Shown one piece after another: positions 1 through 64,000 of a stretch of DNA of 64,000 nt. Source of the stretch: Desulfuromonadales bacterium. Its GTDB lineage: Bacteria; Desulfobacterota; Desulfuromonadia; Desulfuromonadales; BM103. A model generated the notes under the pieces. That model did no database searches. It was not told where the DNA came from and worked only from the letters and a program-made list of their open reading frames with translations. How positions within the stretch are numbered: the stretch's first letter is position 1; every line of letters begins with the position of its first letter. The stretch covers positions 248,001 to 312,000 of the forward strand of contig JACZKE010000060.1 in assembly GCA_014860225.1 (NCBI GenBank), given 5' to 3'. The translations under genes were made by a program, and so were the position numbers.

Positions 1-108
1 CTTCAAGATCGATATCCTGAACAAAAAATCGATCATGTTGCCGAAGACCTGTCAGCTCATCGCCGCGATACGGAAGTGCATCGGGGTTATCAGGTACGTG
101 AAGATTAA

Positions 109-423
109 AATAGGTATTATGTCACCCGATTCCGGCACAAAGCCGGTAACCACCGCAAATCTCTCGCAGCTTATACAGTGAGCACCCTTGAAAGCTTCAT
201 GTGCATGTCCGGTGCGGCGGTCCTTGTCACCTACACCCTGTATGTGATCACCAAGCACAAGCTGGCGTTCACAGTGCCGCTTTGCTGTTTTGGTCTGTTT
301 CGTTATATGATGCTGGTCAAAAGAGGTGGCAGTGGCGATCCGACAGACTCCTTTTTGAAAGGTCCGGTTCTTTTTGTTGTTGGTGCACTCTGGATAGTGA
401 TTGTTGGCTTTTCGACTTATTAG
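109..423 (+). pseudogene. C-terminal remnant of a UbiA-family prenyltransferase
   Basis: The reading frame ending at 423 translates upstream of the track's start into 'KAGNHRKSLAAYTVSTL', then hydrophobic segments and 'CFGLFRYMMLVKRGG'. These match my recollection of the C-terminal third of UbiA-type enzymes such as decaprenyl-phosphate phosphoribosyltransferase, an integral membrane protein that makes a polyprenyl-linked pentose. The frame is closed by a TAA at 106-108, and bases 1-108 give no recognisable UbiA sequence in any plus frame, so the gene looks truncated or rearranged just inside the window edge. If intact further left, a frameshift is the alternative. It sits 7 bp before a glycosyltransferase, which suits a polyprenyl-sugar role. 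Confidence 0.55.
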
Positions 424-430
424 GGCACTT

Positions 431-1474
431 ATGAAGGTTGTATTTGTCAGACATTCTCTGTTGAGCCGAGGCGGAGATAAAATGATACTGGCCCACGCCA
501 CACACTTAGTTGCGATGGGGCATGATGTCACGATAAAAACATCGATAGTTGATACCGTTTTTCCACTGGACGAAAGGCTCACAATTCAGAAAACCGCTTC
601 AAAAAGTAAACTGCAGTCCATCCTCAAATGCCTGACGGAAGCACATGACTCCGATTGGGTAGTCGCAGATATTGTTCCTCTCGCGTGTTTGCTCTATTTT
701 CGTAATCGGCAAACAGTCTTGTATTTTGCTCAAGATTATGATGAGTCCTATTACTCATCCTTTCTACAGAAAATTTTCATTCGTTCTCTCTACCACCTGG
801 GATTGTCTTGGTTGAAAATCCCTGTTGTCGCGGTTTCTGACTATTTACAGGAAATTCTGAGTCGTCGATTTAACGCCAGGGTCGCAGTTGTGACTAATGG
901 CGTCGACTTGGATACATTTTTCCCTGATCCAGATTCTGATTTGTTGACACGAAAAAAGGATCGAAAAGTTATTCTGATCTTGTCCAGGGGCGATCGGAGA
1001 AAGGGTTTTGATCTTGCAAAAAGTATCGTTAGAAGGGTCAAGAATGAAATAACTACCCCTTTTGAAGTATGGACTGTCGGTGACGTCGCAACTGGCTGTT
1101 TTGAAGGTGTGTGTCACAGAGACTTTGGCTACGTTCGGGAAGAAAAATTGCGTAAGTTGTTCAGTAGTGCTGATGTCTTTCTTTATCCCACTAGACACGA
1201 AGGGTTTGGTCTGATGGTTGCGGAGGCTTTTGCTAGTGGATGCCCTGTAGTGACTACAGATGCTGTCCCTTTTGTTAAAGATGGTCAGAATGCTTTGGTT
1301 AGTCAAATTGAGGATGTTGATGCTATATTTGAGAGCTTGCAGAAATTGCTGTCTGATCCAGAACGGGCCAGGCATTTGGTGAACGAGGGCATCGCTTTTG
1401 CCAATGAACATTCTCTCGCCTCTGCATGTAGAAGATTTGCAGCAATTTTGGAAAAAAGACACGCTCTTCGATGA
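431..1474 (+). CDS. Glycosyltransferase family 4
   Basis: This is a probable GT-B retaining glycosyltransferase of about 347 residues acting at the cytoplasmic membrane face on a nucleotide sugar. The C-terminal half carries the family hallmark E-x7-E in 'RHEGFGLMVAEAFASG' followed by 'CPVVTTD', and an N-terminal 'MKVVFVRHSLLSRGGDKM' start is typical. The track opens at 401, but the ATG at 431 begins the recognisable domain and is preferred. It overlaps the next gene by 4 bp (ATGA), indicating translational coupling. Donor and acceptor cannot be read from the sequence. It belongs to the surface-glycan cluster with wzm/wzt. Confidence 0.85.
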   Translation: MKVVFVRHSLLSRGGDKMILAHATHLVAMGHDVTIKTSIVDTVFPLDERLTIQKTASKSKLQSILKCLTEAHDSDWVVADIVPLACLLYFRNRQTVLYFAQDYDESYYSSFLQKIFIRSLYHLGLSWLKIPVVAVSDYLQEILSRRFNARVAVVTNGVDLDTFFPDPDSDLLTRKKDRKVILILSRGDRRKGFDLAKSIVRRVKNEITTPFEVWTVGDVATGCFEGVCHRDFGYVREEKLRKLFSSADVFLYPTRHEGFGLMVAEAFASGCPVVTTDAVPFVKDGQNALVSQIEDVDAIFESLQKLLSDPERARHLVNEGIAFANEHSLASACRRFAAILEKRHALR

Positions 1475-2289
1475 ACAATAAGAAAGTGCAGCATATTCCA
1501 TTACAAGGCATTTCTTTAATTACGATCTGTCTGAACAGCGCCAGCACAATTGGTCGAACCATCGAAAGTATTGCCGCACAGAAGGATGATCACGTCCAAT
1601 ATATCGTCATTGACGGGGGGTCGACTGACGGTACCCAGGAGATTGTCAGTTCTTACGAACACTTTGTCGATTATTTTATCAGTGAACCTGATAGAGGCAT
1701 ATCGGATGCTTTCAATAAAGGTCTAAATGTTGCAAATATGGACATTGTCGGTTTGATCAACTCTGATGACACTCTTTTGCCTGGGGCAATTCTATCGGTG
1801 CGACAGGCTTTTCAATCAAATCCGGAGGTTGAAGTTGTTCATGGTGATATTCTCCTTTACGATGGAGAGCAATTTGTTAAACAGATAAGTCCTGCAGGGA
1901 AATGGTGGTTTCCATGGCGTTTGGTTCTCTTTAATCATCCAGCAACCTTCGTTAAACGTGATGTATATAAGCGATTTGGTGGGTTTTCCAGCGAATTCAA
2001 GTTTGCTATGGACGACGACCTTTTTTTGACCTGGATTCAAGAAAAGGTGCAACTTCAATATACTCAGGTTGCTTTTGTAAGGATGCAGGCGGGTGGCTTG
2101 AGTGGACGCTTTGCGTTTCAAGTCTTTAAGGAGAAACGCAAAACTCTACTGGCTCACGGATACAACCCTTTGTTGGTAAATCTTCAATATGTGGCGAGGT
2201 TTGGTGTGCAGATAGCGGCTTATTTACAAAAAATCATTCGGGATTTTAGAACTGGTAGCATGGTTTCAACTCATGATCACACCGGATAA
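1471..2289 (+). CDS. Glycosyltransferase family 2
   Basis: A 272-residue GT-A glycosyltransferase. The N-terminal nucleotide-binding region is clear: 'ISLITICLNSASTIGRTI', 'YIVIDGGSTDGTQEIV', then 'EPDRGISDAFNKGL' and the metal-binding-type motif 'INSDDTLLPGA'. A 'MDDDLF' acidic motif lies further on in the acceptor part. These proteins add single sugars to a lipid-linked oligosaccharide in the cytoplasm. It is coupled by a 4-bp overlap to the preceding GT4. A 180-bp gap without a visible gene separates it from wzm, so the exporter may have its own promoter. Sugar specificity is unknown. Confidence 0.88.
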   Translation: MNNKKVQHIPLQGISLITICLNSASTIGRTIESIAAQKDDHVQYIVIDGGSTDGTQEIVSSYEHFVDYFISEPDRGISDAFNKGLNVANMDIVGLINSDDTLLPGAILSVRQAFQSNPEVEVVHGDILLYDGEQFVKQISPAGKWWFPWRLVLFNHPATFVKRDVYKRFGGFSSEFKFAMDDDLFLTWIQEKVQLQYTQVAFVRMQAGGLSGRFAFQVFKEKRKTLLAHGYNPLLVNLQYVARFGVQIAAYLQKIIRDFRTGSMVSTHDHTG

Positions 2290-2469
2290 CTTACAAGGCT
2301 GTGTTAGCTCTTTCCAAAAAGAATCCTTGGGTTAGGAATCTGAGACTTCTTTGCATTATATGCGGGTGAATGCACATGATTGGTTTGATGAAACGATTGA
2401 ATCAATAATTGAGATATCTGCGCATTTCAGCAGATCAGGTGGTCAACAAATCAACAGGTACTCAGACTT

Positions 2470-3294
2470 ATGTCATACAAGATCATCATAGAAGCGGGAC
2501 GTAGTGAACGCCATTATTGGCGGGATATCTGGCGCTTTCGCGAGCTATTTTACATTCTGGCATGGCGCGATATTCTGGTGCGTTACAAACAGACCGTGAT
2601 TGGTTTTGCTTGGGCTATTTTGAGGCCATTACTTACCATGATTGTCTTCACGGTCATCTTTGGGAAACTAGCCAAGTTGCCATCTGAAGGTTCCGCTCCC
2701 TATGCAATAATGGTTTATGCTGCGATGTTGCCCTGGCAGTTTTTTTCGAACTCTCTTAGCGAAGCAAGCAATAGCTTGCTTGATAATGAAAAGTTGATTT
2801 CCAAAGTATATTTCCCTCGGATGATTGTCCCTGCCAGTTCAGTAATCACCAGCTTTGTTGATTTTTTAATCTCCTCAATAATTCTCCTCGCCATCATGGT
2901 CTGGTATCAATACTGGCCCTCATGGCGCATTATGACCTTGCCCTTTTTTATTTCCATAGCTTTTGCTGCTGCCATGGGGTTGGGGCTTTGGTTGACTGCT
3001 TTAAATGTTAAATATCGTGATTTTCGCTACATTGTACCTTTCATCCTTCAGTTTGGTCTGTATATCTCTCCTGTCGGTTTTTCAAGTTCCATCGTTCCTG
3101 AAAAATATCGCTTGCTCTATTCCCTGAACCCAATGGTTAGTGTGATTGATGGCTTCCGCTGGGCAATTCTCGGCAATGACTCAAAGATATACCTGCCCGG
3201 TTTTTCCCTATCTCTTGGAATTGTGGTTGCATTCTTGATCTATGGAATTGTTTATTTCCGAAGAACCGAAAAGAACTTCGCGGATATTATATGA
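2470..3294 (+). CDS. wzm: ABC-2 type polysaccharide export permease
   Basis: A 274-residue inner-membrane permease of the Wzm/TagG family, which with Wzt moves undecaprenyl-linked polysaccharide across the cytoplasmic membrane. The sequence shows the typical amphipathic start 'YWRDIWRFRELFYILAWRDI' followed by 'VRYKQTVIGFAWAILRPL' and about six hydrophobic segments. A terminal 'YFRRTEKNFADII' tail is common in this family. It overlaps the ATPase gene by 4 bp, the usual arrangement for a transporter pair. The flanking glycosyltransferases and methyltransferases support O-antigen or a similar surface glycan as cargo. Confidence 0.93.
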   Translation: MSYKIIIEAGRSERHYWRDIWRFRELFYILAWRDILVRYKQTVIGFAWAILRPLLTMIVFTVIFGKLAKLPSEGSAPYAIMVYAAMLPWQFFSNSLSEASNSLLDNEKLISKVYFPRMIVPASSVITSFVDFLISSIILLAIMVWYQYWPSWRIMTLPFFISIAFAAAMGLGLWLTALNVKYRDFRYIVPFILQFGLYISPVGFSSSIVPEKYRLLYSLNPMVSVIDGFRWAILGNDSKIYLPGFSLSLGIVVAFLIYGIVYFRRTEKNFADII

Positions 3295-4571
3295 GTGATA
3301 CAATTATTAAAGTAGAAAACCTGTCCAAAAGTTACATTATAGGGCACCAAAGCAATGAAAAATATCTGGCTTTGCGGGATGTTTTGGCTTCTCAGGCAAA
3401 GTCCTTTGGTAAACGTCTTCTGCATCCCTTTAAAAACTCAGCAGGGGGGCTCATCTCAGCCGACGAAACGGAAGAGTTCTGGGCTTTAGATAATGTCTCT
3501 TTTGATATTAAGCAGGGTGACCGGGTTGGTATCATCGGACGCAATGGTGCTGGCAAGTCAACCCTACTGAAGATTTTAAGCCGCATCACCGAACCAACGC
3601 AAGGCCGGATTGAGATTGATGGTCGTGTGGCCAGTTTACTCGAGGTCGGAACTGGCTTTCATCCTGAATTGACCGGGAGAGAGAATGTTTTTCTAAATGG
3701 TGCCATTTTGGGGATGAGCAAAGCCGATATCCGGCGTAAGTTTGATGAAATTGTTGCATTCTCAGAGGTTGAGAAGTTTCTTGATACACCGGTTAAGAGG
3801 TACTCCTCGGGTATGTATGTGAAGTTGGCTTTTGCTGTAGCGGCGCATCTTGAGCCAGAAATCTTGATTATTGATGAGGTGTTGGCGGTGGGGGATGCAC
3901 TATTTCAGGAGAAGTGTTTAGGGAAAATGGAGACTGTTAGTCAAGAAGGAAGAACAGTTATTTTTGTGAGTCACAATATGGGCGCGATTAAAGCACTCTG
4001 CCAAAATGTATTGTTGTTAAGTAGTGGGCGGGTTCAATCTATTGGTAATGTTGATGAGATTATTAGTGATTATCTTTCAGATGGCTCGACAGAATTTAAG
4101 CCTTCATTGCATATTCCAAAAGATGCGAGCAAAATAGCGCAATTCACAGAAATAACAGTCAGTAGCCTAGCTGAAGGGGCTTCACAAATAGCTCACGACA
4201 AGCCATATTCAATAACTCTACAGGTTTTTGTTAAAGAAAAACTACCAAGTTGCTATCTTGCCCTGCACGTAATAGATAGTGACCTGCAAACGATTCTTTT
4301 CTCCCGTAATTTTTGCCCCGGGAAGGGAAATGATGATTACATCCTTCCTGGTAAACATACATACTCTATACACATTCCTGGAAACTTACTTGTGCCTGGA
4401 GTCTATAGGATATCTGCGCATCTTGCGACATCTTCGCCAGCGGTACTTTTAGATGGTTATGATAATGTATGTAAATTCGAAATTTACGACAATGGCAGTA
4501 TTTATGCTAAAAAAGGTTTTCCATGGAGAGGGAAGCTTTCTGTACCTTTGGATTGGAACTACATAGGTTGA
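3291..4571 (+). CDS. wzt: Polysaccharide ABC transporter ATPase with glycan-binding C-terminus
   Basis: A 426-residue ATPase partner of Wzm. Walker A 'GRNGAGKSTLL' lies near residue 83, the signature 'YSSGMYVKLAFA' near 175 and Walker B 'ILIIDEVLAVGD' near 196. About 150 residues follow the ATPase domain and resemble the Wzt C-terminal beta-sandwich that recognises the non-reducing end of finished chains. Long Wzt proteins of this kind normally export glycans whose length is set by a terminal cap such as a methyl group; the nearby methyltransferase genes fit that logic, though which one caps is inference. A 245-bp gap lies downstream. Confidence 0.93.
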   Translation: MSDTIIKVENLSKSYIIGHQSNEKYLALRDVLASQAKSFGKRLLHPFKNSAGGLISADETEEFWALDNVSFDIKQGDRVGIIGRNGAGKSTLLKILSRITEPTQGRIEIDGRVASLLEVGTGFHPELTGRENVFLNGAILGMSKADIRRKFDEIVAFSEVEKFLDTPVKRYSSGMYVKLAFAVAAHLEPEILIIDEVLAVGDALFQEKCLGKMETVSQEGRTVIFVSHNMGAIKALCQNVLLLSSGRVQSIGNVDEIISDYLSDGSTEFKPSLHIPKDASKIAQFTEITVSSLAEGASQIAHDKPYSITLQVFVKEKLPSCYLALHVIDSDLQTILFSRNFCPGKGNDDYILPGKHTYSIHIPGNLLVPGVYRISAHLATSSPAVLLDGYDNVCKFEIYDNGSIYAKKGFPWRGKLSVPLDWNYIG

Positions 4572-4816
4572 ATTGTTTTTAACTTTTTTTTGTAAGAATG
4601 TTTGATTCGCTTGCTCGTTGAATCCGCAGAAAATTATTAGGTAAAGGCTAAAGACTTTGTTCCCACCCAAAAGGGCAGAAATTTATAGGCCCCTTCAAAA
4701 GGTTTAAAAATCCCAATGTGTTTGTATGGGGAATGTTCAAGTGGTAAAAACAACGAATACGAATTTCAGTTAAAGTTTTCAACAGTGGTAAAAATATAGG
4801 ACGAGTGTAAGAAAAA

Positions 4817-5812
4817 ATGGGAAAATATGAAGATCTTTTAGGTAAAACTGTTTTTCTTTTAAAGAAACTTAAGAAGGATAGGTATTCCGTCCTGTTTGAC
4901 ACGACCAATGGCTGCAACCTTAGATGCACTTTCTGCTCTAGAAATAACGATAGAATTACGCAGATGTCTGTAGAAGAATTTGATAGTATTCTCAATAAAG
5001 TTCATAAAAATGTAAATGCACTACAGCTTTCATGCGCCTGGGAGTACTCAATTGCTAATAACGCTGCCGAAATAATTAGAACTTTGGGCAGGTACTCTCT
5101 TCCTCAAACAACTATATACACAAACGGTAACATTTTAACTGACGATATCGCGAAGGCGATGATTGAAGCTGAAATTAATGACTTTGTTGTCAGTATTGGT
5201 GAGGTAAAGAAAGAGACTTATGAGAGGCTTAGGGTAGGTGGTAAGTTTGACTGTGTGGTCTCAAATATTCGAAAGCTCGAAAACTTTAAAAAAGAACATC
5301 GAAGTCAGTTCCCTCGTATTTGTGCGAACCTCACGGTCGTTAATTCGAATATTGGCGAACTTATTGAATTCGTTGATTTGGCGTACAGCGTTGGGATTGA
5401 AAGAATAATAGGTCGTCATCTAATCCTTAATGAAGGTCTTGACATGGAAAAAGAGATGGTGACAGATATCTCGCTTGCAAATAGCATCATAAACACCGCT
5501 GATAACAAAGCTTTGAAGTACGGAATGAGCTTTTCTATCCCAAAGTATGAAGAATCATTCCAAGCCAAAACTTGCCGGGCACCATGGCACCAACTGTATG
5601 TTTCCAGTAATGGAGATGTTTCTGTCTGCCCAAGGATACATATGTATGAAAAAATGGGGAACCTTCTTACTGACAACTTTAGCCGTATTCTTAAAGGCCG
5701 AGAGATGAGGTCATTGAAACAGCAATTTGATAATCTCCATTTCAACAATCCCGTCTGTGGTATATGCATGGAGAATTGTGAGACCAAGCAGGCCATTGAC
5801 CAAGGATTTTAA
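4817..5812 (+). CDS. Radical SAM/SPASM-domain protein
   Basis: A 331-residue enzyme with the radical SAM cluster motif C33-x3-C37-x2-C40 in 'GCNLRCTFC', which binds a [4Fe-4S] cluster and cleaves S-adenosylmethionine. The C-terminal part has further cysteines ('CRAPWHQLYV', 'DVSVCPRIHMY', 'VCGICMENCETKQ') typical of a SPASM domain holding extra clusters. The substrate is unknown. In glycan loci such proteins are thought to act on sugar or lipid-linked intermediates. Only 3 bp separate it from the following methyltransferase, suggesting one operon. Its very AT-rich base composition suggests acquisition by transfer. Confidence 0.85.
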   Translation: MGKYEDLLGKTVFLLKKLKKDRYSVLFDTTNGCNLRCTFCSRNNDRITQMSVEEFDSILNKVHKNVNALQLSCAWEYSIANNAAEIIRTLGRYSLPQTTIYTNGNILTDDIAKAMIEAEINDFVVSIGEVKKETYERLRVGGKFDCVVSNIRKLENFKKEHRSQFPRICANLTVVNSNIGELIEFVDLAYSVGIERIIGRHLILNEGLDMEKEMVTDISLANSIINTADNKALKYGMSFSIPKYEESFQAKTCRAPWHQLYVSSNGDVSVCPRIHMYEKMGNLLTDNFSRILKGREMRSLKQQFDNLHFNNPVCGICMENCETKQAIDQGF

Positions 5813-5815
5813 GCG

Positions 5816-6700
5816 ATGCTTCCCTATCAATTGCAAACCGTGGAAAATTTCATAAAACTGTTACCCTCTGACACACAGGATGTTTTGGAGATAGGGAGTG
5901 ATATCGGTGGCGAGGTTGTTTCTGCCATTGTGGAAAAAACGGGAGTAAGAGCTGTCGGGATCAATCCTTCACCCGAATTCCCGACGTTGGCCGGACCTAG
6001 AATGTCGAATGCTTGTTTTCTCAGGATGGACGGTCGTTCAATGCCCTTTCCTGATAATTCTTTTGATGCCGTGTTATCCGTTGCAACGATGGAACATGTT
6101 AATGGGCTCGATGTTTTTCTGGAGGAGGTGGCTCGAGTCCTGAGACCTAAAGGGTTTTTTTATACCGATTTCTCTCCAATATGGTCAAGCGCTCTGGGTC
6201 ACCATGTATATGCCGTAGTAGGTTCAAAAGAGGCTCGTTTCTGGAAGCCAGGGAAAAACCCAATTCCTGATTATGGCCATCTTCTGATGACGCCTGATGA
6301 AATGCGTGACTATCTGCGCTCTGGCCCATGTTCTGAGGAACTTATAGAGCCAGTCATTCACTGGATCTACGAGGGGGATAGCCTTAATCGATGTCATTCC
6401 GAAGTTTATATGGAGGCTTTCCAGAAATGTCCAATGGTAATTCAGAAGATGTCACTCAGTAACAACCAACCGTGCAACGAGACGTTAAACAAGCTCCACT
6501 TGAAATACGGTACAAAGATTGACTTTAGTTGCTCAGGGATTTCCGGAGTATTCAGGACGCTCCCTGAAGGCATTATCCAGAGCTTTTTTTGGGGTAAATT
6601 TCTTAGGGCAAGATATTGGTTGGACAGATGGGGCACACGGCAGATGCAGATAGCAAAGGCTCTTGTGCGAGCCTTCCGTTCCATCATTCCTTATATTTGA
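5816..6700 (+). CDS. Class I SAM-dependent methyltransferase
   Basis: A 294-residue protein with a Rossmann methyltransferase core. Motif I appears as 'VLEIGSDIGGEVV', with 'FPDNSFDAVLSVATMEH' and 'VARVLRPKGFFYTDFS' as the motif IV to post-motif region of Methyltransf_11 proteins. The C-terminal third, including 'FWGKFLRARYWLDRWG', is not recognised. It follows the radical SAM gene by 3 bp, so the two are probably co-translated. It could methylate a sugar of the glycan or its chain end; no substrate evidence is visible. The first glycine position of motif I is a serine-containing variant ('GSD'), which is a mild departure. Confidence 0.82.
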   Translation: MLPYQLQTVENFIKLLPSDTQDVLEIGSDIGGEVVSAIVEKTGVRAVGINPSPEFPTLAGPRMSNACFLRMDGRSMPFPDNSFDAVLSVATMEHVNGLDVFLEEVARVLRPKGFFYTDFSPIWSSALGHHVYAVVGSKEARFWKPGKNPIPDYGHLLMTPDEMRDYLRSGPCSEELIEPVIHWIYEGDSLNRCHSEVYMEAFQKCPMVIQKMSLSNNQPCNETLNKLHLKYGTKIDFSCSGISGVFRTLPEGIIQSFFWGKFLRARYWLDRWGTRQMQIAKALVRAFRSIIPYI

Positions 6701-6978
6701 AGTTATGATGGTGTAATTGAGTCAAATCGTTGAGAATCGACATGGAAGAAGTGCAAAAGTTTGAAGATAAAATAGAACTCCTGAGCTTAAACCTGTTCGA
6801 TACTAACCAAGAGGAAATAGAAATCGTAGAAGTTTTTCAGAAGTATTTCAATACTGCTTTGGGCTGGCACTACTATCTTGATCTTGCGTGGATTGTTAGG
6901 GAGATAAAAAAATACCAAGAGGGTCCCTCATACTCGATGCCGGGGCTGGAAGTGGCCTTTTGCAATTCATACTTATAG

Positions 6979-6987
6979 AGCTTGGTT
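6979..6987. repeat. Left copy of IS target-site duplication
   Basis: The 9-bp sequence AGCTTGGTT immediately before the IS is repeated exactly at 8311-8319 after it. This is the footprint expected of IS4-family transposition, and the exact match argues for a recent insertion. Confidence 0.93.
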
Positions 6988-8310
6988 CACTACTGTCCGA
7001 TTAATAAGTGAATAAATTCAGTTGGTTATCGCTTGGCGTGTCTGTGATTTGCTTGAGAGCGTCAGCAACCATAGATGGAATGGGTTTTTTCTCGAACAAA
7101 TTGACCTCCAGTATTTGTAGAAAAGTGTAGAGCTGGCATGAGATGCCGAGCCTCTTTTTGGCGATCACCACCAACAGATAGATGCTCAATGCAACCCAGA
7201 TCTGACTTTTCACCGCGTTTATTGATGTTCCGTAAAATGTCTTTATTCGCAAGTGTTGTTTGACCCATTTGAAAAACAGTTCCACTTGCCAGCGCTGCTT
7301 GTAAATTTCAGCAATGACTGGTGCTGGCAGCGCGAAGTTGTTGGTCAGAAAGACCAAACGTTTATTGCGTTTATTGTCGACATAGCTGACCTGACGTAGT
7401 TTATCCGGGTAATCCTTTTTCGATTTGTAGGTTGTCAGAACAACCGTTTGATCCGCCCTGATTCCGGCATCTTTGTCCTTGGGCGATGAATACAGTCGCT
7501 TAAAGCGAAAGTTGTCCTTTGCTCTGACGACAAAATAGGCGTCTTGCTGGTGAAGCGCATAGAGCCTGGTGAAGTCGATATAGGCCCGATCCATGGTGTA
7601 GATAGCGTCTTCTTTCACAGGCAAGGTGTCAAGCATTCTGACATCATGAACCTTGCCCGTTGTGATCGTCACGAATGTCGGGATTGTTCCCCGCAGGTCG
7701 ATCAGTGTGTGCATCTTCACCGCAGCCTTTGTCTTACGGAATTCGGCCCAAGGGAACAATGACAAGCACAGATCAATAGTTGTTGAGTCAAAAGCGTACA
7801 GAGGCTGATTGAGTTCAAGAGCAAACGGTTCGTCCTGGTAGAGCCGTTGTGCCATGCGGATCAGAATTTGACCAAAGTCTTGAAAGATACGCCAGTCTCT
7901 GCGCTCATTTGCGTCGGCCAGAGTGGAACGGGAGACAGAACCTCGGAAACCGATGTGATACAGTTTCTCTTGATGAGAGTTCAAACAGGTCTCAATATCA
8001 CGCAAGCTCTCACGCCCAGTCATTTGGGCATATGCGAGACATAGGAACTGATCAAACGTTGAGAAACTTTTGGCTCTGTAGTTGCCGCGATAACGACGCA
8101 CGCACAGGTCGAACTCATGCCGTGGCAACAATTGCAACAGTTGCCGGAAAACGGTATGACCGGAATTCATAGATACCCTCCTGTGAGATCAGAAAGGTAT
8201 CAACCCATACTGCTGAAGCGAATTCAAATCGAAAACATGCTAGCTATGTCAAAGAACTATTATTCTCAACGACTTACGTCGTTTCCCAAATTTTTAACCG
8301 GACAGTAGTG
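6988..8310 (-). mobile_element. IS4-family insertion sequence, 1323 bp
   Basis: The element is bounded by perfect 12-bp terminal inverted repeats, CACTACTGTCCG at 6988-6999 and its complement at 8299-8310; the similarity extends imperfectly to about 20 bp (TTAA-type continuation). It is flanked by exact 9-bp direct repeats. One transposase gene fills it on the minus strand, opposite to the interrupted gene. Both ends and the transposase frame are intact, so it may still be mobile. Confidence 0.95.
7001..8170 (-). CDS. IS4-family DDE transposase
   Basis: A 389-residue transposase that cuts and joins DNA with an RNase H-like DDE site. The first Asp lies in 'YAFDSTTIDL', the second in 'YTMDRAYIDF', and the Glu is in the family's Y-(2)-R-(3)-E-(6)-K signature, visible as 'YKQRWQVELFFKWVKQ'. 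The N-terminal 'RGNYRAKSFSTFDQFLCLAY' region matches the DUF4372-type helical domain common in this group. The frame is uninterrupted and full length for the family. It occupies almost all of the IS, starting 141 bp from its right end. Confidence 0.95.
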   Translation of the reverse strand: MNSGHTVFRQLLQLLPRHEFDLCVRRYRGNYRAKSFSTFDQFLCLAYAQMTGRESLRDIETCLNSHQEKLYHIGFRGSVSRSTLADANERRDWRIFQDFGQILIRMAQRLYQDEPFALELNQPLYAFDSTTIDLCLSLFPWAEFRKTKAAVKMHTLIDLRGTIPTFVTITTGKVHDVRMLDTLPVKEDAIYTMDRAYIDFTRLYALHQQDAYFVVRAKDNFRFKRLYSSPKDKDAGIRADQTVVLTTYKSKKDYPDKLRQVSYVDNKRNKRLVFLTNNFALPAPVIAEIYKQRWQVELFFKWVKQHLRIKTFYGTSINAVKSQIWVALSIYLLVVIAKKRLGISCQLYTFLQILEVNLFEKKPIPSMVADALKQITDTPSDNQLNLFTY

Positions 8311-8319
8311 AGCTTGGTT
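8311..8319. repeat. Right copy of IS target-site duplication
   Basis: AGCTTGGTT, identical to 6979-6987. The interrupted methyltransferase reading frame resumes through this copy. Confidence 0.93.
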
Positions 8320-9184
8320 ATAACATTATCAGCGCTGATTTTCTTGGTAGAAGCTTTTCTTCAAAATATGCTGAGCGCTATGGACGTGTAATCAATAGCC
8401 TGAACAATCAGGCGAAGACGTTTAATAACAGATATACAAAACACCTGAAATCTTCTTATGGCGGTAAACGCGATGGGAAGTTGTCCCGTCTAAAAGGTTT
8501 GTTTCGTCGCGATGTAAGGAATGAAGACCTGTTTGCTTTTATTGAAAAAAACAAACGTTCGCCGCGTGAATATGTGTCTAAACAATTTTTTGAGTACGAC
8601 GCTGACAAGACTTGCGGTAGCCTATTTTTATACAAATGTGACCTTAAGGATATGGCCCTTTTGCCTGATGGCTTTGTTGATGGTGTTGTCTCAATTTCGG
8701 CACTTGAACATAACGATCACAAGGATTTTGAGAAGTGTATTGATGAGATTCTCAGGGTTACAAAACCTTCAGGATGGCTTCTAGCAACAGTTAGTGCTGC
8801 GCAGTCCGAAGACTGGTTCCATGCTCCCTCAAAAGGTTGGTGCTATAGCGAGGCAACTCTGAAACAGCTTTTTCAGCTGTCTGAAAGCGTGGAGAGCAAT
8901 TTTTCCCAGAAAAAATTGTTTTTTGAGCAATTGAGAAGCGAAGGCAACAATCTCCATAAAAGACTTGCCTCGGTTTATTCTCAATCTGGTGAAAACGGCA
9001 TGCCGTGGGGAAAATGGAAACCAACTTATATACCTGTCGGTATTTTGAAGGTTAAGGCATAATCAAAGCATACGATATGAGAAATACAAGGTAGTGATTA
9101 TATCACTCTGGGAAATAAACCAGAGTTGGTTTAGTAAAAGATGAAGATCTAGGCGTTTAAAAAAAATAAGTAAGAGAATAATTT

Positions 9185-9952
9185 ATGATTAAGTCGCTCA
9201 AAGTGTATTTAGAAAACTTTTCAGATATATCATATCGGGAGTGGTATTTCTGTCACATGAAAAGATTAGAAGCGTTTAGAGGTAAACATAAAGGAGAAAG
9301 ATGCTTCATTGTCGGCAATGGTCCTTCCTTGAATGAAATGGAACTCACTCTTCTGGCTGATAAAAACACATTCGGCCTGAATAAGATTTATCTTCTTCTT
9401 GATAAAATTGATCTTAATGTCTCGTATCATGTTTCCGTGAATTCATTAATTATTGAACAAAGCCATAAAGACTTTGAACAAATAAGTTGCCCATCATTCT
9501 TGTCGTACCCAGTGAGTCGGGGGATCGTTGAAAACCTCGATAAATTTTATTACATATACCCTCGTGGGCCGTATACCTTTCAACCTGATATTACTCAAAA
9601 CATTCATGAAGGTTATACTGTTACCTTTGTGGCTCTGCAAATTGCTTTTTTTATGGGGTTTGAAGAAGTCTATTTAATTGGTGTCGATCATAATTTCGTT
9701 GTCAGTGGTAACCCGAATGAAAAACAGCGGCTTGAAGGTGAAGACCCAAACCATTTCGACCCGAACTATTTCTCTGGTAAAGATTGGCATTTGCCTGATT
9801 TAGAAGCCTCTGAGTTGTCTTATCATCTGGCCAACTTTTTCTACAAGAGGGCAGGGCGGCAAATTTTTGATGCAACAGTTGATGGTAAGTTGACTGTCTT
9901 CCCGAAGATTTCTTTTGCGGATGCTTTACTTAGATCAAAAACAAAACGTTAA
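9185..9952 (+). CDS. DUF115/MptE-like, GT42-like putative glycosyltransferase (copy 1)
   Basis: A 255-residue protein. It has 'CFIVGNGPSLNEMEL' near residue 40, then 'GYTVTFVALQIAFFMGFEEV' and 'YLIGVDHNF'. The first motif and the Gly-Asp block occur in the same order in DUF115/Maf proteins and in GT42 sialyltransferases such as CstII (recalled, not searched). Those families transfer CMP-activated acidic sugars, so I infer a CMP-sugar transferase. MptE-type pterin pyrophosphokinases share the domain but would be out of place here. It is a paralogue of the gene at 15705; both share 'IFDATVDGKL' near the C-terminus. Confidence 0.72.
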   Translation: MIKSLKVYLENFSDISYREWYFCHMKRLEAFRGKHKGERCFIVGNGPSLNEMELTLLADKNTFGLNKIYLLLDKIDLNVSYHVSVNSLIIEQSHKDFEQISCPSFLSYPVSRGIVENLDKFYYIYPRGPYTFQPDITQNIHEGYTVTFVALQIAFFMGFEEVYLIGVDHNFVVSGNPNEKQRLEGEDPNHFDPNYFSGKDWHLPDLEASELSYHLANFFYKRAGRQIFDATVDGKLTVFPKISFADALLRSKTKR

Positions 9953-9972
9953 ATCACGAGTTGACAATAAAG

Positions 9973-10803
9973 ATGATCACTCTATTCACATCATGTAAGC
10001 CATTTATAGGCGCTGATAATGTTGCTCAAAGGAATGCAATAAAGAGTTGGAGATTGCTAAGGCCTAAGCCTGAGGTTATCATCGTTGGAGATGATTCCGG
10101 GGCTAAGGAGGTAGCAGAAGAATTCGGGTTGATCTACATAAGTGAGGTCAGAAGATATCGAAACCGCAATCCGTATGTTGACGATGTTTTCAAAAGAGCG
10201 TCTCAGGCTGCCTCGAATGATCTACTGTGTTATCTGAATTCAGACATTATCCTTATGAGCGACTACATGTCTGCCGTGAATGAAGTCAGGGTGTTAAATA
10301 AACAGTTTCTGATTATTGGAAAAAGATATGATCTTAATGTAGAAAATGAGTTGGATTTTGGGTCCCAATGGGAGGAACAGCTAACTGCCAGAGTTAAGTC
10401 AGAAGGCTGTCTTTATCCTCTCGCTGGTATAGATTATTTTGTCTTTCGTAAAGGGACATATGACGATATCCCCCCATACATTCTTGGAAATGTCAGATGG
10501 GATAACTGGATGGTCTATTCTGCTCGTTGTAAAAGAATGATGGTAGTTGATGCCACGGATCATGTGCGAGTAGTTCATCAGAACCATGAGTTGAATCATG
10601 CTCAAGGTGCGGATGAGGAGGAGATATCTACCGACGAAGCTGCTGTGTACAACTTTAATCTCTATGGTAAAGACTTGCCTCCTTTTTATCATGTAGATGC
10701 TACGCACAAGATTACTCTTAATGGGTTGAAGAGATCGATGGATAGGTCTTTTCTCGTGAGGTGTTTAACGACGTTGCCCATTCTTTTGAAAAACAAGTCA
10801 TGA
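9973..10803 (+). CDS. GT-A fold glycosyltransferase-like protein
   Basis: About 276 residues. The track opens at a TTG at 9961, but the ATG at 9973 gives a clean 'MITLFTSCKPFIG' start and is preferred. 'PEVIIVGDDSGAKEVAEEFG' and 'LLCYLNSDIILMSDY' resemble the nucleotide-binding beta strand and DxD-like metal motif of GT-A enzymes. 'NVRWDNWMVYSA' fits the acceptor region of proteins annotated as glycosyltransferase family A. Donor and linkage are unknown. The gene lies 20 bp after the DUF115 gene, consistent with an operon, and is AT-rich like its neighbours. Confidence 0.68.
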   Translation: MITLFTSCKPFIGADNVAQRNAIKSWRLLRPKPEVIIVGDDSGAKEVAEEFGLIYISEVRRYRNRNPYVDDVFKRASQAASNDLLCYLNSDIILMSDYMSAVNEVRVLNKQFLIIGKRYDLNVENELDFGSQWEEQLTARVKSEGCLYPLAGIDYFVFRKGTYDDIPPYILGNVRWDNWMVYSARCKRMMVVDATDHVRVVHQNHELNHAQGADEEEISTDEAAVYNFNLYGKDLPPFYHVDATHKITLNGLKRSMDRSFLVRCLTTLPILLKNKS

Positions 10804-10844
10804 TTTGGTGGCTAGTGAATAGTTTATAATGTTAGGTTCAAACC

Positions 10845-11684
10845 ATGTTAGAAAAAGGTAAAAGTCTAGTGTCGGTTATATTATGTAACTACAACTATGA
10901 CCAATATGTTGGTGATTCGATCAATAGTATTCTGAGACAAACGCACGAGAATTTACAGTTGGTAGTTGTTGATGACGGTTCTACCGACAACTCACGTGAG
11001 ATCATCAATACGTTTGTTGATAGCCGAATTGTAAAAATATTTCAGAAAAATTCAGGCCAAGCCGCAGCCTTCAATGCTGGATATGAAAGATGCACCGGTG
11101 AGTTTATAGGTTTTTTAGATAGTGATGATTTTTGGGATAATGACAAACTGTCTAGCGCACTACCTTTTTTCGACGATGAAAATATCTGCATGGTACAACA
11201 TAATTTAAGAGTGGTTGATAGGGGCTCTAACGACACTGGACGCTTACAAACAAAGGTCAAGCCAGGATTAACCGATGTTTTTAGTAAGTATTTTAGAAAA
11301 AATCACACTGGCTTCTTTGTGGCTACAAGTGGGATCGTCTGTCGTAAGTCCGTTCTTGATAAAATCTTTCCGTTGGATGTTGACTGGAAGATTTGCGCTG
11401 ATGTTGCCTTTACAAGAGCTCTACCTCTCTTTGGGAAAATCTATACAATATCTGAGACGTTAGGCAGTTACAGAATTCATGGTGAAAATAACTGGGTCAA
11501 TACACAGCAACAGAACCAATGGCTTATTAACCAGAGAAAGTATGTTGATTATACAAACCACTGTTTAAAGAAACATGGCTATCAGCAGCAGCTTGTTTTT
11601 GAGAAATCTGGTATGTATCGTAGAAATGTTTTAAAAAACAAAATTCCTGGGTTGAGATCGTTTTGTGATTTCTTGTTAAGATAA
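10845..11684 (+). CDS. Glycosyltransferase family 2
   Basis: A 279-residue GT2 enzyme. The characteristic blocks are 'VSVILCNYNYDQYVGDSI', 'LVVVDDGSTDNSREII', 'NSGQAAAFNAGYERC' and the DxD-type 'IGFLDSDDFWDNDKL'. A central 'ICADVAFTRALPLFG' matches the conserved acidic acceptor-site region of the family. It should act in the cytoplasm on a lipid-linked glycan. The gap to the previous gene is 41 bp and to the next 23 bp, so it is part of the same transcription unit. The sugar cannot be predicted. Confidence 0.88.
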   Translation: MLEKGKSLVSVILCNYNYDQYVGDSINSILRQTHENLQLVVVDDGSTDNSREIINTFVDSRIVKIFQKNSGQAAAFNAGYERCTGEFIGFLDSDDFWDNDKLSSALPFFDDENICMVQHNLRVVDRGSNDTGRLQTKVKPGLTDVFSKYFRKNHTGFFVATSGIVCRKSVLDKIFPLDVDWKICADVAFTRALPLFGKIYTISETLGSYRIHGENNWVNTQQQNQWLINQRKYVDYTNHCLKKHGYQQQLVFEKSGMYRRNVLKNKIPGLRSFCDFLLR

Positions 11685-11707
11685 TAGATTATAACTAATT
11701 GGATTAA

Positions 11708-12685
11708 ATGTCTAAAATATCAATAATTATACGTTGCTACAATGAAGAAGAACATATCGGTCGACTTCTGTCCGGAGTCCTTCAGCAAACCGAAAAGGAT
11801 TCCGAGATCATCGTTGTCGATTCCGGTTCAACAGATGCCACACTGGCAATAGCATCCCGTTATCCAGTCAAGATCATCTCCATCAAGAAAGACGATTTCT
11901 CTTTTGGTTATTCCCTGAATGTCGGTTGTGAAGCATCGATAGGGAAGTTTCTAGTCATTGTCAGTGCCCATGTTTATCCTGTTCATCATGATTGGCTGGA
12001 AAAACTTTTGCAACCATTTGAGAACGATCGGATTGGGCTCGTGTATGGAAAACAACGGGGAAATGATACAACCAAATATTCTGAGCAAAAGGTCTTTGCC
12101 AAGTGGTTTCCTGATCAATCCAATTGCAACCAGGGAAATCCTTTCTGCAATAATGCCAATACGGCTGTTCGTAAGGATCTTTGGGAAAGATTCCGTTATG
12201 ATGAAAGTCTGACCGGTTTGGAAGACCTCGCCTTTGCCAAGCAACTGCTCGGTGCTGGATACAAGGTTGCATACCAGGCTGAATCGGAGGTCATACATGT
12301 CCACAACGAGACATGGAAATCTTTGTTCAACCGTTATCGTCGCGAAGCTATTGCTCTCAAGGAGATTCTACCGCAGGAGCGGTTCGGGCTGTTTGACTTT
12401 TATCACATGTACACGAAGAACGTGTTTGGTGATTGCTTCCTGGCAATGAAAGAAGGGGTTTTCTGGCGCAATGCCCGTTCAATACTGGTTTTTCGGTTAA
12501 TGCAGTTCTGGGGAACTTACCGTGGATACACTCAGCACGGAACAATTTCACGGCAACTTAAAGAAAAATTCTATTATCCGAGCGAGGTGAAAATTCTGAA
12601 GCGAAAGAAAAATGAGATTGTAACGGAACGTCCAGTTATAGACTACAGGGAACTGGAAGAGGCCCGGGTTGAAGAAGATAATTGA
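11708..12685 (+). CDS. Glycosyltransferase family 2 (rhamnosyltransferase-like)
   Basis: A 325-residue GT2 protein. 'ISIIIRCYNEEEHIGRLL', 'EIIVVDSGSTDATLAIA', 'FGYSLNVGCEASIGKFLV' and 'LTGLEDLAFAKQLLGAGY' are typical of the subgroup often called rhamnosyltransferases, with 'HVHNETWKSLFNRYRREA' as the conserved His-containing downstream motif. The activity is inferred from family resemblance only. Its end overlaps the next gene by 17 bp, suggesting coupling of the glycan-assembly genes to the sugar-modification genes that follow. Composition becomes less AT-rich from here on. Confidence 0.86.
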   Translation: MSKISIIIRCYNEEEHIGRLLSGVLQQTEKDSEIIVVDSGSTDATLAIASRYPVKIISIKKDDFSFGYSLNVGCEASIGKFLVIVSAHVYPVHHDWLEKLLQPFENDRIGLVYGKQRGNDTTKYSEQKVFAKWFPDQSNCNQGNPFCNNANTAVRKDLWERFRYDESLTGLEDLAFAKQLLGAGYKVAYQAESEVIHVHNETWKSLFNRYRREAIALKEILPQERFGLFDFYHMYTKNVFGDCFLAMKEGVFWRNARSILVFRLMQFWGTYRGYTQHGTISRQLKEKFYYPSEVKILKRKKNEIVTERPVIDYRELEEARVEEDN

Positions 12686-13298
12686 TATTTCACTGCCTCT
12701 GATAGAAGAACTTCCTGTCTGGCCTGGTAGCCCCAAGTTTGAGCTTGTGCAAGTGTCGCGTCTGGGCTTTGATGGTTGCAATGAAACGCGGCTGAGCCTC
12801 GGCAGTCATACTGGAACACATATAGATGCGCCACGACACTTTGTTGAGAATGGCGCAACAGTCGATCAGCTCTCTCTAGAAGTTTTGGTCGGCGAGGCTT
12901 ATGTTGTCGAGTGTACTGCTACCCGGGAAATTTCAGCCGAGATACTGGAGAGGCTTACATTGCCTTCAAAAGTTGAGCGTTTGCTCTTCAAGACAGGGAA
13001 CTCAGATCTATGGTCTCTGGGGCAGAAAGCATTCTTTGAAGACTTTGCGGCGCTGACTCTCGATGGTGCCGAATGGCTGGTGCAAAAAGGTGTAACGCTT
13101 GTAGGAATCGATTACCTTTCCATACAACGTTTTCATGATTCGAACGCTACCCATGAAGTCCTTCTTGGCGCTGGCGTTGTTGTTCTTGAGGGGCTGAACC
13201 TTGCTGGCGTGACACAAGGTCTCTATGATCTTACCTGTTTGCCCCTGTATGTTGTAGGTGCGGAAGGCGCACCGGCCAGAGCCATCTTAAGCTATTGA
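12669..13298 (+). CDS. Cyclase-family metal-dependent hydrolase
   Basis: A 209-residue protein of the cyclase/kynurenine formamidase-like family (Pfam Cyclase). The metal-binding signature HxGTHxDxPxH is complete as 'SHTGTHIDAPRHF'. 'GVTLVGIDYLSI' and 'LTCLPLYVVGAEGAPARAIL' match the conserved C-terminal blocks. Family members hydrolyse amides such as N-formylkynurenine, or lactones. The start is a TTG inside the preceding gene, with GAAGAGG nearby. Nothing suggests tryptophan degradation here; placement before a cytidylyltransferase and two dehydrogenases suggests work on a glycan precursor. Substrate unknown. Confidence 0.85.
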   Translation: MKKIIDISLPLIEELPVWPGSPKFELVQVSRLGFDGCNETRLSLGSHTGTHIDAPRHFVENGATVDQLSLEVLVGEAYVVECTATREISAEILERLTLPSKVERLLFKTGNSDLWSLGQKAFFEDFAALTLDGAEWLVQKGVTLVGIDYLSIQRFHDSNATHEVLLGAGVVVLEGLNLAGVTQGLYDLTCLPLYVVGAEGAPARAILSY

Positions 13299-13323
13299 GC
13301 AGCAACAGATCTCGGATAATCAA

Positions 13324-14007
13324 GTGAAAATTTCTGCAATTATACCGATGAGGCACAGCAGTGAACGAGTGCCGGGTAAGAACTACCGCATGTTTGCTGG
13401 TAAGCCGCTATTTCATCACGTGGTCGGGAGTTTTATGGCGTGTCCCGAGATCGATGAAGTAGTCATCGACACAGACAGCCAGATGATCATGGATGATGCG
13501 GCAAGCCATTTTCCAACTGCTAGAGTTCTGAAACGTCCTGAGCATCTCAGGGATGCGGCGATCCCAATGAATGCTGTTCTGCTGCACACCACAAAACAGA
13601 TTGTTGCTGATTTTTACTTACAATCCCACAGCACAAATCCCTTGCTTAGTTCGACGACCACCTCCTGTGCAATTCAGTGCTTCCTCAAAAACCTTGATAA
13701 ATTCGACTCGTTATTCTCTGTAAAACGTTTACAGACCCGACTGTGGGACGCGTCGGGACGACCTCTTAATCATAACCCTGACAAACTAATCCGCACTCAA
13801 GATCTGCCACCGGTTTTCGAGGAGAACTCTTGCATCTATATTTTCAGCAGGCAGACCTTGGAAAAAAGAGGGAACCGCATCGGTGAAAACCCATTGTTGT
13901 TCGAGATGGATTCGATTGAATCTTTGGATATTGATGAAGAGGTTGATTTCCAGATTGCTGAATTGCTTTTTCTGAACAGAGCTAATCTCAAGGTGAACGA
14001 AAAATGA
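13324..14007 (+). CDS. CMP-sugar-type cytidylyltransferase
   Basis: A 227-residue nucleotidyltransferase of the acylneuraminate cytidylyltransferase/KdsB group. The hallmark near the N-terminus is 'IIPMRHSSERVPGKN', matching the RxxSxRxPGKN-type loop that binds CTP. 'DEVVIDTDSQMIMDDA' and 'RTQDLPPVFEENSCIYIF' are further family landmarks. It should couple CMP to an acidic sugar or sugar-like acid. The window has a separate, ordinary kdsB at 53427, so this one serves another substrate. No NeuB-type synthase is visible. The start is GTG. The end overlaps the next gene by 4 bp. Confidence 0.87.
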   Translation: MKISAIIPMRHSSERVPGKNYRMFAGKPLFHHVVGSFMACPEIDEVVIDTDSQMIMDDAASHFPTARVLKRPEHLRDAAIPMNAVLLHTTKQIVADFYLQSHSTNPLLSSTTTSCAIQCFLKNLDKFDSLFSVKRLQTRLWDASGRPLNHNPDKLIRTQDLPPVFEENSCIYIFSRQTLEKRGNRIGENPLLFEMDSIESLDIDEEVDFQIAELLFLNRANLKVNEK

Positions 14008-14945
14008 AGTGGCAAATTCTTGTTTCTGCACCTTATCTGCAGCCACACATCGCTCAGTTCCGGTCTATATTTGAAGCAAATAGTGCTGAGATCATTCTGC
14101 CTGAAGTTCACGAAAGGCTTTCAGAAGAAGAACTCCTTGGCCTTATGGGAGAGATTGATGGTGTAGTTGCTGGGGATGATCGTTTTACCCGTAAAGTACT
14201 GGAAAAGGCGACTCCCCGCCTAAAAGTCATCTCAAAGTGGGGGACGGGGATTGATTCCTTCGATCAAGAGGCATGTCAGGATCTCGGTGTTGTCATCAGG
14301 AATACGCCTGACGCATTCACCGACCCCGTTGCTGATTCTGTAATGGGTTATATCCTTGCTTTCGCCAGACGACTTCCATGGATGAATCAGCAAATGAAGG
14401 CTGGAGTGTGGGACAAAATACCCGGAAGGGCTTTGAACGAATCGACCCTCGGAGTGATTGGGGTCGGCAAGATCGGAAAAGCAATTGTACGTCGTGCAAG
14501 ATCTTTTGACATGAGAGTCTTTGGTCATGATCTTGTCGAAATGCCAGAGTCGTTCATCAAGGAAACGGGGATTGAAATGGTTTCCAGGGAGAGGTTACTC
14601 AGCGAGGCTGATTTTATCACGGTGAACTGTGACCTCAATGCTACTAGTTTGCATCTTATTGGCGAAGAGGAGTTCAAGGCCATGAAACCTTCTGCTGTTA
14701 TCGTCAACCTTGCAAGAGGGCCCATTATTGAGGAGTCGGCTATGATTTCTGCTCTTCAGAGTAAAGAAATTGCCGGTGCTGCCCTCGATGTGTATGAAGA
14801 TGAGCCTCTACCGTTAGAAAGCCCATTTCTGAAGATGGATAATGTCTTGTTGGCACCGCACAACTCGAACAGCAGTCCTAAAGCCTGGGCAAGAGTACAT
14901 ATAAATACTCTGAAAAATCTTTTTGAAGTATTGGAAGGCCAATAA
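14004..14945 (+). CDS. D-isomer-specific 2-hydroxyacid dehydrogenase
   Basis: A 313-residue NAD-dependent dehydrogenase of the phosphoglycerate dehydrogenase-like family. The Rossmann motif is 'LGVIGVGKIGKAIVRRA', the catalytic region runs through 'VIVNLARGPIIEESAMISAL' and 'AGAALDVYEDEPLP', and 'LLAPHNSNSSPKAWARV' holds the active-site His. It would oxidise or reduce a 2-hydroxy/2-keto acid. It is coupled on both sides (4-bp overlap upstream, 1 bp to the SDR gene). The context points to synthesis of the acid that the cytidylyltransferase activates, although serine metabolism cannot be excluded. Confidence 0.88.
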   Translation: MKWQILVSAPYLQPHIAQFRSIFEANSAEIILPEVHERLSEEELLGLMGEIDGVVAGDDRFTRKVLEKATPRLKVISKWGTGIDSFDQEACQDLGVVIRNTPDAFTDPVADSVMGYILAFARRLPWMNQQMKAGVWDKIPGRALNESTLGVIGVGKIGKAIVRRARSFDMRVFGHDLVEMPESFIKETGIEMVSRERLLSEADFITVNCDLNATSLHLIGEEEFKAMKPSAVIVNLARGPIIEESAMISALQSKEIAGAALDVYEDEPLPLESPFLKMDNVLLAPHNSNSSPKAWARVHINTLKNLFEVLEGQ

Positions 14946-14946
14946 A

Positions 14947-15690
14947 ATGAAAACAGCAATAATTACTGGTGTGGCTGGTGGCATCGGTGCTGCAACCTCA
15001 GCGGTTTTCTTGCGTGAAGGCTGGCGGGTGATCGGGGTAGATAGAGAACAGGCAAAGGACTCCTGCTACAGTGATTTTATTGCTACGGACCTGGCCAATG
15101 TGACACAGCTTGACCAGGTTTTTGCCGAGGTGGCTCATAAAACAGACAGGCTTGACGCCTTGATCAACAATGCAGCGGTACAACTCTGTAAACCCCTAAT
15201 GGAGACGACCTCTGTCGAGTGGGATGAAGTTATGGCTGTCAATTTGCGGGCAGCCTTCCTGATGATGCAGTATTCTTATCCTTTACTGAGCGTGCGAGGC
15301 GGTTCAATCGTCAATGTTGGCTCAGTGCATGCTCGGGCCACTTCTGAAAACATAGCAGCATATGCCGCGAGCAAGGGCGGTTTGGAGTCTTTGACTCGCG
15401 CCGCGTCTCTTGAGTTTGCTGCAAGCGGCATTCGCGTTAATGGTGTACATCCTGGTGCGGTAAAAACGGATATGCTTAAAGCAGGTCTTAATCGTGGACA
15501 TTTGTCTGACGAGACATACGAAGTACAGCTGGAAAAACTTGGACAAAAACACCCTCTTGGCAGGGTCGGATCACCCAAGGAGATTGCTGAAACCATATTC
15601 TTTCTTGCTGATGGCCAAAGGTCGTCATTTATTACAGGTACTTTCTTGGTTTCTGATGGCGGCGCGTTAGGTCGTCTTTCGACTGAGTGA
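14947..15690 (+). CDS. Short-chain dehydrogenase/reductase
   Basis: About 247 residues with a full classical SDR layout: nucleotide-binding 'TGVAGGIGAATSAVF', 'LINNAAVQ', and the catalytic Ser followed by Y-x3-K in 'AAYAASKGGLES'. 'RVNGVHPGAVKTDM' is the usual post-catalytic block and 'ITGTFLVSDGG' ends the domain. The track extends to 14923, but the ATG at 14947, one base after the previous stop, is the natural start. It likely reduces or oxidises a sugar or sugar-acid ketone. It is the last gene of the four-gene module before the second DUF115 gene. Confidence 0.88.
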   Translation: MKTAIITGVAGGIGAATSAVFLREGWRVIGVDREQAKDSCYSDFIATDLANVTQLDQVFAEVAHKTDRLDALINNAAVQLCKPLMETTSVEWDEVMAVNLRAAFLMMQYSYPLLSVRGGSIVNVGSVHARATSENIAAYAASKGGLESLTRAASLEFAASGIRVNGVHPGAVKTDMLKAGLNRGHLSDETYEVQLEKLGQKHPLGRVGSPKEIAETIFFLADGQRSSFITGTFLVSDGGALGRLSTE

Positions 15691-15704
15691 ATGAACAAAC
15701 TACA

Positions 15705-16490
15705 ATGAATAGTAAGTACTTAGGGTATTATTTTGCCAATATCTTGCAGCTCCGATACAGTTTTGCCTATATCGAGTGGTTTTTGAAATATGCGAGGACC
15801 CTTAGAAAATTCAAAAACCTGCACCATGGAAAAGATTGCTTTATTCTCGGGAATGGGCCGTCCTTAAACAAAATCGATCTAGACCAACTTTCAGAGTATT
15901 ACACATTTGGCCTAAATAAGATTTTCTTGCTTTTCGACAAGGTAAACTACAGGCCAACTTATCATGTGGCAGTGAACCGATTAGTTATCGAACAAAGTAT
16001 AAAAGAGTTTGAAGCTTTACCTTGTACTTCTTTTCTGTCTTTTTTCCCAAGTCGCAACAAATTTAAAAATCTGGAGCATATTAATTTCATCCTGACCGGT
16101 GGTCCGAGCGTCTTTCGTAAGAATCTTGTCGGTCTGGTTGATGAGGGCTGGACAGTAACGTATGTCGCAATGCAGATCGCATATTATATGGGCTTTAAAA
16201 ATGTTTTTTTGGTTGGAGTAGATCATAATTTCATTGTGAGCGGCGCCCCAAACGAACCTCAGCTTTTTAAGGGGGATGATGTGAACCATTTTGACTCTAA
16301 TTATTTTAGTAATATGGAATGGCAGCCTCCGGATTTGCGGGGCTCCGAGAGTTCTTATCATTTGGCCAAACTTTGTTACGAGAAAAGTGGTCGAAACATC
16401 TTCGACGCCACGGTAGATGGAAAACTGCAGGTATTCCCAAAATTGTCATTTGAGAAAGCTCTGGTAACCTGCAAGAAGAGAAACGGCTAA
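15705..16490 (+). CDS. DUF115/MptE-like, GT42-like putative glycosyltransferase (copy 2)
   Basis: About 261 residues, paralogous along its whole length to the gene at 9185. 'CFILGNGPSLNKIDLDQL', 'GWTVTYVAMQIAYYMGFKNV', 'FLVGVDHNFIVSG' and 'NIFDATVDGKLQVFPKLS' line up with copy 1, and 'DPNYFS' corresponds to 'DSNYFS'. Interpretation is the same: a likely transferase of a CMP-activated residue, by analogy with Maf and GT42 proteins. A GTG at 15687 overlapping the SDR stop is the alternative start. Its place directly after the CMP-activation module strengthens the inferred link. Confidence 0.72.
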   Translation: MNSKYLGYYFANILQLRYSFAYIEWFLKYARTLRKFKNLHHGKDCFILGNGPSLNKIDLDQLSEYYTFGLNKIFLLFDKVNYRPTYHVAVNRLVIEQSIKEFEALPCTSFLSFFPSRNKFKNLEHINFILTGGPSVFRKNLVGLVDEGWTVTYVAMQIAYYMGFKNVFLVGVDHNFIVSGAPNEPQLFKGDDVNHFDSNYFSNMEWQPPDLRGSESSYHLAKLCYEKSGRNIFDATVDGKLQVFPKLSFEKALVTCKKRNG

Positions 16491-16774
16491 TATGTATTCT
16501 TCTCATTTCGCAATCACCACCTCGATTAGGTTGCTGGCTGGATGTTGTGGTTAAATCGTTAGAGTCAGGACTCGCCGCCAAGTGGGCTCTGCAAGGGACA
16601 CTGTGCCCTTTATAAAGTATCTTCGTTGTTCTCCCGGTCTCTTTTTTCCTGATTTGAGTTTGCGTCGCCAAACCGATTGACGTCAAGTGTTTGGCCGACA
16701 TTTCAGGGAATGATGTTCATACTGCGATCATGAATCTTATAGGTCCATGTGCGCAGAAGAAGGAAGTCTTGTTA

Positions 16775-17704
16775 ATGTTGGTACGAAAACAGTATTCATT
16801 GGAGAATGGTGAGGATTGCCCAGCTTGTCAGAAATCGGTTCGGCAGGTCGAGTACCTTTATCGCCGGGACGACTTTAAGGCAAAGCTTTTTAAATGCGAT
16901 GAGTGCAGTCTGCTGTTTGCTCGACCTGTCTTTATTGAAGAGCTCACCGAGCGACAGATGGACGGTGTGGATGATTCAGAAATGTTCGGAAGTCCCACAC
17001 TCAAGTCAATCTATACCAGTTGGTTCCTGAAGAAGGAGTTGCGGGAAGTAAGGAGAAAACTCAAGGTTGACAATCCTACTCTACTCGATATCGGTTGTGG
17101 GACCGGATGGACAACGGCATTCTGGAGGGACAACGGCTTTATTGCCCATGGCCTTGAACCTTCAATTACTCGGTCGACGCATGCAAGGGATCGGTATAGC
17201 CTGACAGTTTTCAATGATTACGTTGAGAATTATGAAGCGGAAAATCTTTACGACGTTATCCTTTTGCGTCATTCTCTGGAACATTTTGAAAGCCCTGTCG
17301 ATGTTTTAGGAAAGATTCACAAGCTCCTGGCTGATGATGGCCTGATTCTCCTGGTAGTACCGAATATTGATTGTCTGGGGAGGGTTATGTTCGGAACAGA
17401 TTGGTCTTGGGTTCTGCCATGGCACTGCAATTTCTTCAATCCAGAATCTATCCGAAATGTTTTGTATTATACTGGATTTTCAGATATCAATCTGTACCAA
17501 ACACCATCTCCTCTCTATTTTTTCGAGAGTTTGGACCGCAAGTTAAATATCCGACTTTTTACGGCACTGAAAAGGAAGTTTCGAGTGCCTCTCTTGCTAG
17601 CTTCGGCGCCCTTTGCATTGCTAGGATTGATGTTGGGTATGGGAGATAACATAACAGTTGTTGCTCGTAAAAAGCATTCACTGGAAACTGTTTCTTGTAA
17701 CTAG
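16775..17704 (+). CDS. Methyltransferase with N-terminal zinc ribbon
   Basis: About 309 residues. An N-terminal Cys4 zinc ribbon ('CPACQ' and 'FKCDECSLLF') precedes a class I methyltransferase core with 'LLDIGCGTGWTTAFW', 'YDVILLRHSLEHFESP' and 'DDGLILLVVPNID'. This architecture is common among sugar C- or O-methyltransferases in surface-glycan loci. The track starts at a TTG at 16691; the ATG at 16775 has AGGAAG eight bases upstream and begins just before the zinc ribbon, so I choose it. It is the last gene of the glycan cluster, 284 bp after the DUF115 copy, and may have its own promoter. Confidence 0.82.
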   Translation: MLVRKQYSLENGEDCPACQKSVRQVEYLYRRDDFKAKLFKCDECSLLFARPVFIEELTERQMDGVDDSEMFGSPTLKSIYTSWFLKKELREVRRKLKVDNPTLLDIGCGTGWTTAFWRDNGFIAHGLEPSITRSTHARDRYSLTVFNDYVENYEAENLYDVILLRHSLEHFESPVDVLGKIHKLLADDGLILLVVPNIDCLGRVMFGTDWSWVLPWHCNFFNPESIRNVLYYTGFSDINLYQTPSPLYFFESLDRKLNIRLFTALKRKFRVPLLLASAPFALLGLMLGMGDNITVVARKKHSLETVSCN

Positions 17705-17874
17705 TCGTCCCTGAAAAATTCGATATATCGCCCTCAGGCGAGACTCGACTGTAACTGCAAATCTTGTTCAGGAAGACCCGCTATCGTCCTGACGGCCCAA
17801 TGGGGCCAGATGAACGGCATCAGCAATGCTTTGAGCAGTTCCAGCTCTTTGAAAATAAGCCAAAGAAACATGTA

Positions 17875-17896
17875 GGGTCAAATCTTTGATGTTGAC
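17875..17896 (+). repeat. Left inverted repeat of the REP-transposase element
   Basis: GGGTCAAATCTTTGATGTTG(AC) matches the complement of 18897-18918 at 21 of 22 positions. It lies 29 bp upstream of the transposase start and may be the recognition end of the element. Confidence 0.85.
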
Positions 17897-17925
17897 AAAT
17901 CCAATCCTCCCAGGTAGAAGAGGGC

Positions 17926-18915
17926 ATGGCCAGACCGTTACGTATTCAATATGCCGGTGCTGTTTATCATGTTATGTGTCGGGGAAACGACCGGCAGGAA
18001 ATTTTTCTTGATGATGAGGATCGTACTACATTTCTTCGTATCCTCTCCCGGTCTTTCAATATCTATTCGGTTAAGCTTCATGCCTATGTTCTGATGCCGA
18101 ACCATTTTCATTTGCTGGTGGAAACTCCTCTTGGCAATCTTGCCGAATTCATGCGTCAATTCAATATCACCTATACCAGCTACTTTAATCGCCAACACAA
18201 GCGTGTGGGGCATCTCTATCAGGGCAGGTACAAGAGCATCCTGGTCGAGAAAGCCTCTTATCTTGGTATGGCTTCTCGCTACATCCATTTAAATCCGATC
18301 AGGTCAAAATCATTGGAGCAGGTTTCTGCAACTGAAAAGTATGAAAGTCTCATCAAATACCCATGGAGCAGCCTCCCCGGTTATCTTGGCAAGGATAAGC
18401 AGCAAGTGATGGTGGATTATGCTCTGGTGTTGGCAGATTATGGAGGTCAGACCAAAAAAGGTTTGGATCTGTACCGAAAACAACTCCTTGCCGACATTGA
18501 GGATGGTCTAGATCTGAAAGACGAGGTTTTCGGTCAGAGCATACTTGGCAGTGATCGTTTCATCGAACTGATCAATAGTGAATTTCTTGAAGCCGGTCCG
18601 GTGCGGGAACAACCGGCGGCGCGGTCTTTAAGACAATATCAGCAGCAAGCAGTGATACTTGCTGCCATCGAAAGGGAGACTGGGCAGAACCTTGCGGCAC
18701 TGATAACAGGCAAGGGCGAACTGCGCCGGGTCGCGATGGATTTGCTCTACCGTTTTGGCGGACTCAAGGGGCCGGCAATCGGTGCGTTGTTCGGAATCGA
18801 TTACAGCGTTGTGAGTCAGGAGCGAAAACGGTTGCGCGAGCGGCTTGGTCGTGACCCTGAACTTGAGGGGCTGATGCAGAGATTGGAACGTGAATTGTCA
18901 ACAACAAAGATTTGA
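17926..18915 (+). CDS. REP-associated Y1 transposase with DnaA-like C-terminal helices
   Basis: A 329-residue protein. The N-terminal Y1_Tnp domain starts 'MARPLRIQYAGAVYHVMCRG' and has the HUH-like metal motif 'LMPNHFHLLVE' near residue 60. The candidate catalytic Tyr lies in 'FNITYTSYFNRQH', followed by 'VGHLYQGRYKSILVE' and 'YIHLNPIR'. The C-terminal part, 'DLLYRFGGLKGPAIGALFG' onward, resembles the DnaA-type helix-turn-helix found in longer members. Such proteins nick single-stranded DNA at REP-like hairpins. The ORF is intact and full length. Confidence 0.92.
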   Translation: MARPLRIQYAGAVYHVMCRGNDRQEIFLDDEDRTTFLRILSRSFNIYSVKLHAYVLMPNHFHLLVETPLGNLAEFMRQFNITYTSYFNRQHKRVGHLYQGRYKSILVEKASYLGMASRYIHLNPIRSKSLEQVSATEKYESLIKYPWSSLPGYLGKDKQQVMVDYALVLADYGGQTKKGLDLYRKQLLADIEDGLDLKDEVFGQSILGSDRFIELINSEFLEAGPVREQPAARSLRQYQQQAVILAAIERETGQNLAALITGKGELRRVAMDLLYRFGGLKGPAIGALFGIDYSVVSQERKRLRERLGRDPELEGLMQRLERELSTTKI

Positions 18916-18918
18916 CCC
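18897..18918 (-). repeat. Right inverted repeat of the REP-transposase element
   Basis: The complement reads GGGTCAAATCTTTGTTGTTG(AC), one mismatch from 17875-17896. It spans the last codons and the stop of the transposase. Confidence 0.85.
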
Positions 18919-18995
18919 TTGGGTTCCCTTGGGTCTTCAGCTTGACAAGACAAATACTCCGCCCTACAGTGTCAAGCGGGTTGCATTCAGAGTCG

Positions 18996-19439
18996 ATGGG
19001 TGAGGAAATGGAACAGCTGATGTCGGTCGAAAATGCCCTTGCTACTATAAAATCACTGCTTGCGCAAAATCCGTATGTGAAAGTTGCTTACCTTTTCGGC
19101 TCTTGTGCGCGGGGTGATGTTGGGCCTTTGAGTGATGTCGATATCGCGGTCTTGCTGGATGGCCGGATCTCCCCGTTTGAATTCCGCTTGCGACTGTCAG
19201 CGTCTCTAGCCCAGGCGTTGGGGTCGGAGAGTTTTGATCTGGTTACTCTTAATGATGCTCCATTGCTTTTAAAGTATGAAGTGGTTCGCGGCGGTCGGGT
19301 GATCAAGGAAGATAAAAAGAAACGCGTCACCTTTGAAACACGGGTCCTCAGCGAGTATCTTGACACGGCTTACTTGCGACGTACCCAACGAGCCTATCTT
19401 AAAGAGCAGTTGGCACAGGGAGGCGCTTTTGGTCAATAA
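18996..19439 (+). CDS. mntA: MntA-like minimal nucleotidyltransferase (antitoxin)
   Basis: About 147 residues with the GSx10DxD signature of minimal nucleotidyltransferases in 'GSCARGDVGPLSDVDIAVLL'. In characterised pairs, MntA adds AMP to the HEPN toxin HepT and so silences it. The track extends to 18912, inside the REP element; ATGs at 18996, 19008 and 19020 are all possible and the choice is uncertain. The C-terminal segment after 'GGRVIKEDKKKRVTFE' is longer than the bare domain. It overlaps hepT by 11 bp, the normal order and coupling for this system. Confidence 0.85.
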   Translation: MGEEMEQLMSVENALATIKSLLAQNPYVKVAYLFGSCARGDVGPLSDVDIAVLLDGRISPFEFRLRLSASLAQALGSESFDLVTLNDAPLLLKYEVVRGGRVIKEDKKKRVTFETRVLSEYLDTAYLRRTQRAYLKEQLAQGGAFGQ

Positions 19440-19842
19440 AGCGATTCTGGCGGAGCGACTGGATCGGTTGAGGGAATACCTCGGTATCCTGGAAACTGTT
19501 CAGCGACATGATATGAAGAGCTTTGTCCAGGATCCTTTTATTCATGGTGCGGCTGAACGCTACCTTCATCTGGCCATTGAGTGCCTGCTGGATATCGGCA
19601 ACCATGTTATTTCCGACAGGGGTTATCCCAAGCCTGAAAGTTATGCAGATATTTTCCGGATTCTTGCTGACAATGGGGTCGTACCCAAAGACCAGCTTGA
19701 CGAACTTGCCGGAATGGCGGCTTTTCGAAATGTGTTGGTTCATGACTATCTTCGGTTGGATCGGGAAAAGGTCTATCACATCCTTATTGAGAAGGTGCAA
19801 CTACTGCAAAAAATGGGGCAGCTTTTTTCCGGGTTGCTTTGA
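19429..19842 (+). CDS. hepT: HepT-like HEPN-domain toxin
   Basis: A 137-residue HEPN protein. The RNase motif R-x4-H-x-Y is complete in 'RNVLVHDYLRLD', the Tyr being the known AMPylation target in HepT. 'LHLAIECLLDIGNHVISDRG' is the matching central block of DUF86 proteins. The track start at 19333 lies well inside mntA; the TTG at 19429 has GGGAGG just upstream, gives the usual length, and is preferred. HepT enzymes cleave RNA when not modified by MntA. The pair looks intact. Confidence 0.87.
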   Translation: MVNKAILAERLDRLREYLGILETVQRHDMKSFVQDPFIHGAAERYLHLAIECLLDIGNHVISDRGYPKPESYADIFRILADNGVVPKDQLDELAGMAAFRNVLVHDYLRLDREKVYHILIEKVQLLQKMGQLFSGLL

Positions 19843-19953
19843 CATAAGCCGGAATCCCCAGGCCACGTTGACATCCTCGACTTTGCTTGTTTTAAAAGCT
19901 CGCGACTCCTCTCCTCTACCTCTTCACCCCCTGCCGCCTGCCTTCAAGTTGTC

Positions 19954-19998
19954 TTGCTTTCATGGTTTGGATTGTGTAAAATATGATTCAATCATATT
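19954..19998 (+). promoter_or_regulatory. Promoter and palindromic operator of the Phd/VapC pair
   Basis: TTGCTT at 19954-19959 and TAAAAT at 19977-19982 are spaced 17 bp. Overlapping the -10 is a perfect palindrome, AATATGATT-C-AATCATATT (19980-19998), ending 13 bp before the antitoxin ATG. This position is right for autorepression by the antitoxin or the complex. Confidence 0.8.
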
Positions 19999-20011
19999 CT
20001 CAGGAGTGACT

Positions 20012-20284
20012 ATGCGAACGATTACTGCCACTGAATTAGCACGCAATCTTCGACAGGTGCTAGACCGTCTGGCAACGGAACCGGAAGAAATCATTATTGA
20101 ACGGAACAATCGCCAGATTGGTCGCTTGCTCCCTGGGCCTGGAAGCATGACGGCTTTAGAGGCAATGGCCGATCTGTACCGTACCCTTCCGGAAGCAGCC
20201 GGCCATGATTGGTTGCAGGATAGTCGGAAAACAGATCTGGGTGAAACTTTGGCAGCAGAGAGCCGTGATCCATGGGATTCCTGA
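20012..20284 (+). CDS. Phd/YefM-family antitoxin
   Basis: A 90-residue protein, hidden in the track inside the long ORF 19523-20284. The ATG at 20012 follows CAGGAGT and opens the typical antitoxin fold 'MRTITATELARNLRQVLDRL' with 'EEIIIERNNRQIGRLLPG', which matches the DNA-binding N-terminal half of Phd/YefM proteins. The C-terminal tail would wrap the toxin. The upstream palindrome supports autoregulation. It overlaps the PIN toxin gene by 13 bp. Confidence 0.85.
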   Translation: MRTITATELARNLRQVLDRLATEPEEIIIERNNRQIGRLLPGPGSMTALEAMADLYRTLPEAAGHDWLQDSRKTDLGETLAAESRDPWDS

Positions 20285-20676
20285 TTGACACCTGTATCTG
20301 GATCGATGTTGAGCAGGGGGTTCTGGCACCTGCTGACATCGCCTCTGTTACGGGGAATGCGCCAGTTTTCCTCTCACCGGTGACTCTGGCCGAAATGAAA
20401 TTTGGCGCGGAGATCGCAAAGGATCCTGATGTGCGGCAAAAGCGACTGTCCGCTTTGCGCCGTCTGCAGCACAAACCTCTTTTGATGATCGATGCGGCAA
20501 CTGGAATTACCTTTGGAGAGTTGGTTGCTGCCCTCAAGTTGCAAGGCAAGGGCCATCGGCAGCGGGTGCAGGATCTCTGGTTGGCGAGTCAGGCGGTACA
20601 GCATGGGTTTACTCTTCTGACCCGTAATGGTAAGGATTTTGCAGATATTCCTGGTCTTGTATTGGTGGTCTTGTAA
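20272..20676 (+). CDS. vapC: VapC-like PIN-domain toxin
   Basis: A 134-residue PIN-domain RNase. The first acidic residue is in 'FLIDTCIWIDVE', the conserved Glu is in 'VTLAEMKFGAEI', and later acidic positions lie in 'QDLWLASQAVQHGFTLLTRN' and 'KDFADI', giving a complete Mg-binding site. VapC toxins cut tRNA or rRNA when free of antitoxin. Length and order (antitoxin first, overlapping) are standard. It is the last accessory gene before the core GT9/pil region. Confidence 0.9.
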   Translation: MGFLIDTCIWIDVEQGVLAPADIASVTGNAPVFLSPVTLAEMKFGAEIAKDPDVRQKRLSALRRLQHKPLLMIDAATGITFGELVAALKLQGKGHRQRVQDLWLASQAVQHGFTLLTRNGKDFADIPGLVLVVL

Positions 20677-20696
20677 CAGGTTTACTTTTGAATGTT

Positions 20697-21797
20697 ATGT
20701 TTCTGAAAAAACTTGATGAGGCTATTGGCTCCTTTCTGGCCCGCTTGTGGCCACGGCCGAAACAACCGGGACTTTTGCCTGTGCCTGTTTCCAGCATGCT
20801 GCTGATCCGCCCTGGCGGCATCGGCGACGCGGTGTTGCTGGTCCCGGTGATCGAACATCTGTGGGACCTGTTTCCTGCGGCGCGTATCGTGGTTCTCGCT
20901 GAAAAGCGCAACTCTGGGGCTTTTGCCCTCTGCCCGGGGATCGACCGGATTTTGTGTTACGATCGGCCGCGTGAACTGTTTGCGGCACTTGCCAGCAGCT
21001 ATGATGTGGTGATTGACACCGAACAGTGGCATCGACTCTCCGCATTGGTTGCCCGCTCCACCCGCTCGTGGCTGAAGATCGGTTATGCAACCAATGAGCG
21101 GCGACGATTGTTCACGCACCCGGTAGACTACAGTCACGACAACTATGAGCAGAACAGCTTTTTTGAGCTGTTGAAGCCTCTGGGGATCGAACCGCCGGCG
21201 ACGATCCCGCCTGCTTTTCTGGCCATTCCCGCCAGTGATCAGGAGACTGCCGACAAACTGCTCGGGACGGTTTCGGAACAACCTTTTGTCGTGATCTTTC
21301 CTGGCGCGAGCATCCCGGAACGGTGCTGGGGTGCTGAGAAGTTTCAGCAGTTGGCGATCCGGTTTCTCGACGAGGGGTTTGCCGTTGTTGTCGTCGGCGG
21401 AAAGCAGGAAATTGCCGCGGGGAATGCAATTGCAGCTGGCAGCAGCGCTTTGAACCTTGCCGACAAGACCTCTTTATCCGGGACTGCCGGCATATTGAAG
21501 AGATCACAGTTGCTGGTCAGTGGCGATTCCGGCGTGCTGCATCTCGGGGTTGGCCTGGGAAAACCGACCGTCTCGCTGTTCGGCCCGGGCATTGCCGCCA
21601 AGTGGGCTCCACGCGGGGAACAGCATATTGTCATCAACCACAAGCTGCCTTGCTCTCCCTGTACCCGATTCGGTACGACGCCACCCTGTCCGATCGGCGC
21701 TAAGTGTATTCAGGATATTACCGTCGACGAGGTTTGTATGGCTGCACAGGAGTTGTTGAATTTGCAGCAGAAAAAGGTGAATTCCGATGCAGTCTGA
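20697..21797 (+). CDS. Glycosyltransferase family 9 (heptosyltransferase-like)
   Basis: About 366 residues. The family start 'MLLIRPGGIGDAVLLVPVIE' lies near residue 36, followed by 'VVIDTEQWHRLSALVARST', 'VIFPGASIPERCWGAEKF' and the donor-site block 'LVSGDSGVLHLGVGLGKPTV' with 'SLFGPGIAAKWAP'. These are the marks of ADP-heptose:LPS transferases that build the inner core; the exact donor is unproven. A 'PCSPCTRFG...CPIGAKC' cysteine cluster near the end is common in the group. TTG 20688 is an alternative start. It overlaps pilD by 11 bp. Confidence 0.87.
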   Translation: MFLKKLDEAIGSFLARLWPRPKQPGLLPVPVSSMLLIRPGGIGDAVLLVPVIEHLWDLFPAARIVVLAEKRNSGAFALCPGIDRILCYDRPRELFAALASSYDVVIDTEQWHRLSALVARSTRSWLKIGYATNERRRLFTHPVDYSHDNYEQNSFFELLKPLGIEPPATIPPAFLAIPASDQETADKLLGTVSEQPFVVIFPGASIPERCWGAEKFQQLAIRFLDEGFAVVVVGGKQEIAAGNAIAAGSSALNLADKTSLSGTAGILKRSQLLVSGDSGVLHLGVGLGKPTVSLFGPGIAAKWAPRGEQHIVINHKLPCSPCTRFGTTPPCPIGAKCIQDITVDEVCMAAQELLNLQQKKVNSDAV

Positions 21798-22596
21798 ATA
21801 TTATTTTTTTCTGGCTGCAACCTTTGTTCTGGGTGCCGTCATCGGCTCCTTCCTCAACGTCTGCATTTATCGCATTCCGGAAGGCATCTCGATCGTCAGC
21901 CCGCGTTCACGCTGCCCGCAGTGCGGAACGCCGATCCGCTGGTATCACAACATCCCGATCCTGAGTTGGCTGTTGCTCAAAGGCCGATGTGCCTACTGCG
22001 GTGTCAAGGTCTCCGCGCGCTATCTGCTGGTTGAGGCTCTTACCGGAGGCCTGTTCGCGCTGTTTTTCTACCGCTTTGCATTTCACCCGGTGACTCCGGT
22101 CATCCTGCTTTTGGTCGCACTTCTGGTGGTGATCACCTTCATTGACCTGGATCACCAGATTATTCCTGACGTCATCAGTCTGCCCGGGATTCCGATCGGC
22201 TTTTTCTGCTCATTCTTGGTGCCGTGGGTCTCCTGGCAAGGGTCTCTGCTCGGTATTGTCCTTGGCGGGGGTTCTCTGTTGACGATAGCCCTCGGCTATG
22301 AACTGCTGACCAAAAAGGAGGGCATGGGATTTGGTGATGTCAAGTTGCTGGCCATGTTGGGAGCCTTCCTCGGCTGGACTGCGATCTTCCCGATTATCTT
22401 TATCGGCTCCCTGCTGGGCACTCTGGTCGGGATTCCTCTCATGCTGATCAAGAAGGCTGACGGCAAGCTTGCCGTGCCTTTTGGTCCCTTCCTCGCTGCC
22501 GGTGCCTTGATCCATATCTTCTTCGTGCAACATTTCGACCCGATCATGCGTTGGTATGCCGATATGCTGCAGCAATTATGGCTTTCCTTCTGGTAA
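21787..22596 (+). CDS. pilD: Prepilin peptidase/N-methyltransferase
   Basis: A 269-residue inner-membrane aspartic protease that trims leader peptides of type IV pilins and pseudopilins and methylates the new N-terminus. The N-terminal domain has the zinc-type cysteines 'CPQCGTPIRWYHNIPILSW' and 'CAYCGVKVS'. The peptidase Asp residues lie in 'FIDLDHQIIPD' and the GxGD motif 'GMGFGDVKLL'. About seven hydrophobic segments are visible. Length matches bifunctional PilD rather than the short archaeal form. It serves the pil operon that follows 540 bp downstream. Confidence 0.95.
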   Translation: MQSEYYFFLAATFVLGAVIGSFLNVCIYRIPEGISIVSPRSRCPQCGTPIRWYHNIPILSWLLLKGRCAYCGVKVSARYLLVEALTGGLFALFFYRFAFHPVTPVILLLVALLVVITFIDLDHQIIPDVISLPGIPIGFFCSFLVPWVSWQGSLLGIVLGGGSLLTIALGYELLTKKEGMGFGDVKLLAMLGAFLGWTAIFPIIFIGSLLGTLVGIPLMLIKKADGKLAVPFGPFLAAGALIHIFFVQHFDPIMRWYADMLQQLWLSFW

Positions 22597-22761
22597 ATCC
22601 CCTGTTTTTTGTCTGAAAACCTTGATTTTTTCAATTATTTTGCAAAAAAAATTACACTTTATCTTGTGGTTGCCTGTTTGTTGAGGCCCTTGATGTTGTG
22701 CTTAACCCTGCCGTCTGTGGTATTTCTCACCACCATATGGTCGTCATATAGACATAATTGG

Positions 22762-22789
22762 TTGACAATTGTTTTAATAGACATATAAT
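22762..22789 (+). promoter_or_regulatory. Sigma-70 type promoter for the small Xre regulator
   Basis: TTGACA and TATAAT, both perfect consensus boxes, are spaced 16 bp in a very AT-rich stretch about 50 bp upstream of the 22839 gene. A second TATAAT at 22804 lacks a good -35 box. Confidence 0.7.
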
Positions 22790-22838
22790 TAGCCCTAATT
22801 TCGTATAATTATGCTCACTATAACTCAAATGGTAGCCT

Positions 22839-23039
22839 ATGAAAAACCAAATCAAAGAAATCCGTGAAGCCCAATTGATGAGCAAGGCAGAGCTGGCCCG
22901 TAAGGCCGGAGTATCGCCGGTGACCGTCGATCGCCTTGAAAATGGTGCAGAGTGCCGGATGTCTACCAAACGCAAGATTATTCTTGCCCTCGGACTCAAG
23001 CTCACCGACCGCAACGAAGTTTTTCCGGAAGACGAGTGA
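22839..23039 (+). CDS. Small Xre-type helix-turn-helix regulator
   Basis: A 66-residue protein that is little more than one HTH_3 domain: 'IKEIREAQLMSKAELARKAG' and 'VSPVTVDRLENGAECRM' give the two DNA-binding helices. It ends 'LTDRNEVFPEDE'. The gene stands alone between pilD and pilM, behind a consensus-strength promoter. Small regulators of this kind are often found in this spot in Geobacter-type genomes, but a role in pilus control is only inferred from position. Confidence 0.85.
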   Translation: MKNQIKEIREAQLMSKAELARKAGVSPVTVDRLENGAECRMSTKRKIILALGLKLTDRNEVFPEDE

Positions 23040-23043
23040 TAGT

Positions 23044-23059
23044 TGGTATGTTGCTTGCT
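23044..23059 (+). promoter_or_regulatory. Sigma-54 promoter upstream of pilM
   Basis: TGGTATG-TTGC-TTGCT fits the -24/-12 consensus TGGCACG-N4-TTGCW with exact spacing and intact GG and GC dinucleotides. It lies about 75 bp before the pilM start. rpoN itself is in this window. No activator-binding site was identified. Confidence 0.6.
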
Positions 23060-23134
23060 CGTGATCATGGTTGTTCGGTGAACAGAGATCTTTTGCGCTG
23101 CTCGAATCAGTTAGCGGTTTAGCCAGGGGCACAC

Positions 23135-24193
23135 ATGTTATTCCAAAAGAAAAAAGACGTGATTGGCATCGATGTCGGCTCCAGCTCGGTAAAGATGGTC
23201 CATCTTAAGGAGGCTAAGGGCGGATACCAGCTAGCCAGCCTTGGATTGGCCATGCTGCCTGCTGAAGCTATTGTCGATAATGCAATTATGGACTCGAGTT
23301 CGATTGTCGACATCGTCAAGAGTCTGGTGGAAAGCCAGAAGCTCAAGACAAAAAATGTCGCTACTTCGATTTCCGGGCATTCGGTCATTATCCGCAAGAT
23401 TCAATTGCCGATCATGACCGAGGAGGAGATGGAAGCTTCCATTCAGTGGGAGGCTGAACAGTACATTCCCTTCGAAATTTCGGAAGTTAACCTCGATTTC
23501 CAAATCCTGGGTCCTGATGCCAATGATGCCTCTTTGATGAATGTCATTCTGGTGGCTGCCAAAAAGGAGTTTGTCAACGAATACGTGGCGCTCTTCAAGG
23601 AGTGTGGCCTGAATCCGCAGGTTGTCGATATCGACTGTTTTGCTGTCGAGAATGTCTATGAATTAAATTACGGAACGAATGCAGGTGAAATCGTGGCTTT
23701 GATCGATATGGGCGCGAGTTCCATGAACGTCAATGTGCTGCGTGGCGGCATGTCAGTCTTCACCCGTGACATTCAGGTGGGCGGCAACGCATACAACGAG
23801 GAAATTCAGAAGCGTCTGGGGTTGAACAACGAAGAGGCGGAAATTGTTAAGCTCGGTGGAGAGGTTGCAGATGTGACTGCTGAGGCGGTTGCCGAAGTCA
23901 TGGCAGATGCAACGGAGAGTTTAACCCAGGAAGTACAGCGCTCAATCGACTTCTTCTCAGCAACTTCTGCAGACGAGAAGGTCCACAAAGTGTTTATAAC
24001 CGGCGGCGTTTCCAAGATTCCGGAAGTCAGAAGTTCGCTGGAACACCGACTTGGCGTAGAAGTGCATGTGATTGATCCCTGGCGGCAGATTGCCTTCAGT
24101 GAAAAAGATTTTGATCTTGAATACCTGCAGGCTATGGGCCCTGTCTATACTGTAGCTGCCGGCCTGGCCATGAGAAGGATGGGAGACAGATGA
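23135..24193 (+). CDS. pilM: Type IV pilus assembly protein PilM
   Basis: A 352-residue actin-like cytoplasmic protein. 'VIGIDVGSSSVKMVHLKEA' is the phosphate-1 type loop, 'IVALIDMGASSMNVNVLRGG' the second, and 'VHKVFITGGVSKIPEVRSSL' the third nucleotide-contact block of the ASKHA fold. PilM binds the PilN N-terminus and links the inner-membrane alignment complex to the motor ATPases. It is the first gene of pilMNOPQ, sharing ATGA with pilN. Length is normal. Confidence 0.95.
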   Translation: MLFQKKKDVIGIDVGSSSVKMVHLKEAKGGYQLASLGLAMLPAEAIVDNAIMDSSSIVDIVKSLVESQKLKTKNVATSISGHSVIIRKIQLPIMTEEEMEASIQWEAEQYIPFEISEVNLDFQILGPDANDASLMNVILVAAKKEFVNEYVALFKECGLNPQVVDIDCFAVENVYELNYGTNAGEIVALIDMGASSMNVNVLRGGMSVFTRDIQVGGNAYNEEIQKRLGLNNEEAEIVKLGGEVADVTAEAVAEVMADATESLTQEVQRSIDFFSATSADEKVHKVFITGGVSKIPEVRSSLEHRLGVEVHVIDPWRQIAFSEKDFDLEYLQAMGPVYTVAAGLAMRRMGDR

Positions 24194-24741
24194 TCCGTAT
24201 AAACCTTCTGCCCGTAAAGGCTGCCCAAAAGAAAGAGATGCTCAAGGGCCAGCTGATGGTCGTTATTCTGGCATTGATTGTTACTGCAGGGCTTTGCGGC
24301 GCGGCCTATACGTATATTGCCGGCGAAGTCGAGGCCAGGCAAGAGCGGATTGACCAGAAAAAAGCAGAGATCTCCCAGCTGATGAAGAAAATTGGCGAGG
24401 TGAACCAGTTCAAGAAGCGCCAGGAGGCATTGCGCGCCAAGCTGGACGTCCTCGATCAACTGAAAGCCGCGAGAGTCGGTCCTGTCTACATACTGGATGC
24501 ACTGTATAGGGCTCTCCCCGATAAGTTGTGGTTGACCAAATTACAGCTGGGTTCGAATCAGGCAAATATCAGCGGGATCGGAGTCAATGAGGAAACCGTC
24601 GCGCTTTTTATGAAAAACCTTGAAGCGTCGGATTTTTTTGAAGGGGTGGAGCTTAAAGTCACCAAGCAGATCGTGCAGGATAATATAAAGTTCCAGCAGT
24701 TTGATTTGAGTTGCAGAACCAAAAACACAAAATCAGATTAA
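24190..24741 (+). CDS. pilN: Type IV pilus assembly protein PilN
   Basis: A 183-residue bitopic inner-membrane protein. The conserved PilM-binding start 'MIRINLLPVKAAQKKEM' is followed by one membrane helix ('LMVVILALIVTAGLCGAAYT'), a coiled-coil stretch and a ferredoxin-like periplasmic domain. With PilO it forms the periplasmic heterodimer of the alignment complex. The overlap with pilM and the 55-bp gap to pilO fit a single operon. Confidence 0.94.
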   Translation: MIRINLLPVKAAQKKEMLKGQLMVVILALIVTAGLCGAAYTYIAGEVEARQERIDQKKAEISQLMKKIGEVNQFKKRQEALRAKLDVLDQLKAARVGPVYILDALYRALPDKLWLTKLQLGSNQANISGIGVNEETVALFMKNLEASDFFEGVELKVTKQIVQDNIKFQQFDLSCRTKNTKSD

Positions 24742-24796
24742 TAAACAATCGCTGCCGGACCTGTTTTATCCTGACAGCCAGGGAGAACGTTAGTCG

Positions 24797-25366
24797 ATGA
24801 ATCCAAAGGTTGAAAAACTTCTCAAATTGCCACTTTATAAGAGATCGCTGATCCTTGCCGTTTTGATCGTGGTGATTGTGGGTGCTTTTGTCTGGCTCCT
24901 CTGGTTGCCTGAATACGAGAAGCTGGACGTGATGGATCAGGAGATCGCACGACTGGAAGCCGACTACATCCAGAAGAAGCAGATCGCTGACAACCTGCCG
25001 AAGTTCAAGGAAGAATTTGCTAAACTGGAAAAACTTCTTGAAGAAGCTCTGACGCAACTGCCCAACAAAAAGGAAATCCCGACTCTGCTGACAAATCTCG
25101 CTGCCCTCGCAAAAGATAATGGCCTTGAAGTTGTCAACTTTACTCCGAGAGGAGAAGTGAACAAGGGCTTCTACGCAGAAGTGCCGGCGTCTCTGGATCT
25201 GGTCGGTTCATACCACCAGGTTGCCGAATTCGCCCAGGCCGTTGGCAAGTTGTCGCGAATAGTCAACCTCAGTGACCTGAATATGTCCAGCTCCAGAATC
25301 GATGGCCGTACCGCTATCCTGGGGATCAAGTGTAAAGTGACCACGTTTCGCTTTGTCGAACAATAA
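24797..25366 (+). CDS. pilO: Type IV pilus assembly protein PilO
   Basis: A 189-residue inner-membrane protein with the topology of PilN: a short cytoplasmic end 'MNPKVEKLLKLPLYKRSLIL', one membrane helix, a coiled coil rich in Glu and Lys, and a periplasmic domain containing 'LPNKKEIPTLLTNLAALAKD', which is the conserved PilO core. It pairs with PilN and contacts the lipoprotein PilP. Twelve bases separate it from pilP. Confidence 0.94.
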   Translation: MNPKVEKLLKLPLYKRSLILAVLIVVIVGAFVWLLWLPEYEKLDVMDQEIARLEADYIQKKQIADNLPKFKEEFAKLEKLLEEALTQLPNKKEIPTLLTNLAALAKDNGLEVVNFTPRGEVNKGFYAEVPASLDLVGSYHQVAEFAQAVGKLSRIVNLSDLNMSSSRIDGRTAILGIKCKVTTFRFVEQ

Positions 25367-25378
25367 GGATGGTTTGAG

Positions 25379-25903
25379 ATGATACGTTGGTATGTATACC
25401 TGATCTGTGGTGTTCTCATCTTCACGGGCCCGATCGGCTGTTCTGAGGAGCCGACCCCGGCACCAAGGCAACAATCCGTTGCCGTCAAGACTCCTCCTCC
25501 AGCAACTCAGGTTCCTGCTCCGGAATCCATTGCGGAGGAAAAGGAAGAGGACGAGTTCGTTTATTTTGCAGAGGGTCGCCGTGATCCTTTTGTGCCGTTA
25601 TCAACCATTAGAAGGCCGATTGCCGTCTCAGCAGAGCCGGATACGCCTCTGCAGAGTTATGACCTGGACCAATTCCGGTTGGTCGGGGTCATCGTAGGTA
25701 AAGGCGCATCAAAAGCCATGGTCATTGCACCAGATGGCAAATCCTATGTCCTCGCCAAAGGGGTGAAGATTGGCAAGAATAATGGTGTCGTTGTAGGGAT
25801 TAACAGTGAAGTGATTCTTGTTGAAGAGAAATATTACGATTTTTCAGGAAATGTCATTGAAAATATTCAGGAAATTGCAGTTCCCAAGCGGGAAGGAGCA
25901 TAA
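25379..25903 (+). CDS. pilP: Type IV pilus lipoprotein PilP
   Basis: A 174-residue lipoprotein. The signal 'YLICGVLIFTGPIGC' ends in a lipobox-like Cys near residue 20, followed by a Pro-rich linker. The HR-type beta domain begins around 'RRDPFVPLSTI' and includes 'LDQFRLVGVIVGKGASKAMV' and 'YVLAKGVKIGKNNGVV', conserved in PilP. It bridges PilN/PilO to the secretin PilQ in the periplasm. It sits directly before pilQ with a 3-bp gap. Confidence 0.93.
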   Translation: MIRWYVYLICGVLIFTGPIGCSEEPTPAPRQQSVAVKTPPPATQVPAPESIAEEKEEDEFVYFAEGRRDPFVPLSTIRRPIAVSAEPDTPLQSYDLDQFRLVGVIVGKGASKAMVIAPDGKSYVLAKGVKIGKNNGVVVGINSEVILVEEKYYDFSGNVIENIQEIAVPKREGA

Positions 25904-25906
25904 TCA

Positions 25907-28588
25907 ATGCGCGGGGTGAATATCATGTTGAATCAGCGGAGGGTTAGCAGAACAGCCCGTTTTTGGCAATGTCTGTTTGGTAGCTTTGTAATGCTTCTGC
26001 TGGTAAACGGGTTGGCATGGGGGGCTGAGAACACCAATAAATTGATTTCTGTGTCCCTGGACTCTGACGCGGCAACGCCGACGGTTCTTATTAAAACCGC
26101 GGAACCGGTTGGCTACCGATACACCGTTTACGATTCTTTTGACCCAACGCGTGTGGTTGTTGATTTCCCCGGCATGGAATTGTCCGACATCGCTGAATCA
26201 ATTTCTGTCGACCAGGGGGCAGTACAGGAGATACGCGTTTCCGGCTTTGCATTGTCTTCCGGACAACTTGTGCGGGTTGAAATTCTGCTTGCCGAAGGCA
26301 CCGAATATCAGGTTAATCTGGCAGAAAAAGAATTCCGCGTCGCTTTTGCAACTGATGGCACAAAATCGCTAACTGCTGAAGCTGCAACCAAAGCCATTGC
26401 AGCAAATGCGAATGCTTCTGAAGCTGCGGAAGATACCGCTGTCGATGCAACTCAAGCCGCAACCGTGCTGAGCAACATCAACTTGTCAGCAGGTCAGGCC
26501 ATCCTGGAAACAGACGGCAAGCCAGGCAAATTTCAGTTTTTCTCTCTTGGCAACCCACCCCGACTTGTCATTGATCTCTATGGATTGAAGCCTGCTTTCA
26601 AGGAGCGCTCTTTCCCCGCTGATGCCGGCTTTCAGCAGGTGCGCGTTGGCACCTATAATGACAAAACCCGTCTGGTTTTTGATGCGAGTGGCAATGTCCT
26701 GCCAGAGCATCTGGTTGAAGGCCAAGCAACAGGTCTCCTGGTCTCCTGGAGTGCTGGAGCGTCTTCTCCGGTTGCAGAAAGCAAACCCGTTGAGGCAGCG
26801 CCAGCGATCGTTGCTGACAGTCCGGCAAAAGCCGCTGCACCTGCTCCGGCTGTGATGAACGAGAAGCCTGCCTCTGCCGTGTCAACTCCGCAGGCATCGG
26901 CCTCTGTAAATGTCGATGCTATCGATTTTATAAATGAAAATGGACGGAGCGTCATTGCTGTCGCACTCTCTAAACCTGCCAAGGTTCTGGGCCCAGTCGA
27001 AGAAGGCAACCTTGTGCGTTTTGAAATCGTAAACGCTGCGATCAGTCGTGCCCTGCGCAGAACGATAGATGCTTCTGCCTTTCCGAGTGCGGTTACTTCG
27101 GTAACACCGTACACGGTTACCGAAGGCAACCATCAGAATGTACGCATTGCCGTCGAACTTAAAGGCCCGGTTGCCTACGCCCTTGAGCAAGACGGTGCCG
27201 CAATACGCATGGTCATCGACGATGGCGCATACGCCGAACCAAAGCCGCCTGCTGTCAGCCAGGTAGAAGTCCGTGCCCCGGTCGCAACTTCCAAGTCGAA
27301 GCCTGCTGCAACCAGAACTGCATTGACGCCGACAGGATCAATGGGTACCGCCGAAGAAATGTCCGCTGAGGCTGCGCGTTATACCGGCGAAAAAATTACC
27401 CTGGTATTTGATTCGGCAAATGTTCGCAGCATCCTGCAGTTGATTGGCGATGTCAGCGGCCTGAACATCCTGGCCAGCAGTGATGTCAAGGGTGATGTTA
27501 CGCTACGCTTGATTGATGTGCCGTGGGACCAGGCGCTTGATCTGGTTTTGGAGACAGCCAACCTCGGCAAAATCCAGCAAGGAAATGTGCTGCGCATCAT
27601 GCCCAAAGACAAGATCAGGGAAATTGAGCAGACCAGCATGAAAGAACAACAGGTGGCGATCGATGAGGGTGTGCTGGTAACGACAACCTTCCCAATAAGC
27701 TACGCTTCTGTTGATGTTATGAAAGGCTTCCTCACCGACATTAAGTCGGACCGGGGTTCTATTATTGCTGATTCGCGCAACAAGCAGCTTATTGTCCGTG
27801 ATGTTGCTGAAGTCCTTGCGCAGATGCAGGACACGATCGCTCAGATTGACATGCCGGAAAGGCAGGTCATGATTGAAGCGCGCATTGTTGAGGCCAGCAC
27901 CTCTTTTACCCGGGACCTCGGGGTTAAGTGGAACTTTGATTACGACAGTGACCGGGAATCTGCTTCCGGCGGTGATGAAAGTGCACTGATTGGTTTGGGC
28001 GGACAGTTCCTGATAGCCTCCACCAACCCCGCCGCCGCAGGCTTTTCCTCCATGTTCTCAATCGGCGGCCTGGATGATTCGATAAACCTCGACCTGCGTC
28101 TTTCCGCCCTTGAGAATAACGGGGAAGGCAGGATCGTCTCTACGCCGAGGATTACAACCTTGAACGGTGAATCGGCTGAGATCAGCCAGGGAACGCAAAT
28201 TCCTTTTTCTACAACCAGCGATGCCGGCGCAAACACTGAATTCATCGATGCCGTATTGAAACTGAACGTGACCCCCGAGATTAATCCGGACGGCAGCGTC
28301 ATCCTGCAGATCGAAGCCAGCAACAGTGCTGTCGGCAGCATTGTACCAACCTCGACAGGTAATGCTGTGTCGATCGAGAAGAAGGAAGCGAAGACCAAGG
28401 TTCTGGTTCGCGATGGCCAGACTACGGTCATTGGCGGCATCTTTGTCGAGAGTGAAACTGATGGCTCCTCAGGCGTACCGTTGCTGAAGGATATCCCGGT
28501 TATGGGGCATCTCTTCAAATCCACGACCAAGAGTCGTGAGCGCCGGGAGTTGCTGATCTTTATCACTCCGCGTATCGTACAACCATAG
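25907..28588 (+). CDS. pilQ: Type IV pilus secretin PilQ
   Basis: An 893-residue outer-membrane secretin through which the pilus passes. A signal sequence ('LFGSFVMLLLVNGLAWGA') is followed by AMIN-type peptidoglycan-binding repeats in the first 450 residues, with an Ala/Pro-rich linker. The N-domains start near 'GEKITLVFDSANVRSILQLI', then 'RQVMIEARIVEASTSFTRDL'. The secretin core holds 'GRIVSTPRITTLNGESAEIS' and 'VPLLKDIPVMGHLFKS'. The ATG at 25907 follows GGAAGGAG. Three AMIN-like blocks make it longer than many PilQ proteins. A terminator follows. Confidence 0.95.
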   Translation: MRGVNIMLNQRRVSRTARFWQCLFGSFVMLLLVNGLAWGAENTNKLISVSLDSDAATPTVLIKTAEPVGYRYTVYDSFDPTRVVVDFPGMELSDIAESISVDQGAVQEIRVSGFALSSGQLVRVEILLAEGTEYQVNLAEKEFRVAFATDGTKSLTAEAATKAIAANANASEAAEDTAVDATQAATVLSNINLSAGQAILETDGKPGKFQFFSLGNPPRLVIDLYGLKPAFKERSFPADAGFQQVRVGTYNDKTRLVFDASGNVLPEHLVEGQATGLLVSWSAGASSPVAESKPVEAAPAIVADSPAKAAAPAPAVMNEKPASAVSTPQASASVNVDAIDFINENGRSVIAVALSKPAKVLGPVEEGNLVRFEIVNAAISRALRRTIDASAFPSAVTSVTPYTVTEGNHQNVRIAVELKGPVAYALEQDGAAIRMVIDDGAYAEPKPPAVSQVEVRAPVATSKSKPAATRTALTPTGSMGTAEEMSAEAARYTGEKITLVFDSANVRSILQLIGDVSGLNILASSDVKGDVTLRLIDVPWDQALDLVLETANLGKIQQGNVLRIMPKDKIREIEQTSMKEQQVAIDEGVLVTTTFPISYASVDVMKGFLTDIKSDRGSIIADSRNKQLIVRDVAEVLAQMQDTIAQIDMPERQVMIEARIVEASTSFTRDLGVKWNFDYDSDRESASGGDESALIGLGGQFLIASTNPAAAGFSSMFSIGGLDDSINLDLRLSALENNGEGRIVSTPRITTLNGESAEISQGTQIPFSTTSDAGANTEFIDAVLKLNVTPEINPDGSVILQIEASNSAVGSIVPTSTGNAVSIEKKEAKTKVLVRDGQTTVIGGIFVESETDGSSGVPLLKDIPVMGHLFKSTTKSRERRELLIFITPRIVQP

Positions 28589-28623
28589 GAGCCTGTCGGA
28601 TTTCCCAAGCCCGACAGACTCCT
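28587..28623 (+). repeat. Hairpin at the end of pilQ
   Basis: GGAG-C-CTGTCGG pairs with CCGACAG-A-CTCC across an 11-base loop, with one mismatch. It overlaps the pilQ stop region and has no T-run, so it may stabilise mRNA or be a relic. Its arms resemble the ends of the 167-bp palindrome at 53183. Confidence 0.6.
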
Positions 28624-28648
28624 GGAAGCTGTCAAAGTAGCGTACTGG

Positions 28649-28676
28649 AAAGGACAGGAACTCCCTGTCCTTTTCT
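28649..28676 (+). terminator. Rho-independent terminator after pilQ
   Basis: AAAGGACAGG-aactc-CCTGTCCTTT is a perfect 10-bp stem followed by TCTG after the T's of the stem. It separates the pil operon from aroK, 30 bp downstream, although the weak T tract may allow partial read-through. Confidence 0.75.
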
Positions 28677-28705
28677 GTATCAACCTGATGCCGCAACCGT
28701 AAGAT

Positions 28706-29224
28706 ATGCAGCCTGAGATCACACACAATATTTTTCTGACCGGATTTATGGGGGCAGGCAAATCGACAGTTGGCAAAATACTGGCAGATTTGCTGAAATG
28801 CGCTTACAGTGATCTTGATGACATGATTGTGCAACGCGAGAAGCGGACTATTGCAGAGATTTTTGCCGCAGAAGGCGAGGATTATTTTCGCGATTGTGAA
28901 ACAACGGTGTTGCAATCATTACGCTCGCAACCGGCAGCGGTTTACGCAACGGGAGGAGGTCTCGTCGTTCGTGACGAGAACCGCCGTCAAATGCAAATTC
29001 TTGGCCGCGTCGTTTACTTAAAGGCCAGTTGGCCGACATTGATGAACCGACTGCAGCAGAGTACTGATCGCCCGCTCGTCACTCCGGAAAGAGATTGGCA
29101 TAACCTGAATCAGCTTTGGACCAAACGGCAAGTCTTTTACGAGGATGCCGACATCGTGGTTGAGACTGACGGACTGACACCATTGCAGGTGGCTCAGAAA
29201 ATTGCATCAGGATTGACATCATGA
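28706..29224 (+). CDS. aroK: Shikimate kinase
   Basis: A 172-residue kinase that phosphorylates shikimate at O3 with ATP. Walker A is 'GFMGAGKSTVGK', the substrate-binding Asp lies in 'AYSDLDDMIVQREKRTIAEI', 'DCETTVLQSL' carries the second contact, and the 'YATGGGLVV' loop and 'STDRPLVTPE' lid are intact. The length is that of the standard AroK/AroL type. The last 4 bp overlap aroB, a common pairing. It follows the pil operon, as in Geobacter relatives. Confidence 0.95.
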   Translation: MQPEITHNIFLTGFMGAGKSTVGKILADLLKCAYSDLDDMIVQREKRTIAEIFAAEGEDYFRDCETTVLQSLRSQPAAVYATGGGLVVRDENRRQMQILGRVVYLKASWPTLMNRLQQSTDRPLVTPERDWHNLNQLWTKRQVFYEDADIVVETDGLTPLQVAQKIASGLTS

Positions 29225-30297
29225 ACCAGATTACCGTAGGTCTCGGCGAGCGCAGCTACCCCATCTGGATTGGTGAGCGCATCCTTGCCAACATCGGCTC
29301 CGCACTGGATGCCGTGGCCTTTCCCGTGAAAGTGGCCGTCGTGACCAACCCGACAGTAGGCGACCTGTACTGCGACCAGCTTGTGGAATCGCTGGCTGCA
29401 TCAGGGCGGAAGGTCAGTGTGATCCGGGTCCCGGATGGTGAAGAATACAAAACTCTGGAAACCCTGGAAAACATCTACGATGTGCTGATTGATCGCCAGT
29501 TTGATCGCTACTGCGGCCTGATTGCCCTTGGCGGCGGGGTCATCGGCGACATGGCAGGTTTCGCTGCCGCAACCTTTTTACGTGGCATCCCCTTCGTGCA
29601 GATACCGACAACGCTGCTGTCCCAGGTCGACAGCTCTGTCGGAGGCAAGACCGGTGTTAACCATCCGCAAGGCAAGAACCTGATCGGTGCTTTCTATCAA
29701 CCAAGGCATGTCCATATCGATGTCATGGCATTGGCAACTTTGTCAAAAAGAGAGTTTGCTTCAGGCTTGGCTGAAGTCGTGAAGTACGGCATCATTCATG
29801 ACCTGGAATTTTTTAACTGGCTGGAGGAACATCGCGAGTCGCTCGTTGCCAGATCAGCCGATGCGCTGGTGCATGCTGTAATGAAATCTTGCCAAATCAA
29901 GGCAAATGTTGTAGAAAATGACGAAAAAGAGCAGGGAATACGGGTCCTCCTTAACCTGGGTCACACCTTTGGGCATGCCGTCGAAACCCTTGCAGGTTAC
30001 GGTGTTGTCAAGCACGGAGAAGCGGTTGCAATCGGTATGGTTCTGGCCGCCCGCATCTCGCAAAGAATCAATTTGTGCTCAGCTGCTGATGTCGACCGGA
30101 TTGTTGAGCTGCTCACCTACTTCGATCTGCCTGTAACGCCTCCTGATTTCGCGGTCACGGATTATCTCAAGGTGATGCAGCGTGACAAAAAAGTCAAAGA
30201 TGGTGTGGTGAGGGTCGTTTTGAACCATGGCATAGGTTCTGCCGCAATGCATCAGATCAAAGATCTGGATAAGATGTTAGGCGACTTGCTAACCTGA
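29221..30297 (+). CDS. aroB: 3-dehydroquinate synthase
   Basis: A 358-residue NAD- and metal-dependent enzyme that converts DAHP into 3-dehydroquinate. The dinucleotide region 'LIALGGGVIGDMAGFAAATF' and the following 'PTTLLSQVDSSVGGKTGVNH' are complete. Metal ligands are expected at the Glu in 'GLAEVVKYGII' and the His residues in 'LNLGHTFGHAVET' and 'VKHGEAVAIGM'. The frame is full length. It is coupled to aroK by ATGA and followed after 16 bp by a TPR gene. Confidence 0.96.
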   Translation: MNQITVGLGERSYPIWIGERILANIGSALDAVAFPVKVAVVTNPTVGDLYCDQLVESLAASGRKVSVIRVPDGEEYKTLETLENIYDVLIDRQFDRYCGLIALGGGVIGDMAGFAAATFLRGIPFVQIPTTLLSQVDSSVGGKTGVNHPQGKNLIGAFYQPRHVHIDVMALATLSKREFASGLAEVVKYGIIHDLEFFNWLEEHRESLVARSADALVHAVMKSCQIKANVVENDEKEQGIRVLLNLGHTFGHAVETLAGYGVVKHGEAVAIGMVLAARISQRINLCSAADVDRIVELLTYFDLPVTPPDFAVTDYLKVMQRDKKVKDGVVRVVLNHGIGSAAMHQIKDLDKMLGDLLT

Positions 30298-30313
30298 AAA
30301 GGGAAGAGGGAAA

Positions 30314-31114
30314 ATGAATCCGGCAAAAAGTGGAGGAAGCCTGGTTGGCAGAATCGGCAGCTATCTGCAGATTTTTGCCAAGGACCCGAGTTCTACCGCA
30401 TTCATTCCTCTGGCAGAAGCATATCGCCAGATCGGGTTGCTGGATGATGCCTTGGAAGCCACACGCCTGGGAACGAAGATGCTGCCGCATTTCAGCCCGG
30501 GGTTCTCAACCATGGGGCGTATCCTGGCCCAGATGGGGCGCACTGATGAGGCTTTGAATGCTTATGCTACAGCTCTCAGTATCGACAGCCAGAGCAAGTC
30601 AGCCCTGATTGGCCTGGCCTGCCTGCATCTGGCCCATGGTGAACGCGATTTGGCCCGCAAAACCCTGGGGCAAGCCGAAGAATTCCATCCTGGTGATGAA
30701 AAAATTACAGATATGCTTGTTGCTCTGGACCTGCCCACGCCGTGGTCTGAAATCAAGCAGGCCGCGCAAATCAAGGAACCGGTTCCTCAACTGGAAACAG
30801 AAGTAGACGAACCAGCAGAGCCTATTCCAACCGCAACTTTGGCAGAAATCTATGTAAAGCAGGGCTTGACGGACAAAGCCATCAAAATCTATCAGGATAT
30901 TCTGATACAGAATCCGGGAAATGAAGTCGCACGTGAACGGATCCTGCACCTTCAGCAACCGTTCAGCGCCAAGATTGAAATATCAGCCAACGAACAGGTC
31001 CCGGCAACATCAATGATATCTTCAGAACTTCAAAGCGCACCTGTTGATCAATCGCCATTGACTGTTCTCAAGCGCTGGTTGACTGCAATTAAACAGGGGA
31101 GGGCAAATGTTTAA
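30314..31114 (+). CDS. Tetratricopeptide-repeat protein
   Basis: A 266-residue, apparently soluble protein with several TPR-like helix pairs: 'FIPLAEAYRQIGLLDDALEA', 'MGRILAQMGRTDEALNAYAT' and, after a variable linker, 'ATLAEIYVKQGLTDKAIKIY'. TPRs mediate protein contacts. No signal peptide or catalytic motif is seen. The stop overlaps the roadblock-domain gene by 8 bp, so the two products may act together. A function in pilus or cell polarity is possible from context but not shown. RBS GGGAAGAGGG precedes the ATG. Confidence 0.8.
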   Translation: MNPAKSGGSLVGRIGSYLQIFAKDPSSTAFIPLAEAYRQIGLLDDALEATRLGTKMLPHFSPGFSTMGRILAQMGRTDEALNAYATALSIDSQSKSALIGLACLHLAHGERDLARKTLGQAEEFHPGDEKITDMLVALDLPTPWSEIKQAAQIKEPVPQLETEVDEPAEPIPTATLAEIYVKQGLTDKAIKIYQDILIQNPGNEVARERILHLQQPFSAKIEISANEQVPATSMISSELQSAPVDQSPLTVLKRWLTAIKQGRANV

Positions 31115-31466
31115 TAAAATTCTGCAACGAATTGTTGAAGAAACCGGTGGTGGAATCGGTGCCGTTCTTATGGGGTACGATGGCATCGCCATAGATCAGT
31201 TCTTCACCTCCGATGAGGAAATCGACCTGCATATGGTTGTCGTCGAATACTCGAATGTGCTTAAAGAGATACGCAGAACCGCAGAAATCCTGAGCCTCGG
31301 TGAAATGGAAGAAATCTCCATCCGGACCGATCGTTTCATTATCGTGATCCGGATGCTTAATCAAGAATATTTTGTCGCGCTGATCATCGATCAGGATGGT
31401 AATTTCGGTAAGGGCCGCTATTTGATAAGCCGTGAGAACTTTAACCTGACTGAGGCGCTGAACTGA
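31107..31466 (+). CDS. Roadblock/LC7-domain protein
   Basis: A 119-residue protein of the roadblock/LC7 (MglB-like) fold. '[20 protein letters not shown]' is the first strand pair, '[19 protein letters not shown]' the central helix and '[20 protein letters not shown]' the following strands. Such proteins form dimers and often regulate small Ras-like GTPases of the MglA type, which steer type IV pili in some bacteria. No MglA gene is in the window. It lies between the TPR gene and aroQ with 1 bp to the latter. Confidence 0.8.
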
Positions 31467-31467
31467 T

Positions 31468-31908
31468 ATGCCGACCCGTATCCTGGTATTGCACGGGCCT
31501 AACCTGAATCTGCTCGGTCGGAGAGAGCCGGAAGTTTATGGTCGGCAAACACTCGACGACATCAATGAAGCCCTGTCTCTGCTTGCGGATGAGCTGGGTG
31601 CTGGCGTCGAAGCCTTTCAGTCGAACCATGAAGGAGACCTGATCGACCGTATTCATGCAGCAAGTGGTGATGGCTTTGCCGGCATCATCATTAACCCGGG
31701 CGGTTTGACGCATACCAGCGTTGCCTTGCGTGATGCGATCTCATCCGTTGAACTTCCTGTTGCTGAAGCTCACTTGTCCAATATTCATGCTCGCGAGTCA
31801 TTCCGCCAGCATTCCTACGTTGCCGGTGTGGCTGTCGGCCAGGTAAGCGGTTTCGGCTCAATGAGTTATTTGCTGGCATTACGCGGCCTGGTCGCTCATC
31901 TTTCATAA
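31468..31908 (+). CDS. aroQ: Type II 3-dehydroquinate dehydratase
   Basis: A 146-residue enzyme that dehydrates 3-dehydroquinate in the shikimate pathway. The N-terminal '[20 protein letters not shown]' includes the catalytic Arg loop and Tyr, '[19 protein letters not shown]' and '[19 protein letters not shown]' hold the substrate-binding Asn and His, and '[15 protein letters not shown]'-like text (here '[12 protein letters not shown]') closes the site. The length is typical of the dodecameric type. It complements aroK and aroB just upstream. Confidence 0.96.
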
Positions 31909-31923
31909 TTGTCCTCTTCTAAC

Positions 31924-33003
31924 ATGAAATATTCCCAGCGCAGGCAGAAGGCTGTCGAACTCATCTCGGAGTTAAGCCTGGATGCTCTGATCTTCTGCCA
32001 ACCCGAAAATATTCGTTACCTGTGCGGCTTCTCCGGAAGTGATGGCGTTTTGATCGTCACACCGGATCACCTTGTTTTTCTGACCGATTCGCGTTATACC
32101 ACTCAGGCTCATGAAGAGGTCACGGCTGATCGTGTTGCCGAGTACACGATCCAAGCAGAGGGCGTCATTGCTCTGCTGACGTCGCTCCAGGTCAAACGGA
32201 TCGGTTTTGAGGCTGGCCTTGCCTATGGCGTTGTTAAGGGATTTCAGAAGCAGGGCGATCCCGACTGGCTGTGGCTGCACTTCAAGGATGAACTGCAAAG
32301 CTTGCGCCTGCATAAAGCCATGGAGGAGGTCAACGCTATCACCGCCGCGGCCGACTTGAATGTTGCAGGTTTTGCCGAAATTGCAGCGATGATCAGGCCC
32401 GGGAGCAGGGAAAAGGACATCGCCCTGGCTCTTGAATTTGCTTTAAGAAAATTGGGAGCTGAAGAGAAAGCTTTCGACATAATTGTCGCTTCAGGGAAGC
32501 GTGGCGCTATGCCACACGGAGTTGCCAGTGACAAGCTGCTTGCCGAGGGTGAACTGGTGACAATCGATTTCGGATGTCGATTGACAGGTTACCACTCTGA
32601 TGAAACGGTCACCCTGGCCCTTGGCGAAGTTTCTGATGAACTGCGCGGCATATTTGATACGGTCCTCGAAGCGCATGATCGCGCTCTGGCGGCAGTTGCT
32701 CCCGGTGTGGCCTTAGCGGACCTGGATCAGCTTGCCCGGGAGTACATCAAGGCTAATGGCTTTGGTGGCTATTTCGGTCACGGCCTGGGACACGGCGTCG
32801 GTCTGGAGGTCCATGAAGCCCCGACGGTGTCGCCGCGCAGCACGGCAATCGCTGAAACAGGTATGGTGTTCACCATTGAACCCGGCATCTACGTGCCGGG
32901 AGTCGGTGGCGTGAGAATAGAGGATATGGTTCTGGTGACTGCAGACGGTCATCAGACCCTGACAAAAATCCCCAAAACGTTTCGCAACATTCTGTTAAAC
33001 TGA
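31924..33003 (+). CDS. pepP: Xaa-Pro aminopeptidase (M24 family)
   Basis: About 359 residues. The creatinase-like N-terminal domain ('LIFCQPENIRYLCGFSGSDG') precedes a pita-bread metallopeptidase with all ligands visible: Asp in 'TIDFGCRLTGYHSDETVTLA', His in 'FGHGLGHGVGLEVHEAP', Glu in 'MVFTIEPGIY' and in 'VRIEDMVLV'. It removes N-terminal residues before proline. TTG at 31909, right after aroQ, is an alternative start; neither has a strong RBS. The aroQ-pepP-accB order is typical of bacteria well beyond this group. Confidence 0.92.
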   Translation: MKYSQRRQKAVELISELSLDALIFCQPENIRYLCGFSGSDGVLIVTPDHLVFLTDSRYTTQAHEEVTADRVAEYTIQAEGVIALLTSLQVKRIGFEAGLAYGVVKGFQKQGDPDWLWLHFKDELQSLRLHKAMEEVNAITAAADLNVAGFAEIAAMIRPGSREKDIALALEFALRKLGAEEKAFDIIVASGKRGAMPHGVASDKLLAEGELVTIDFGCRLTGYHSDETVTLALGEVSDELRGIFDTVLEAHDRALAAVAPGVALADLDQLAREYIKANGFGGYFGHGLGHGVGLEVHEAPTVSPRSTAIAETGMVFTIEPGIYVPGVGGVRIEDMVLVTADGHQTLTKIPKTFRNILLN

Positions 33004-33058
33004 CTCAACATACAGCCCGGTCTGGCAGGTCAGCGCCGGTGATAAAGGAGGAACACCG

Positions 33059-33514
33059 ATGGATATCAAGGATTTGAAAGCGTTGGTAAAAATCATAACC
33101 GACACTGATATCACTGAATTTGAGCTGGAAAATGCCGAAGAAAAAATTGTCATCAAACGTGGCCCGGACAAAGAGTACGTGCAATTTGCGGCACCTGTTG
33201 CCCAGGCAGCCCCAGCCCCTGCAGGGAGTGCTGCGCCAGCTGCTGCCGCAGTGCCTGTCGTAGCTGATGACAAATATGAGACGATCACTTCTCCCATCGT
33301 CGGCAGCTTTTATCGCAAGCCGAGCCCTGATGCTGATAATTTCGTTAAAGTCGGTGATGTGGTTGAAGCCGGTCAGACCGTCTGTCTGGTTGAAGCGATG
33401 AAGCTCTTTAATGAAATTGAGGCAGATTTCAAGTGCAAAATCATAGAAGTTTTCAAGGAGGATGCTGCACCGGTAGAATTTGGTGAGCCGCTCTTTAAGG
33501 TAGAACGTCTCTAG
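33059..33514 (+). CDS. accB: Biotin carboxyl carrier protein of acetyl-CoA carboxylase
   Basis: A 151-residue BCCP. The N-terminal '[20 protein letters not shown]' helix region is followed by an Ala/Pro-rich hinge and the biotinyl domain, with the modified lysine in '[13 protein letters not shown]'. It shuttles the carboxyl group from the biotin carboxylase to the carboxyltransferase in fatty-acid synthesis. A strong AAGGAGG lies 7 bp upstream of the ATG. It is followed 13 bp later by accC. Confidence 0.96.
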
Positions 33515-33527
33515 TAAAGGAGCATCC

Positions 33528-34865
33528 ATGTTTCACAAAATTCTGATCGCCAATCGCGGCGAAATTGCTCTTCGCATTATCCGTGCCTGCAAAGAGATGG
33601 GCATTCTGACCGTTGCAGTGCATTCTGACGCCGATGCCGACGCCTTACACACCAAGATTGCCGATGAGAGCATCTGTATAGGCAGGGCTCCGAGCAGTCA
33701 CAGTTACCTCAACATGAAGGCCATCATCAGTGCCGCCGAAGTGACTGATGCTGAAGCCATCCATCCCGGCTACGGTTTTCTTGCCGAAAATGCTGAATTT
33801 GCAGAGATCTGCCAGAATTGTGGTCTGACATTTATCGGCCCTACACCGGATAACATCCGCCTGATGGGTGACAAGATCGCCGCCCGTCAGTCGGTGATAA
33901 AAACCGGTGTGCCGATTCTGCCGGGCACTAAAGAGAATGTCCCGACCGCTGAAGATGCCCAGCGCATCGCTGCTGAGATCGGTTTCCCGGTGATTATCAA
34001 GGCGACTGCCGGTGGCGGCGGCAAGGGTATGAAGGTTGTTCACTCGCCGGCCTCCCTGCCGAATCTGTATGCCATGGCCCGGGCAGAGGCGAAGGCCTCG
34101 TTCAGCAACTCTGAGGTCTATATCGAGAAGTTCTGTGAAAACCCGCGCCACGTTGAAGTTCAGATACTGGCCGACAAACATGGTAACGTGATTCACCTCG
34201 GAGAGCGTGATTGTTCTATCCAGAGACGTCACCAGAAACTCATCGAAGAGGCGCCCTGTCCGGTGCTTTCGCCAGCCCAACGCAAACAGCTCTGTGAATG
34301 TGCTGTCAACGCGGCTAAATCAATCGGTTATACCAGTGTAGGCACTATGGAGTTTCTGCTTGATTCTCAAGGCAAATTCTACTTCATGGAGATGAATACC
34401 CGCGTTCAGGTTGAGCACCCTGTCACCGAGATGATCACAGGAGTCGATATTATCAAGGAGCAGATTCGTTCTGCTTACGGTGAGCCTCTGAGGTATAAAC
34501 AGAAAGACATCAAGATCAACGGGCACTCCATCGAGTGTCGTATCAATGCAGAGGACCCGGTCAAATTTACTCCCTGTCCCGGCAAGATTGACGGCTATCA
34601 CCCTCCGGGCGGTCTGGGTGTACGCATCGACAGCGCTGTTTATGATCAATATGTCGTGCTGCCCCACTACGATTCGATGATTGCCAAACTGATCGTGCAC
34701 GCCGACACCCGCGAAGAAGCGATTAAACGTATGTCGCGATCACTTGACGAGTTCATCATCGGTGGCATCAAGACAACCATCCCATTCCATCAACGCATTA
34801 TGCACAACAAAGAGTTCATTGAAGGCGATATCGACACCGGCTTCATCGAACGCTTAAAGCTCTAA
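33528..34865 (+). CDS. accC: Biotin carboxylase subunit of acetyl-CoA carboxylase
   Basis: A 445-residue ATP-grasp enzyme that carboxylates biotin on AccB. The N-terminal '[20 protein letters not shown]' is diagnostic, the Gly-rich ATP loop is '[18 protein letters not shown]', and '[20 protein letters not shown]' holds catalytic Glu and Arg residues, with 'ECRINAEDP' after it. The length is that of the stand-alone bacterial subunit. A clear terminator follows, so accBC ends the long operon here. Confidence 0.97.
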
Positions 34866-34870
34866 CGTTG

Positions 34871-34899
34871 AAGGCCAGGTTCTCCTGGCCTTGCTTTTT
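34871..34899 (+). terminator. Rho-independent terminator after accC
   Basis: AAGGCCAGG-ttct-CCTGGCCTT is a perfect 9-bp stem with a tetraloop, followed by GCTTTTTC. It begins 5 bp after the accC stop. Confidence 0.9.
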
Positions 34900-34975
34900 C
34901 GCGACCGTGGTGAAAACGCTTTACAAATACTTTTACAACGACATTCAGGTCTGCCTGATAACAGGCTGATTATCT

Positions 34976-35782
34976 ATGCAGAAATGGCGGTTGATCAATT
35001 CCGGTTTTCAGACGGGTGCCATGAACATGGCGCTGGATGAAGCCTTGTTGCATTCTGTAGCCAAAGGCAATTCGCTGCCTGTACTGCGTTTCTACCGCTG
35101 GCAACCAGCCACCGTCACCCTTGGCTACGCTCAGTCCGTCATCACGGATCTGGATCAGGACGTCTGCCGTCAGGCTGGCCTCGATGTTGTTCGAAGATCA
35201 ACCGGGGGGCGGGCCGTCCTGCACGACCACGAAGTCACTTATTCGGTGATCGCCCCGCTCAATACTGATTTGTTCGGTCATTCTGTTCTCGACTGTTATC
35301 GTGTCATTTCTGAAATTTTGCAGAAAACCCTTGTTCAACTCGGTTTGCCGGCAGAGCTTGTTCCTGGAAAATCGCGTGGCGGCCATCTGAATGTCACGAA
35401 AGCGGTTTGTTTCTCTTCTCCTTCGCAATATGAACTGGTCATCGATGGCCGCAAGGTCGCCGGGAGTGCGCAGAAACGTTTTGGCCAAACATTCTTACAA
35501 CACGGTTCAATTCCGATTGATATGGATCTCGAGCTGCTGGGTAAAGTCCTCAAGGTCGATGTCCATAATCTGACGGCTCCGTTGCATACTGTCGGCTGGC
35601 TGAACCAGTGGAGCGCTGAACCTCTGCTCGTTTCCAATGTTGAAAAGCTGCTGGCCGATGTGTTCTCCAGACATCTGCGAATTGACTGGCTGCACTCTGA
35701 GCCGACCTCATCAGAACGGCAGGAAGCCATGAGAATCAGTGCTGATAAATTTGCGCATCCGGGCTGGAATCTGAAACGCTAG
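34976..35782 (+). CDS. Lipoate-protein ligase A family protein (possible octanoyltransferase)
   Basis: A 268-residue protein of the LplA/LipM/BirA-like fold. 'NMALDEALLHSVAKGNSLPV', 'RFYRWQPATVTLGYAQSV' and 'DVVRRSTGGRAVLHDHEVTY' form the lipoyl-binding pocket, and the invariant lysine lies in 'DGRKVAGSAQKRFGQTFLQH'. It attaches lipoate or octanoate to carrier domains of 2-oxoacid dehydrogenases or GcvH. The lack of the LplA accessory domain and the length favour LipM-like octanoyl transfer, but ligase activity cannot be excluded. It is probably monocistronic. Confidence 0.83.
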   Translation: MQKWRLINSGFQTGAMNMALDEALLHSVAKGNSLPVLRFYRWQPATVTLGYAQSVITDLDQDVCRQAGLDVVRRSTGGRAVLHDHEVTYSVIAPLNTDLFGHSVLDCYRVISEILQKTLVQLGLPAELVPGKSRGGHLNVTKAVCFSSPSQYELVIDGRKVAGSAQKRFGQTFLQHGSIPIDMDLELLGKVLKVDVHNLTAPLHTVGWLNQWSAEPLLVSNVEKLLADVFSRHLRIDWLHSEPTSSERQEAMRISADKFAHPGWNLKR

Positions 35783-35811
35783 GAAGACTGACTTTGGCAT
35801 GTCTTTGGCCA

Positions 35812-35840
35812 TTGAACAGACTGAGGGGCCGTGCTAACAT
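35812..35840 (+). promoter_or_regulatory. Promoter of the 35874 gene
   Basis: TTGAAC and TAACAT with a 17-bp spacer lie 33 bp upstream of the start codon of the exported hypothetical protein. Confidence 0.5.
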
Positions 35841-35873
35841 GCCGTATTATTTCGGTTGAATACGGAGGTGGGT

Positions 35874-36284
35874 ATGAAACGTGGATTGATATTTGCTCTG
35901 TTGGCTGCGGTCGCGATGCTTTGCATGGGCATGGGCGATCTCGGTGGCCAGCCCAAAGGAATAGTCCCGGAAACGGATGTGCCTATCCAGGCAGAGATCA
36001 AGGATCACAAGGGAATCACAACCAGCCTCGAGCAGTTTTCAATGGATGGCGAGACCTATCTGGATGCATGGCGCGGCCAGGGTAAACTGACCATCCCTTT
36101 TCAGAATATTGATACCCTCTCTTTTAGGGAACTCAAGGGCGACGAGGTCAAGGTTGATGTCAAGCTGAAGGCTGGGGAGATCATGTCACTGACAGTACGT
36201 TCACGTGCAAAATTTTATGGATCGACCGGTTTCGGTGCTTTTCAGATCAAATCAAGGGATGTGGACAGTATTGATTTCCCCTGA
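35874..36284 (+). CDS. Exported hypothetical protein
   Basis: A 136-residue protein of unknown function. The N-terminal 'MKRGLIFALLAAVAMLCMGM' is a signal peptide-like segment; no lipobox Cys is at the expected place. The mature part is rich in beta-type sequence: 'IQAEIKDHKGITTSLEQFSM', 'GKLTIPFQNIDTLSFRELKG' and 'YGSTGFGAFQIKSRDVDSID'. It looks like a small periplasmic beta domain. The ATG at 35874 has GGAGGTG seven bases upstream; the track's start at 35856 lacks this. It has its own promoter and terminator. Confidence 0.75.
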   Translation: MKRGLIFALLAAVAMLCMGMGDLGGQPKGIVPETDVPIQAEIKDHKGITTSLEQFSMDGETYLDAWRGQGKLTIPFQNIDTLSFRELKGDEVKVDVKLKAGEIMSLTVRSRAKFYGSTGFGAFQIKSRDVDSIDFP

Positions 36285-36310
36285 AACGGCTCAACCTCCA
36301 GGATTTTTCA

Positions 36311-36339
36311 ATGCGGGGACTAATCCCCGCATTTTGTTT
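36311..36339 (+). terminator. Rho-independent terminator
   Basis: ATGCGGGGA-ctaa-TCCCCGCAT is a perfect 9-bp stem followed by TTTGTTTG. It ends the transcript of the exported hypothetical gene. Confidence 0.9.
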
Positions 36340-36386
36340 GTTAACTTGGCGTACCTGCGGAAACTCCGGATGAACACCTTCAATCC

Positions 36387-36555
36387 TTATCTATCATGAT
36401 GGCGTCGCAAAAAGTCCGCCCTACGGCGTTATGGCGCTTTTTCAGGACCTCGACATACCATATGTATGCCTTCGCCCCTGAAAAAACACCATGCCTTGTA
36501 GGGCGAAATTTTTGCTTAGCCATCCCATGACTATTTGCTAATTTATCTATCATGA
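36387..36555. repeat. Palindromic MITE-like element flanked by 13-bp direct repeats
   Basis: An imperfect palindrome of about 137 bp (36394-36530) folds on itself around CATAC-catat-GTATG. Matching blocks in both arms include GCAAAAA, CGCCCTAC, ATGG and TTTTTCAGG. On both sides lies the identical 13-mer TTATCTATCATGA (36387-36399 and 36543-36555), the second copy containing the mqnA start codon. This looks like a non-coding mobile repeat with its target duplication. Other copies elsewhere in the genome would be needed to prove mobility. Confidence 0.75.
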
Positions 36556-37379
36556 CTTTGCGAATCGGCCGTATTGCCTACCTGAATGTAGCTCCTTATT
36601 TTCACTACCTGCACGAACAGGGTTTCACCGGTGAGATCATTGCCGGGGTACCGTCTGCGTTAAACGCCATGTTGGCAGAGGGAAGCATTGATGCGTGCCC
36701 CTCGTCTTCCTATGAATATGGTCTGCACGCGGACGATTACTGCTTGTTGCCCGGTCATTCCATCAGCAGCATCGGGCCGGTACACAGCGTTTTGCTGTTT
36801 ACTCCGGGACCATTGCACTCCCTTTCAGGCGAGGAGATTGCCATAACCGGCGAATCCGCAACCTCGATCAATTTGTTGAAAATTCTCCTTACAGAATTCT
36901 GCGGTATCAATAATGTTTCCTGTAATGTGCCCTCCGGCGAGGTTGAAAAGCTGCTCAAGGAGGGGCAAAGCGCCCTTTTGATAGGAGACCGGGCTCTTGC
37001 CGCAGCGCAAGACTGTCCCCCGGGCGTTCAGATTACAGATCTCGGCGCGCTCTGGTATCATTTTACCGGCATGCCGTTTGTCTTTGCGCTGTGGATCCTG
37101 CGGCGGGAAGCCGTGACTAAATCTCCTGACGAAATCAGCGCCCTGGCTGCACAACTCGGCAAGTCACGACAGCATGCGTTCTCAAACCTGCATGAAATGG
37201 CGGCCAAGCTGTCTACCGGTGCCGGCTTGTCCGCTCGGCAGCTAGAGGCTTATTGGCGTGGAATGTCTTACGATTTGAGTGATGGGCATATTGAAGGACT
37301 GCGGCTCTATTTTACCCTGTGCCGCAAGCATGGCCTGCTGGAAAAAGTCCCCGACTTTCATTTCTTCCCGGCGATGTAG
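36552..37379 (+). CDS. mqnA: Chorismate dehydratase of the futalosine menaquinone pathway
   Basis: A 275-residue periplasmic-binding-protein-like enzyme that converts chorismate to 3-[(1-carboxyvinyl)oxy]benzoate, the first step of futalosine-based menaquinone synthesis. '[18 protein letters not shown]', '[20 protein letters not shown]' and 'SSSYEYG' are conserved in MqnA, with '[19 protein letters not shown]' and 'LIGDRALAA' further on. The family presence fits an anaerobic respirer. The start codon lies within the right direct repeat of the preceding palindromic element. The 3' end overlaps the convergent NUDIX gene by 22 bp. Confidence 0.93.
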
Positions 37380-37795
37380 TCTTTCAGTATACGGGCGTGA
37401 TCAAAGCAGAGGAGCTCTGGCAGGTTATCCAGCCGGAATAGCCGGACAGTTTTAGCGTCATCGCCGGCTTTGGCTTCTCCTCGAGCGTCTGCGGTAAAAA
37501 CCATGGAAATGTTGTGCTGCCGAGGATCGCGGTCCGGGTCAGAATAAGCGTGGAATTGCCTGAGATTCTCAATCTCGAGGCCCGTCTCTTCGCGTGCTTC
37601 CCGAATGGCTGCCTCTTCCAGGGATTCACCGTAGTCGACAAAGCCGCCTGGCAGTGCCCATCCATGTGGCGGATTCCGACGTTCAATCAGGACGATACTG
37701 TCTTTCATGCTGATGATAATGTCCACGGTCGGGAGGGGGTTGCGGTGGCTGGTAACTTTTTTGCCGCAGTGCGGGCAAAGGACAAAAGTCTGCAT
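37358..37795 (-). CDS. NUDIX hydrolase with N-terminal zinc-finger-like motif
   Basis: A 145-residue pyrophosphohydrolase. The Nudix box G-x5-E-x7-REUxEExGU is complete in '[20 protein letters not shown]' running into 'ETGLEI'. An N-terminal '[19 protein letters not shown]' places a CxxC pair before the domain. '[20 protein letters not shown]' is typical of ADP-ribose or nucleotide-sugar Nudix enzymes; the substrate is not predictable. It runs against mqnA with overlapping 3' ends and away from the tRNA-Leu gene. Confidence 0.92.
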
Positions 37796-37808
37796 GTGAA
37801 TCCTCCGG

Positions 37809-37837
37809 TTGACAGATGAGTCAAAACTGCATTAATA
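37809..37837 (+). promoter_or_regulatory. Promoter of tRNA-Leu
   Basis: TTGACA and TTAATA with a 17-bp spacer end 23 bp upstream of the tRNA 5' end. Confidence 0.6.
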
Positions 37838-37859
37838 ATAGCCGAACTTTTCAAACTTT

Positions 37860-37946
37860 GCCCGGGTGGCGGAACTGGTAGACGCAAGGGACTTAAAATC
37901 CCTCGGGAGCAATCCTGTACGAGTTCGATTCTCGTCCCGGGTACCA
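37860..37946 (+). tRNA. tRNA-Leu (anticodon TAA)
   Basis: An 87-nt class II tRNA with encoded CCA. The acceptor arms GCCCGGG/CCCGGGT pair (one G-U at the end), the discriminator is A as required for leucine, the anticodon loop is CTTAAAA with anticodon TAA at 37894-37896, a long variable arm follows, and the T loop reads GTTCGATTC. It has its own promoter and terminator, and is followed by a broken integrase gene. Confidence 0.97.
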
Positions 37947-37959
37947 TAAGAAGATCAAG

Positions 37960-37990
37960 GGTTTAGCTTAATTGCTAAGCCTTTTTTCTT
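37960..37990 (+). terminator. Rho-independent terminator after tRNA-Leu
   Basis: GGTTTAGC-ttaatt-GCTAAGCC (one G-T pair) is followed by TTTTTTCTTTT, a strong intrinsic terminator 14 bp after the tRNA. Confidence 0.9.
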
Positions 37991-38017
37991 TTGCTATAAT
38001 CCTCGGGAAATACCTCT

Positions 38018-38038
38018 GTGGACCACTGGTGGACCACT
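38018..38038. repeat. Tandem 10-bp repeat near the integration site
   Basis: GTGGACCACT occurs twice, separated by one base, between the tRNA-Leu terminator and the integrase remnant. It may be part of an attachment region or an integrase arm site. Confidence 0.45.
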
Positions 38039-38277
38039 AGGCATCAATAAATCACTGTAAACCACCATAAAACTTGGTCCCGTTAGCTTCCAATTTTTGA
38101 TCGTCTGAATCGATGGTTGTCTGTTGAAATCTTCGATAATGAATTGTCGTTTGTGAAATCTTGTGGTCCATGAGTGATCAAATATGAGATTCGTCTTTTG
38201 TAACTATCTAAAAATAAATGAGAAACTGGACTTTGACAAGGGATTTGCTATCTAAAGCATAATTGCTCGGAGGAAGT

Positions 38278-38511
38278 ATGGGCGTTATTTACGAAAGAAA
38301 AACGAAAGAAGGGAAGGTCAATTTCCGCGCGCACGTAAGATTGAAGGGGTATCCTCAACAGGTCGCTACCTTTTCCAGGAAGACTGATGCAAAAAAGTGG
38401 ATACAGGAAACAGAAACATTTATCCGTGATGGACGCTACTTCAAAATTGTTGAGGCAAAAAAACACACATGTAACTTGGCCTTCACCGAACATTCCCGAG
38501 ATTTTGGCTGA
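38278..38511 (+). pseudogene. Truncated tyrosine-recombinase (phage-type integrase) gene
   Basis: The 5' end of an integrase: 'MGVIYERKTKEGKVNFRAHV' and 'RLKGYPQQVATFSRKTDAKK' then 'WIQETETFIRDGRYFKIVEA' match the arm-binding N-terminal region of integrases that insert at tRNA genes. After 'KKHT' the sequence loses similarity and stops, so the core-binding and catalytic domains (R-H-R-Y) are gone. GGAGGAAG lies before the ATG. Some 330 bp downstream of tRNA-Leu, it marks an element that has been largely deleted. Confidence 0.8.
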
Positions 38512-38730
38512 CCGGGCCGCTCTTGGCAGCGTGAGTCCAGTCGCCTCGGAGTGGAACCCGTATCACGGCAGTATGGTCTGGAGCATGGGGATGTGGCGGT
38601 TGGCCCATTGGTAGGGGGGGCAGACTGAAGCAAATAAGCTGTTCCTGGGTGCCTGGTCTGTTCTCGGTTGGATTAAGACGACCAAACGACCTCCGAAAAA
38701 CAATTCGCCGGCAGATGAAGCAGAAAAACT

Positions 38731-38765
38731 AAAGGCCACTCTCCAAAGAGAACGGCCTTTTTCAT
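38731..38765. terminator. Bidirectional-looking terminator
   Basis: AAAGGCC-a-CTCT-ccaa-AGAG-aac-GGCCTTT forms a strong hairpin followed by TTTCA on the plus strand; the A/T-rich flanks could also serve the minus-strand small genes that end at 38806. Confidence 0.75.
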
Positions 38766-38805
38766 TTGCATATCCTGAGCAGGAATAAATCTGCCTGTTT
38801 TATCT

Positions 38806-38952
38806 CTAGTTGAACATCTTGGCACCGAGATAAGCCAGGGCTGGCCAAGCAATCAAAACAGCGGAGACAAAAGCAAAGACGCCAAGGACACCCATGATAG
38901 CGATTGTGTAGCTGGCTTTTACATTGTTGAGGATATTGGCTGCGGTTGTCAT
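38806..38952 (-). CDS. 48-residue single-span membrane peptide (copy A)
   Basis: This ORF is too short for the track. GGAG lies 7 bp before the ATG. The product begins 'MTTAANILNNVKASYTIAIM', has one long hydrophobic helix, and ends 'AVLIAWPALAYLGAKMFN'. It is a clear paralogue of the adjacent 39001-39147 gene, with the same length and the shared block 'SAVLIAWPALAY'. Conservation between the two at the protein level with many silent differences indicates coding selection. I do not recognise the family. It could be a structural membrane peptide, a small regulator of a membrane complex, or a toxic peptide. Confidence 0.8.
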   Translation of the reverse strand: MTTAANILNNVKASYTIAIMGVLGVFAFVSAVLIAWPALAYLGAKMFN

Positions 38953-39000
38953 GGCGTTTCTCCTATGGTTTCTCCCACCGGGTGAGAGGGTTGGTTAAAG

Positions 39001-39147
39001 TTAGTTAAAAAGCTTCGAGCCGATGTAAGCAAGTGCCGGCCAGGCGATCAGTACGGCCGAGATGAAAGCGAAAATCCCGAGCATGGCAATGACCAGAACC
39101 AGGTAACTACTTTTCACATTATCCATAAAGCGGCTTTGAGTTTTCAT
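39001..39147 (-). CDS. 48-residue single-span membrane peptide (copy B)
   Basis: The first gene of the tandem pair, with an ideal AGGAGG six bases before its ATG and a promoter upstream. The product begins 'MKTQSRFMDNVKSSYLVLVI' and ends 'SAVLIAWPALAYIGSKLFN'. Relative to copy A, 'NVKxSY' and 'FAF(V/I)SAVLIAWPALAY' are kept while the N-terminus differs. A single membrane helix of about 25 residues with a short positively charged N-terminal end is predicted by eye. Function unknown; the pair lies between the tRNA-Leu integration scar and the TetR efflux operon, transcribed divergently from the latter. Confidence 0.82.
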   Translation of the reverse strand: MKTQSRFMDNVKSSYLVLVIAMLGIFAFISAVLIAWPALAYIGSKLFN

Positions 39148-39199
39148 GACGTCCTCCTGATCGATTTGGTTTGTGAGTTGTTCCTCACTGTTGATTAAA

Positions 39200-39228
39200 C
39201 TTTTACCATTAGAAATACATCATGTCAA
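39200..39228 (-). promoter_or_regulatory. Promoter of the membrane-peptide pair
   Basis: On the minus strand TTGACA (39223-39228) and TAAAAG (39200-39205) are spaced by 17 bp, about 50 bp upstream of copy B. Confidence 0.65.
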
Positions 39229-39528
39229 CAATAAAAGTTAAAATATTTTCATATTGCTTAACTTATTTGCAATAGACTGTTTTTACAGAGTTATTCTCAT
39301 AATAAATTAACCACTAAGGAGACAGGACGACATTCCTTAGAATTAATTTCCAGGTTTATTAGAGACATTAGGTCATGCTGATCGCGTATGGCGTAGTGTT
39401 GCGCAGGAGAAAATCAGGAGTGACGCGTATCTCCCCCTGGGAAAGAACCTGTACTGAGACCACACCACAAGAAAAAAAACCCACAGACTTCACGGCACAC
39501 ATATGCATGGACCACTCATCAATATTAC
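39229..39528. other. Intergenic stretch without recognised genes
   Basis: Three hundred bases between the divergent promoters of the small membrane-peptide pair and tetR. I see no convincing ORF, RNA gene or terminator here. The left half is strongly AT-rich. Confidence 0.6.
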
Positions 39529-39575
39529 TTGACAAATAGTTATGGCACTCCTATATATGACTGACTTATCAGTCA
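39529..39575 (+). promoter_or_regulatory. tetR promoter with TetR-type operator
   Basis: TTGACA (39529-39534), a 17-bp spacer and TATATA (39552-39557) are followed at once by the perfect palindrome TGACTGA-ctta-TCAGTCA (39558-39575). An operator placed across the transcription start is the usual design for autorepression by TetR-family regulators. Confidence 0.85.
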
Positions 39576-39594
39576 GTTAAGGGGACAGAATACC

Positions 39595-40203
39595 ATGACA
39601 CGCAGAGAAACGCTCCTGGATGCAGCAATCGCGCTGTTTGCGGAAAAAGGCTACAACGGGACCTCTACCAGCGAAATTGTAGAAAAAGCCGGGGTTGCCC
39701 AAGGCACCCTGTTTTACCATTTCAAGAACAAGGAAGGGATGCTCCTGACCATTCTCGAAAATATCCTGAATGAATACCTGCAGGACATGGAAGAGGTTGC
39801 ATCAGTTACTCAGAGCGGTCTGATGACTGTCGAAAACCTGATCAGGTGCAGCACCCATTTTCGGCAGACCCGGTCCCTGGAACTGCTCGTGCTGATGCGT
39901 GATTTTCCTGCTGACCTCATCAAGCCAGATTCACCCCAAATGATGTTCATTATCGAGTTTTTTAAGCGATTCTACGATCTATTTAAAAACGCTATTGACC
40001 GGGGACAAAAAGACGGCTCAATCAGAAAAATATCCAGCGAGAAATATACCCACATACTGTTGGGTATGCTCAGCGGGATGGATCGCCATATCCTGCTTGG
40101 CCCGCTGCCTACACCAGCATTGACTGAAGAGATTGTCAGTTTTTGTTGCAGTGCCCTTTCCCCCCCAGGGATCGACCCTGTGTCCCACGAACGGAGGTCA
40201 TAG
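39595..40203 (+). CDS. TetR-family transcriptional regulator
   Basis: A 202-residue repressor. The N-terminal HTH is 'RETLLDAAIALFAEKGYNGT' with 'STSEIVEKAGVAQGTLFYHF' and 'KNKEGML'. The helical C-terminal part would bind an inducer. It is the first gene of an RND efflux operon and stands directly behind a promoter with a perfect palindrome, so I infer that it represses its own operon until a toxic compound binds. The next gene starts two bases after its stop. Confidence 0.92.
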   Translation: MTRRETLLDAAIALFAEKGYNGTSTSEIVEKAGVAQGTLFYHFKNKEGMLLTILENILNEYLQDMEEVASVTQSGLMTVENLIRCSTHFRQTRSLELLVLMRDFPADLIKPDSPQMMFIIEFFKRFYDLFKNAIDRGQKDGSIRKISSEKYTHILLGMLSGMDRHILLGPLPTPALTEEIVSFCCSALSPPGIDPVSHERRS

Positions 40204-40204
40204 C

Positions 40205-41818
40205 ATGTCCAATTTCCTCAAGATCAGCATCACACTGGTTCTGGCGATGATACTTCTTCAGACCACGAGGCTATACGCAGAAGAATATGTAGAGGGCCTG
40301 TCCCACTGGCCGGAGTTGACCCTGCAACGTGCATTGGAGAGAGGCTTGAATAAAAATCTCGAATTGCGTATAGAAACCCTCAATGTGCCGATCGGTCAGG
40401 AAAGCGTCATCGTCGAAGACGCCAACTTCGATCCGGTCGCAGAAGTTTTCACTTCGACACAATATCAAAGGACACCGGCCACAGCAGCGTTGTCAGAGAA
40501 TCAATTTACCCGTGAACGTCGTTACGAAGGCGAAGCAAGTCTCAGTAAAAGATTCCGCTTCGGACTTGACGGACGCCTCAGCGCCCGCACGTCCAGAGTT
40601 ACCAACAGTTCCACCTTCGACGACAGCACCGTGGTCGACCTGGACCCCCAATATCGAAGTTTTCTGGTACTCGACCTGACGCAGCCGCTATTACGAGATT
40701 TCGGCACTGCTGTCAATACGACCGATGTACGCATTGCTGAAAATCGTTTACAGCAAGCTACTTACCGTACACTAAGTCGGGCTCAGCGTCTGGTCGCTGA
40801 CATTGAAATAACCTATTACGAAATGGCACAAGCCATCCAGGCATATAGCTACCGAATTGAATCGCGTGATTTGGCACAGCAACTTCTGGCAGGCAATCGT
40901 GAAAAATTTGACGTGGGGCTGATCCCCATTTCCGAGGTTCAAGAAGCAGAAACCGCTGTTGCTTCCAGGGATGAACAGGTGCTCGCAGCACGTCAGCAGG
41001 TGGAAACAGTGGGGAATCGCCTCAGGGATTTGCTGGAAATTAACCGGGAAGACCCCATGAGTCGTGAATTCCTGCGTACGGAGCTCTTGCCGGGAACAGA
41101 CCAGGTTTTCCCAGAGATGGAAGAAGCTTTACCCCTGGCTCTTGACAGCCGCCCGGACCTGGCACAGCAACGTCTGGAGATAGCCAGTCGCGACATCCGC
41201 CTAAAATTCGACAAGAACCAGACGTTGCCCAGGCTTGACCTGGAGGGCACCCTGGGAGCCAACGGTCTCTCCGGTGAGGAGCGAAACCTCACAATCGCCG
41301 GCGTGGGCTCGGGATCAAACCCGTACGACGGGAATTACTTTGATTCAGTAGACAGCCTCGCACAAGGGAACGGTTACGAATGGTTTGTCGGGGCGCGTTT
41401 TTCTTATCCCCTCGGTAATCGTGAGGCCGAGTCTACGTATCGGCGCAGTGGCATGGAAAAGCAACAGGCGATTTACAGCTTAAAGCGGCTGGAGACGACC
41501 GTGGAGACGGAAGTTATCGAAGGGTTGATCGCTGTTAAACGCAGCCTGGAGCGAGTCAAGGTTGCGGGACGATTTGAGTCATTAGCGGAGAAAACCCTGA
41601 GCCAGGAAATGGAGCGCTTGCAGGAAGGTCTTTCCGACACCTTCCGTATCCTCGACTTTCAGGACAAGGTCATCGATGCCCGTATCCGCAAGATAACAGC
41701 CCTTGGCGACTACAACAGGGGGCTAGCCGACCTTTATCGAGCAACGGGCACCAACCTGGAAAGACTCGGGATCGTCTACAAAGTTCAGAATCAGGAGACT
41801 TATGATGCAACAAAGTAA
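40205..41818 (+). CDS. TolC-family outer-membrane efflux protein
   Basis: A 537-residue outer-membrane channel. The track opens at 40133 inside tetR, but the ATG at 40205 has GGAGGTC upstream and starts a proper signal peptide ('MSNFLKISITLVLAMILLQT'). The body shows the two OEP repeats with 'LTLQRALERGLNKNLELRIE', 'LDLTQPLLRDFG' and 'RPDLAQQRLEIASRDIRLKF'. It forms the trimeric duct for the RND pump encoded next. It overlaps the adaptor gene by 17 bp. Confidence 0.9.
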   Translation: MSNFLKISITLVLAMILLQTTRLYAEEYVEGLSHWPELTLQRALERGLNKNLELRIETLNVPIGQESVIVEDANFDPVAEVFTSTQYQRTPATAALSENQFTRERRYEGEASLSKRFRFGLDGRLSARTSRVTNSSTFDDSTVVDLDPQYRSFLVLDLTQPLLRDFGTAVNTTDVRIAENRLQQATYRTLSRAQRLVADIEITYYEMAQAIQAYSYRIESRDLAQQLLAGNREKFDVGLIPISEVQEAETAVASRDEQVLAARQQVETVGNRLRDLLEINREDPMSREFLRTELLPGTDQVFPEMEEALPLALDSRPDLAQQRLEIASRDIRLKFDKNQTLPRLDLEGTLGANGLSGEERNLTIAGVGSGSNPYDGNYFDSVDSLAQGNGYEWFVGARFSYPLGNREAESTYRRSGMEKQQAIYSLKRLETTVETEVIEGLIAVKRSLERVKVAGRFESLAEKTLSQEMERLQEGLSDTFRILDFQDKVIDARIRKITALGDYNRGLADLYRATGTNLERLGIVYKVQNQETYDATK

Positions 41819-42884
41819 CACTCAGTTTGTCAGCCTCTTCGGTGCTCTCCTCGTGATGGTTTTAACTTTCTCTGGTTGCGGCAATGATGCCCCTGAAACA
41901 ACCGGCAGGCAAGCCCCTTCTCAACCCCAGGTCAAGGTTACAAATGTTGCGCTTTACAAGGTCATACCACAGGATATTAAAGAGACCATAACGTTTCCGG
42001 GCACCCTGGAGGCTTGGGAAGATTTGACTCTGGCCGCCGAAATGGCCGGTCCGATTCGCTGGATCGGCCCCAAGGAAGGGGATCGGGTGAAAAAGGGCGA
42101 GGCGATTCTACGTATCGACCCGGAACGCCGCGAGGCTGAATTAAGCCGCGATCAAGTCGAATACGAGCTTCAGCAAAAACGTATGGAGCGTCGCCGTTCG
42201 CTGGTTGAACGTAACCTGGTGAGTCAGCAGGAATTTGAAGATGCCCGCAAGGCCTTCGAGCAGGCGCAGGCCCAACTCCGCCTCTCTAAAGTGGCCCTGG
42301 ACAAAAGCACCCTGCATAGTCCGGTAGATGGCATACTCGATCGATTGCTGGTGGATCGTGGCGAATATGTTTCCGAAGGCACTGCTGCGGCTGTTGTGAT
42401 GCAGGTCAACCGCTTGAGGGCGTTGGTGGACGTTCCCGAGAAAGAGGTTCTGACTCTGAGCGTAGGGGAGACCGCTCGGGTCTTTCCTGCCCCGGTCAAT
42501 GGTACTACTGACCCAGGATTGTCCGGTGAAATCATCCACATCTCCTACCAGGCAGATCCCGCCACCCGAACCTATCAGGCGAAAATAGCGGTGGATAATA
42601 GTGAGGGAACCCTGCGTCCCGGAATGATTGTACAGGTCGGTTTCACCCGCCAAGAGCTCAGTCAGGTCATTGCCGTTCCCCTCTACGCTCTGGTCGATCG
42701 AGAGGGCAGCAAAGTGGTTTATATCGAACAGGACGGCAAAGCGCAGATGCGTCAGATCAAAATCGGTCCCATTGTCGGCAGCCTGGCAGTGATTGAGGAA
42801 GGCCTCGCTTCCGGGGATCGACTTATTGTCAAGGGTCAGCAGTTGATCAGTGATGGTGTGGCGGTGGTTGAGGAAGGTCTCTGA
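41802..42884 (+). CDS. RND efflux periplasmic adaptor lipoprotein
   Basis: A 360-residue membrane-fusion protein. 'ALLVMVLTFSGCGND' is a lipoprotein signal with the Cys near residue 26. The lipoyl/barrel-sandwich half begins 'TFPGTLEAWEDLTLAAEMAG', a coiled-coil hairpin follows (residues about 105-165), then the second lipoyl half 'STLHSPVDGILDRLLVDRGE' and the beta-barrel domain. It links the RND pump to the TolC-like channel. Genes on both sides belong to the same tripartite pump. Confidence 0.93.
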   Translation: MMQQSNTQFVSLFGALLVMVLTFSGCGNDAPETTGRQAPSQPQVKVTNVALYKVIPQDIKETITFPGTLEAWEDLTLAAEMAGPIRWIGPKEGDRVKKGEAILRIDPERREAELSRDQVEYELQQKRMERRRSLVERNLVSQQEFEDARKAFEQAQAQLRLSKVALDKSTLHSPVDGILDRLLVDRGEYVSEGTAAAVVMQVNRLRALVDVPEKEVLTLSVGETARVFPAPVNGTTDPGLSGEIIHISYQADPATRTYQAKIAVDNSEGTLRPGMIVQVGFTRQELSQVIAVPLYALVDREGSKVVYIEQDGKAQMRQIKIGPIVGSLAVIEEGLASGDRLIVKGQQLISDGVAVVEEGL

Positions 42885-42885
42885 T

Positions 42886-45800
42886 ATGTTGATATCAAAT
42901 GCAGCCATCGGTCACCGGAGTACAATCTTCGTCCTGATGCTGATGTTTATCGTGATCGGGACTTACAGCTACATCACGCTGCCCCGTGAATCCTCCCCGG
43001 ACATCACCATTCCCAATGTCCTGGTCATCACCTCTTATGAAGGGGTGGCTCCCTCGGACATCGAGACCCTGATCACCTTACCCATCGAACGCAAGTTAAA
43101 GGGGCTTAAGGATGTTGAAGAGATTCGTTCGGTAAGCGCAGAAGGCTCTTCGATGATCACCGTCGAGTTTGCACCCAAGGTCGACATCGACAACGCCTTA
43201 CAATGGGTCCGCGACAAGGTGGACCAGTCCAAGGGTGATCTTCCCGACGATCTGGAAAACGATCCATCCATCCTCGAAATCAACCTCTCCGAATTCCCGA
43301 TCCTGATGCTGGCTGTTTCGGGTGATGTCGATGAGACTGTGCTCAAGGGTGTGGCAGAAGAACTCGAAGACCGTATCGAGGCCGTTCCAGGGGTATTGGA
43401 GGTCGATCTGACCGGCGGCCGGGAGCGAGAAATCCGAGTGGAATTCAACCCGGATCGTATGGCCGCTTACCGACTCTCTTTTGCCGAAATCCTCCAGTCT
43501 ATCCAAAGCGAAAACGTCAACATCCCCGGCGGCAGCCTTGATCTCGGCCAGGGGAAATACCTGCTGCGCATTCCCGGGGAGTTCACCGATCCGGCTGAAG
43601 TAGACGCACTGATGGTGGCGACCCGCGACGGTCGACCGATCTATCTCACGGACGTGGCGACAGTCCGGGACACTTTCGAGGACCGTACCAGCCATGCTCG
43701 GCTCAACGGCCGCAACAGTGTAACCCTGGCAGTGAAAAAACGAACCGGCGAGAACATCATTGCAGTTGCCGACCATGTCTTCGCCCTGCTTGAGGTCGCC
43801 CGGGAGCAGGTCCCTGAAGGAATAGAACTCTCCGTCACCCTGAACCAGTCGAAAAACATCCGACGCATGGTTTCGGACCTGGAAAACAACATCCTCACCG
43901 GCCTAATCCTGGTGGTCGCAGTGCTGTTTTTCTTTCTGGGGCTGAACAACGCCATGTTCGTAGCTTCGGCGATCCCTTTTTCCATGCTGCTGTCCTTCGC
44001 TACACTCCAGGCTTTGGGAATTACTCTCAACATGGTGGTTTTGTTCAGCCTGATACTGGCATTGGGTATGCTGGTGGACAATGCCATTGTTATAGTGGAG
44101 AACATCTACCGACACATGCAGGAAGGTAAAGATCGAGTCAGCGCTTCCCGACAAGCGGCACAGGAGGTCGGTTGGCCGGTGATCACCTCGACCCTGACAA
44201 CATTGTGTGCATTCGGCCCCATGATGTTCTGGCCAGGGTTGATGGGCGAGTTCATGAAATACCTGCCGCTGACCTTGATCATTGTTCTAACGTCGTCACT
44301 CTTCGTGGCCCTGGTCATCAATCCGGTACTCTGTGCCTCATTCATGCGCATCGGCAACAATCGCATGACCGATGGTGGCGATAAAACCCGCGTCCTTCGC
44401 ACTTATCGTTGGCTTCTGGAAAAATCCCTCGATCATCGTGGTCGGGTGATCGGCGGTGCGATCTTACTGATGACCTTGATCATCGTTGCTTATGGCCTGC
44501 TTGGACACGGCGTCGAGTTGTTTCCCGATTCCGAACCGAACTCGGCGTTTGTCGAGATCAAGGCTCCAGAAGGGGCCAGTCTGGAAACTTCCAATCAACT
44601 GGCTCTGGTGGCGGAAAAGATTGCACGTCAGGAACAGGACCTGAATTTCGTTATCGGTGAGGTTGGTGTTGCCTTCAGTGGTGAATCCGGAGGACAGTCC
44701 CACCAGAGCAAGATATCTCTGGAATTCGTAGATAGGCATGAACGTCACGAGGATTCCAATACTGTACTGGGACGCATCCGCAAAGCAGTTGCTTCCATGG
44801 CCGGAGCGGAAATCAAGGTGGAAAAACAGGAAAACGGCCCCCCCACAGGTCCGCCAATTAATATAGAAATCAGCGGCGAAGAAATCGACACTCTGGGCGC
44901 GCTGGTGGAACAGTCCAAGGCGTTGATCAAGGATGTTCCCGGCCTGGTTGATCTCAAGGACGATTTTTCCAAGGCCAAGCCTGAAATCAGGGTCGTTGTC
45001 AATCGCAACAAGGCTACGCTGCTGGGACTTTCTACCGCAGCTATCTCCACCACGGTCAAAGCCGCCATCAGCGGCAGTAAGGTAGGAGTTTATCGTGAAG
45101 GCAAGGACGAGTACGACATCATCGCTCGCCTACCCGAATCGCGTCGCCAAAATTTGTCCGATATCGGCGGCTTACTGATCCCAACCGCGACCGGGGCTCC
45201 TATCCCCCTGTCCACAGTGGCCCAGATCGAGCTCGGCACCGGGTTTGGCGCTATCCGCCATATCGATCAGGACCGGGTGGTGACTCTCTCCGCCAATACC
45301 TTCGGCCGCAACAGCAACGAGGTATTGAAAGACGTGCAGAACCAACTGGCCGCTCTCGACCTGCCTGTCGGATACATGATAGATTTCTCCGGTGAGCAGG
45401 AAGAGCAACAGAACGCGACGGCATTTCTTGGCAAAGCCTTCATATCCGCGGTTTTCCTTATTTCGATAGTTCTCCTCACCCAGTTCAACTCGGTACGGCA
45501 AACACTGATCGTCATGACCTCAGTGATTCTTTCGCTGACAGGTGTCTTCCTCGGACTGATAATGACCGCTACCCCCTTCGGCATCATCATGACAGGTATC
45601 GGAGTGATTTCCCTCGCCGGGGTGGTGGTCAACAACGCCATCGTGCTGATCGATTACATTAACCAGTTGCGTAGAGATGGGATGGAGTTGAGGGAGTCCC
45701 TGGTTCGCGCCGGCGTGGTGCGTTTTCGTCCGGTCATGCTCACAGCCATAACAACCATCCTCGGTCTACTTCCGATGGCCGTAGGAGTGAGCTTTGACTT

Positions 45801-46011
45801 TCGCAACCTTGCTTGGGAAATTGGCGGTGAATCAGCTCAGTGGTGGGGGCCGATGGCGGTCGCCGTTATCTTTGGCCTGGCCATGGCAACATTGCTGACG
45901 CTGATCGTAGTACCGGTGCTCTATTCGTTGTCGCAGACATTCTCATTGAGAGGAGTATTGACTAGGTCAAAAGGAACAAAGCATGGCAAGGGAGTCGCAA
46001 TTACGTCGTGA
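42886..46011 (+). CDS. RND-family efflux pump, inner-membrane subunit
   Basis: About 1041 residues. 'MLISNAAIGHRSTIFVLMLM' begins the first membrane helix, and 'LPRESSPDITIPNVLVITSY' and 'GVAPSDIETLITLPIERKLK' the first pore domain. Motif-D-like 'LILALGMLVDNAIVIVENIY' in helix 4 carries the proton-relay acidic residues, and a second membrane half holds 'ISLAGVVVNNAIVLIDYI'. It belongs to the AcrB/HAE family; the substrate is unpredictable. The ATG at 42886 follows GAGGAAGG; the track's 42850 lies within the adaptor gene. It ends the tetR operon. Confidence 0.94.
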   Translation: MLISNAAIGHRSTIFVLMLMFIVIGTYSYITLPRESSPDITIPNVLVITSYEGVAPSDIETLITLPIERKLKGLKDVEEIRSVSAEGSSMITVEFAPKVDIDNALQWVRDKVDQSKGDLPDDLENDPSILEINLSEFPILMLAVSGDVDETVLKGVAEELEDRIEAVPGVLEVDLTGGREREIRVEFNPDRMAAYRLSFAEILQSIQSENVNIPGGSLDLGQGKYLLRIPGEFTDPAEVDALMVATRDGRPIYLTDVATVRDTFEDRTSHARLNGRNSVTLAVKKRTGENIIAVADHVFALLEVAREQVPEGIELSVTLNQSKNIRRMVSDLENNILTGLILVVAVLFFFLGLNNAMFVASAIPFSMLLSFATLQALGITLNMVVLFSLILALGMLVDNAIVIVENIYRHMQEGKDRVSASRQAAQEVGWPVITSTLTTLCAFGPMMFWPGLMGEFMKYLPLTLIIVLTSSLFVALVINPVLCASFMRIGNNRMTDGGDKTRVLRTYRWLLEKSLDHRGRVIGGAILLMTLIIVAYGLLGHGVELFPDSEPNSAFVEIKAPEGASLETSNQLALVAEKIARQEQDLNFVIGEVGVAFSGESGGQSHQSKISLEFVDRHERHEDSNTVLGRIRKAVASMAGAEIKVEKQENGPPTGPPINIEISGEEIDTLGALVEQSKALIKDVPGLVDLKDDFSKAKPEIRVVVNRNKATLLGLSTAAISTTVKAAISGSKVGVYREGKDEYDIIARLPESRRQNLSDIGGLLIPTATGAPIPLSTVAQIELGTGFGAIRHIDQDRVVTLSANTFGRNSNEVLKDVQNQLAALDLPVGYMIDFSGEQEEQQNATAFLGKAFISAVFLISIVLLTQFNSVRQTLIVMTSVILSLTGVFLGLIMTATPFGIIMTGIGVISLAGVVVNNAIVLIDYINQLRRDGMELRESLVRAGVVRFRPVMLTAITTILGLLPMAVGVSFDFRNLAWEIGGESAQWWGPMAVAVIFGLAMATLLTLIVVPVLYSLSQTFSLRGVLTRSKGTKHGKGVAITS

Positions 46012-46570
46012 TAAAGTTTAAGTCAGGAGATGTACAAATACGGTTTCGTCAGGAAGGGGCAATCAACCACCAGATTTCCCATAAGCCTAGCAATGTGCAG
46101 TTGTAACGGAGGAACGCGCTGTATTCACATAAATATTCTCCTGTTTTTGCTGTCGAAAATCGATTGTTAAGCCCCTTTGTATTGTTTGTCGGTGTTCAGA
46201 TTCGCCAAAATTCAGGATTCCTGTAAACACTGAAATCTTATACAAGTATCCACCAAAACCTTCCTCAGGGATTCTCTCAAATGACCGTGCTCGTGTTATT
46301 GTGCGCGTCAAATGTGTCCGATTCATTTAATCAATAACTGAACATCGTCTTCATCTCTTACCTCCCAAGAGAAACCAAAACCCGTTGCCCCACAGTCGTC
46401 CTCCTGGTCTGTGGGGCTTTTTTGTTAAATATCAGGGTTTCCAAGAACCGCCGATTTGTCCTCTCCGTGACCTGCAAATTTCAATAAGACGACTTACTGC
46501 ACTAACACATTTTGATTTGAGGTCCTCCATGTGCTAGGTTGAGAGCATCTTTTTTTGGGCAGGTTCATGA
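46012..46570. other. Long intergenic stretch with one terminator
   Basis: No gene is recognised in these 559 bases. A minus ORF at 46087-46326 has no family features or RBS that I can defend. The only clear element is the terminator at 46387-46424. Confidence 0.6.
46387..46424 (+). terminator. Rho-independent terminator
   Basis: GCCCCACAG and CTGTGGGGC form a perfect 9-bp stem with a 13-base loop, followed by TTTTTTG. It lies about 375 bp after the RND pump and may end its transcript. Confidence 0.9.
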
Positions 46571-46960
46571 ATGAGAGTAAGAGGATTTCTCCTGACTCTG
46601 ATGCTGGGAATTCCCCTGTGCGCTGCTATGTGCGCAGCGGAATCTGCAGAGCGTTCAATGGTTGTTACCGTTACTGCATTCAACTCGGTGCCCTCGCAGA
46701 CCGATTTGAATCCATCAATCGCTGCTTGGGGAGATCGGCTCAAACCCGGTATGAAAGCCGTGGCGGTTTCCCGCGACCTTCTCGAAGATGGATTTACGAG
46801 GGGAACTACCCTGCGAATCGAAGGAATGGATGGTGAATACGTCGTCCTCGACAAAATAGCATCACGTCACACAAAGCGGATTGACATCTATATGGGCACG
46901 GATGTTCAGAAGGCAAGGCAGTTTGGCGTCAGACAACTGCGAATCTACTGGAACGATTAA
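46571..46960 (+). CDS. Exported 3D-domain protein
   Basis: A 129-residue protein with a signal peptide ('VRGFLLTLMLGIPLCAAMCA'). The mature part is a 3D (double-psi barrel) domain: 'VTAFNSVPSQTDLNPSIAAW', 'VAVSRDLLEDGFTRGTTLRI' and 'RIDIYMGTDVQKARQFGVRQ' correspond to the family blocks that end in the Asp-containing strand. Such domains occur in lytic transglycosylases and cell-wall proteins. In this short stand-alone form the role in the periplasm is unknown. The aspartate-rich motif is partly altered ('LDKIASRHTKRIDIY'). Confidence 0.8.
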   Translation: MRVRGFLLTLMLGIPLCAAMCAAESAERSMVVTVTAFNSVPSQTDLNPSIAAWGDRLKPGMKAVAVSRDLLEDGFTRGTTLRIEGMDGEYVVLDKIASRHTKRIDIYMGTDVQKARQFGVRQLRIYWND

Positions 46961-46975
46961 CTCACTTTCGACATG

Positions 46976-47391
46976 ATGGGACCGATTCCAGGTGCCCACA
47001 TACCCCGCCTTTTCCAAAAGCTGCCCTTCCATTACGGATGGGCTATCGTTTTCACCGGCGCTCTCATTCAATCGTCTGTCTCGGTTTAGCCCGTTTCGCA
47101 TACGGTATGCTGCTTCCAGCAATGCGTGCCGGCCTCGGACTGAACTACGAGCAGATAGGTTTTATCAGTACCGGCAATTTCGCCGGATATCTGATCGCCG
47201 TGATTGCCGCCCCTGCGCTTATAAGGTGCTTCCAGCCGCGGATCACTATTGTCGGTGGCCTGTTGCTCATCGCCTTGTGTATGCTCGGCATATCCCGTCT
47301 GGGGCACCTGCCGATTCAGGCTGTAGAAAACAGTCGCCATAAAGCACCGCCTAAGGTACAGGTTTTGGCGCCGGAGCTGGCAAGCGAATAA
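46976..47391 (+). pseudogene. Broken MFS transporter (YbfB/YjiJ-like)
   Basis: The start region reads 'LPFHYGWAIVFTGALIQ' in one frame and continues after a frameshift as 'CLGLARFAYGMLLPAMRAG' and 'LNYEQIGFISTGNFAGYLIA' in the frame of ORF 47038. These are the first two or three membrane helices of a YbfB/YjiJ-type major facilitator, as I recall that family. After 'LLLIALCMLGISRLGHL' similarity ends, although a complete member has about 390 residues. Frameshift plus 3' truncation make this a dead fragment. Confidence 0.8.
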
Positions 47392-47535
47392 TTTCTTTTT
47401 ATATAGATAATTGAATTTACATATTGACCTCTTGCCCTCTGAATGTTAGAGGAATAAAAGGAATTGTACGCCCCCTTGGGTCATCAGCACTTGTCGCGCC
47501 ACATGAAGCTTCTCCCTTAAAACCAGGAGGATACC

Positions 47536-48312
47536 ATGTCAGAAGATCTGATTCTCAGTTGCAAAGAGGGTGCAATCGGCCGGATTACACTGAACCGCCC
47601 GGAGGCGATGAATACCTTTACGATCCCTTTTGCCGAACAGCTAGATACCGCACTCTGGGCCATGGAAGATGATCCGGAGATCGGGGTTGTCATCATCGAC
47701 GCGGCCGGTAAGAACTTCTGCACAGGCATATCGCTCGACCAGTTCCCCTCTCAAACCCAGCGCGAAGCCCGTGAATTCCTCTATCAGATTGACGCTTTCT
47801 ATCACACACTGGCACGCATGAAGACGGTGACGATCGCTGCTGTGCATGGCTACGCCCTGGCCAACGGCGCAGGGTTGGCCTTCGGTTGCGATCTGACCGT
47901 TGCCGCCGACACGGCTGTATTCGGTACCACTGCCATCAATGTCGGTCTGATCTGCCTGGGGCCGGCGGCGCCGATGATGCGTTCACTAGGGCTGAAAAAA
48001 ACTCTCGAAATGGTCCTCACCGGAGAGATGATCAAAGCGGCGGAAGCGGAAAGGCTCGGATTGGTGAACAAGGTCGTTCCCGAGGAGGATTTGAAAGAGG
48101 CCGCCAACAGCTTGGCCGGCAAGCTGGCCGCCAAGAGCCCGCTGGCTCTGCAGATCGGCAAGGAGGGAATCAATCGGCTGCACGACACCCCTTATCACCA
48201 GGGTCTGGATGTGATGGACGATCTCTTTGCAACACTCTGTTCCACGGAAGATGCGGTTGAGGGCGTAAGCGCCTTCCTGGCAAAGCGCCCGCCGTTGTGG
48301 AAAAAGCGTTAA
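47536..48312 (+). CDS. Enoyl-CoA hydratase/isomerase (crotonase) family protein
   Basis: A 258-residue crotonase-fold protein. 'GRITLNRPEAMNTFTIPFAE', 'IAAVHGYALANGAGLAFGCD' and 'TLEMVLTGEMIKAAEAERLG' follow the usual order; 'AAGKNFCTGISLDQF' shapes the oxyanion hole. Compared with rat mitochondrial hydratase (recalled), the two catalytic glutamates are replaced, Gly in 'NGAGLA' and Ala in 'FGTTAINVGL'. It therefore probably does not perform simple hydration, although CoA-ester binding is likely. AGGAGG precedes the ATG. It is isolated from other beta-oxidation genes. Confidence 0.86.
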   Translation: MSEDLILSCKEGAIGRITLNRPEAMNTFTIPFAEQLDTALWAMEDDPEIGVVIIDAAGKNFCTGISLDQFPSQTQREAREFLYQIDAFYHTLARMKTVTIAAVHGYALANGAGLAFGCDLTVAADTAVFGTTAINVGLICLGPAAPMMRSLGLKKTLEMVLTGEMIKAAEAERLGLVNKVVPEEDLKEAANSLAGKLAAKSPLALQIGKEGINRLHDTPYHQGLDVMDDLFATLCSTEDAVEGVSAFLAKRPPLWKKR

Positions 48313-48497
48313 ATGGTCCAGGACCCGACCGACCGGTATATCGCGACTATACGCTGAACGAGATCCGGCATTTCCTTGCCGAATACCAGAGTGCGGATGG
48401 TTTTATCCTGGAACCCGATCGGCGATTGAACGTCCTGACCTGAGTGAAAAGTTGGTGATGGGAGTTGGTGATGGGATGTAAGCCTCCGCACCAGTGG

Positions 48498-48686
48498 CTA
48501 TTTCCTTGGGCAGTCATCGGGCAGAAAAGCGAGCACTGCGCCAACGACGAATCCGAACAGCGCCCCTGACCAGGGGCTGGCGAGAGCGCCTCAGGTGCCG
48601 CCGGCACACTGGCCGAGATAGCCGATCAGGGCGCCAAGAAGGACTCCCCCCGTTCCGAAAACCAACAATTTGATGCTTTTCTTCAC
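48498..48686 (-). CDS. DUF6132-like small membrane protein with in-frame TGA (possible selenocysteine)
   Basis: A 62-codon minus-strand ORF interrupted once by TGA at 48591-48593. It starts with GTG after GGAGG and reads 'VKKSIKLLVFGTGGVLLGAL' then 'IGYLGQCAGGT', TGA, and 'GALASPWSGALFGFVVGAV' with 'LAFLPDDCPRK'. The family, as I recall it, has a CxxGxC motif followed by a Ser/Asn-Pro and a second helix. Here the first Cys is kept and TGA takes the second Cys position. Downstream, GCCCC-tggtca-GGGGC forms a hairpin 18 bases after the TGA, with G in the second loop position as in bacterial SECIS elements. A nonsense mutation is the alternative. Confidence 0.55.
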
Positions 48687-48771
48687 AAAACCTCCGGGTC
48701 TGACATGTTCTGTTTCAAGCTCACCGGCAGCAATGGAGCGCAGCGTAATTGTCGTCCGGTGCAGCCCCTTA

Positions 48772-49187
48772 TTATGCGTTTCCATCTAGTGGGCCTACCC
48801 AGAAAAATGGGTTGTGCGCCACCTCCCAAAGATGACCGTCGAGATCTTTGAAGTACCCACTGTAACCACCCCAAAACACTTTCTGCGGTTTCTTTACAAA
48901 GTTGCGCCGGCTTCAACTGCTTGTAATATAACCTCATCAACTTCTTGTTCCGAGCTTACATTGTGAGCGAGCGCAAATGACTCGAAGCCCTCTCCTTCGG
49001 GAGATAACGTGGCATCTTCCGCCAATGCTTCTCGTCCATACAAACCAAGCCACGTACCGTTGAGTGTGAAAAACGCGACTTCCGGTGGGGACTTCATTCG
49101 GGGAAAACCGAGTCCTTTCTCATAGAAATCAATCGCCGCCGCAAGATTGCGGACGCCGAGTGTGATCATGCTTATTCTTGGCTTCAT
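48772..49187 (-). pseudogene. VOC/glyoxalase-family protein gene with a frameshift
   Basis: The gene opens 'MKPRISMITLGVRNLAAAID' and 'FYEKGLGFPRM', typical of the VOC fold of glyoxalase/bleomycin-resistance proteins. At 'VEAGATL' the frame stops with TAA. One base over, it continues as 'VKKPQKVFWGGYSGYFKDLD' and 'GHLWEVAHNPFFWVG', which is the standard VOC ending 'DPDGHLWEVAHNP'. A single-base indel near 48890-48900 therefore breaks a normal 138-residue protein. A sequencing error is possible. Confidence 0.85.
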
Positions 49188-49284
49188 GATTGCAGCTTCC
49201 TTCTTCTACGCATAATGGTTCATGATAACTAGTTTCCGGACGAAAACCAGGCTAAAGGTTTGAATATGATGGTGAGAACCGCTA

Positions 49285-49458
49285 TTGTTAAAAGAAGATG
49301 ACAGCAGAGAAGTGATTGATGACATCAGACGGGGAAGTGTCATCTGTTTTTATCGCAAGGATGAAAGTCGGATTCACATCCGAATTCTCACACCCCAAGA
49401 CGTAAAAACCTACTCAGGTCCCAAGTTCTCTGCCGGTAAGGACAGTACTCCAGGTTAA
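49285..49458 (+). CDS. Possible 57-residue hypothetical protein
   Basis: An ORF below the track limit starting at TTG, with GGTGAG upstream. The product is 'LLKEDDSREVIDDIRRGSVI' then 'CFYRKDESRIHIRILTPQDV' and a basic tail. Its composition looks protein-like (charged surface, beta-type middle), but I recognise no family and see no promoter. It may be a fragment of an older gene within this degraded stretch. Confidence 0.3.
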   Translation: MLKEDDSREVIDDIRRGSVICFYRKDESRIHIRILTPQDVKTYSGPKFSAGKDSTPG

Positions 49459-49614
49459 TTGAAATTGACCTTCATTCAGAGGAAACAGAATAACCATGTC
49501 AGTATCAACCTCTATCAAATCGATCCCGAGTTAACGTCTCATCGTTAGCTCCCTGTTTTAAGAATCCCCTTATTCCCCTGTACTCAAATTGGTTAATCAA
49601 ATAAAATAGCTGCA

Positions 49615-50469
49615 ATGACTGATATCGGGCATGACTTACTTAAACATTTGACGCTGGAACGCCTCGAAGAAAACCTGTATCGCGGTGACAGCCGCGACAT
49701 AGGCGGCCCGAACGTGTTTGGCGGGCAGGTCCTTGGACAGGCCTTGTTTGCCGCCAGCCAGACTGTTGAGGGCCGCGATGTGCATTCGCTGCATGCGTAT
49801 TTTCTTCGCCCTGGCGACAAGAATGCACCTGTTGTTTATGAGGTGGAACAGACGCGCGACGGGAAAAGTTATGCGACCCGGAGAATTGTCGCCATCCAGC
49901 GTGGTAAGCCGATCTTTAACATGTCTGCGTCGTTCCAGGTGAGAGAGGAGGGTATCGAACATCAATTCGCGATGCCCGTGGTGCCAGGTCCGGACGGATT
50001 GCCCAACATGACGGAACTTGCCAGGCAGACATTTGTGGAAGTTCCCGACAAATTAAGCCGGTTCCTTTCGTGGCAACGTCCCATCGAATTTCGTCCCGTC
50101 CAGCCAACGCATCCTCTCCATCCTGAAGCATGTCCACCGTTTCGTAACCTCTGGATGCGCGCCAATGGAGTTTTCCCTGACGATCCGGCAATGCATAAGG
50201 TTCTTCTGGCTTATGCTTCTGACTTTTCCCTGCTCGGTACAGCTTTGCTGCCTCACGCCCTGACCTTCTATCAGAGTACGATTCGTGCGGCAAGCCTTGA
50301 TCACGCCATGTGGTTTCATCGCGACTTCCGCATGGACGAGTGGCTGCTGTATAGCATGGACAGCCCGAGCGCATCCCACGGACGGGGTTTCAGTCGCGGC
50401 AATCTCTTCAGCCGCGAGGGCAAGCTGGTCGCATCTGTGGCCCAGGAAGGGATGATCCGCAAGATCTGA
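49615..50469 (+). CDS. tesB: Acyl-CoA thioesterase II
   Basis: A 284-residue double-hotdog thioesterase hydrolysing medium- and long-chain acyl-CoA. 'IGGPNVFGGQVLGQALFAAS' and 'VHSLHAYFLRPGDKNAPVVY' are conserved N-terminal blocks, and the C-terminal repeat has 'LDHAMWFHRDFRMDEWLLYS' with 'RGFSRGNLFSREGKLVASVA', which contain the catalytic Asp and Gln regions of TesB. Length matches E. coli TesB. It precedes a nitronate monooxygenase-like gene by 80 bp, perhaps in a shared acyl-CoA context. Confidence 0.95.
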   Translation: MTDIGHDLLKHLTLERLEENLYRGDSRDIGGPNVFGGQVLGQALFAASQTVEGRDVHSLHAYFLRPGDKNAPVVYEVEQTRDGKSYATRRIVAIQRGKPIFNMSASFQVREEGIEHQFAMPVVPGPDGLPNMTELARQTFVEVPDKLSRFLSWQRPIEFRPVQPTHPLHPEACPPFRNLWMRANGVFPDDPAMHKVLLAYASDFSLLGTALLPHALTFYQSTIRAASLDHAMWFHRDFRMDEWLLYSMDSPSASHGRGFSRGNLFSREGKLVASVAQEGMIRKI

Positions 50470-50549
50470 TGGCGGCGCAGAAAGCCATAAGACAGCGTTG
50501 CCTGCAACCTTCACCTGGAATGCAGAACCATTGATTGAGGCTATGAACG

Positions 50550-51527
50550 ATGAAGACGAGAATTACCGAGTTGTTTGGCATCGAATATCCGATTGTCCAG
50601 GGCGGCATGATGTGGGTCGGGACAGCCGATCTGGCTGCTGCGGTATCCAATGCCGGGGGCCTGGGCATTATCACCGCCCTGAACCTGTCAACCCCTGAGG
50701 CCTTGACAAAAGAGGTGGCTCGCTGTCGAGAGATGACCAGCAAGCCCTTCGGTGTCAACGTGACGATCCTTCCGTCCATCAATCCCCCGCCCTACACAGA
50801 GTTTGTGCAGGCGATTATTGAGAGTGGTGTAAAGATTGTCGAAACCGCCGGTCGCAATCCACAACCGTTTATGGCTGCTTTCAAAGCGGCTGGCGTGAAA
50901 GTTATCCATAAGTGCACTTCGGTCCGCCACGCGTTGAAAGCGCAGGCAATCGGGTGTGATGTCGTCAGTGTCGACGGTTTTGAATGTGCCGGGCATCCCG
51001 GCGAAGATGACGTCACAAATCTGGTGCTTATCCCTGCGGTTGCGGCCAGACTGTCTATCCCTATACTGGCCTCGGGAGGTATCGCCAACGGCTATCAGAT
51101 GGCGGCGGCTTTTGCCCTGGGTGCCGAGGGCATCAATATGGGAACACGCTTTGTGGCGACCCGGGAGGCACCCGTACATGACAATGTAAAGCAGGCAATG
51201 GTTGATGCAGACGAACGTCAGACCACCTTGATCCTGAGAACATTGAATAACACCGCACGCGTCTTTGACAACAAGGTTGCCAGGGAAGTTCTCGCCATAG
51301 AATCACGGCATGGCGATACCGACTTTGCTGAAATTCAACCTTTGGTCGCCGGTACGCGTGGCCGCAAGCAAGTCCTGGAAGTCGGTGATATTGATGGTGG
51401 CCTATGGACGGCCGGTATGGTTATCGGGCTGATTGACGATATACCCAGCTGTGATGTCCTGATCAAGCGCATCATTGCGGAAGCTCGTGAAGCGGCAGAG
51501 AAGCGCGTAAGCATGTTGTTAACCTGA
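50550..51527 (+). CDS. Nitronate monooxygenase/NPD-like flavoprotein
   Basis: A 325-residue FMN-dependent TIM barrel of the 2-nitropropane dioxygenase family. 'GIEYPIVQGGMMWVGTADLA' is the N-terminal FMN region, 'AIGCDVVSVDGFECAGHPGE' holds the usual 'EAGGH'-like motif (here ECAGH), and 'LASGGIANGYQMAAAFALGA' with 'EGINMGTRFVATREA' the phosphate site. Some relatives instead reduce enoyl intermediates, so the reaction is uncertain. Neighbours are a thioesterase and an aldehyde dehydrogenase. Confidence 0.88.
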   Translation: MKTRITELFGIEYPIVQGGMMWVGTADLAAAVSNAGGLGIITALNLSTPEALTKEVARCREMTSKPFGVNVTILPSINPPPYTEFVQAIIESGVKIVETAGRNPQPFMAAFKAAGVKVIHKCTSVRHALKAQAIGCDVVSVDGFECAGHPGEDDVTNLVLIPAVAARLSIPILASGGIANGYQMAAAFALGAEGINMGTRFVATREAPVHDNVKQAMVDADERQTTLILRTLNNTARVFDNKVAREVLAIESRHGDTDFAEIQPLVAGTRGRKQVLEVGDIDGGLWTAGMVIGLIDDIPSCDVLIKRIIAEAREAAEKRVSMLLT

Positions 51528-51595
51528 TTCCTCGCCTACACATTAAACGCTTTAAGCCTTTGCATTATTGTTGTATTGCTTTAAGGAGTTCGGTC

Positions 51596-53185
51596 ATGAA
51601 TCTCAGCGGAGAACAGATCATCGGTTCGGAATTCCATCCGGCTGGTAACCGGAGGCAGTTTGCTGCAGTGAATCCCGCCACCGGGGCTGTCCTTGAACCG
51701 CAAATCAGCGAAGCGACCTGTGACGATGTCAACAGCGCTGTCTGCGCGGCCGCAGAGGCATTCGAACTGTATCGTAAACTGACGACGTCGCGGCGAGCAA
51801 CCTTCCTGGAGAACATTGGCGAACAGCTGATGGCAGCTGGTGCTGAGTTGATTGCCCGTGCCTATGAAGAGACGGCGCTCCCCCGAACGAGGCTCGAAGG
51901 AGAACTGGTGCGCACTGTCAATCAGTTGCAGCTTTTTGCTCAACAGGTTCGTTCAGGCTTTCATCTTGAGGTGCGCATCGACCTCGGCCAGCCGGAACGG
52001 GCACCGGCGCCGAAGCCGGATCTTCGGGCAATGCAGATTCCGCTCGGTCCGATTGCGGTCTTTGGTGCAAGCAACTTTCCCCTGGCGTTTTCTGTGGCTG
52101 GTGGTGACACTGCCTCGGCGCTGGCGGCAGGTTGTCCGGTCGTCGTCAAGGGTCATCCGGCGCACCCGGGGACATCCGAACTCGCTGGCCGTGCAGTGAT
52201 GCGGGCGATTCGGAAGAACCAGGTCCCACCGGGAGTTTTTTCCCTGCTGCAGGCGGAAAATACAAATGTAGGCGCAGCATTAGTGCAACATCCTTTGATC
52301 AGGGCGGTCGCTTTTACCGGATCGCTTGCAGGTGGGCGGGCACTCTTTGATCTGGCCTGCTCGCGATCGGAGCCTGTGCCGGTCTATGCCGAAATGGGCA
52401 GCGTCAACCCGGTCTTCTTCCTGCCAAAGATTGTTGAAGACAGAGGTGCGTCGCTGGCTGCTGCGCTGGTTGAATCGTTGACCCTCGGTGTCGGTCAGTT
52501 CTGTACCGCACCGGGGCTGGTCCTGGTAATCAAGGATGGCGCAACAGAGTTCTTTCTGCACGAGGTCGAAAGCTGTCTTGCTGCAAAGCCACCGGGAGTT
52601 ATGTTACATGACGGCATAAAACAAAATTTTCTGGCGGGTCTGAACAGGCTGTCGTCTGTTGACGGTGTCGAGCGCTCCGACAGACCGTCTCCTTTTCCGG
52701 GCGGGTGTCTGGCTGCCCCTGCCGTGTTGCGGACCGATGCGAAGACCTTGCTTGACAACCCTGCACTTGCTGAGGAAGTCTTCGGCCCCTCTGCGATGGT
52801 TGTCGTTTGTGATTCCAGAGGCGAGATGTTGAGAGCAGCGGAGAGACTTCAGGGCCAGTTGACAGCCTCTGTGCACGGCACGCACGATGAACTGCTGGGC
52901 TCTCGTGATCTGTTGGAGATTCTTGAACGCAAAGCTGGACGTCTGCTTATAAACAACTTTCCAACGGGGGTTGAAGTGTGTGCCTCGATGCATCATGGCG
53001 GCCCCTATCCAGCGACGACCGATAGCAGAAGCACCTCGGTAGGCCACTATGCCGTTAAGCGATTTCTGCGTCCTGTCTGTTATCAGAACTTTCCACAGGA
53101 ACTGCTGCCTGAAGCGTTATGTGATCTGAACAAATTGAATCTATGGCGCCTGGTTGACGGCAGCATGAGCCGTGATGACCTGTAG
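51596..53185 (+). CDS. Aldehyde dehydrogenase (2-oxoglutarate semialdehyde dehydrogenase-like)
   Basis: About 529 residues. The NADP-binding and catalytic blocks are 'LGPIAVFGASNFPLAFSVAG', 'VKGHPAHPGTSELAGRAV', Glu in 'VPVYAEMGSVNP' and the nucleophile Cys in 'LTLGVGQFCTAPG'. The 'FGASNFPLAFS' and 'KGHPAHPGTSE' wording is characteristic of the ketoglutarate-semialdehyde dehydrogenase subgroup used in sugar-acid catabolism. The ATG at 51596 has AAGGAGTT upstream; 51560 in the track is less likely. Its stop codon lies in the left end of the palindromic repeat at 53183. Confidence 0.92.
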   Translation: MNLSGEQIIGSEFHPAGNRRQFAAVNPATGAVLEPQISEATCDDVNSAVCAAAEAFELYRKLTTSRRATFLENIGEQLMAAGAELIARAYEETALPRTRLEGELVRTVNQLQLFAQQVRSGFHLEVRIDLGQPERAPAPKPDLRAMQIPLGPIAVFGASNFPLAFSVAGGDTASALAAGCPVVVKGHPAHPGTSELAGRAVMRAIRKNQVPPGVFSLLQAENTNVGAALVQHPLIRAVAFTGSLAGGRALFDLACSRSEPVPVYAEMGSVNPVFFLPKIVEDRGASLAAALVESLTLGVGQFCTAPGLVLVIKDGATEFFLHEVESCLAAKPPGVMLHDGIKQNFLAGLNRLSSVDGVERSDRPSPFPGGCLAAPAVLRTDAKTLLDNPALAEEVFGPSAMVVVCDSRGEMLRAAERLQGQLTASVHGTHDELLGSRDLLEILERKAGRLLINNFPTGVEVCASMHHGGPYPATTDSRSTSVGHYAVKRFLRPVCYQNFPQELLPEALCDLNKLNLWRLVDGSMSRDDL

Positions 53186-53349
53186 CAGCCTGTCGGACTA
53201 CCCATGAGCCGGCTGCAAATTCGGCTGTTTGGCCCATATTTCAGCTCCTTTTTGGTCCATAGCTACGGCTATGGCCCTGCAAATGAGCTAAAAGCTGTTC
53301 TCAAACATCCAAATTATAGCTTCGGCCCGTATAGTCCGACAGACTGCTA
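53183..53349. repeat. 167-bp imperfect palindromic repeat
   Basis: The ends TAGCAGCCTGTCGGACTA and its complement (TAGCAGTCTGTCGGACTA) match at 17 of 18 positions, and the arms continue to pair imperfectly to a centre at CCATAGC-tacg-GCTATGG. The left end contains the aldehyde dehydrogenase stop codon. No ORF is present. End sequences resemble the hairpin after pilQ, so a dispersed repeat family is likely. Confidence 0.8.
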
Positions 53350-53426
53350 GCCTTTTCAGGTTGGCAGAGATTGCGGAAAAGGGCCGTTTCCGGACGAAAA
53401 CCAATTAAATCAGGAGCTTGATTAAC

Positions 53427-54185
53427 ATGGGTGTTACAGTTGTTATCCCGGCACGGTATGCTTCAACCCGGTTCCCCGGAAAACCGCTTGCCGACTTGTG
53501 CGGCAAGCCGATGATACAGTGGGTCTATGAACGTTCCGCACTTTGTGAATCCGTTGGCCGGGTCATCGTCGCCACTGATGATGACCGTATTGCCCGTGCA
53601 GTAGAGTCCTTCGGCGGCGACGTCGCCATGACTCGATCTGATCATCTGACCGGTACCGACCGTCTGGCAGAAGTTGCCGCAGGTCTCGATGATGAACTGA
53701 TTGTGAATGTGCAGGGTGATGAACCTCTGATTGATCCGGCCATGATCCAGGCAGCCGTGGCGCCGCTGCTGGCTGACGACTCGATCCCCATGGGAACACT
53801 CAAGACACCCCTGACATCTATAGAGGAATACCGGAATCCGAATGTCGTCAAGGTGGTGACTGACCAGCACGGGTTCGCGCTCTACTTTTCCCGGGCGCCG
53901 ATACCCTACCCACGCGATTTCAATGACGCACTCGACCAACGCTGGGGTGAACTGGCGACCGCCAAGCATATTGGCCTGTATGTCTACCGACGTGAGTTTC
54001 TGCTGCAATATCCGCATCTCAAGACGACCCCGCTGGAGTCTCAGGAATGTCTTGAACAGCTGCGTGCTCTTGAACACGGCTACCGTATCAGTGTGGCAGA
54101 AACCAGGCTGGCGGGGCAGGGGGTTGATACACCGGAGGATCTGGAACAGGTAAGGGTGATCCTTGCCTCTTCTGTGCCGCGTTAA
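53427..54185 (+). CDS. kdsB: 3-deoxy-manno-octulosonate cytidylyltransferase
   Basis: About 252 residues; it joins CMP to Kdo for LPS inner-core synthesis. '[20 protein letters not shown]' is the CTP-binding loop, '[20 protein letters not shown]', '[19 protein letters not shown]' and '[13 protein letters not shown]' are diagnostic of KdsB. The ATG at 53427 is preceded by AGGAG at a 10-base spacing; TTG 53418 in the track is too close. It opens the Kdo/Lpt gene block. Confidence 0.95.
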
Positions 54186-56715
<2,530 letters not shown>

Positions 56716-56716
<1 letters not shown>

Positions 56717-57699
56717 TGATGACCAAATACACAGAAATTTTAGATGCCGCCCGCAAGGTTATTCAGATAGAAGCTGAAGCGGTTGCAGCTCTGGCAGCAC
56801 GGTTGGATGATAGCTTCGCCATGGCGGTAGAGATGATTCTGGCATGTTCCGGTCGCGTGGTCGTAACCGGGATGGGCAAATCCGGTTTGATCTGTCAGAA
56901 AATGGCGGCGACCATGGCTTCTACAGGAACACCGACAATCTTTTTGCATCCTGCTGAAGGTGTTCACGGTGATCTGGGAATGCTGATGAAGGGCGATGTC
57001 GTCATTGCGGTCTCCAATTCCGGTGAGACAGAAGAGATCGCCCGCATATTGCCGACGATCAAGCGCATGGGGCTGCCGTTGATTTCCATGACCGGAAATC
57101 CCACCAGTACTCTGGCACGCGCCGGCGATGTGTTTCTTGACATCTCCATCAAGGAGGAGGCCTGTCCATTGCAGCTGGCCCCGACAGCGAGTACCACAGT
57201 CACCCTGGCCATGGGCGATGCCCTGGCTGTTGCTTTGCTTTTACAGAGAGGTTTTCGGGAAGAGGATTTTGCTCTGTACCATCCCGGAGGCGCACTAGGC
57301 AAGCGCCTGCTGCTACGTGTTGAAGACCTGATGCATGTTGGTGAAGATGTACCGACTGTTAACGTAAATACTCCATTGAAAGATGCTCTGTATGTGATCT
57401 CCAGTAAAAAGTTGGGGATTACCGGGGTTGTTGATGACCGGGGAGACCTGGTCGGCGTCTTTACTGATGGTGACTTACGACGCAAGATTGAGCAGGGCAT
57501 CGAGGTCCTCAATCTCCCTATCGGAGAGCTCATGGCCGGCAAGCCGAAGCGTATTTTGCGCACCAACCTGGCGGCCAAATCCCTGCAGCGCATGGAGGAA
57601 CACCAGATTACCTCCTTATTTGTATTTGACTCGGAAGAGGATCAGAAACCGATCGGGATTATCCACCTGCATGACCTTCTCAAGGCAGGGGTTATCTGA
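56716..57699 (+). CDS. kdsD: Arabinose 5-phosphate isomerase
   Basis: About 327 residues; it interconverts ribulose 5-phosphate and arabinose 5-phosphate for Kdo synthesis. The SIS domain shows 'VVVTGMGKSGLICQKMAATM', 'TIFLHPAEGVHGDLGMLMKG' and 'VIAVSNSGETEEIARILPTI'. Two CBS domains follow ('LMHVGEDVPTVNVNTPLKDA' and 'LMAGKPKRILRTNLAAKSLQ'). GTG 56713 and ATG 56719 are alternative starts. It overlaps kdsA and shares one base with kdsC. Confidence 0.95.
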
Positions 57700-58217
57700 T
57701 GGCTGTCGATTTATCCAGGATCAAGCTGTTGCTGCTTGATGTCGACGGTGTCATGACTGACGGTCGAATTATCTTTGACAGCGATGGTGGCGAGACCAAG
57801 GCCTTCGATGTAAAAGATGGTCATGGTATCAAGCTGCTGCAGCGGGCAGGAATCCGGGTTGGCATCATTACCGGCCGTCAGTCGACAATCGTTGTCCGCA
57901 GGGCTGCGGAGCTGGGTATTGAACTGGTTTATCAGGGAGCCAAAGACAAGCGCCTGCCGTTCAACGAGATTCTGCAAAAACTGGCCCTTGCCCCGGAAGA
58001 AGTTGCTTATATCGGTGATGACATAGTCGATTTGCCTGTCATGAGGCAGGTCGGTTTTGCCGTGACCGTGGCTGATGCCGCCGACGATGTGAAACCCTTC
58101 GCCGACATGGTCACCGAACGGCCGGGAGGAAAAGGTGCCGTCAGGGAAGTCTGTGACTTTATTCTCAAGGAAACCGGCCGTTGGCCAACTGTGACACATC
58201 ATTATTTCGAAGGTTAG
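57699..58217 (+). CDS. kdsC: 3-deoxy-manno-octulosonate-8-phosphatase
   Basis: A 172-residue HAD phosphatase lacking a cap domain. The nucleophile Asp is in 'KLLLLDVDGVMTDGRIIFD', motif II in 'VGIITGRQSTIVVRRAAELG' and the metal Asp pair in 'VAYIGDDIVDLPVMRQVGFA'. It frees Kdo from its 8-phosphate before KdsB acts. It completes a full Kdo pathway in one run of genes (kdsB, A, D, C). An 80-bp gap with a possible promoter follows. Confidence 0.95.
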   Translation: MAVDLSRIKLLLLDVDGVMTDGRIIFDSDGGETKAFDVKDGHGIKLLQRAGIRVGIITGRQSTIVVRRAAELGIELVYQGAKDKRLPFNEILQKLALAPEEVAYIGDDIVDLPVMRQVGFAVTVADAADDVKPFADMVTERPGGKGAVREVCDFILKETGRWPTVTHHYFEG

Positions 58218-58256
58218 CCTGTTATACAATTCTCATGCCAACTTGTTATATGGCGC

Positions 58257-58286
58257 TTTACAGTAAACCTCCCGGGGTGTTATACT
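58257..58286 (+). promoter_or_regulatory. Possible promoter upstream of lptC
   Basis: TTTACA and TATACT with an 18-bp spacer end 11 bp before the lptC ATG. The short leader makes the assignment uncertain. Confidence 0.45.
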
Positions 58287-58297
58287 GACTTCCAATA

Positions 58298-58873
58298 ATG
58301 AGTAAATTCAACAAACCCCGCAATCTTCTTCTTATCCTGGCCCTGGGTCTTGCGCTTGCTCTGCTGGTTGTTATCTCCCTGCGATATCGGCCGGAAGCTC
58401 AATTGCAGGCTCTGGTGAAGGCTTTGCCGGAGGGGGTCGATGTCTCCTTACAGGACATTGACTATACGCACATTGAAGAGGGCAGGGCCCGTTGGCGTTT
58501 AGTGGCTCAACAGGTTGAACGCAAGTCAGCGTCGGGAATCCTGGGGCTCATCAGCCCGCAATTGAACTTTTATGACGAGCAAGGTGAAACGAAAGGCTCT
58601 TTACAGGCCGGCGGTGGTGAAGTCAGCGAGGATTATCAGCAGGTCAAATTGCGTGACAATGTTATTTTGAAGAATTCTGCCGGCTACACATTGTACACTG
58701 ACCACCTTGATTACGATCACACAACGCAGACTGCAACAACTGAGGACCATGTGCGTTTGGTTGCAGATGGCTTGCGCCTGCAAGGCACTGGGCTGGTGTT
58801 TTATTTAAAACAGGAACGCTTGCAACTGAATGCAGATGTAAAAGGGGTCCTTGCTTCCAGGCAGAAGGAATGA
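58298..58873 (+). CDS. lptC: LPS export system protein LptC
   Basis: A 191-residue bitopic inner-membrane protein. One N-terminal membrane helix ('LLLILALGLALALLVVISLR') anchors a periplasmic beta-jellyroll: 'GRARWRLVAQQVERKSASGI', 'LNFYDEQGETKGSLQAGGGE' and 'VSEDYQQVKLRDNVILKNSA' match LptC, which passes LPS from the LptBFG transporter to LptA. It overlaps lptA by 4 bp. Sequence conservation is low in this family, but the gene order makes the call secure. Confidence 0.9.
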   Translation: MSKFNKPRNLLLILALGLALALLVVISLRYRPEAQLQALVKALPEGVDVSLQDIDYTHIEEGRARWRLVAQQVERKSASGILGLISPQLNFYDEQGETKGSLQAGGGEVSEDYQQVKLRDNVILKNSAGYTLYTDHLDYDHTTQTATTEDHVRLVADGLRLQGTGLVFYLKQERLQLNADVKGVLASRQKE

Positions 58874-59376
58874 CAGTTCCTATGATTAAAATTGCTACCC
58901 TGTGTTTATCCGTCCTCTTGTTGCTCCTGCCGTTATCGGTGCTTGCCGCTAGCGGATTAGCGTCACAAAACCGCGGCCCGGTCGAGGTCTCCGCAGATCG
59001 TCTTGAAGCCGATGATCAGGCTCAAACTCTCGTGTTCTCAGGGAATGCTGTCGCCAGTCAGGACGACGTCACGATTTATGGCGATCGTCTTACAGTGGAG
59101 TATACCGGCGAGAAACGTGAGATAGAAAAAGTTATTGCTGAAGGTTCGGTGCGCATCCTCCAGGGAGCGCGGGTTGCTACTGGTGCAAAGGCGGTCCTCT
59201 ATCATGTGGAAGAACGCATTGTCCTGACGGGTTCACCGAAAGTCAGCGATGGCGATAATTCTGTTCAGGGCCAGGAGATCACAATCTACCTGAACGATCA
59301 ACGCAGCGTCGTCACTGGAGGTGCCGGTGGCAGAGTGAATGCCATTTTCACACCACAAACGGAGAAGAAGCCTTGA
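58870..59376 (+). CDS. lptA: LPS export periplasmic bridge protein LptA
   Basis: A 168-residue periplasmic protein with a signal peptide ('[20 protein letters not shown]'). The OstA-like jellyroll contains '[20 protein letters not shown]', '[20 protein letters not shown]' and '[16 protein letters not shown]'-type strands (here '[20 protein letters not shown]'). LptA subunits stack into the bridge that carries LPS to the outer membrane. It lies between lptC and lptB with 4-bp overlaps on both sides. Confidence 0.92.
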
Positions 59377-60098
59377 GCCATCTTCTGACCGCACGTGGGT
59401 TGTCGAAGGCGTATAAACAACGCCAGGTGGTTTCGTCCGTTGATCTTGAAATCAAGTCAGGTGAAGTGGTCGGTCTGCTCGGTCCGAATGGCGCCGGGAA
59501 AACCACCTCTTTCTATATGGTGGTCGGACTGATCAGACCGGACCATGGTGAAGTCTTTCTTGACGATGAGAATTTAACCGCATTGCCTATGCACCAGAGA
59601 GCCAGGATGGGGATTTCATACCTCCCACAGGAAGCTTCGGTTTTTCGTAAACTGTCGGTTGAACAGAACCTTCTGACAATTCTGGAGACTGTGGAAAAAT
59701 CCAGGCAGGTTCAGCAAAAACGCAAGGATCAATTACTTGAAGACTTCCGTCTGACGCATGTTGCAAAATCTTTCGGCTATGCACTCTCCGGCGGAGAGAG
59801 ACGTCGTGTCGAGATAGCCCGCGCCCTGGTCCTCGATCCCAAGTTTATTTTGCTCGACGAGCCTTTTGCCGGGATTGATCCGATCGCCGTGCTTGATATT
59901 CAGGAAATCATTAATGAACTGAAACAACGCCGTATCGGTGTCTTGATCTCTGACCATAACGTCCGTGAAACGCTGGGTGTGTGCGATCGAGCTTATATTT
60001 TAAATGAAGGCTGCATTCTGGAGCATGGGGCGCCTGATCAAATTGCCCGGAGCGCAAAGGCCAGGGCGATTTATCTGGGAGAAAAATTTCGACTTTAG
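59373..60098 (+). CDS. lptB: LPS export ABC transporter ATPase LptB
   Basis: A 241-residue ATPase powering LPS extraction. Walker A '[20 protein letters not shown]' starts near residue 33, '[20 protein letters not shown]' holds the Q-loop, the signature is '[17 protein letters not shown]' and Walker B '[16 protein letters not shown]'. '[16 protein letters not shown]' is specific to LptB. The partner permeases LptF/LptG are not in the window. rpoN follows after 85 bp, as in many proteobacteria. Confidence 0.96.
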
Positions 60099-60183
60099 TG
60101 CTGGAGCCCGCTGGCAGATGGTTAGCTTTTTGCCAGTATTATTGACTTGACCTTTTGACGCTACTTTCCCTTATGATGGTGAC

Positions 60184-61635
60184 ATGGCCTTAGAAATCAG
60201 ACAACAACTCAAGCTCAGTCAGCAATTGGTTATGACGCCCCAGCTGCAACAGGCGATCAAGCTGCTGCAGCTATCGCGCATGGAGTTGATGGATGTTGTG
60301 CGCGAAGAGCTCGAAGAGAATCCTGTTCTGGAAGAAGGGCAGGAGCTCCTTGAAGAGAAAAGCCAGTCAGCTGAAGAGCTGATCGCCGAAATACCTGAAG
60401 CGCAGGTTCAGGACAATGTCAAGGAGGTTGAGGGCGACCGCGATGGCATGGCGGATATTGATTGGAAGACATACCTGGAAAGCTACAGCCTCGGCGGCTC
60501 CACGGCAGACAGCTATGAGGATGATGAAGATCGTCCCTCTTATGAAAACCTTCTGACCAGAAAGCCTTCTCTGTCTGACCACCTTTTGTGGCAGCTGAAT
60601 CTCTCCCGATTGGAAAGCCGGGAAAGAGCTATCGCCAGCGAGATTATCGGCAACGTGGACGATGATGGTTATCTGCAGGTTTCGGTTGAAGAGCTGGCCG
60701 CGCAGGCTGGTTGCGACGCTGAGCATGTCGAAAAAATTCTGAAAGAGGTTCAGGATTTCGATCCCCCCGGCGTTGCCAGTCGCAATCTCCAGGAATGTCT
60801 CCTTAAACAGGTGGAACAATTGGGGATGGCTGAGGACATCGTTGACGTCATCCTGAGGGAATATATTGAAGAGCTGGAAAATCGCCGATACCAAGTGATC
60901 GCCAGAAGTCTCCAGATCCCATTGGATGAGGTGTTTGCTGCGGCCAAGTTTATCAGCGGTCTGGACCCCCGCCCTGGTAGTCAATACGGCCAGGAAGACG
61001 TTCACTACATCATCCCCGATATTTTTGTATACAAAGTCAGTGATGAGTATATTGTCGTCCTCAACGACGAGGGATTGCCTAATCTACGGATCAATTCTTT
61101 TTATCGCAATGCTCTCTCCGGTTCTGCGCAGCTCGATGAAAAAGCGGGTGAATATATTCAGGAGAAGTTGCGCGGCGCCCTTTGGCTGATTAAAAGTATT
61201 CATCAGCGGCAAAGGACAATTTATCGGGTCACCAAGAGCATCGTTAAATTCCAGCGGGATTTCTTTGACCGGGGAGTTGCAAATCTTAAACCCCTGGTTT
61301 TACGCGATGTTGCTGAAGATATCGAAATGCATGAATCCACTGTCAGCCGTGTGACGACCAATAAGTATGTGCAGACGCCACAGGGTCTTTTTGAACTGAA
61401 GTACTTTTTCAATAGCGGCATCAGTACTACCGAAGGAGACTCAGTTGCGTCGGAGAGCGTTAAAAGCAAGATTAAGGAAATTATTGCCGAGGAGAATACC
61501 CGCAAGCCGTATTCAGACCAGAAGATTGTTGACATCCTGCATGGAAAGGGAATCGATATCGCGCGTCGCACTGTGACCAAGTATCGGGAAATGCTGGGCG
61601 TCGGCTCTTCCACCCAGCGCAAGCGTTTGTTTTAA
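60184..61635 (+). CDS. rpoN: RNA polymerase sigma-54 factor
   Basis: A 483-residue alternative sigma factor. Region I is Gln/Leu-rich ('LKLSQQLVMTPQLQQAIKLL'), an acidic region II follows, the core-binding domain includes 'DPRPGSQYGQEDVHYIIPDI', the HTH lies around 'VAEDIEMHESTVSRVTTNKY', and the RpoN box is 'ARRTVTKYREMLGV'. It directs transcription from -24/-12 promoters, such as the candidate before pilM, with help from enhancer-binding ATPases. It heads the rpoN-hpf-ptsN-hprK-rapZ cluster. Confidence 0.97.
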   Translation: MALEIRQQLKLSQQLVMTPQLQQAIKLLQLSRMELMDVVREELEENPVLEEGQELLEEKSQSAEELIAEIPEAQVQDNVKEVEGDRDGMADIDWKTYLESYSLGGSTADSYEDDEDRPSYENLLTRKPSLSDHLLWQLNLSRLESRERAIASEIIGNVDDDGYLQVSVEELAAQAGCDAEHVEKILKEVQDFDPPGVASRNLQECLLKQVEQLGMAEDIVDVILREYIEELENRRYQVIARSLQIPLDEVFAAAKFISGLDPRPGSQYGQEDVHYIIPDIFVYKVSDEYIVVLNDEGLPNLRINSFYRNALSGSAQLDEKAGEYIQEKLRGALWLIKSIHQRQRTIYRVTKSIVKFQRDFFDRGVANLKPLVLRDVAEDIEMHESTVSRVTTNKYVQTPQGLFELKYFFNSGISTTEGDSVASESVKSKIKEIIAEENTRKPYSDQKIVDILHGKGIDIARRTVTKYREMLGVGSSTQRKRLF

Positions 61636-61721
61636 CCTTGCCATGGTTTTATGCAATCCAGCCGGTATAATTGTAACATCAAGATCTTTTTCATAAACAT
61701 TTACAAGGAGGTATGAAAATT

Positions 61722-62267
61722 ATGCGGATTAATGTGACCTTTCGACATATGGAAAGCAGCGAACCGTTACGTAACTATGTTGAAGACAAACTACCAAAGG
61801 TCAAAAAATATATTGATGAACCCGTTGAAGCCCAGGTGGTTCTCTCTGTAGAAAAGAAAATCCGTCACAAGGCTGAAGTTTCGCTCTCGGCTAAAGGGAT
61901 AACCATCAAAGCGACCGATGAAACCGCCGATATGTACGCAGCGGTTGACGGGGTGCTGGATAAACTCGAACGTCAATTGAAGCGCTATAAAGATAAGATT
62001 AAAATGCACAAGCCACTCAGCGGGCGGGAACGGCGTGTGGAGAAAACCGTTTATACCGCTGAGAGTATCGATGAAGCTCATCCTGAGCCAAGCATTATCA
62101 AGTCAGACAGTTTTCACGTGAAGCCGATGTCCGTGGATGAAGCCGTCATGCAGATGGACCTGTTGGAAAAGGAGTTTCTGGTTTTCACAGATGCCTCATC
62201 CGAAGAGATTAATGTGGTCTATCGTCGCAAAGATGGTAATTATGGCTTGATTGTCCCTCAGGCCTAG
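61722..62267 (+). CDS. hpf: Long-form ribosome hibernation-promoting factor
   Basis: About 181 residues. The N-terminal S30AE domain ('RINVTFRHMESSEPLRNYVE') binds the 30S decoding site, and a linker leads to the C-terminal dimerisation domain 'KPMSVDEAVMQMDLLEKEFL' with 'VVYRRKDGNYGLIVPQA'. The long form alone can dimerise ribosomes into 100S particles. GGAGG lies 10 bases before the ATG at 61722; the ATG at 61713 is only one base away from it, so I choose 61722. Confidence 0.95.
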   Translation: MRINVTFRHMESSEPLRNYVEDKLPKVKKYIDEPVEAQVVLSVEKKIRHKAEVSLSAKGITIKATDETADMYAAVDGVLDKLERQLKRYKDKIKMHKPLSGRERRVEKTVYTAESIDEAHPEPSIIKSDSFHVKPMSVDEAVMQMDLLEKEFLVFTDASSEEINVVYRRKDGNYGLIVPQA

Positions 62268-62279
62268 GGCTATCTTTAT

Positions 62280-62310
62280 ACGGCAGGCGGTAAATGTGAC
62301 CGTCTGCCGT
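62280..62310 (+). terminator. Hairpin after hpf, terminator-like without T-run
   Basis: ACGGCAGGCGG and CCGTCTGCCGT pair over 11 bp (one G-T) around a 9-base loop. No T tract follows, so it may act as an attenuator or a 3' stabiliser between hpf and ptsN rather than a full terminator. Confidence 0.55.
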
Positions 62311-62350
62311 AGTTCCACTAACTTATATAAATAACCAGGTTAATCGTGAA

Positions 62351-62812
62351 ATGAAAATTTCGGAGTTGCTTGATCCTGCGGCAATCGTCGCAGAACTGGA
62401 CGGTACGGGAAAAAAAGAAGTTCTTGCCGAATTGACCGATGCTCTTTTGAAAGCGGATCCGAGTCTGGTCAGGGATGATATCCTTAAAGTCCTGATGGAA
62501 CGGGAGCGGCTCGGGTCCACGGGCATTGGTGATGGTGTCGCTATACCTCATGGCAAATTGAAAGATATAGATCGTCTTATGATTTCTTTTGGTCTGAGTC
62601 GTCAGGGGGTCGATTTTGACTCTATGGACGGCAAACCGGCGCATCTTTTTTTCCTGCTGGTTGCTCCTGAGGAATCCGTTGGTGTTCATTTGAAGACTCT
62701 TGCCCGCATTTCCAAGCTGCTGAAAAGTACTTCTGTGCGAGAGCGTCTGCAGTCAGCGGTCGACAGTGAAGAAATCCATCGCATAATCGCTGAAGAGGAA
62801 GAGCATTTGTAA
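62351..62812 (+). CDS. ptsN: Nitrogen-type PTS EIIA protein
   Basis: A 153-residue EIIA(Ntr) domain. The phosphorylated His lies in 'GIGDGVAIPHGKLKDIDRLM', preceded by 'LMERERLGSTG'. 'HLFFLLVAPEESVGVHLKTL' is the conserved C-terminal strand-helix unit. It regulates rather than transports, and with HprK and RapZ next door belongs to the incomplete regulatory PTS common in this lineage. The ATG is at 62351 after 'AATCGTGAA'. Confidence 0.95.
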   Translation: MKISELLDPAAIVAELDGTGKKEVLAELTDALLKADPSLVRDDILKVLMERERLGSTGIGDGVAIPHGKLKDIDRLMISFGLSRQGVDFDSMDGKPAHLFFLLVAPEESVGVHLKTLARISKLLKSTSVRERLQSAVDSEEIHRIIAEEEEHL

Positions 62813-62824
62813 ACGGTTGAATCT

Positions 62825-63808
62825 ATGCTTCGTCTGAGTATTGCAGAACTATTGTCCGAGACGGAGGCCGGGCTTGACCTGGAGCTTTTGGCCGGCGAGC
62901 GTGGCCTGAACCGTTTTGTGCAGATCCCAAGAATCCAAAAACCTGGTTTGGCGCTGGCCGGTTATACCAAGAATCTCCATCCCGATCGCATTCAGATTCT
63001 CGGCGCCACCGAGCTGAGTTATCTCTCGGAATTATTGCTGCAGGATCGCAGCAAGGCTGAAGAGCACATCTCCCGGCTCTGCGCACTTGATATCTGCTGC
63101 TTTATCATCACCAAAAATATGACCCCGCCTGAAAGCCTCCGGCGCGAAGTGGAGAAGCACAATATTCCGCTGCTTCGCAGTCATCATCAAAGCTCAACCT
63201 TCATCTCTCTGTTGACCCAGTATCTGGAAGAACGCCTGCTCCCTCAGACCAATGTGCATGGTGTGCTTGTCGATGTGCTCGGCGTTGGTGTGCTCCTGCT
63301 CGGCAAGAGCGGCGTCGGCAAAAGCGAATGCGCTCTTGATCTGATCATCCGTGGACATCGACTGGTCGCTGACGATGTCATTAAGGTCCGTCTGAAATTG
63401 CCGGCAGTTCTCTTTGGCGAATGCAGTGACCTGTTGCATTACCATATGGAGATCCGTGGTCTGGGCATCATCAATATTAAACATTTATTTGGTGTGGCTG
63501 CTATTCGTGAACGCAAAAAAATCGATCTGGCTATCGAGCTCGTGGAATGGCAGGATGGCCACGAATACGACCGTCTCGGTCTGGAAGAGAGCAACTATGA
63601 ACTGCTTGGAGTGAAATTGCCCCTACAGACAATTCCGGTCCGTCAGGGCCGGAATATTACGACCATCGTTGAGGTTGCGGCCCGCAACCAGTTGCTCAAG
63701 GAGATGGGCTATCACAGTGCGGTAGAGTTTGAAGAGCGTTTGGAGCAGCGCATGGCTGAAACTGCCAGAATCCACGCTCGGTCCATCATTGGGGACAACC
63801 TGGAATGA
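62825..63808 (+). CDS. hprK: HPr kinase/phosphorylase
   Basis: A 327-residue bifunctional enzyme acting on a serine of HPr. The N-terminal domain is followed by the Walker A 'LLLGKSGVGKSECALDLIIR' near residue 160, 'RLVADDVIKV', and the signature 'MEIRGLGIINIKHLFGVAAI'. The length and domain order are those of the Gram-positive and deltaproteobacterial type. It couples by 4 bp to rapZ. HPr and EI genes are probably just beyond the window. Confidence 0.95.
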   Translation: MLRLSIAELLSETEAGLDLELLAGERGLNRFVQIPRIQKPGLALAGYTKNLHPDRIQILGATELSYLSELLLQDRSKAEEHISRLCALDICCFIITKNMTPPESLRREVEKHNIPLLRSHHQSSTFISLLTQYLEERLLPQTNVHGVLVDVLGVGVLLLGKSGVGKSECALDLIIRGHRLVADDVIKVRLKLPAVLFGECSDLLHYHMEIRGLGIINIKHLFGVAAIRERKKIDLAIELVEWQDGHEYDRLGLEESNYELLGVKLPLQTIPVRQGRNITTIVEVAARNQLLKEMGYHSAVEFEERLEQRMAETARIHARSIIGDNLE

Positions 63809-64000
63809 AACGGCAACTGGTTATTATCACCGGGCTGTCGGGATCCGGTAAAAGCACTGGCGCCAGGGCCCTTGAAGATGCCGGTTTCTTTGTCATCGAT
63901 AACCTTCCCTTGGTCATGCTTCCTGATTTTCTCGCGTTGACAGGACATGGCTACCCCAAAGTGGCCGCGGTCGTTGATGCCAGAAGTTCTGATTTCTTAG
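63805..64000 (+). CDS. rapZ: RNase adapter RapZ (partial, runs off the window)
   Basis: Only the first 65 codons are present. 'MKRQLVIITGLSGSGKSTGA' is the P-loop of the RapZ/YvcJ family, followed by 'FFVIDNLPLVMLPDFLAL' and 'AAVVDARSSDF'. Family members bind nucleotides and, in enterobacteria, guide RNase E to a small RNA controlling GlmS. The position directly after hprK is standard. The gene is cut by the window edge, not broken. Confidence 0.93.
   Translation, partial: MKRQLVIITGLSGSGKSTGARALEDAGFFVIDNLPLVMLPDFLALTGHGYPKVAAVVDARSSDFL

Follow-up and report, generated by a model that had tools for sequence, protein, structure and literature searches.

A conserved gene module proposed to make and attach a CMP-activated 2-ulosonic acid through oxidation of a ready-made sugar

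Results and discussion

A gene module in a 64,000-nucleotide stretch of DNA from a Desulfuromonadales bacterium (hereafter the window) may make a CMP-activated 2-ulosonic acid by oxidizing a ready-made sugar and attach it to a glycan; we regard this reading as about evenly balanced between right and wrong. To our knowledge, the bacterial CMP-ulosonate pathways that have been worked out (Kdo, sialic, pseudaminic, and legionaminic acids) all build the acid by phosphoenolpyruvate condensation. Gene replacements at related loci point instead to an acid formed by oxidizing an aldose. The gene content, its conserved linkage, the clade status of the cytidylyltransferase, the DUF115 fold, and the gene replacements were computed directly. 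An initial annotation of the window had made no proposal for how the acid is made.

Organization of the genes

The open reading frames named in the initial annotation, namely two DUF115 proteins, a cyclase, a cytidylyltransferase (CYT), a D-2-hydroxyacid dehydrogenase (DHG), and an SDR, were all found where it had placed them, and their Pfam matches agreed (Table 1). Four of these genes had been described as a tight run. The linkage is indeed tight, but the extent was underestimated: the spacings from GT2b to DUF115B are -17, +25, -4, -23, and -4 bases, and the run therefore comprises six genes, translationally coupled in the order GT2b-CYC-CYT-DHG-SDR-DUF115B (11,708–16,490). GT2b, which lies directly upstream of the cyclase and had been overlooked, is a conserved member of the module. 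Two more glycosyltransferase-like genes (9961 and 10845) are located between DUF115A and the run, and both a synthase and a phosphatase are absent from the run. For SDR, the likelier start is not the listed TTG but the ATG at codon 9 (MKTAII). The ABC-2 permease/ATPase pair near the module probably exports the glycan; the ATPase matched a Wzt-like C-terminal domain (PF14524, 8e-6) at a score under the cut-off of that model.

Table 1 Features of the window discussed in this study.
Feature	Position	Strand	Basis
ABC-2 permease and ATPase	2470..4571	+	PF01061 2e-19; PF00005 3e-23
DUF115A, short PF01973 protein	9185..9952	+	PF01973 2.2e-13; GNGPSL and GVDHNF
GT2b, family-2 glycosyltransferase without DXD	11708..12685	+	PF00535 3e-24
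CYC, cyclase-family metal hydrolase	12669..13298	+	PF04199 5e-26; TTG start inside the end of GT2b
CYT, cytidylyltransferase	13324..14007	+	PF02348 3e-28
DHG, D-2-hydroxyacid dehydrogenase	14004..14945	+	PF02826 4e-57
SDR	14923..15690	+	PF13561 2e-53; listed start TTG
DUF115B, short PF01973 protein	15687..16490	+	PF01973 9e-14; start overlaps SDR stop by 4 bases
Kdo operon kdsB-pyrG-kdsA-kdsD-kdsC, complete	53418..58217	+	NCBIfam matches

Cytidylyltransferase and its proposed substrate

In a phylogenetic tree, CYT and its relatives formed a distinct clade outside the NeuA/PseF-type controls (SH-aLRT 99). The best named model for CYT was PseF, with a score of 73.7 bits that was below the cut-off (205.7), and the kdsB model gave 26.7 bits against a cut-off of 155.2. 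The first matches of the CYT clade profile were CMP-Neu5Ac synthetase (NeuA) structures. By these sequence comparisons CYT is not KdsB, NeuA, or PseF, and we propose that it is a CTP:2-ulosonate cytidylyltransferase.

The PseF and NeuA matches would also be expected if the module belonged to a sialic-like (nonulosonic) acid pathway whose NeuB-type synthase had escaped notice, a reading that we consider very improbable. In agreement with the initial annotation, no NeuB was found: the only two PF03102 matches in the genome are DAHP synthases. Furthermore, NeuB in Chloroflexi adjoins a cytidylyltransferase-like gene of its own (22-26% identical), and the position of CYT outside the controls also speaks against such a pathway.

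The ordinary kdsB that had been noticed elsewhere in the window proved to be part of a full Kdo operon, separate from the module, which is therefore not the Kdo pathway. With that operon within the window and a faint match of DUF115A to WaaZ (E 0.0011), CYT might activate Kdo or a Kdo derivative from the kds operon, the other enzymes being modifiers. We regard this as improbable, given the separate kdsB and the distance of CYT from it, the presence of the module in Methanosarcina and Chloroflexi, from neither of which we know of Kdo synthesis, and the relatives of SDR, DHG, and the lactonase, which use aldoses and hydroxyacids. The CYT clade, the separate Kdo operon, and the absence of NeuB thus support the earlier suggestion that the CMP-activated acid is something other than plain Kdo or sialic acid.

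In basal members of the clade, CYT and DHG adjoin an HpaI/GarL-type aldolase (HpaI is a 2-keto-3-deoxy-acid aldolase), and some of these loci also carry a cyclase-family gene or a HAD hydrolase. The products of HpaI/GarL-type aldolases are 2-keto acids, and the simplest assumption is therefore that CYT acts on a 2-keto acid in either setting. The same loci favor the explanation that CYT activates a 2-keto-3-deoxy ulosonic acid supplied by an aldolase encoded elsewhere (HpaI- or DapA-type), DHG and SDR only preparing the aldehyde or pyruvate analogue or modifying the product. At one locus (L076), the cyclase and the HpaI aldolase occur together and CYT nests among the oxidation-type CYTs, which leaves a 3-deoxy acid as a possible substrate for that branch. 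However, HpaI was found within 8 kb of the DHG and SDR core at none of 56 loci, SDR is specific to the aldolase-free branch, and the lactonase replacements described below would have no obvious role. We therefore consider an aldolase origin unlikely.

Distribution and linkage

About 85,000 genomes were scanned, and 62 loci with CYT relatives were compared with 17 control cytidylyltransferase loci. The relatives were found in Chloroflexi, cyanobacteria, Methanosarcina, Bacteroidetes, Phycisphaerae, and proteobacteria; co-occurrence of the genes elsewhere, which the initial annotation had set as a test, is thus widespread across many phyla. Culturable bearers include Thermoflexibacter ruber and Niveispirillum irakense, as well as Thalassovita and Sulfitobacter, in which the locus is on a plasmid. 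DHG was present beside CYT at 46 of the 62 loci, SDR at 41, DUF115 at 38, GT2b at 35, and the cyclase at 9, whereas none of the 17 control loci had any partner at an identity of at least 33%. The association of CYT with its partners is far above chance. Of the 297 genomes examined from the window's phylum, exactly four contain the SDR subfamily, and all four carry CYT (G000, G098, G034, and G277); DHG and GT2b occur in these four plus one more. DUF115 was co-distributed with CYT when the window's own genome was left out (P = 6e-9). Moreover, DHG, SDR, and DUF115 stay together where CYT stands apart (three Saprospiraceae and two Chloroflexi). In Saprospiraceae, DUF115 seemed to be followed by a fourth conserved gene, but the genes at that position encode unrelated LytTR regulators, and this candidate was rejected.

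Dehydrogenases and proposed lactone-opening enzymes

The best PDB match of SDR was glucose 1-dehydrogenase 3vtz (1.9e-47 with the single sequence and 1e-64 with the family profile), and the second match of the family profile was dihydroanticapsin 7-dehydrogenase. S134, Y147, and K151 were invariant. Within its broad superfamily SDR was closest to aldose 1-dehydrogenases, and an XylB-like SDR was seen in Thalassovita; we propose that SDR is a NAD-dependent aldose 1-dehydrogenase. DHG matched PGDH (1wwk) first and 2-ketogluconate reductase (9m0t) second, with glyoxylate reductases close after, and R238, E265/E267, and H286 were invariant. It is proposed to be an aldonate 2-dehydrogenase. Both families are broad, which counts against the proposed pathway. 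DHG is also found alongside the HpaI aldolase, a setting that its proposed role does not readily explain.

CYC retains the conserved motif HxGTHxDxPxH and is proposed to be an aldonolactonase. Three Phycisphaerae without the cyclase have a gluconolactonase-family (SMP-30) gene after SDR. On a Rhodobacterales plasmid, genes for a xylose-1-dehydrogenase-like SDR, an SMP-30 lactonase, and DUF115 are consecutive, and GT2b-CYT-DHG follow 5 kb on; a second Rhodobacterales plasmid carries the same parts. SMP-30-family lactonase genes thus take the place of the cyclase gene in Phycisphaerae and on Rhodobacterales plasmids, but the window itself has a PF04199 hydrolase. In Rhodobacterales, the paired SDR and lactonase might belong to neighboring catabolic genes. 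Neither the cyclase nor a recognized lactonase was found nearby in most loci, chiefly those of Chloroflexi, and the lactone-opening step is therefore optional, spontaneous, or encoded elsewhere. The Chloroflexi genes between DHG and SDR were considered as missing lactonases and rejected: one encodes a protein resembling sulfatases, and the products of the others had no match and mostly look like membrane proteins.

Candidate transferases

DUF115A and DUF115B are 51% identical, and both carry GNGPSL followed by the GxDHNF block (GVDHNF in each), as had been noticed at the outset. The NGPSL motif near the domain start was invariant in 32 aligned proteins. The DUF115 family profile matched the GT42 sialyltransferases CstII/CstI first (9e-5). 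The predicted structure of DUF115B (pLDDT 92) gave Maf (5mu5) as the top Foldseek match (1.8e-7, with a TM-score of only 0.50). These profile and fold matches support the earlier view of a fold like that of CMP-sugar transferases. Maf proteins accept CMP-Neu5Ac and CMP-Kdo (PMC11339370). DUF115A and DUF115B are candidate CMP-ulosonate transferases.

The Pfam name would instead make the DUF115 proteins pterin pyrophosphokinases unrelated to the glycan, and the kinase indeed shares the domain, the HPPK of M. jannaschii (8sd5) being the second Foldseek match (6e-4). We give this identity hardly any credence and rejected it, since the kinase ranks under GT42/Maf both by profile, where 8sd5 reached only 0.17, and by fold; the comparison proposed in the initial annotation thus came out in favor of Maf/GT42. 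The co-distribution of DUF115 with CYT and the DHG-SDR-DUF115 groups also argue against it. A GTGSSL protein after SDR in Methanosarcina (L052:10507-11655) was considered as a DUF115 substitute and rejected (no Pfam match; hhalign probability only 12.7%).

GT2b has a clear Pfam GT2 domain but lacks DXD, with SAHVYP at that position. SAH[VCAI][YW]P was found in all 50 GT2b rows, with SAH invariant. The linkage of GT2b to CYT is as tight as that of DUF115, which makes it an equal candidate for the transferase. GT2b, and not DUF115, may transfer the CMP-linked residue, with DUF115 acting on a different target or at a second site; this is compatible with the oxidation pathway, and we hold it to be possible while leaning against it. 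GT2b occurs in 19 of 24 CYT-bearing genomes, seven of which have no recognizable DUF115, and a single-phosphate donor would permit the lack of DXD. On the other side, four CYT-bearing genomes have DUF115 without GT2b, and we know of no GT2 enzyme that uses a CMP-sugar. The SxH (SAH) motif also appears in a GT2 of G053, a genome without module-type CYT, and SAH as a sign of CMP use is therefore only suggestive.

Proposed pathway

In the proposed oxidation pathway, SDR would oxidize a free aldose at C1 to the aldonolactone, the cyclase-family hydrolase would open the lactone to the aldonate, and DHG would oxidize C2 of the aldonate to form the 2-ketoaldonate. The 2-ketoaldonate would already be an ulosonic acid, and condensation by NeuB, KdsA, or an aldolase would therefore be unnecessary. 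CYT would then couple the 2-ketoaldonate to CMP, the release of pyrophosphate pulling the unfavorable oxidation forward, and the GT42/Maf-like DUF115, the DXD-less GT2b, or both would move the residue onto the glycan, which would probably leave through the nearby ABC transporter. We infer all of these reactions, the identity of the sugar (most likely a pentose or hexose), and the acceptor. In its general form, namely a condensation-free CMP pathway in bacteria and archaea that leads from aldoses to non-3-deoxy 2-ulosonic acids and ends in transfer by DXD-less GT2 and GT42-like proteins, the proposal is held somewhat below even confidence.

If true, the oxidation route would add an unrecognized class of activated sugar and would account for hundreds of genes in glycan clusters whose annotation is acylneuraminate cytidylyltransferase, phosphoglycerate dehydrogenase, or MptE-like. 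It would also supply donors with which orphan DUF115 and GT2 transferases of widespread, mostly uncultured groups could be tested.

Comparison with known systems

Like the CMP-Kdo pathway (KdsD-KdsA-KdsC-KdsB and Kdo transferases), the module would deliver a CMP-activated 2-keto sugar acid to a surface glycan, whereas that pathway uses PEP condensation and a phosphatase and the module has a separate CYT clade, two dehydrogenases, and a hydrolase. With the NeuB/NeuA, PseI/PseF, and LegI/LegF pathways it shares a NeuA-related cytidylyltransferase and a PF01973/GT42-like transferase, the latter a candidate in the module. It differs from them in lacking a NeuB-type synthase, in having a CYT outside the NeuA/PseF-type controls, and in having short, free-standing DUF115 proteins in place of the full-length Maf of nonulosonic systems. 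The oxidative xylose and glucose routes (sugar 1-dehydrogenase, SMP-30 lactonase, and 2-ketogluconate reductase) use the same or analogous families in the same proposed order; those routes are catabolic, whereas the module apparently activates its product with CTP for incorporation into a glycan. Literature searches on hex-2-ulosonic acids and on the gene combination found no description of the module. The E. coli K3 capsule contains a 4-deoxy-2-hexulosonic acid, according to a title cited in PMC10433991; a hex-2-ulosonic acid is chemically known as a glycan constituent. The gene set is widespread and, as far as the literature searches show, previously undescribed.

Gene organization around CYT

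The cytidylyltransferase (CYT) lay in a packed run with a family-2 glycosyltransferase (GT2b), a cyclase-family hydrolase (CYC), a D-2-hydroxyacid dehydrogenase (DHG), an SDR, and DUF115B, one of two short PF01973 paralogues. The ORF positions of the initial annotation held and Pfam backed every family named there; its tight four-gene run was indeed tightly packed, with overlaps at four of five junctions, but comprised six genes. NeuB, which it had not seen in the window, was absent from the whole genome, the two weak matches being rejected as DAHP synthases. The lower G+C content of the first 20 kb (39-49% vs 45-56% beyond) is consistent with an acquired glycan island.

Features of the window and of the compared loci (L-prefixed; G053 is a genome of the window's phylum)
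Feature	Position	Remark
ABC exporter pair	2470-4571	upstream of DUF115A and the run
Radical SAM/SPASM protein	4817-5812	inside glycan cluster; weak likeness to tungsten-cofactor maturase model, far under cut-off
IS4-family element	6987-8311	between two methyltransferase genes; 21-base terminal inverted repeats, 90% complementary
IS4-family transposase	7001-8170, minus	within the element
Methyltransferase ORF	8481-9062	next after the element; N-terminus looks truncated
DUF115A	9185-9952	two genes apart from the run
Gene without Pfam family	9961-10803	between DUF115A and the run
GT2 bearing DXD	10845-11684	between DUF115A and the run
GT2b, CYC, CYT, DHG, SDR, DUF115B	11,708-16,490	gaps -17, +25, -4, -23, -4
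Segment after glycan cluster	17926-20676	assigned from translations
Putative REP-associated-type transposase	at 17926	
Putative nucleotidyltransferase and HEPN-like pair	18912-19842	3' of glycan cluster
Putative PIN-toxin/antitoxin-like pair	about 20080-20676	3' of glycan cluster
Complete Kdo operon	53.4-58.2 kb	
GalE after DHG	L143:9623-10639, L145:9629-10648	Rhodobacterales plasmids
Gene directly after SDR	L052:10507-11655	Methanosarcina; GTGSSL, later GFDG
ORF with GT2b-like domain	in L197 (G053:C3:700500-720000)	649 aa; SAHTLP
Large DUF115-containing proteins	L066:2631-4847, L074:979-7605, L099:15983-19900, L143:11443-16182, L200:803-7774, L201:9453-13118	about 700-2300 aa; near module or in same genome

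CYT clade and linkage of the module

The window CYT scored 73.7 bits with the PseF model (cut-off 205.7) and 26.7 bits with kdsB (cut-off 155.2), and its nearest solved structures by profile were CMP-Neu5Ac synthetases. Matches in 297 genomes of the phylum formed two groups, one of 39-61% identity (11 genomes, including the window's own) and one of 33% or less, and no E-value fell between 1e-51 and 1e-27. In a quick-search tree of 112 sequences, with several long branches among the controls, 18 control cytidylyltransferases split from the CYT clade (SH-aLRT 99). By sequence comparison, CYT forms a clade of its own.

A scan of GTDB genomes gave 474 CYT relatives, the best 80 of which came from Chloroflexi, cyanobacteria, Methanosarcinales, Saprospiraceae and other Bacteroidetes, Phycisphaerae, and alpha- and deltaproteobacteria. 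When these 80 and nine loci of the window's phylum were surveyed within 8 kb of CYT on the same strand, DHG was found in 72/89, SDR in 58/89, GT2b in 49/89, DUF115 in 41/89, and CYC in 15/89. In loci of at least 13 kb at 33% identity, the counts were 46/62 (DHG), 41/62 (SDR), 38/62 (DUF115), 35/62 (GT2b), and 9/62 (CYC), and each was 0/17 around ordinary cytidylyltransferases at the same identity; these surveys rested on mechanically called ORFs and on genomes of which many were metagenome-assembled, with a large share of related Chloroflexi and with controls from one phylum. The module is widespread, and this linkage agrees with its reading as one unit in the initial annotation.

Among the 297 genomes, the SDR subfamily occurred only in four (G000, G098, G034, and G277), all with CYT, and DHG and GT2b in these plus G053; DUF115 occurred in nine, seven with CYT. 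Scoring in these searches was limited to each genome's top first-look candidates, and weak relatives may have escaped. With the window's own genome left out, P for co-occurrence with CYT was 1e-4 for GT2b and 6e-9 for DUF115. Where CYT was solitary or in odd company, the genome still had DHG (12/12 tested) and SDR (11/12), and five such genomes carried DHG, SDR, and DUF115 together, in that order on one strand.

Enzyme families and proposed supply route

Residues S134, Y147, and K151 were invariant in the SDR alignment, and the best structure match was Thermoplasma glucose 1-dehydrogenase, both singly (1.9e-47; next 1e-35) and by family profile. DHG retained the R/E/H residues expected for its family and matched PGDH first and 2-ketogluconate reductase second, and CYC kept the HxGTHxDxPxH metal motif. 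Gene replacements are informative on the enzyme roles. Three Phycisphaerae without CYC had an SMP-30/gluconolactonase gene directly after SDR, and Thalassovita gelatinovora plasmid pAge77 had the order SDR, SMP-30 lactonase, DUF115, with GT2b-CYT-DHG-GalE and two more DUF115s 5 kb beyond. This lactonase matched SMP-30 family structures; the plasmid's SDR was closest among NCBIfam models to D-xylose 1-dehydrogenase (280 bits, under the cut-off of 400) and had sulfoquinovose 1-dehydrogenase in its top three matches. Sulfitobacter D7 had the same parts arranged differently. The GalE genes possibly hint at a galacto-configured sugar.

Because a lactonase-family gene occupies its place elsewhere, CYC is likely a lactonase, and SDR, feeding it by oxidation at C1, would be a sugar 1-dehydrogenase. 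DHG would then oxidise C2 to give a 2-ketoaldonate, the type of molecule that NeuA/KdsB-type enzymes activate, for activation by CYT. This inferred route gives each gene one step and would explain the absent condensing enzyme.

Basal members of the CYT clade were paired with HpcH/HpaI aldolases close to HpaI, GarL, and 2-keto-3-deoxyrhamnonate aldolases (in Acuticoccus, aldolase-CYT-DHG-HAD); such an aldolase was found in 0/56 loci having the DHG and SDR core. The product of this aldolase type is likewise a 2-keto acid; therefore, the simplest reading is that CYT acts on a 2-ulosonic acid in either branch and that the way this acid is supplied was swapped. One aldolase locus (L076) was nested inside the oxidation branch of the CYT tree. 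This placement fits a swap in the opposite direction, but a 3-deoxy acid may also be what the crown branch activates.

Transferase candidates

With the DUF115 family profile, the leading hits were the GT42 sialyltransferases CstII and CstI (9e-5 to 4e-4); the true pterin kinase reached only 0.17. The predicted model of DUF115B (pLDDT 92) matched Maf (1.8e-7), pterin kinase (6e-4), and human sialyltransferases in that order, with modest TM-scores (0.50 to Maf). The GT42/Maf likeness first noted from motifs thus ranked ahead of pterin kinase by profile and predicted fold. Maf has a CstII-like PF01973 domain, and both CMP-Neu5Ac and CMP-Kdo can serve as donors for Maf proteins (PMC11339370). The Methanosarcina gene after SDR may encode a distant GT42-like protein, in a locus that lacks DUF115. 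The DUF115 domains inside very large proteins suggest fused multi-domain transferases.

GT2b had SAHxYP at the family-2 DXD position (50/50 rows), and a similar motif also occurred in a GT2 outside the CYT context. G053, the host of the 649-aa protein, had a close DHG relative and neither a CYT of the module clade nor an SDR of the module subfamily; this protein may use another donor. GT2b was present in 19 and DUF115 in 16 of 24 genomes with CYT (both, 12; GT2b only, 7; DUF115 only, 4; neither, 1). GT2b is tied to CYT equally with DUF115, and the two are candidate alternative or successive transferases.

Comparison with known systems

A search of an open-access library gave no description of this gene combination. 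Hex-2-ulosonic acids in glycans are chemically known, for example in the E. coli K3 capsule, according to the title of a work cited in PMC10433991. Although its CYT falls short of the KdsB model that marks the CMP-Kdo pathway, and of the NeuA/PseF model that marks the CMP-sialate pathway, and the genome lacks the NeuB synthase of the latter, the module would work in the same manner as both.
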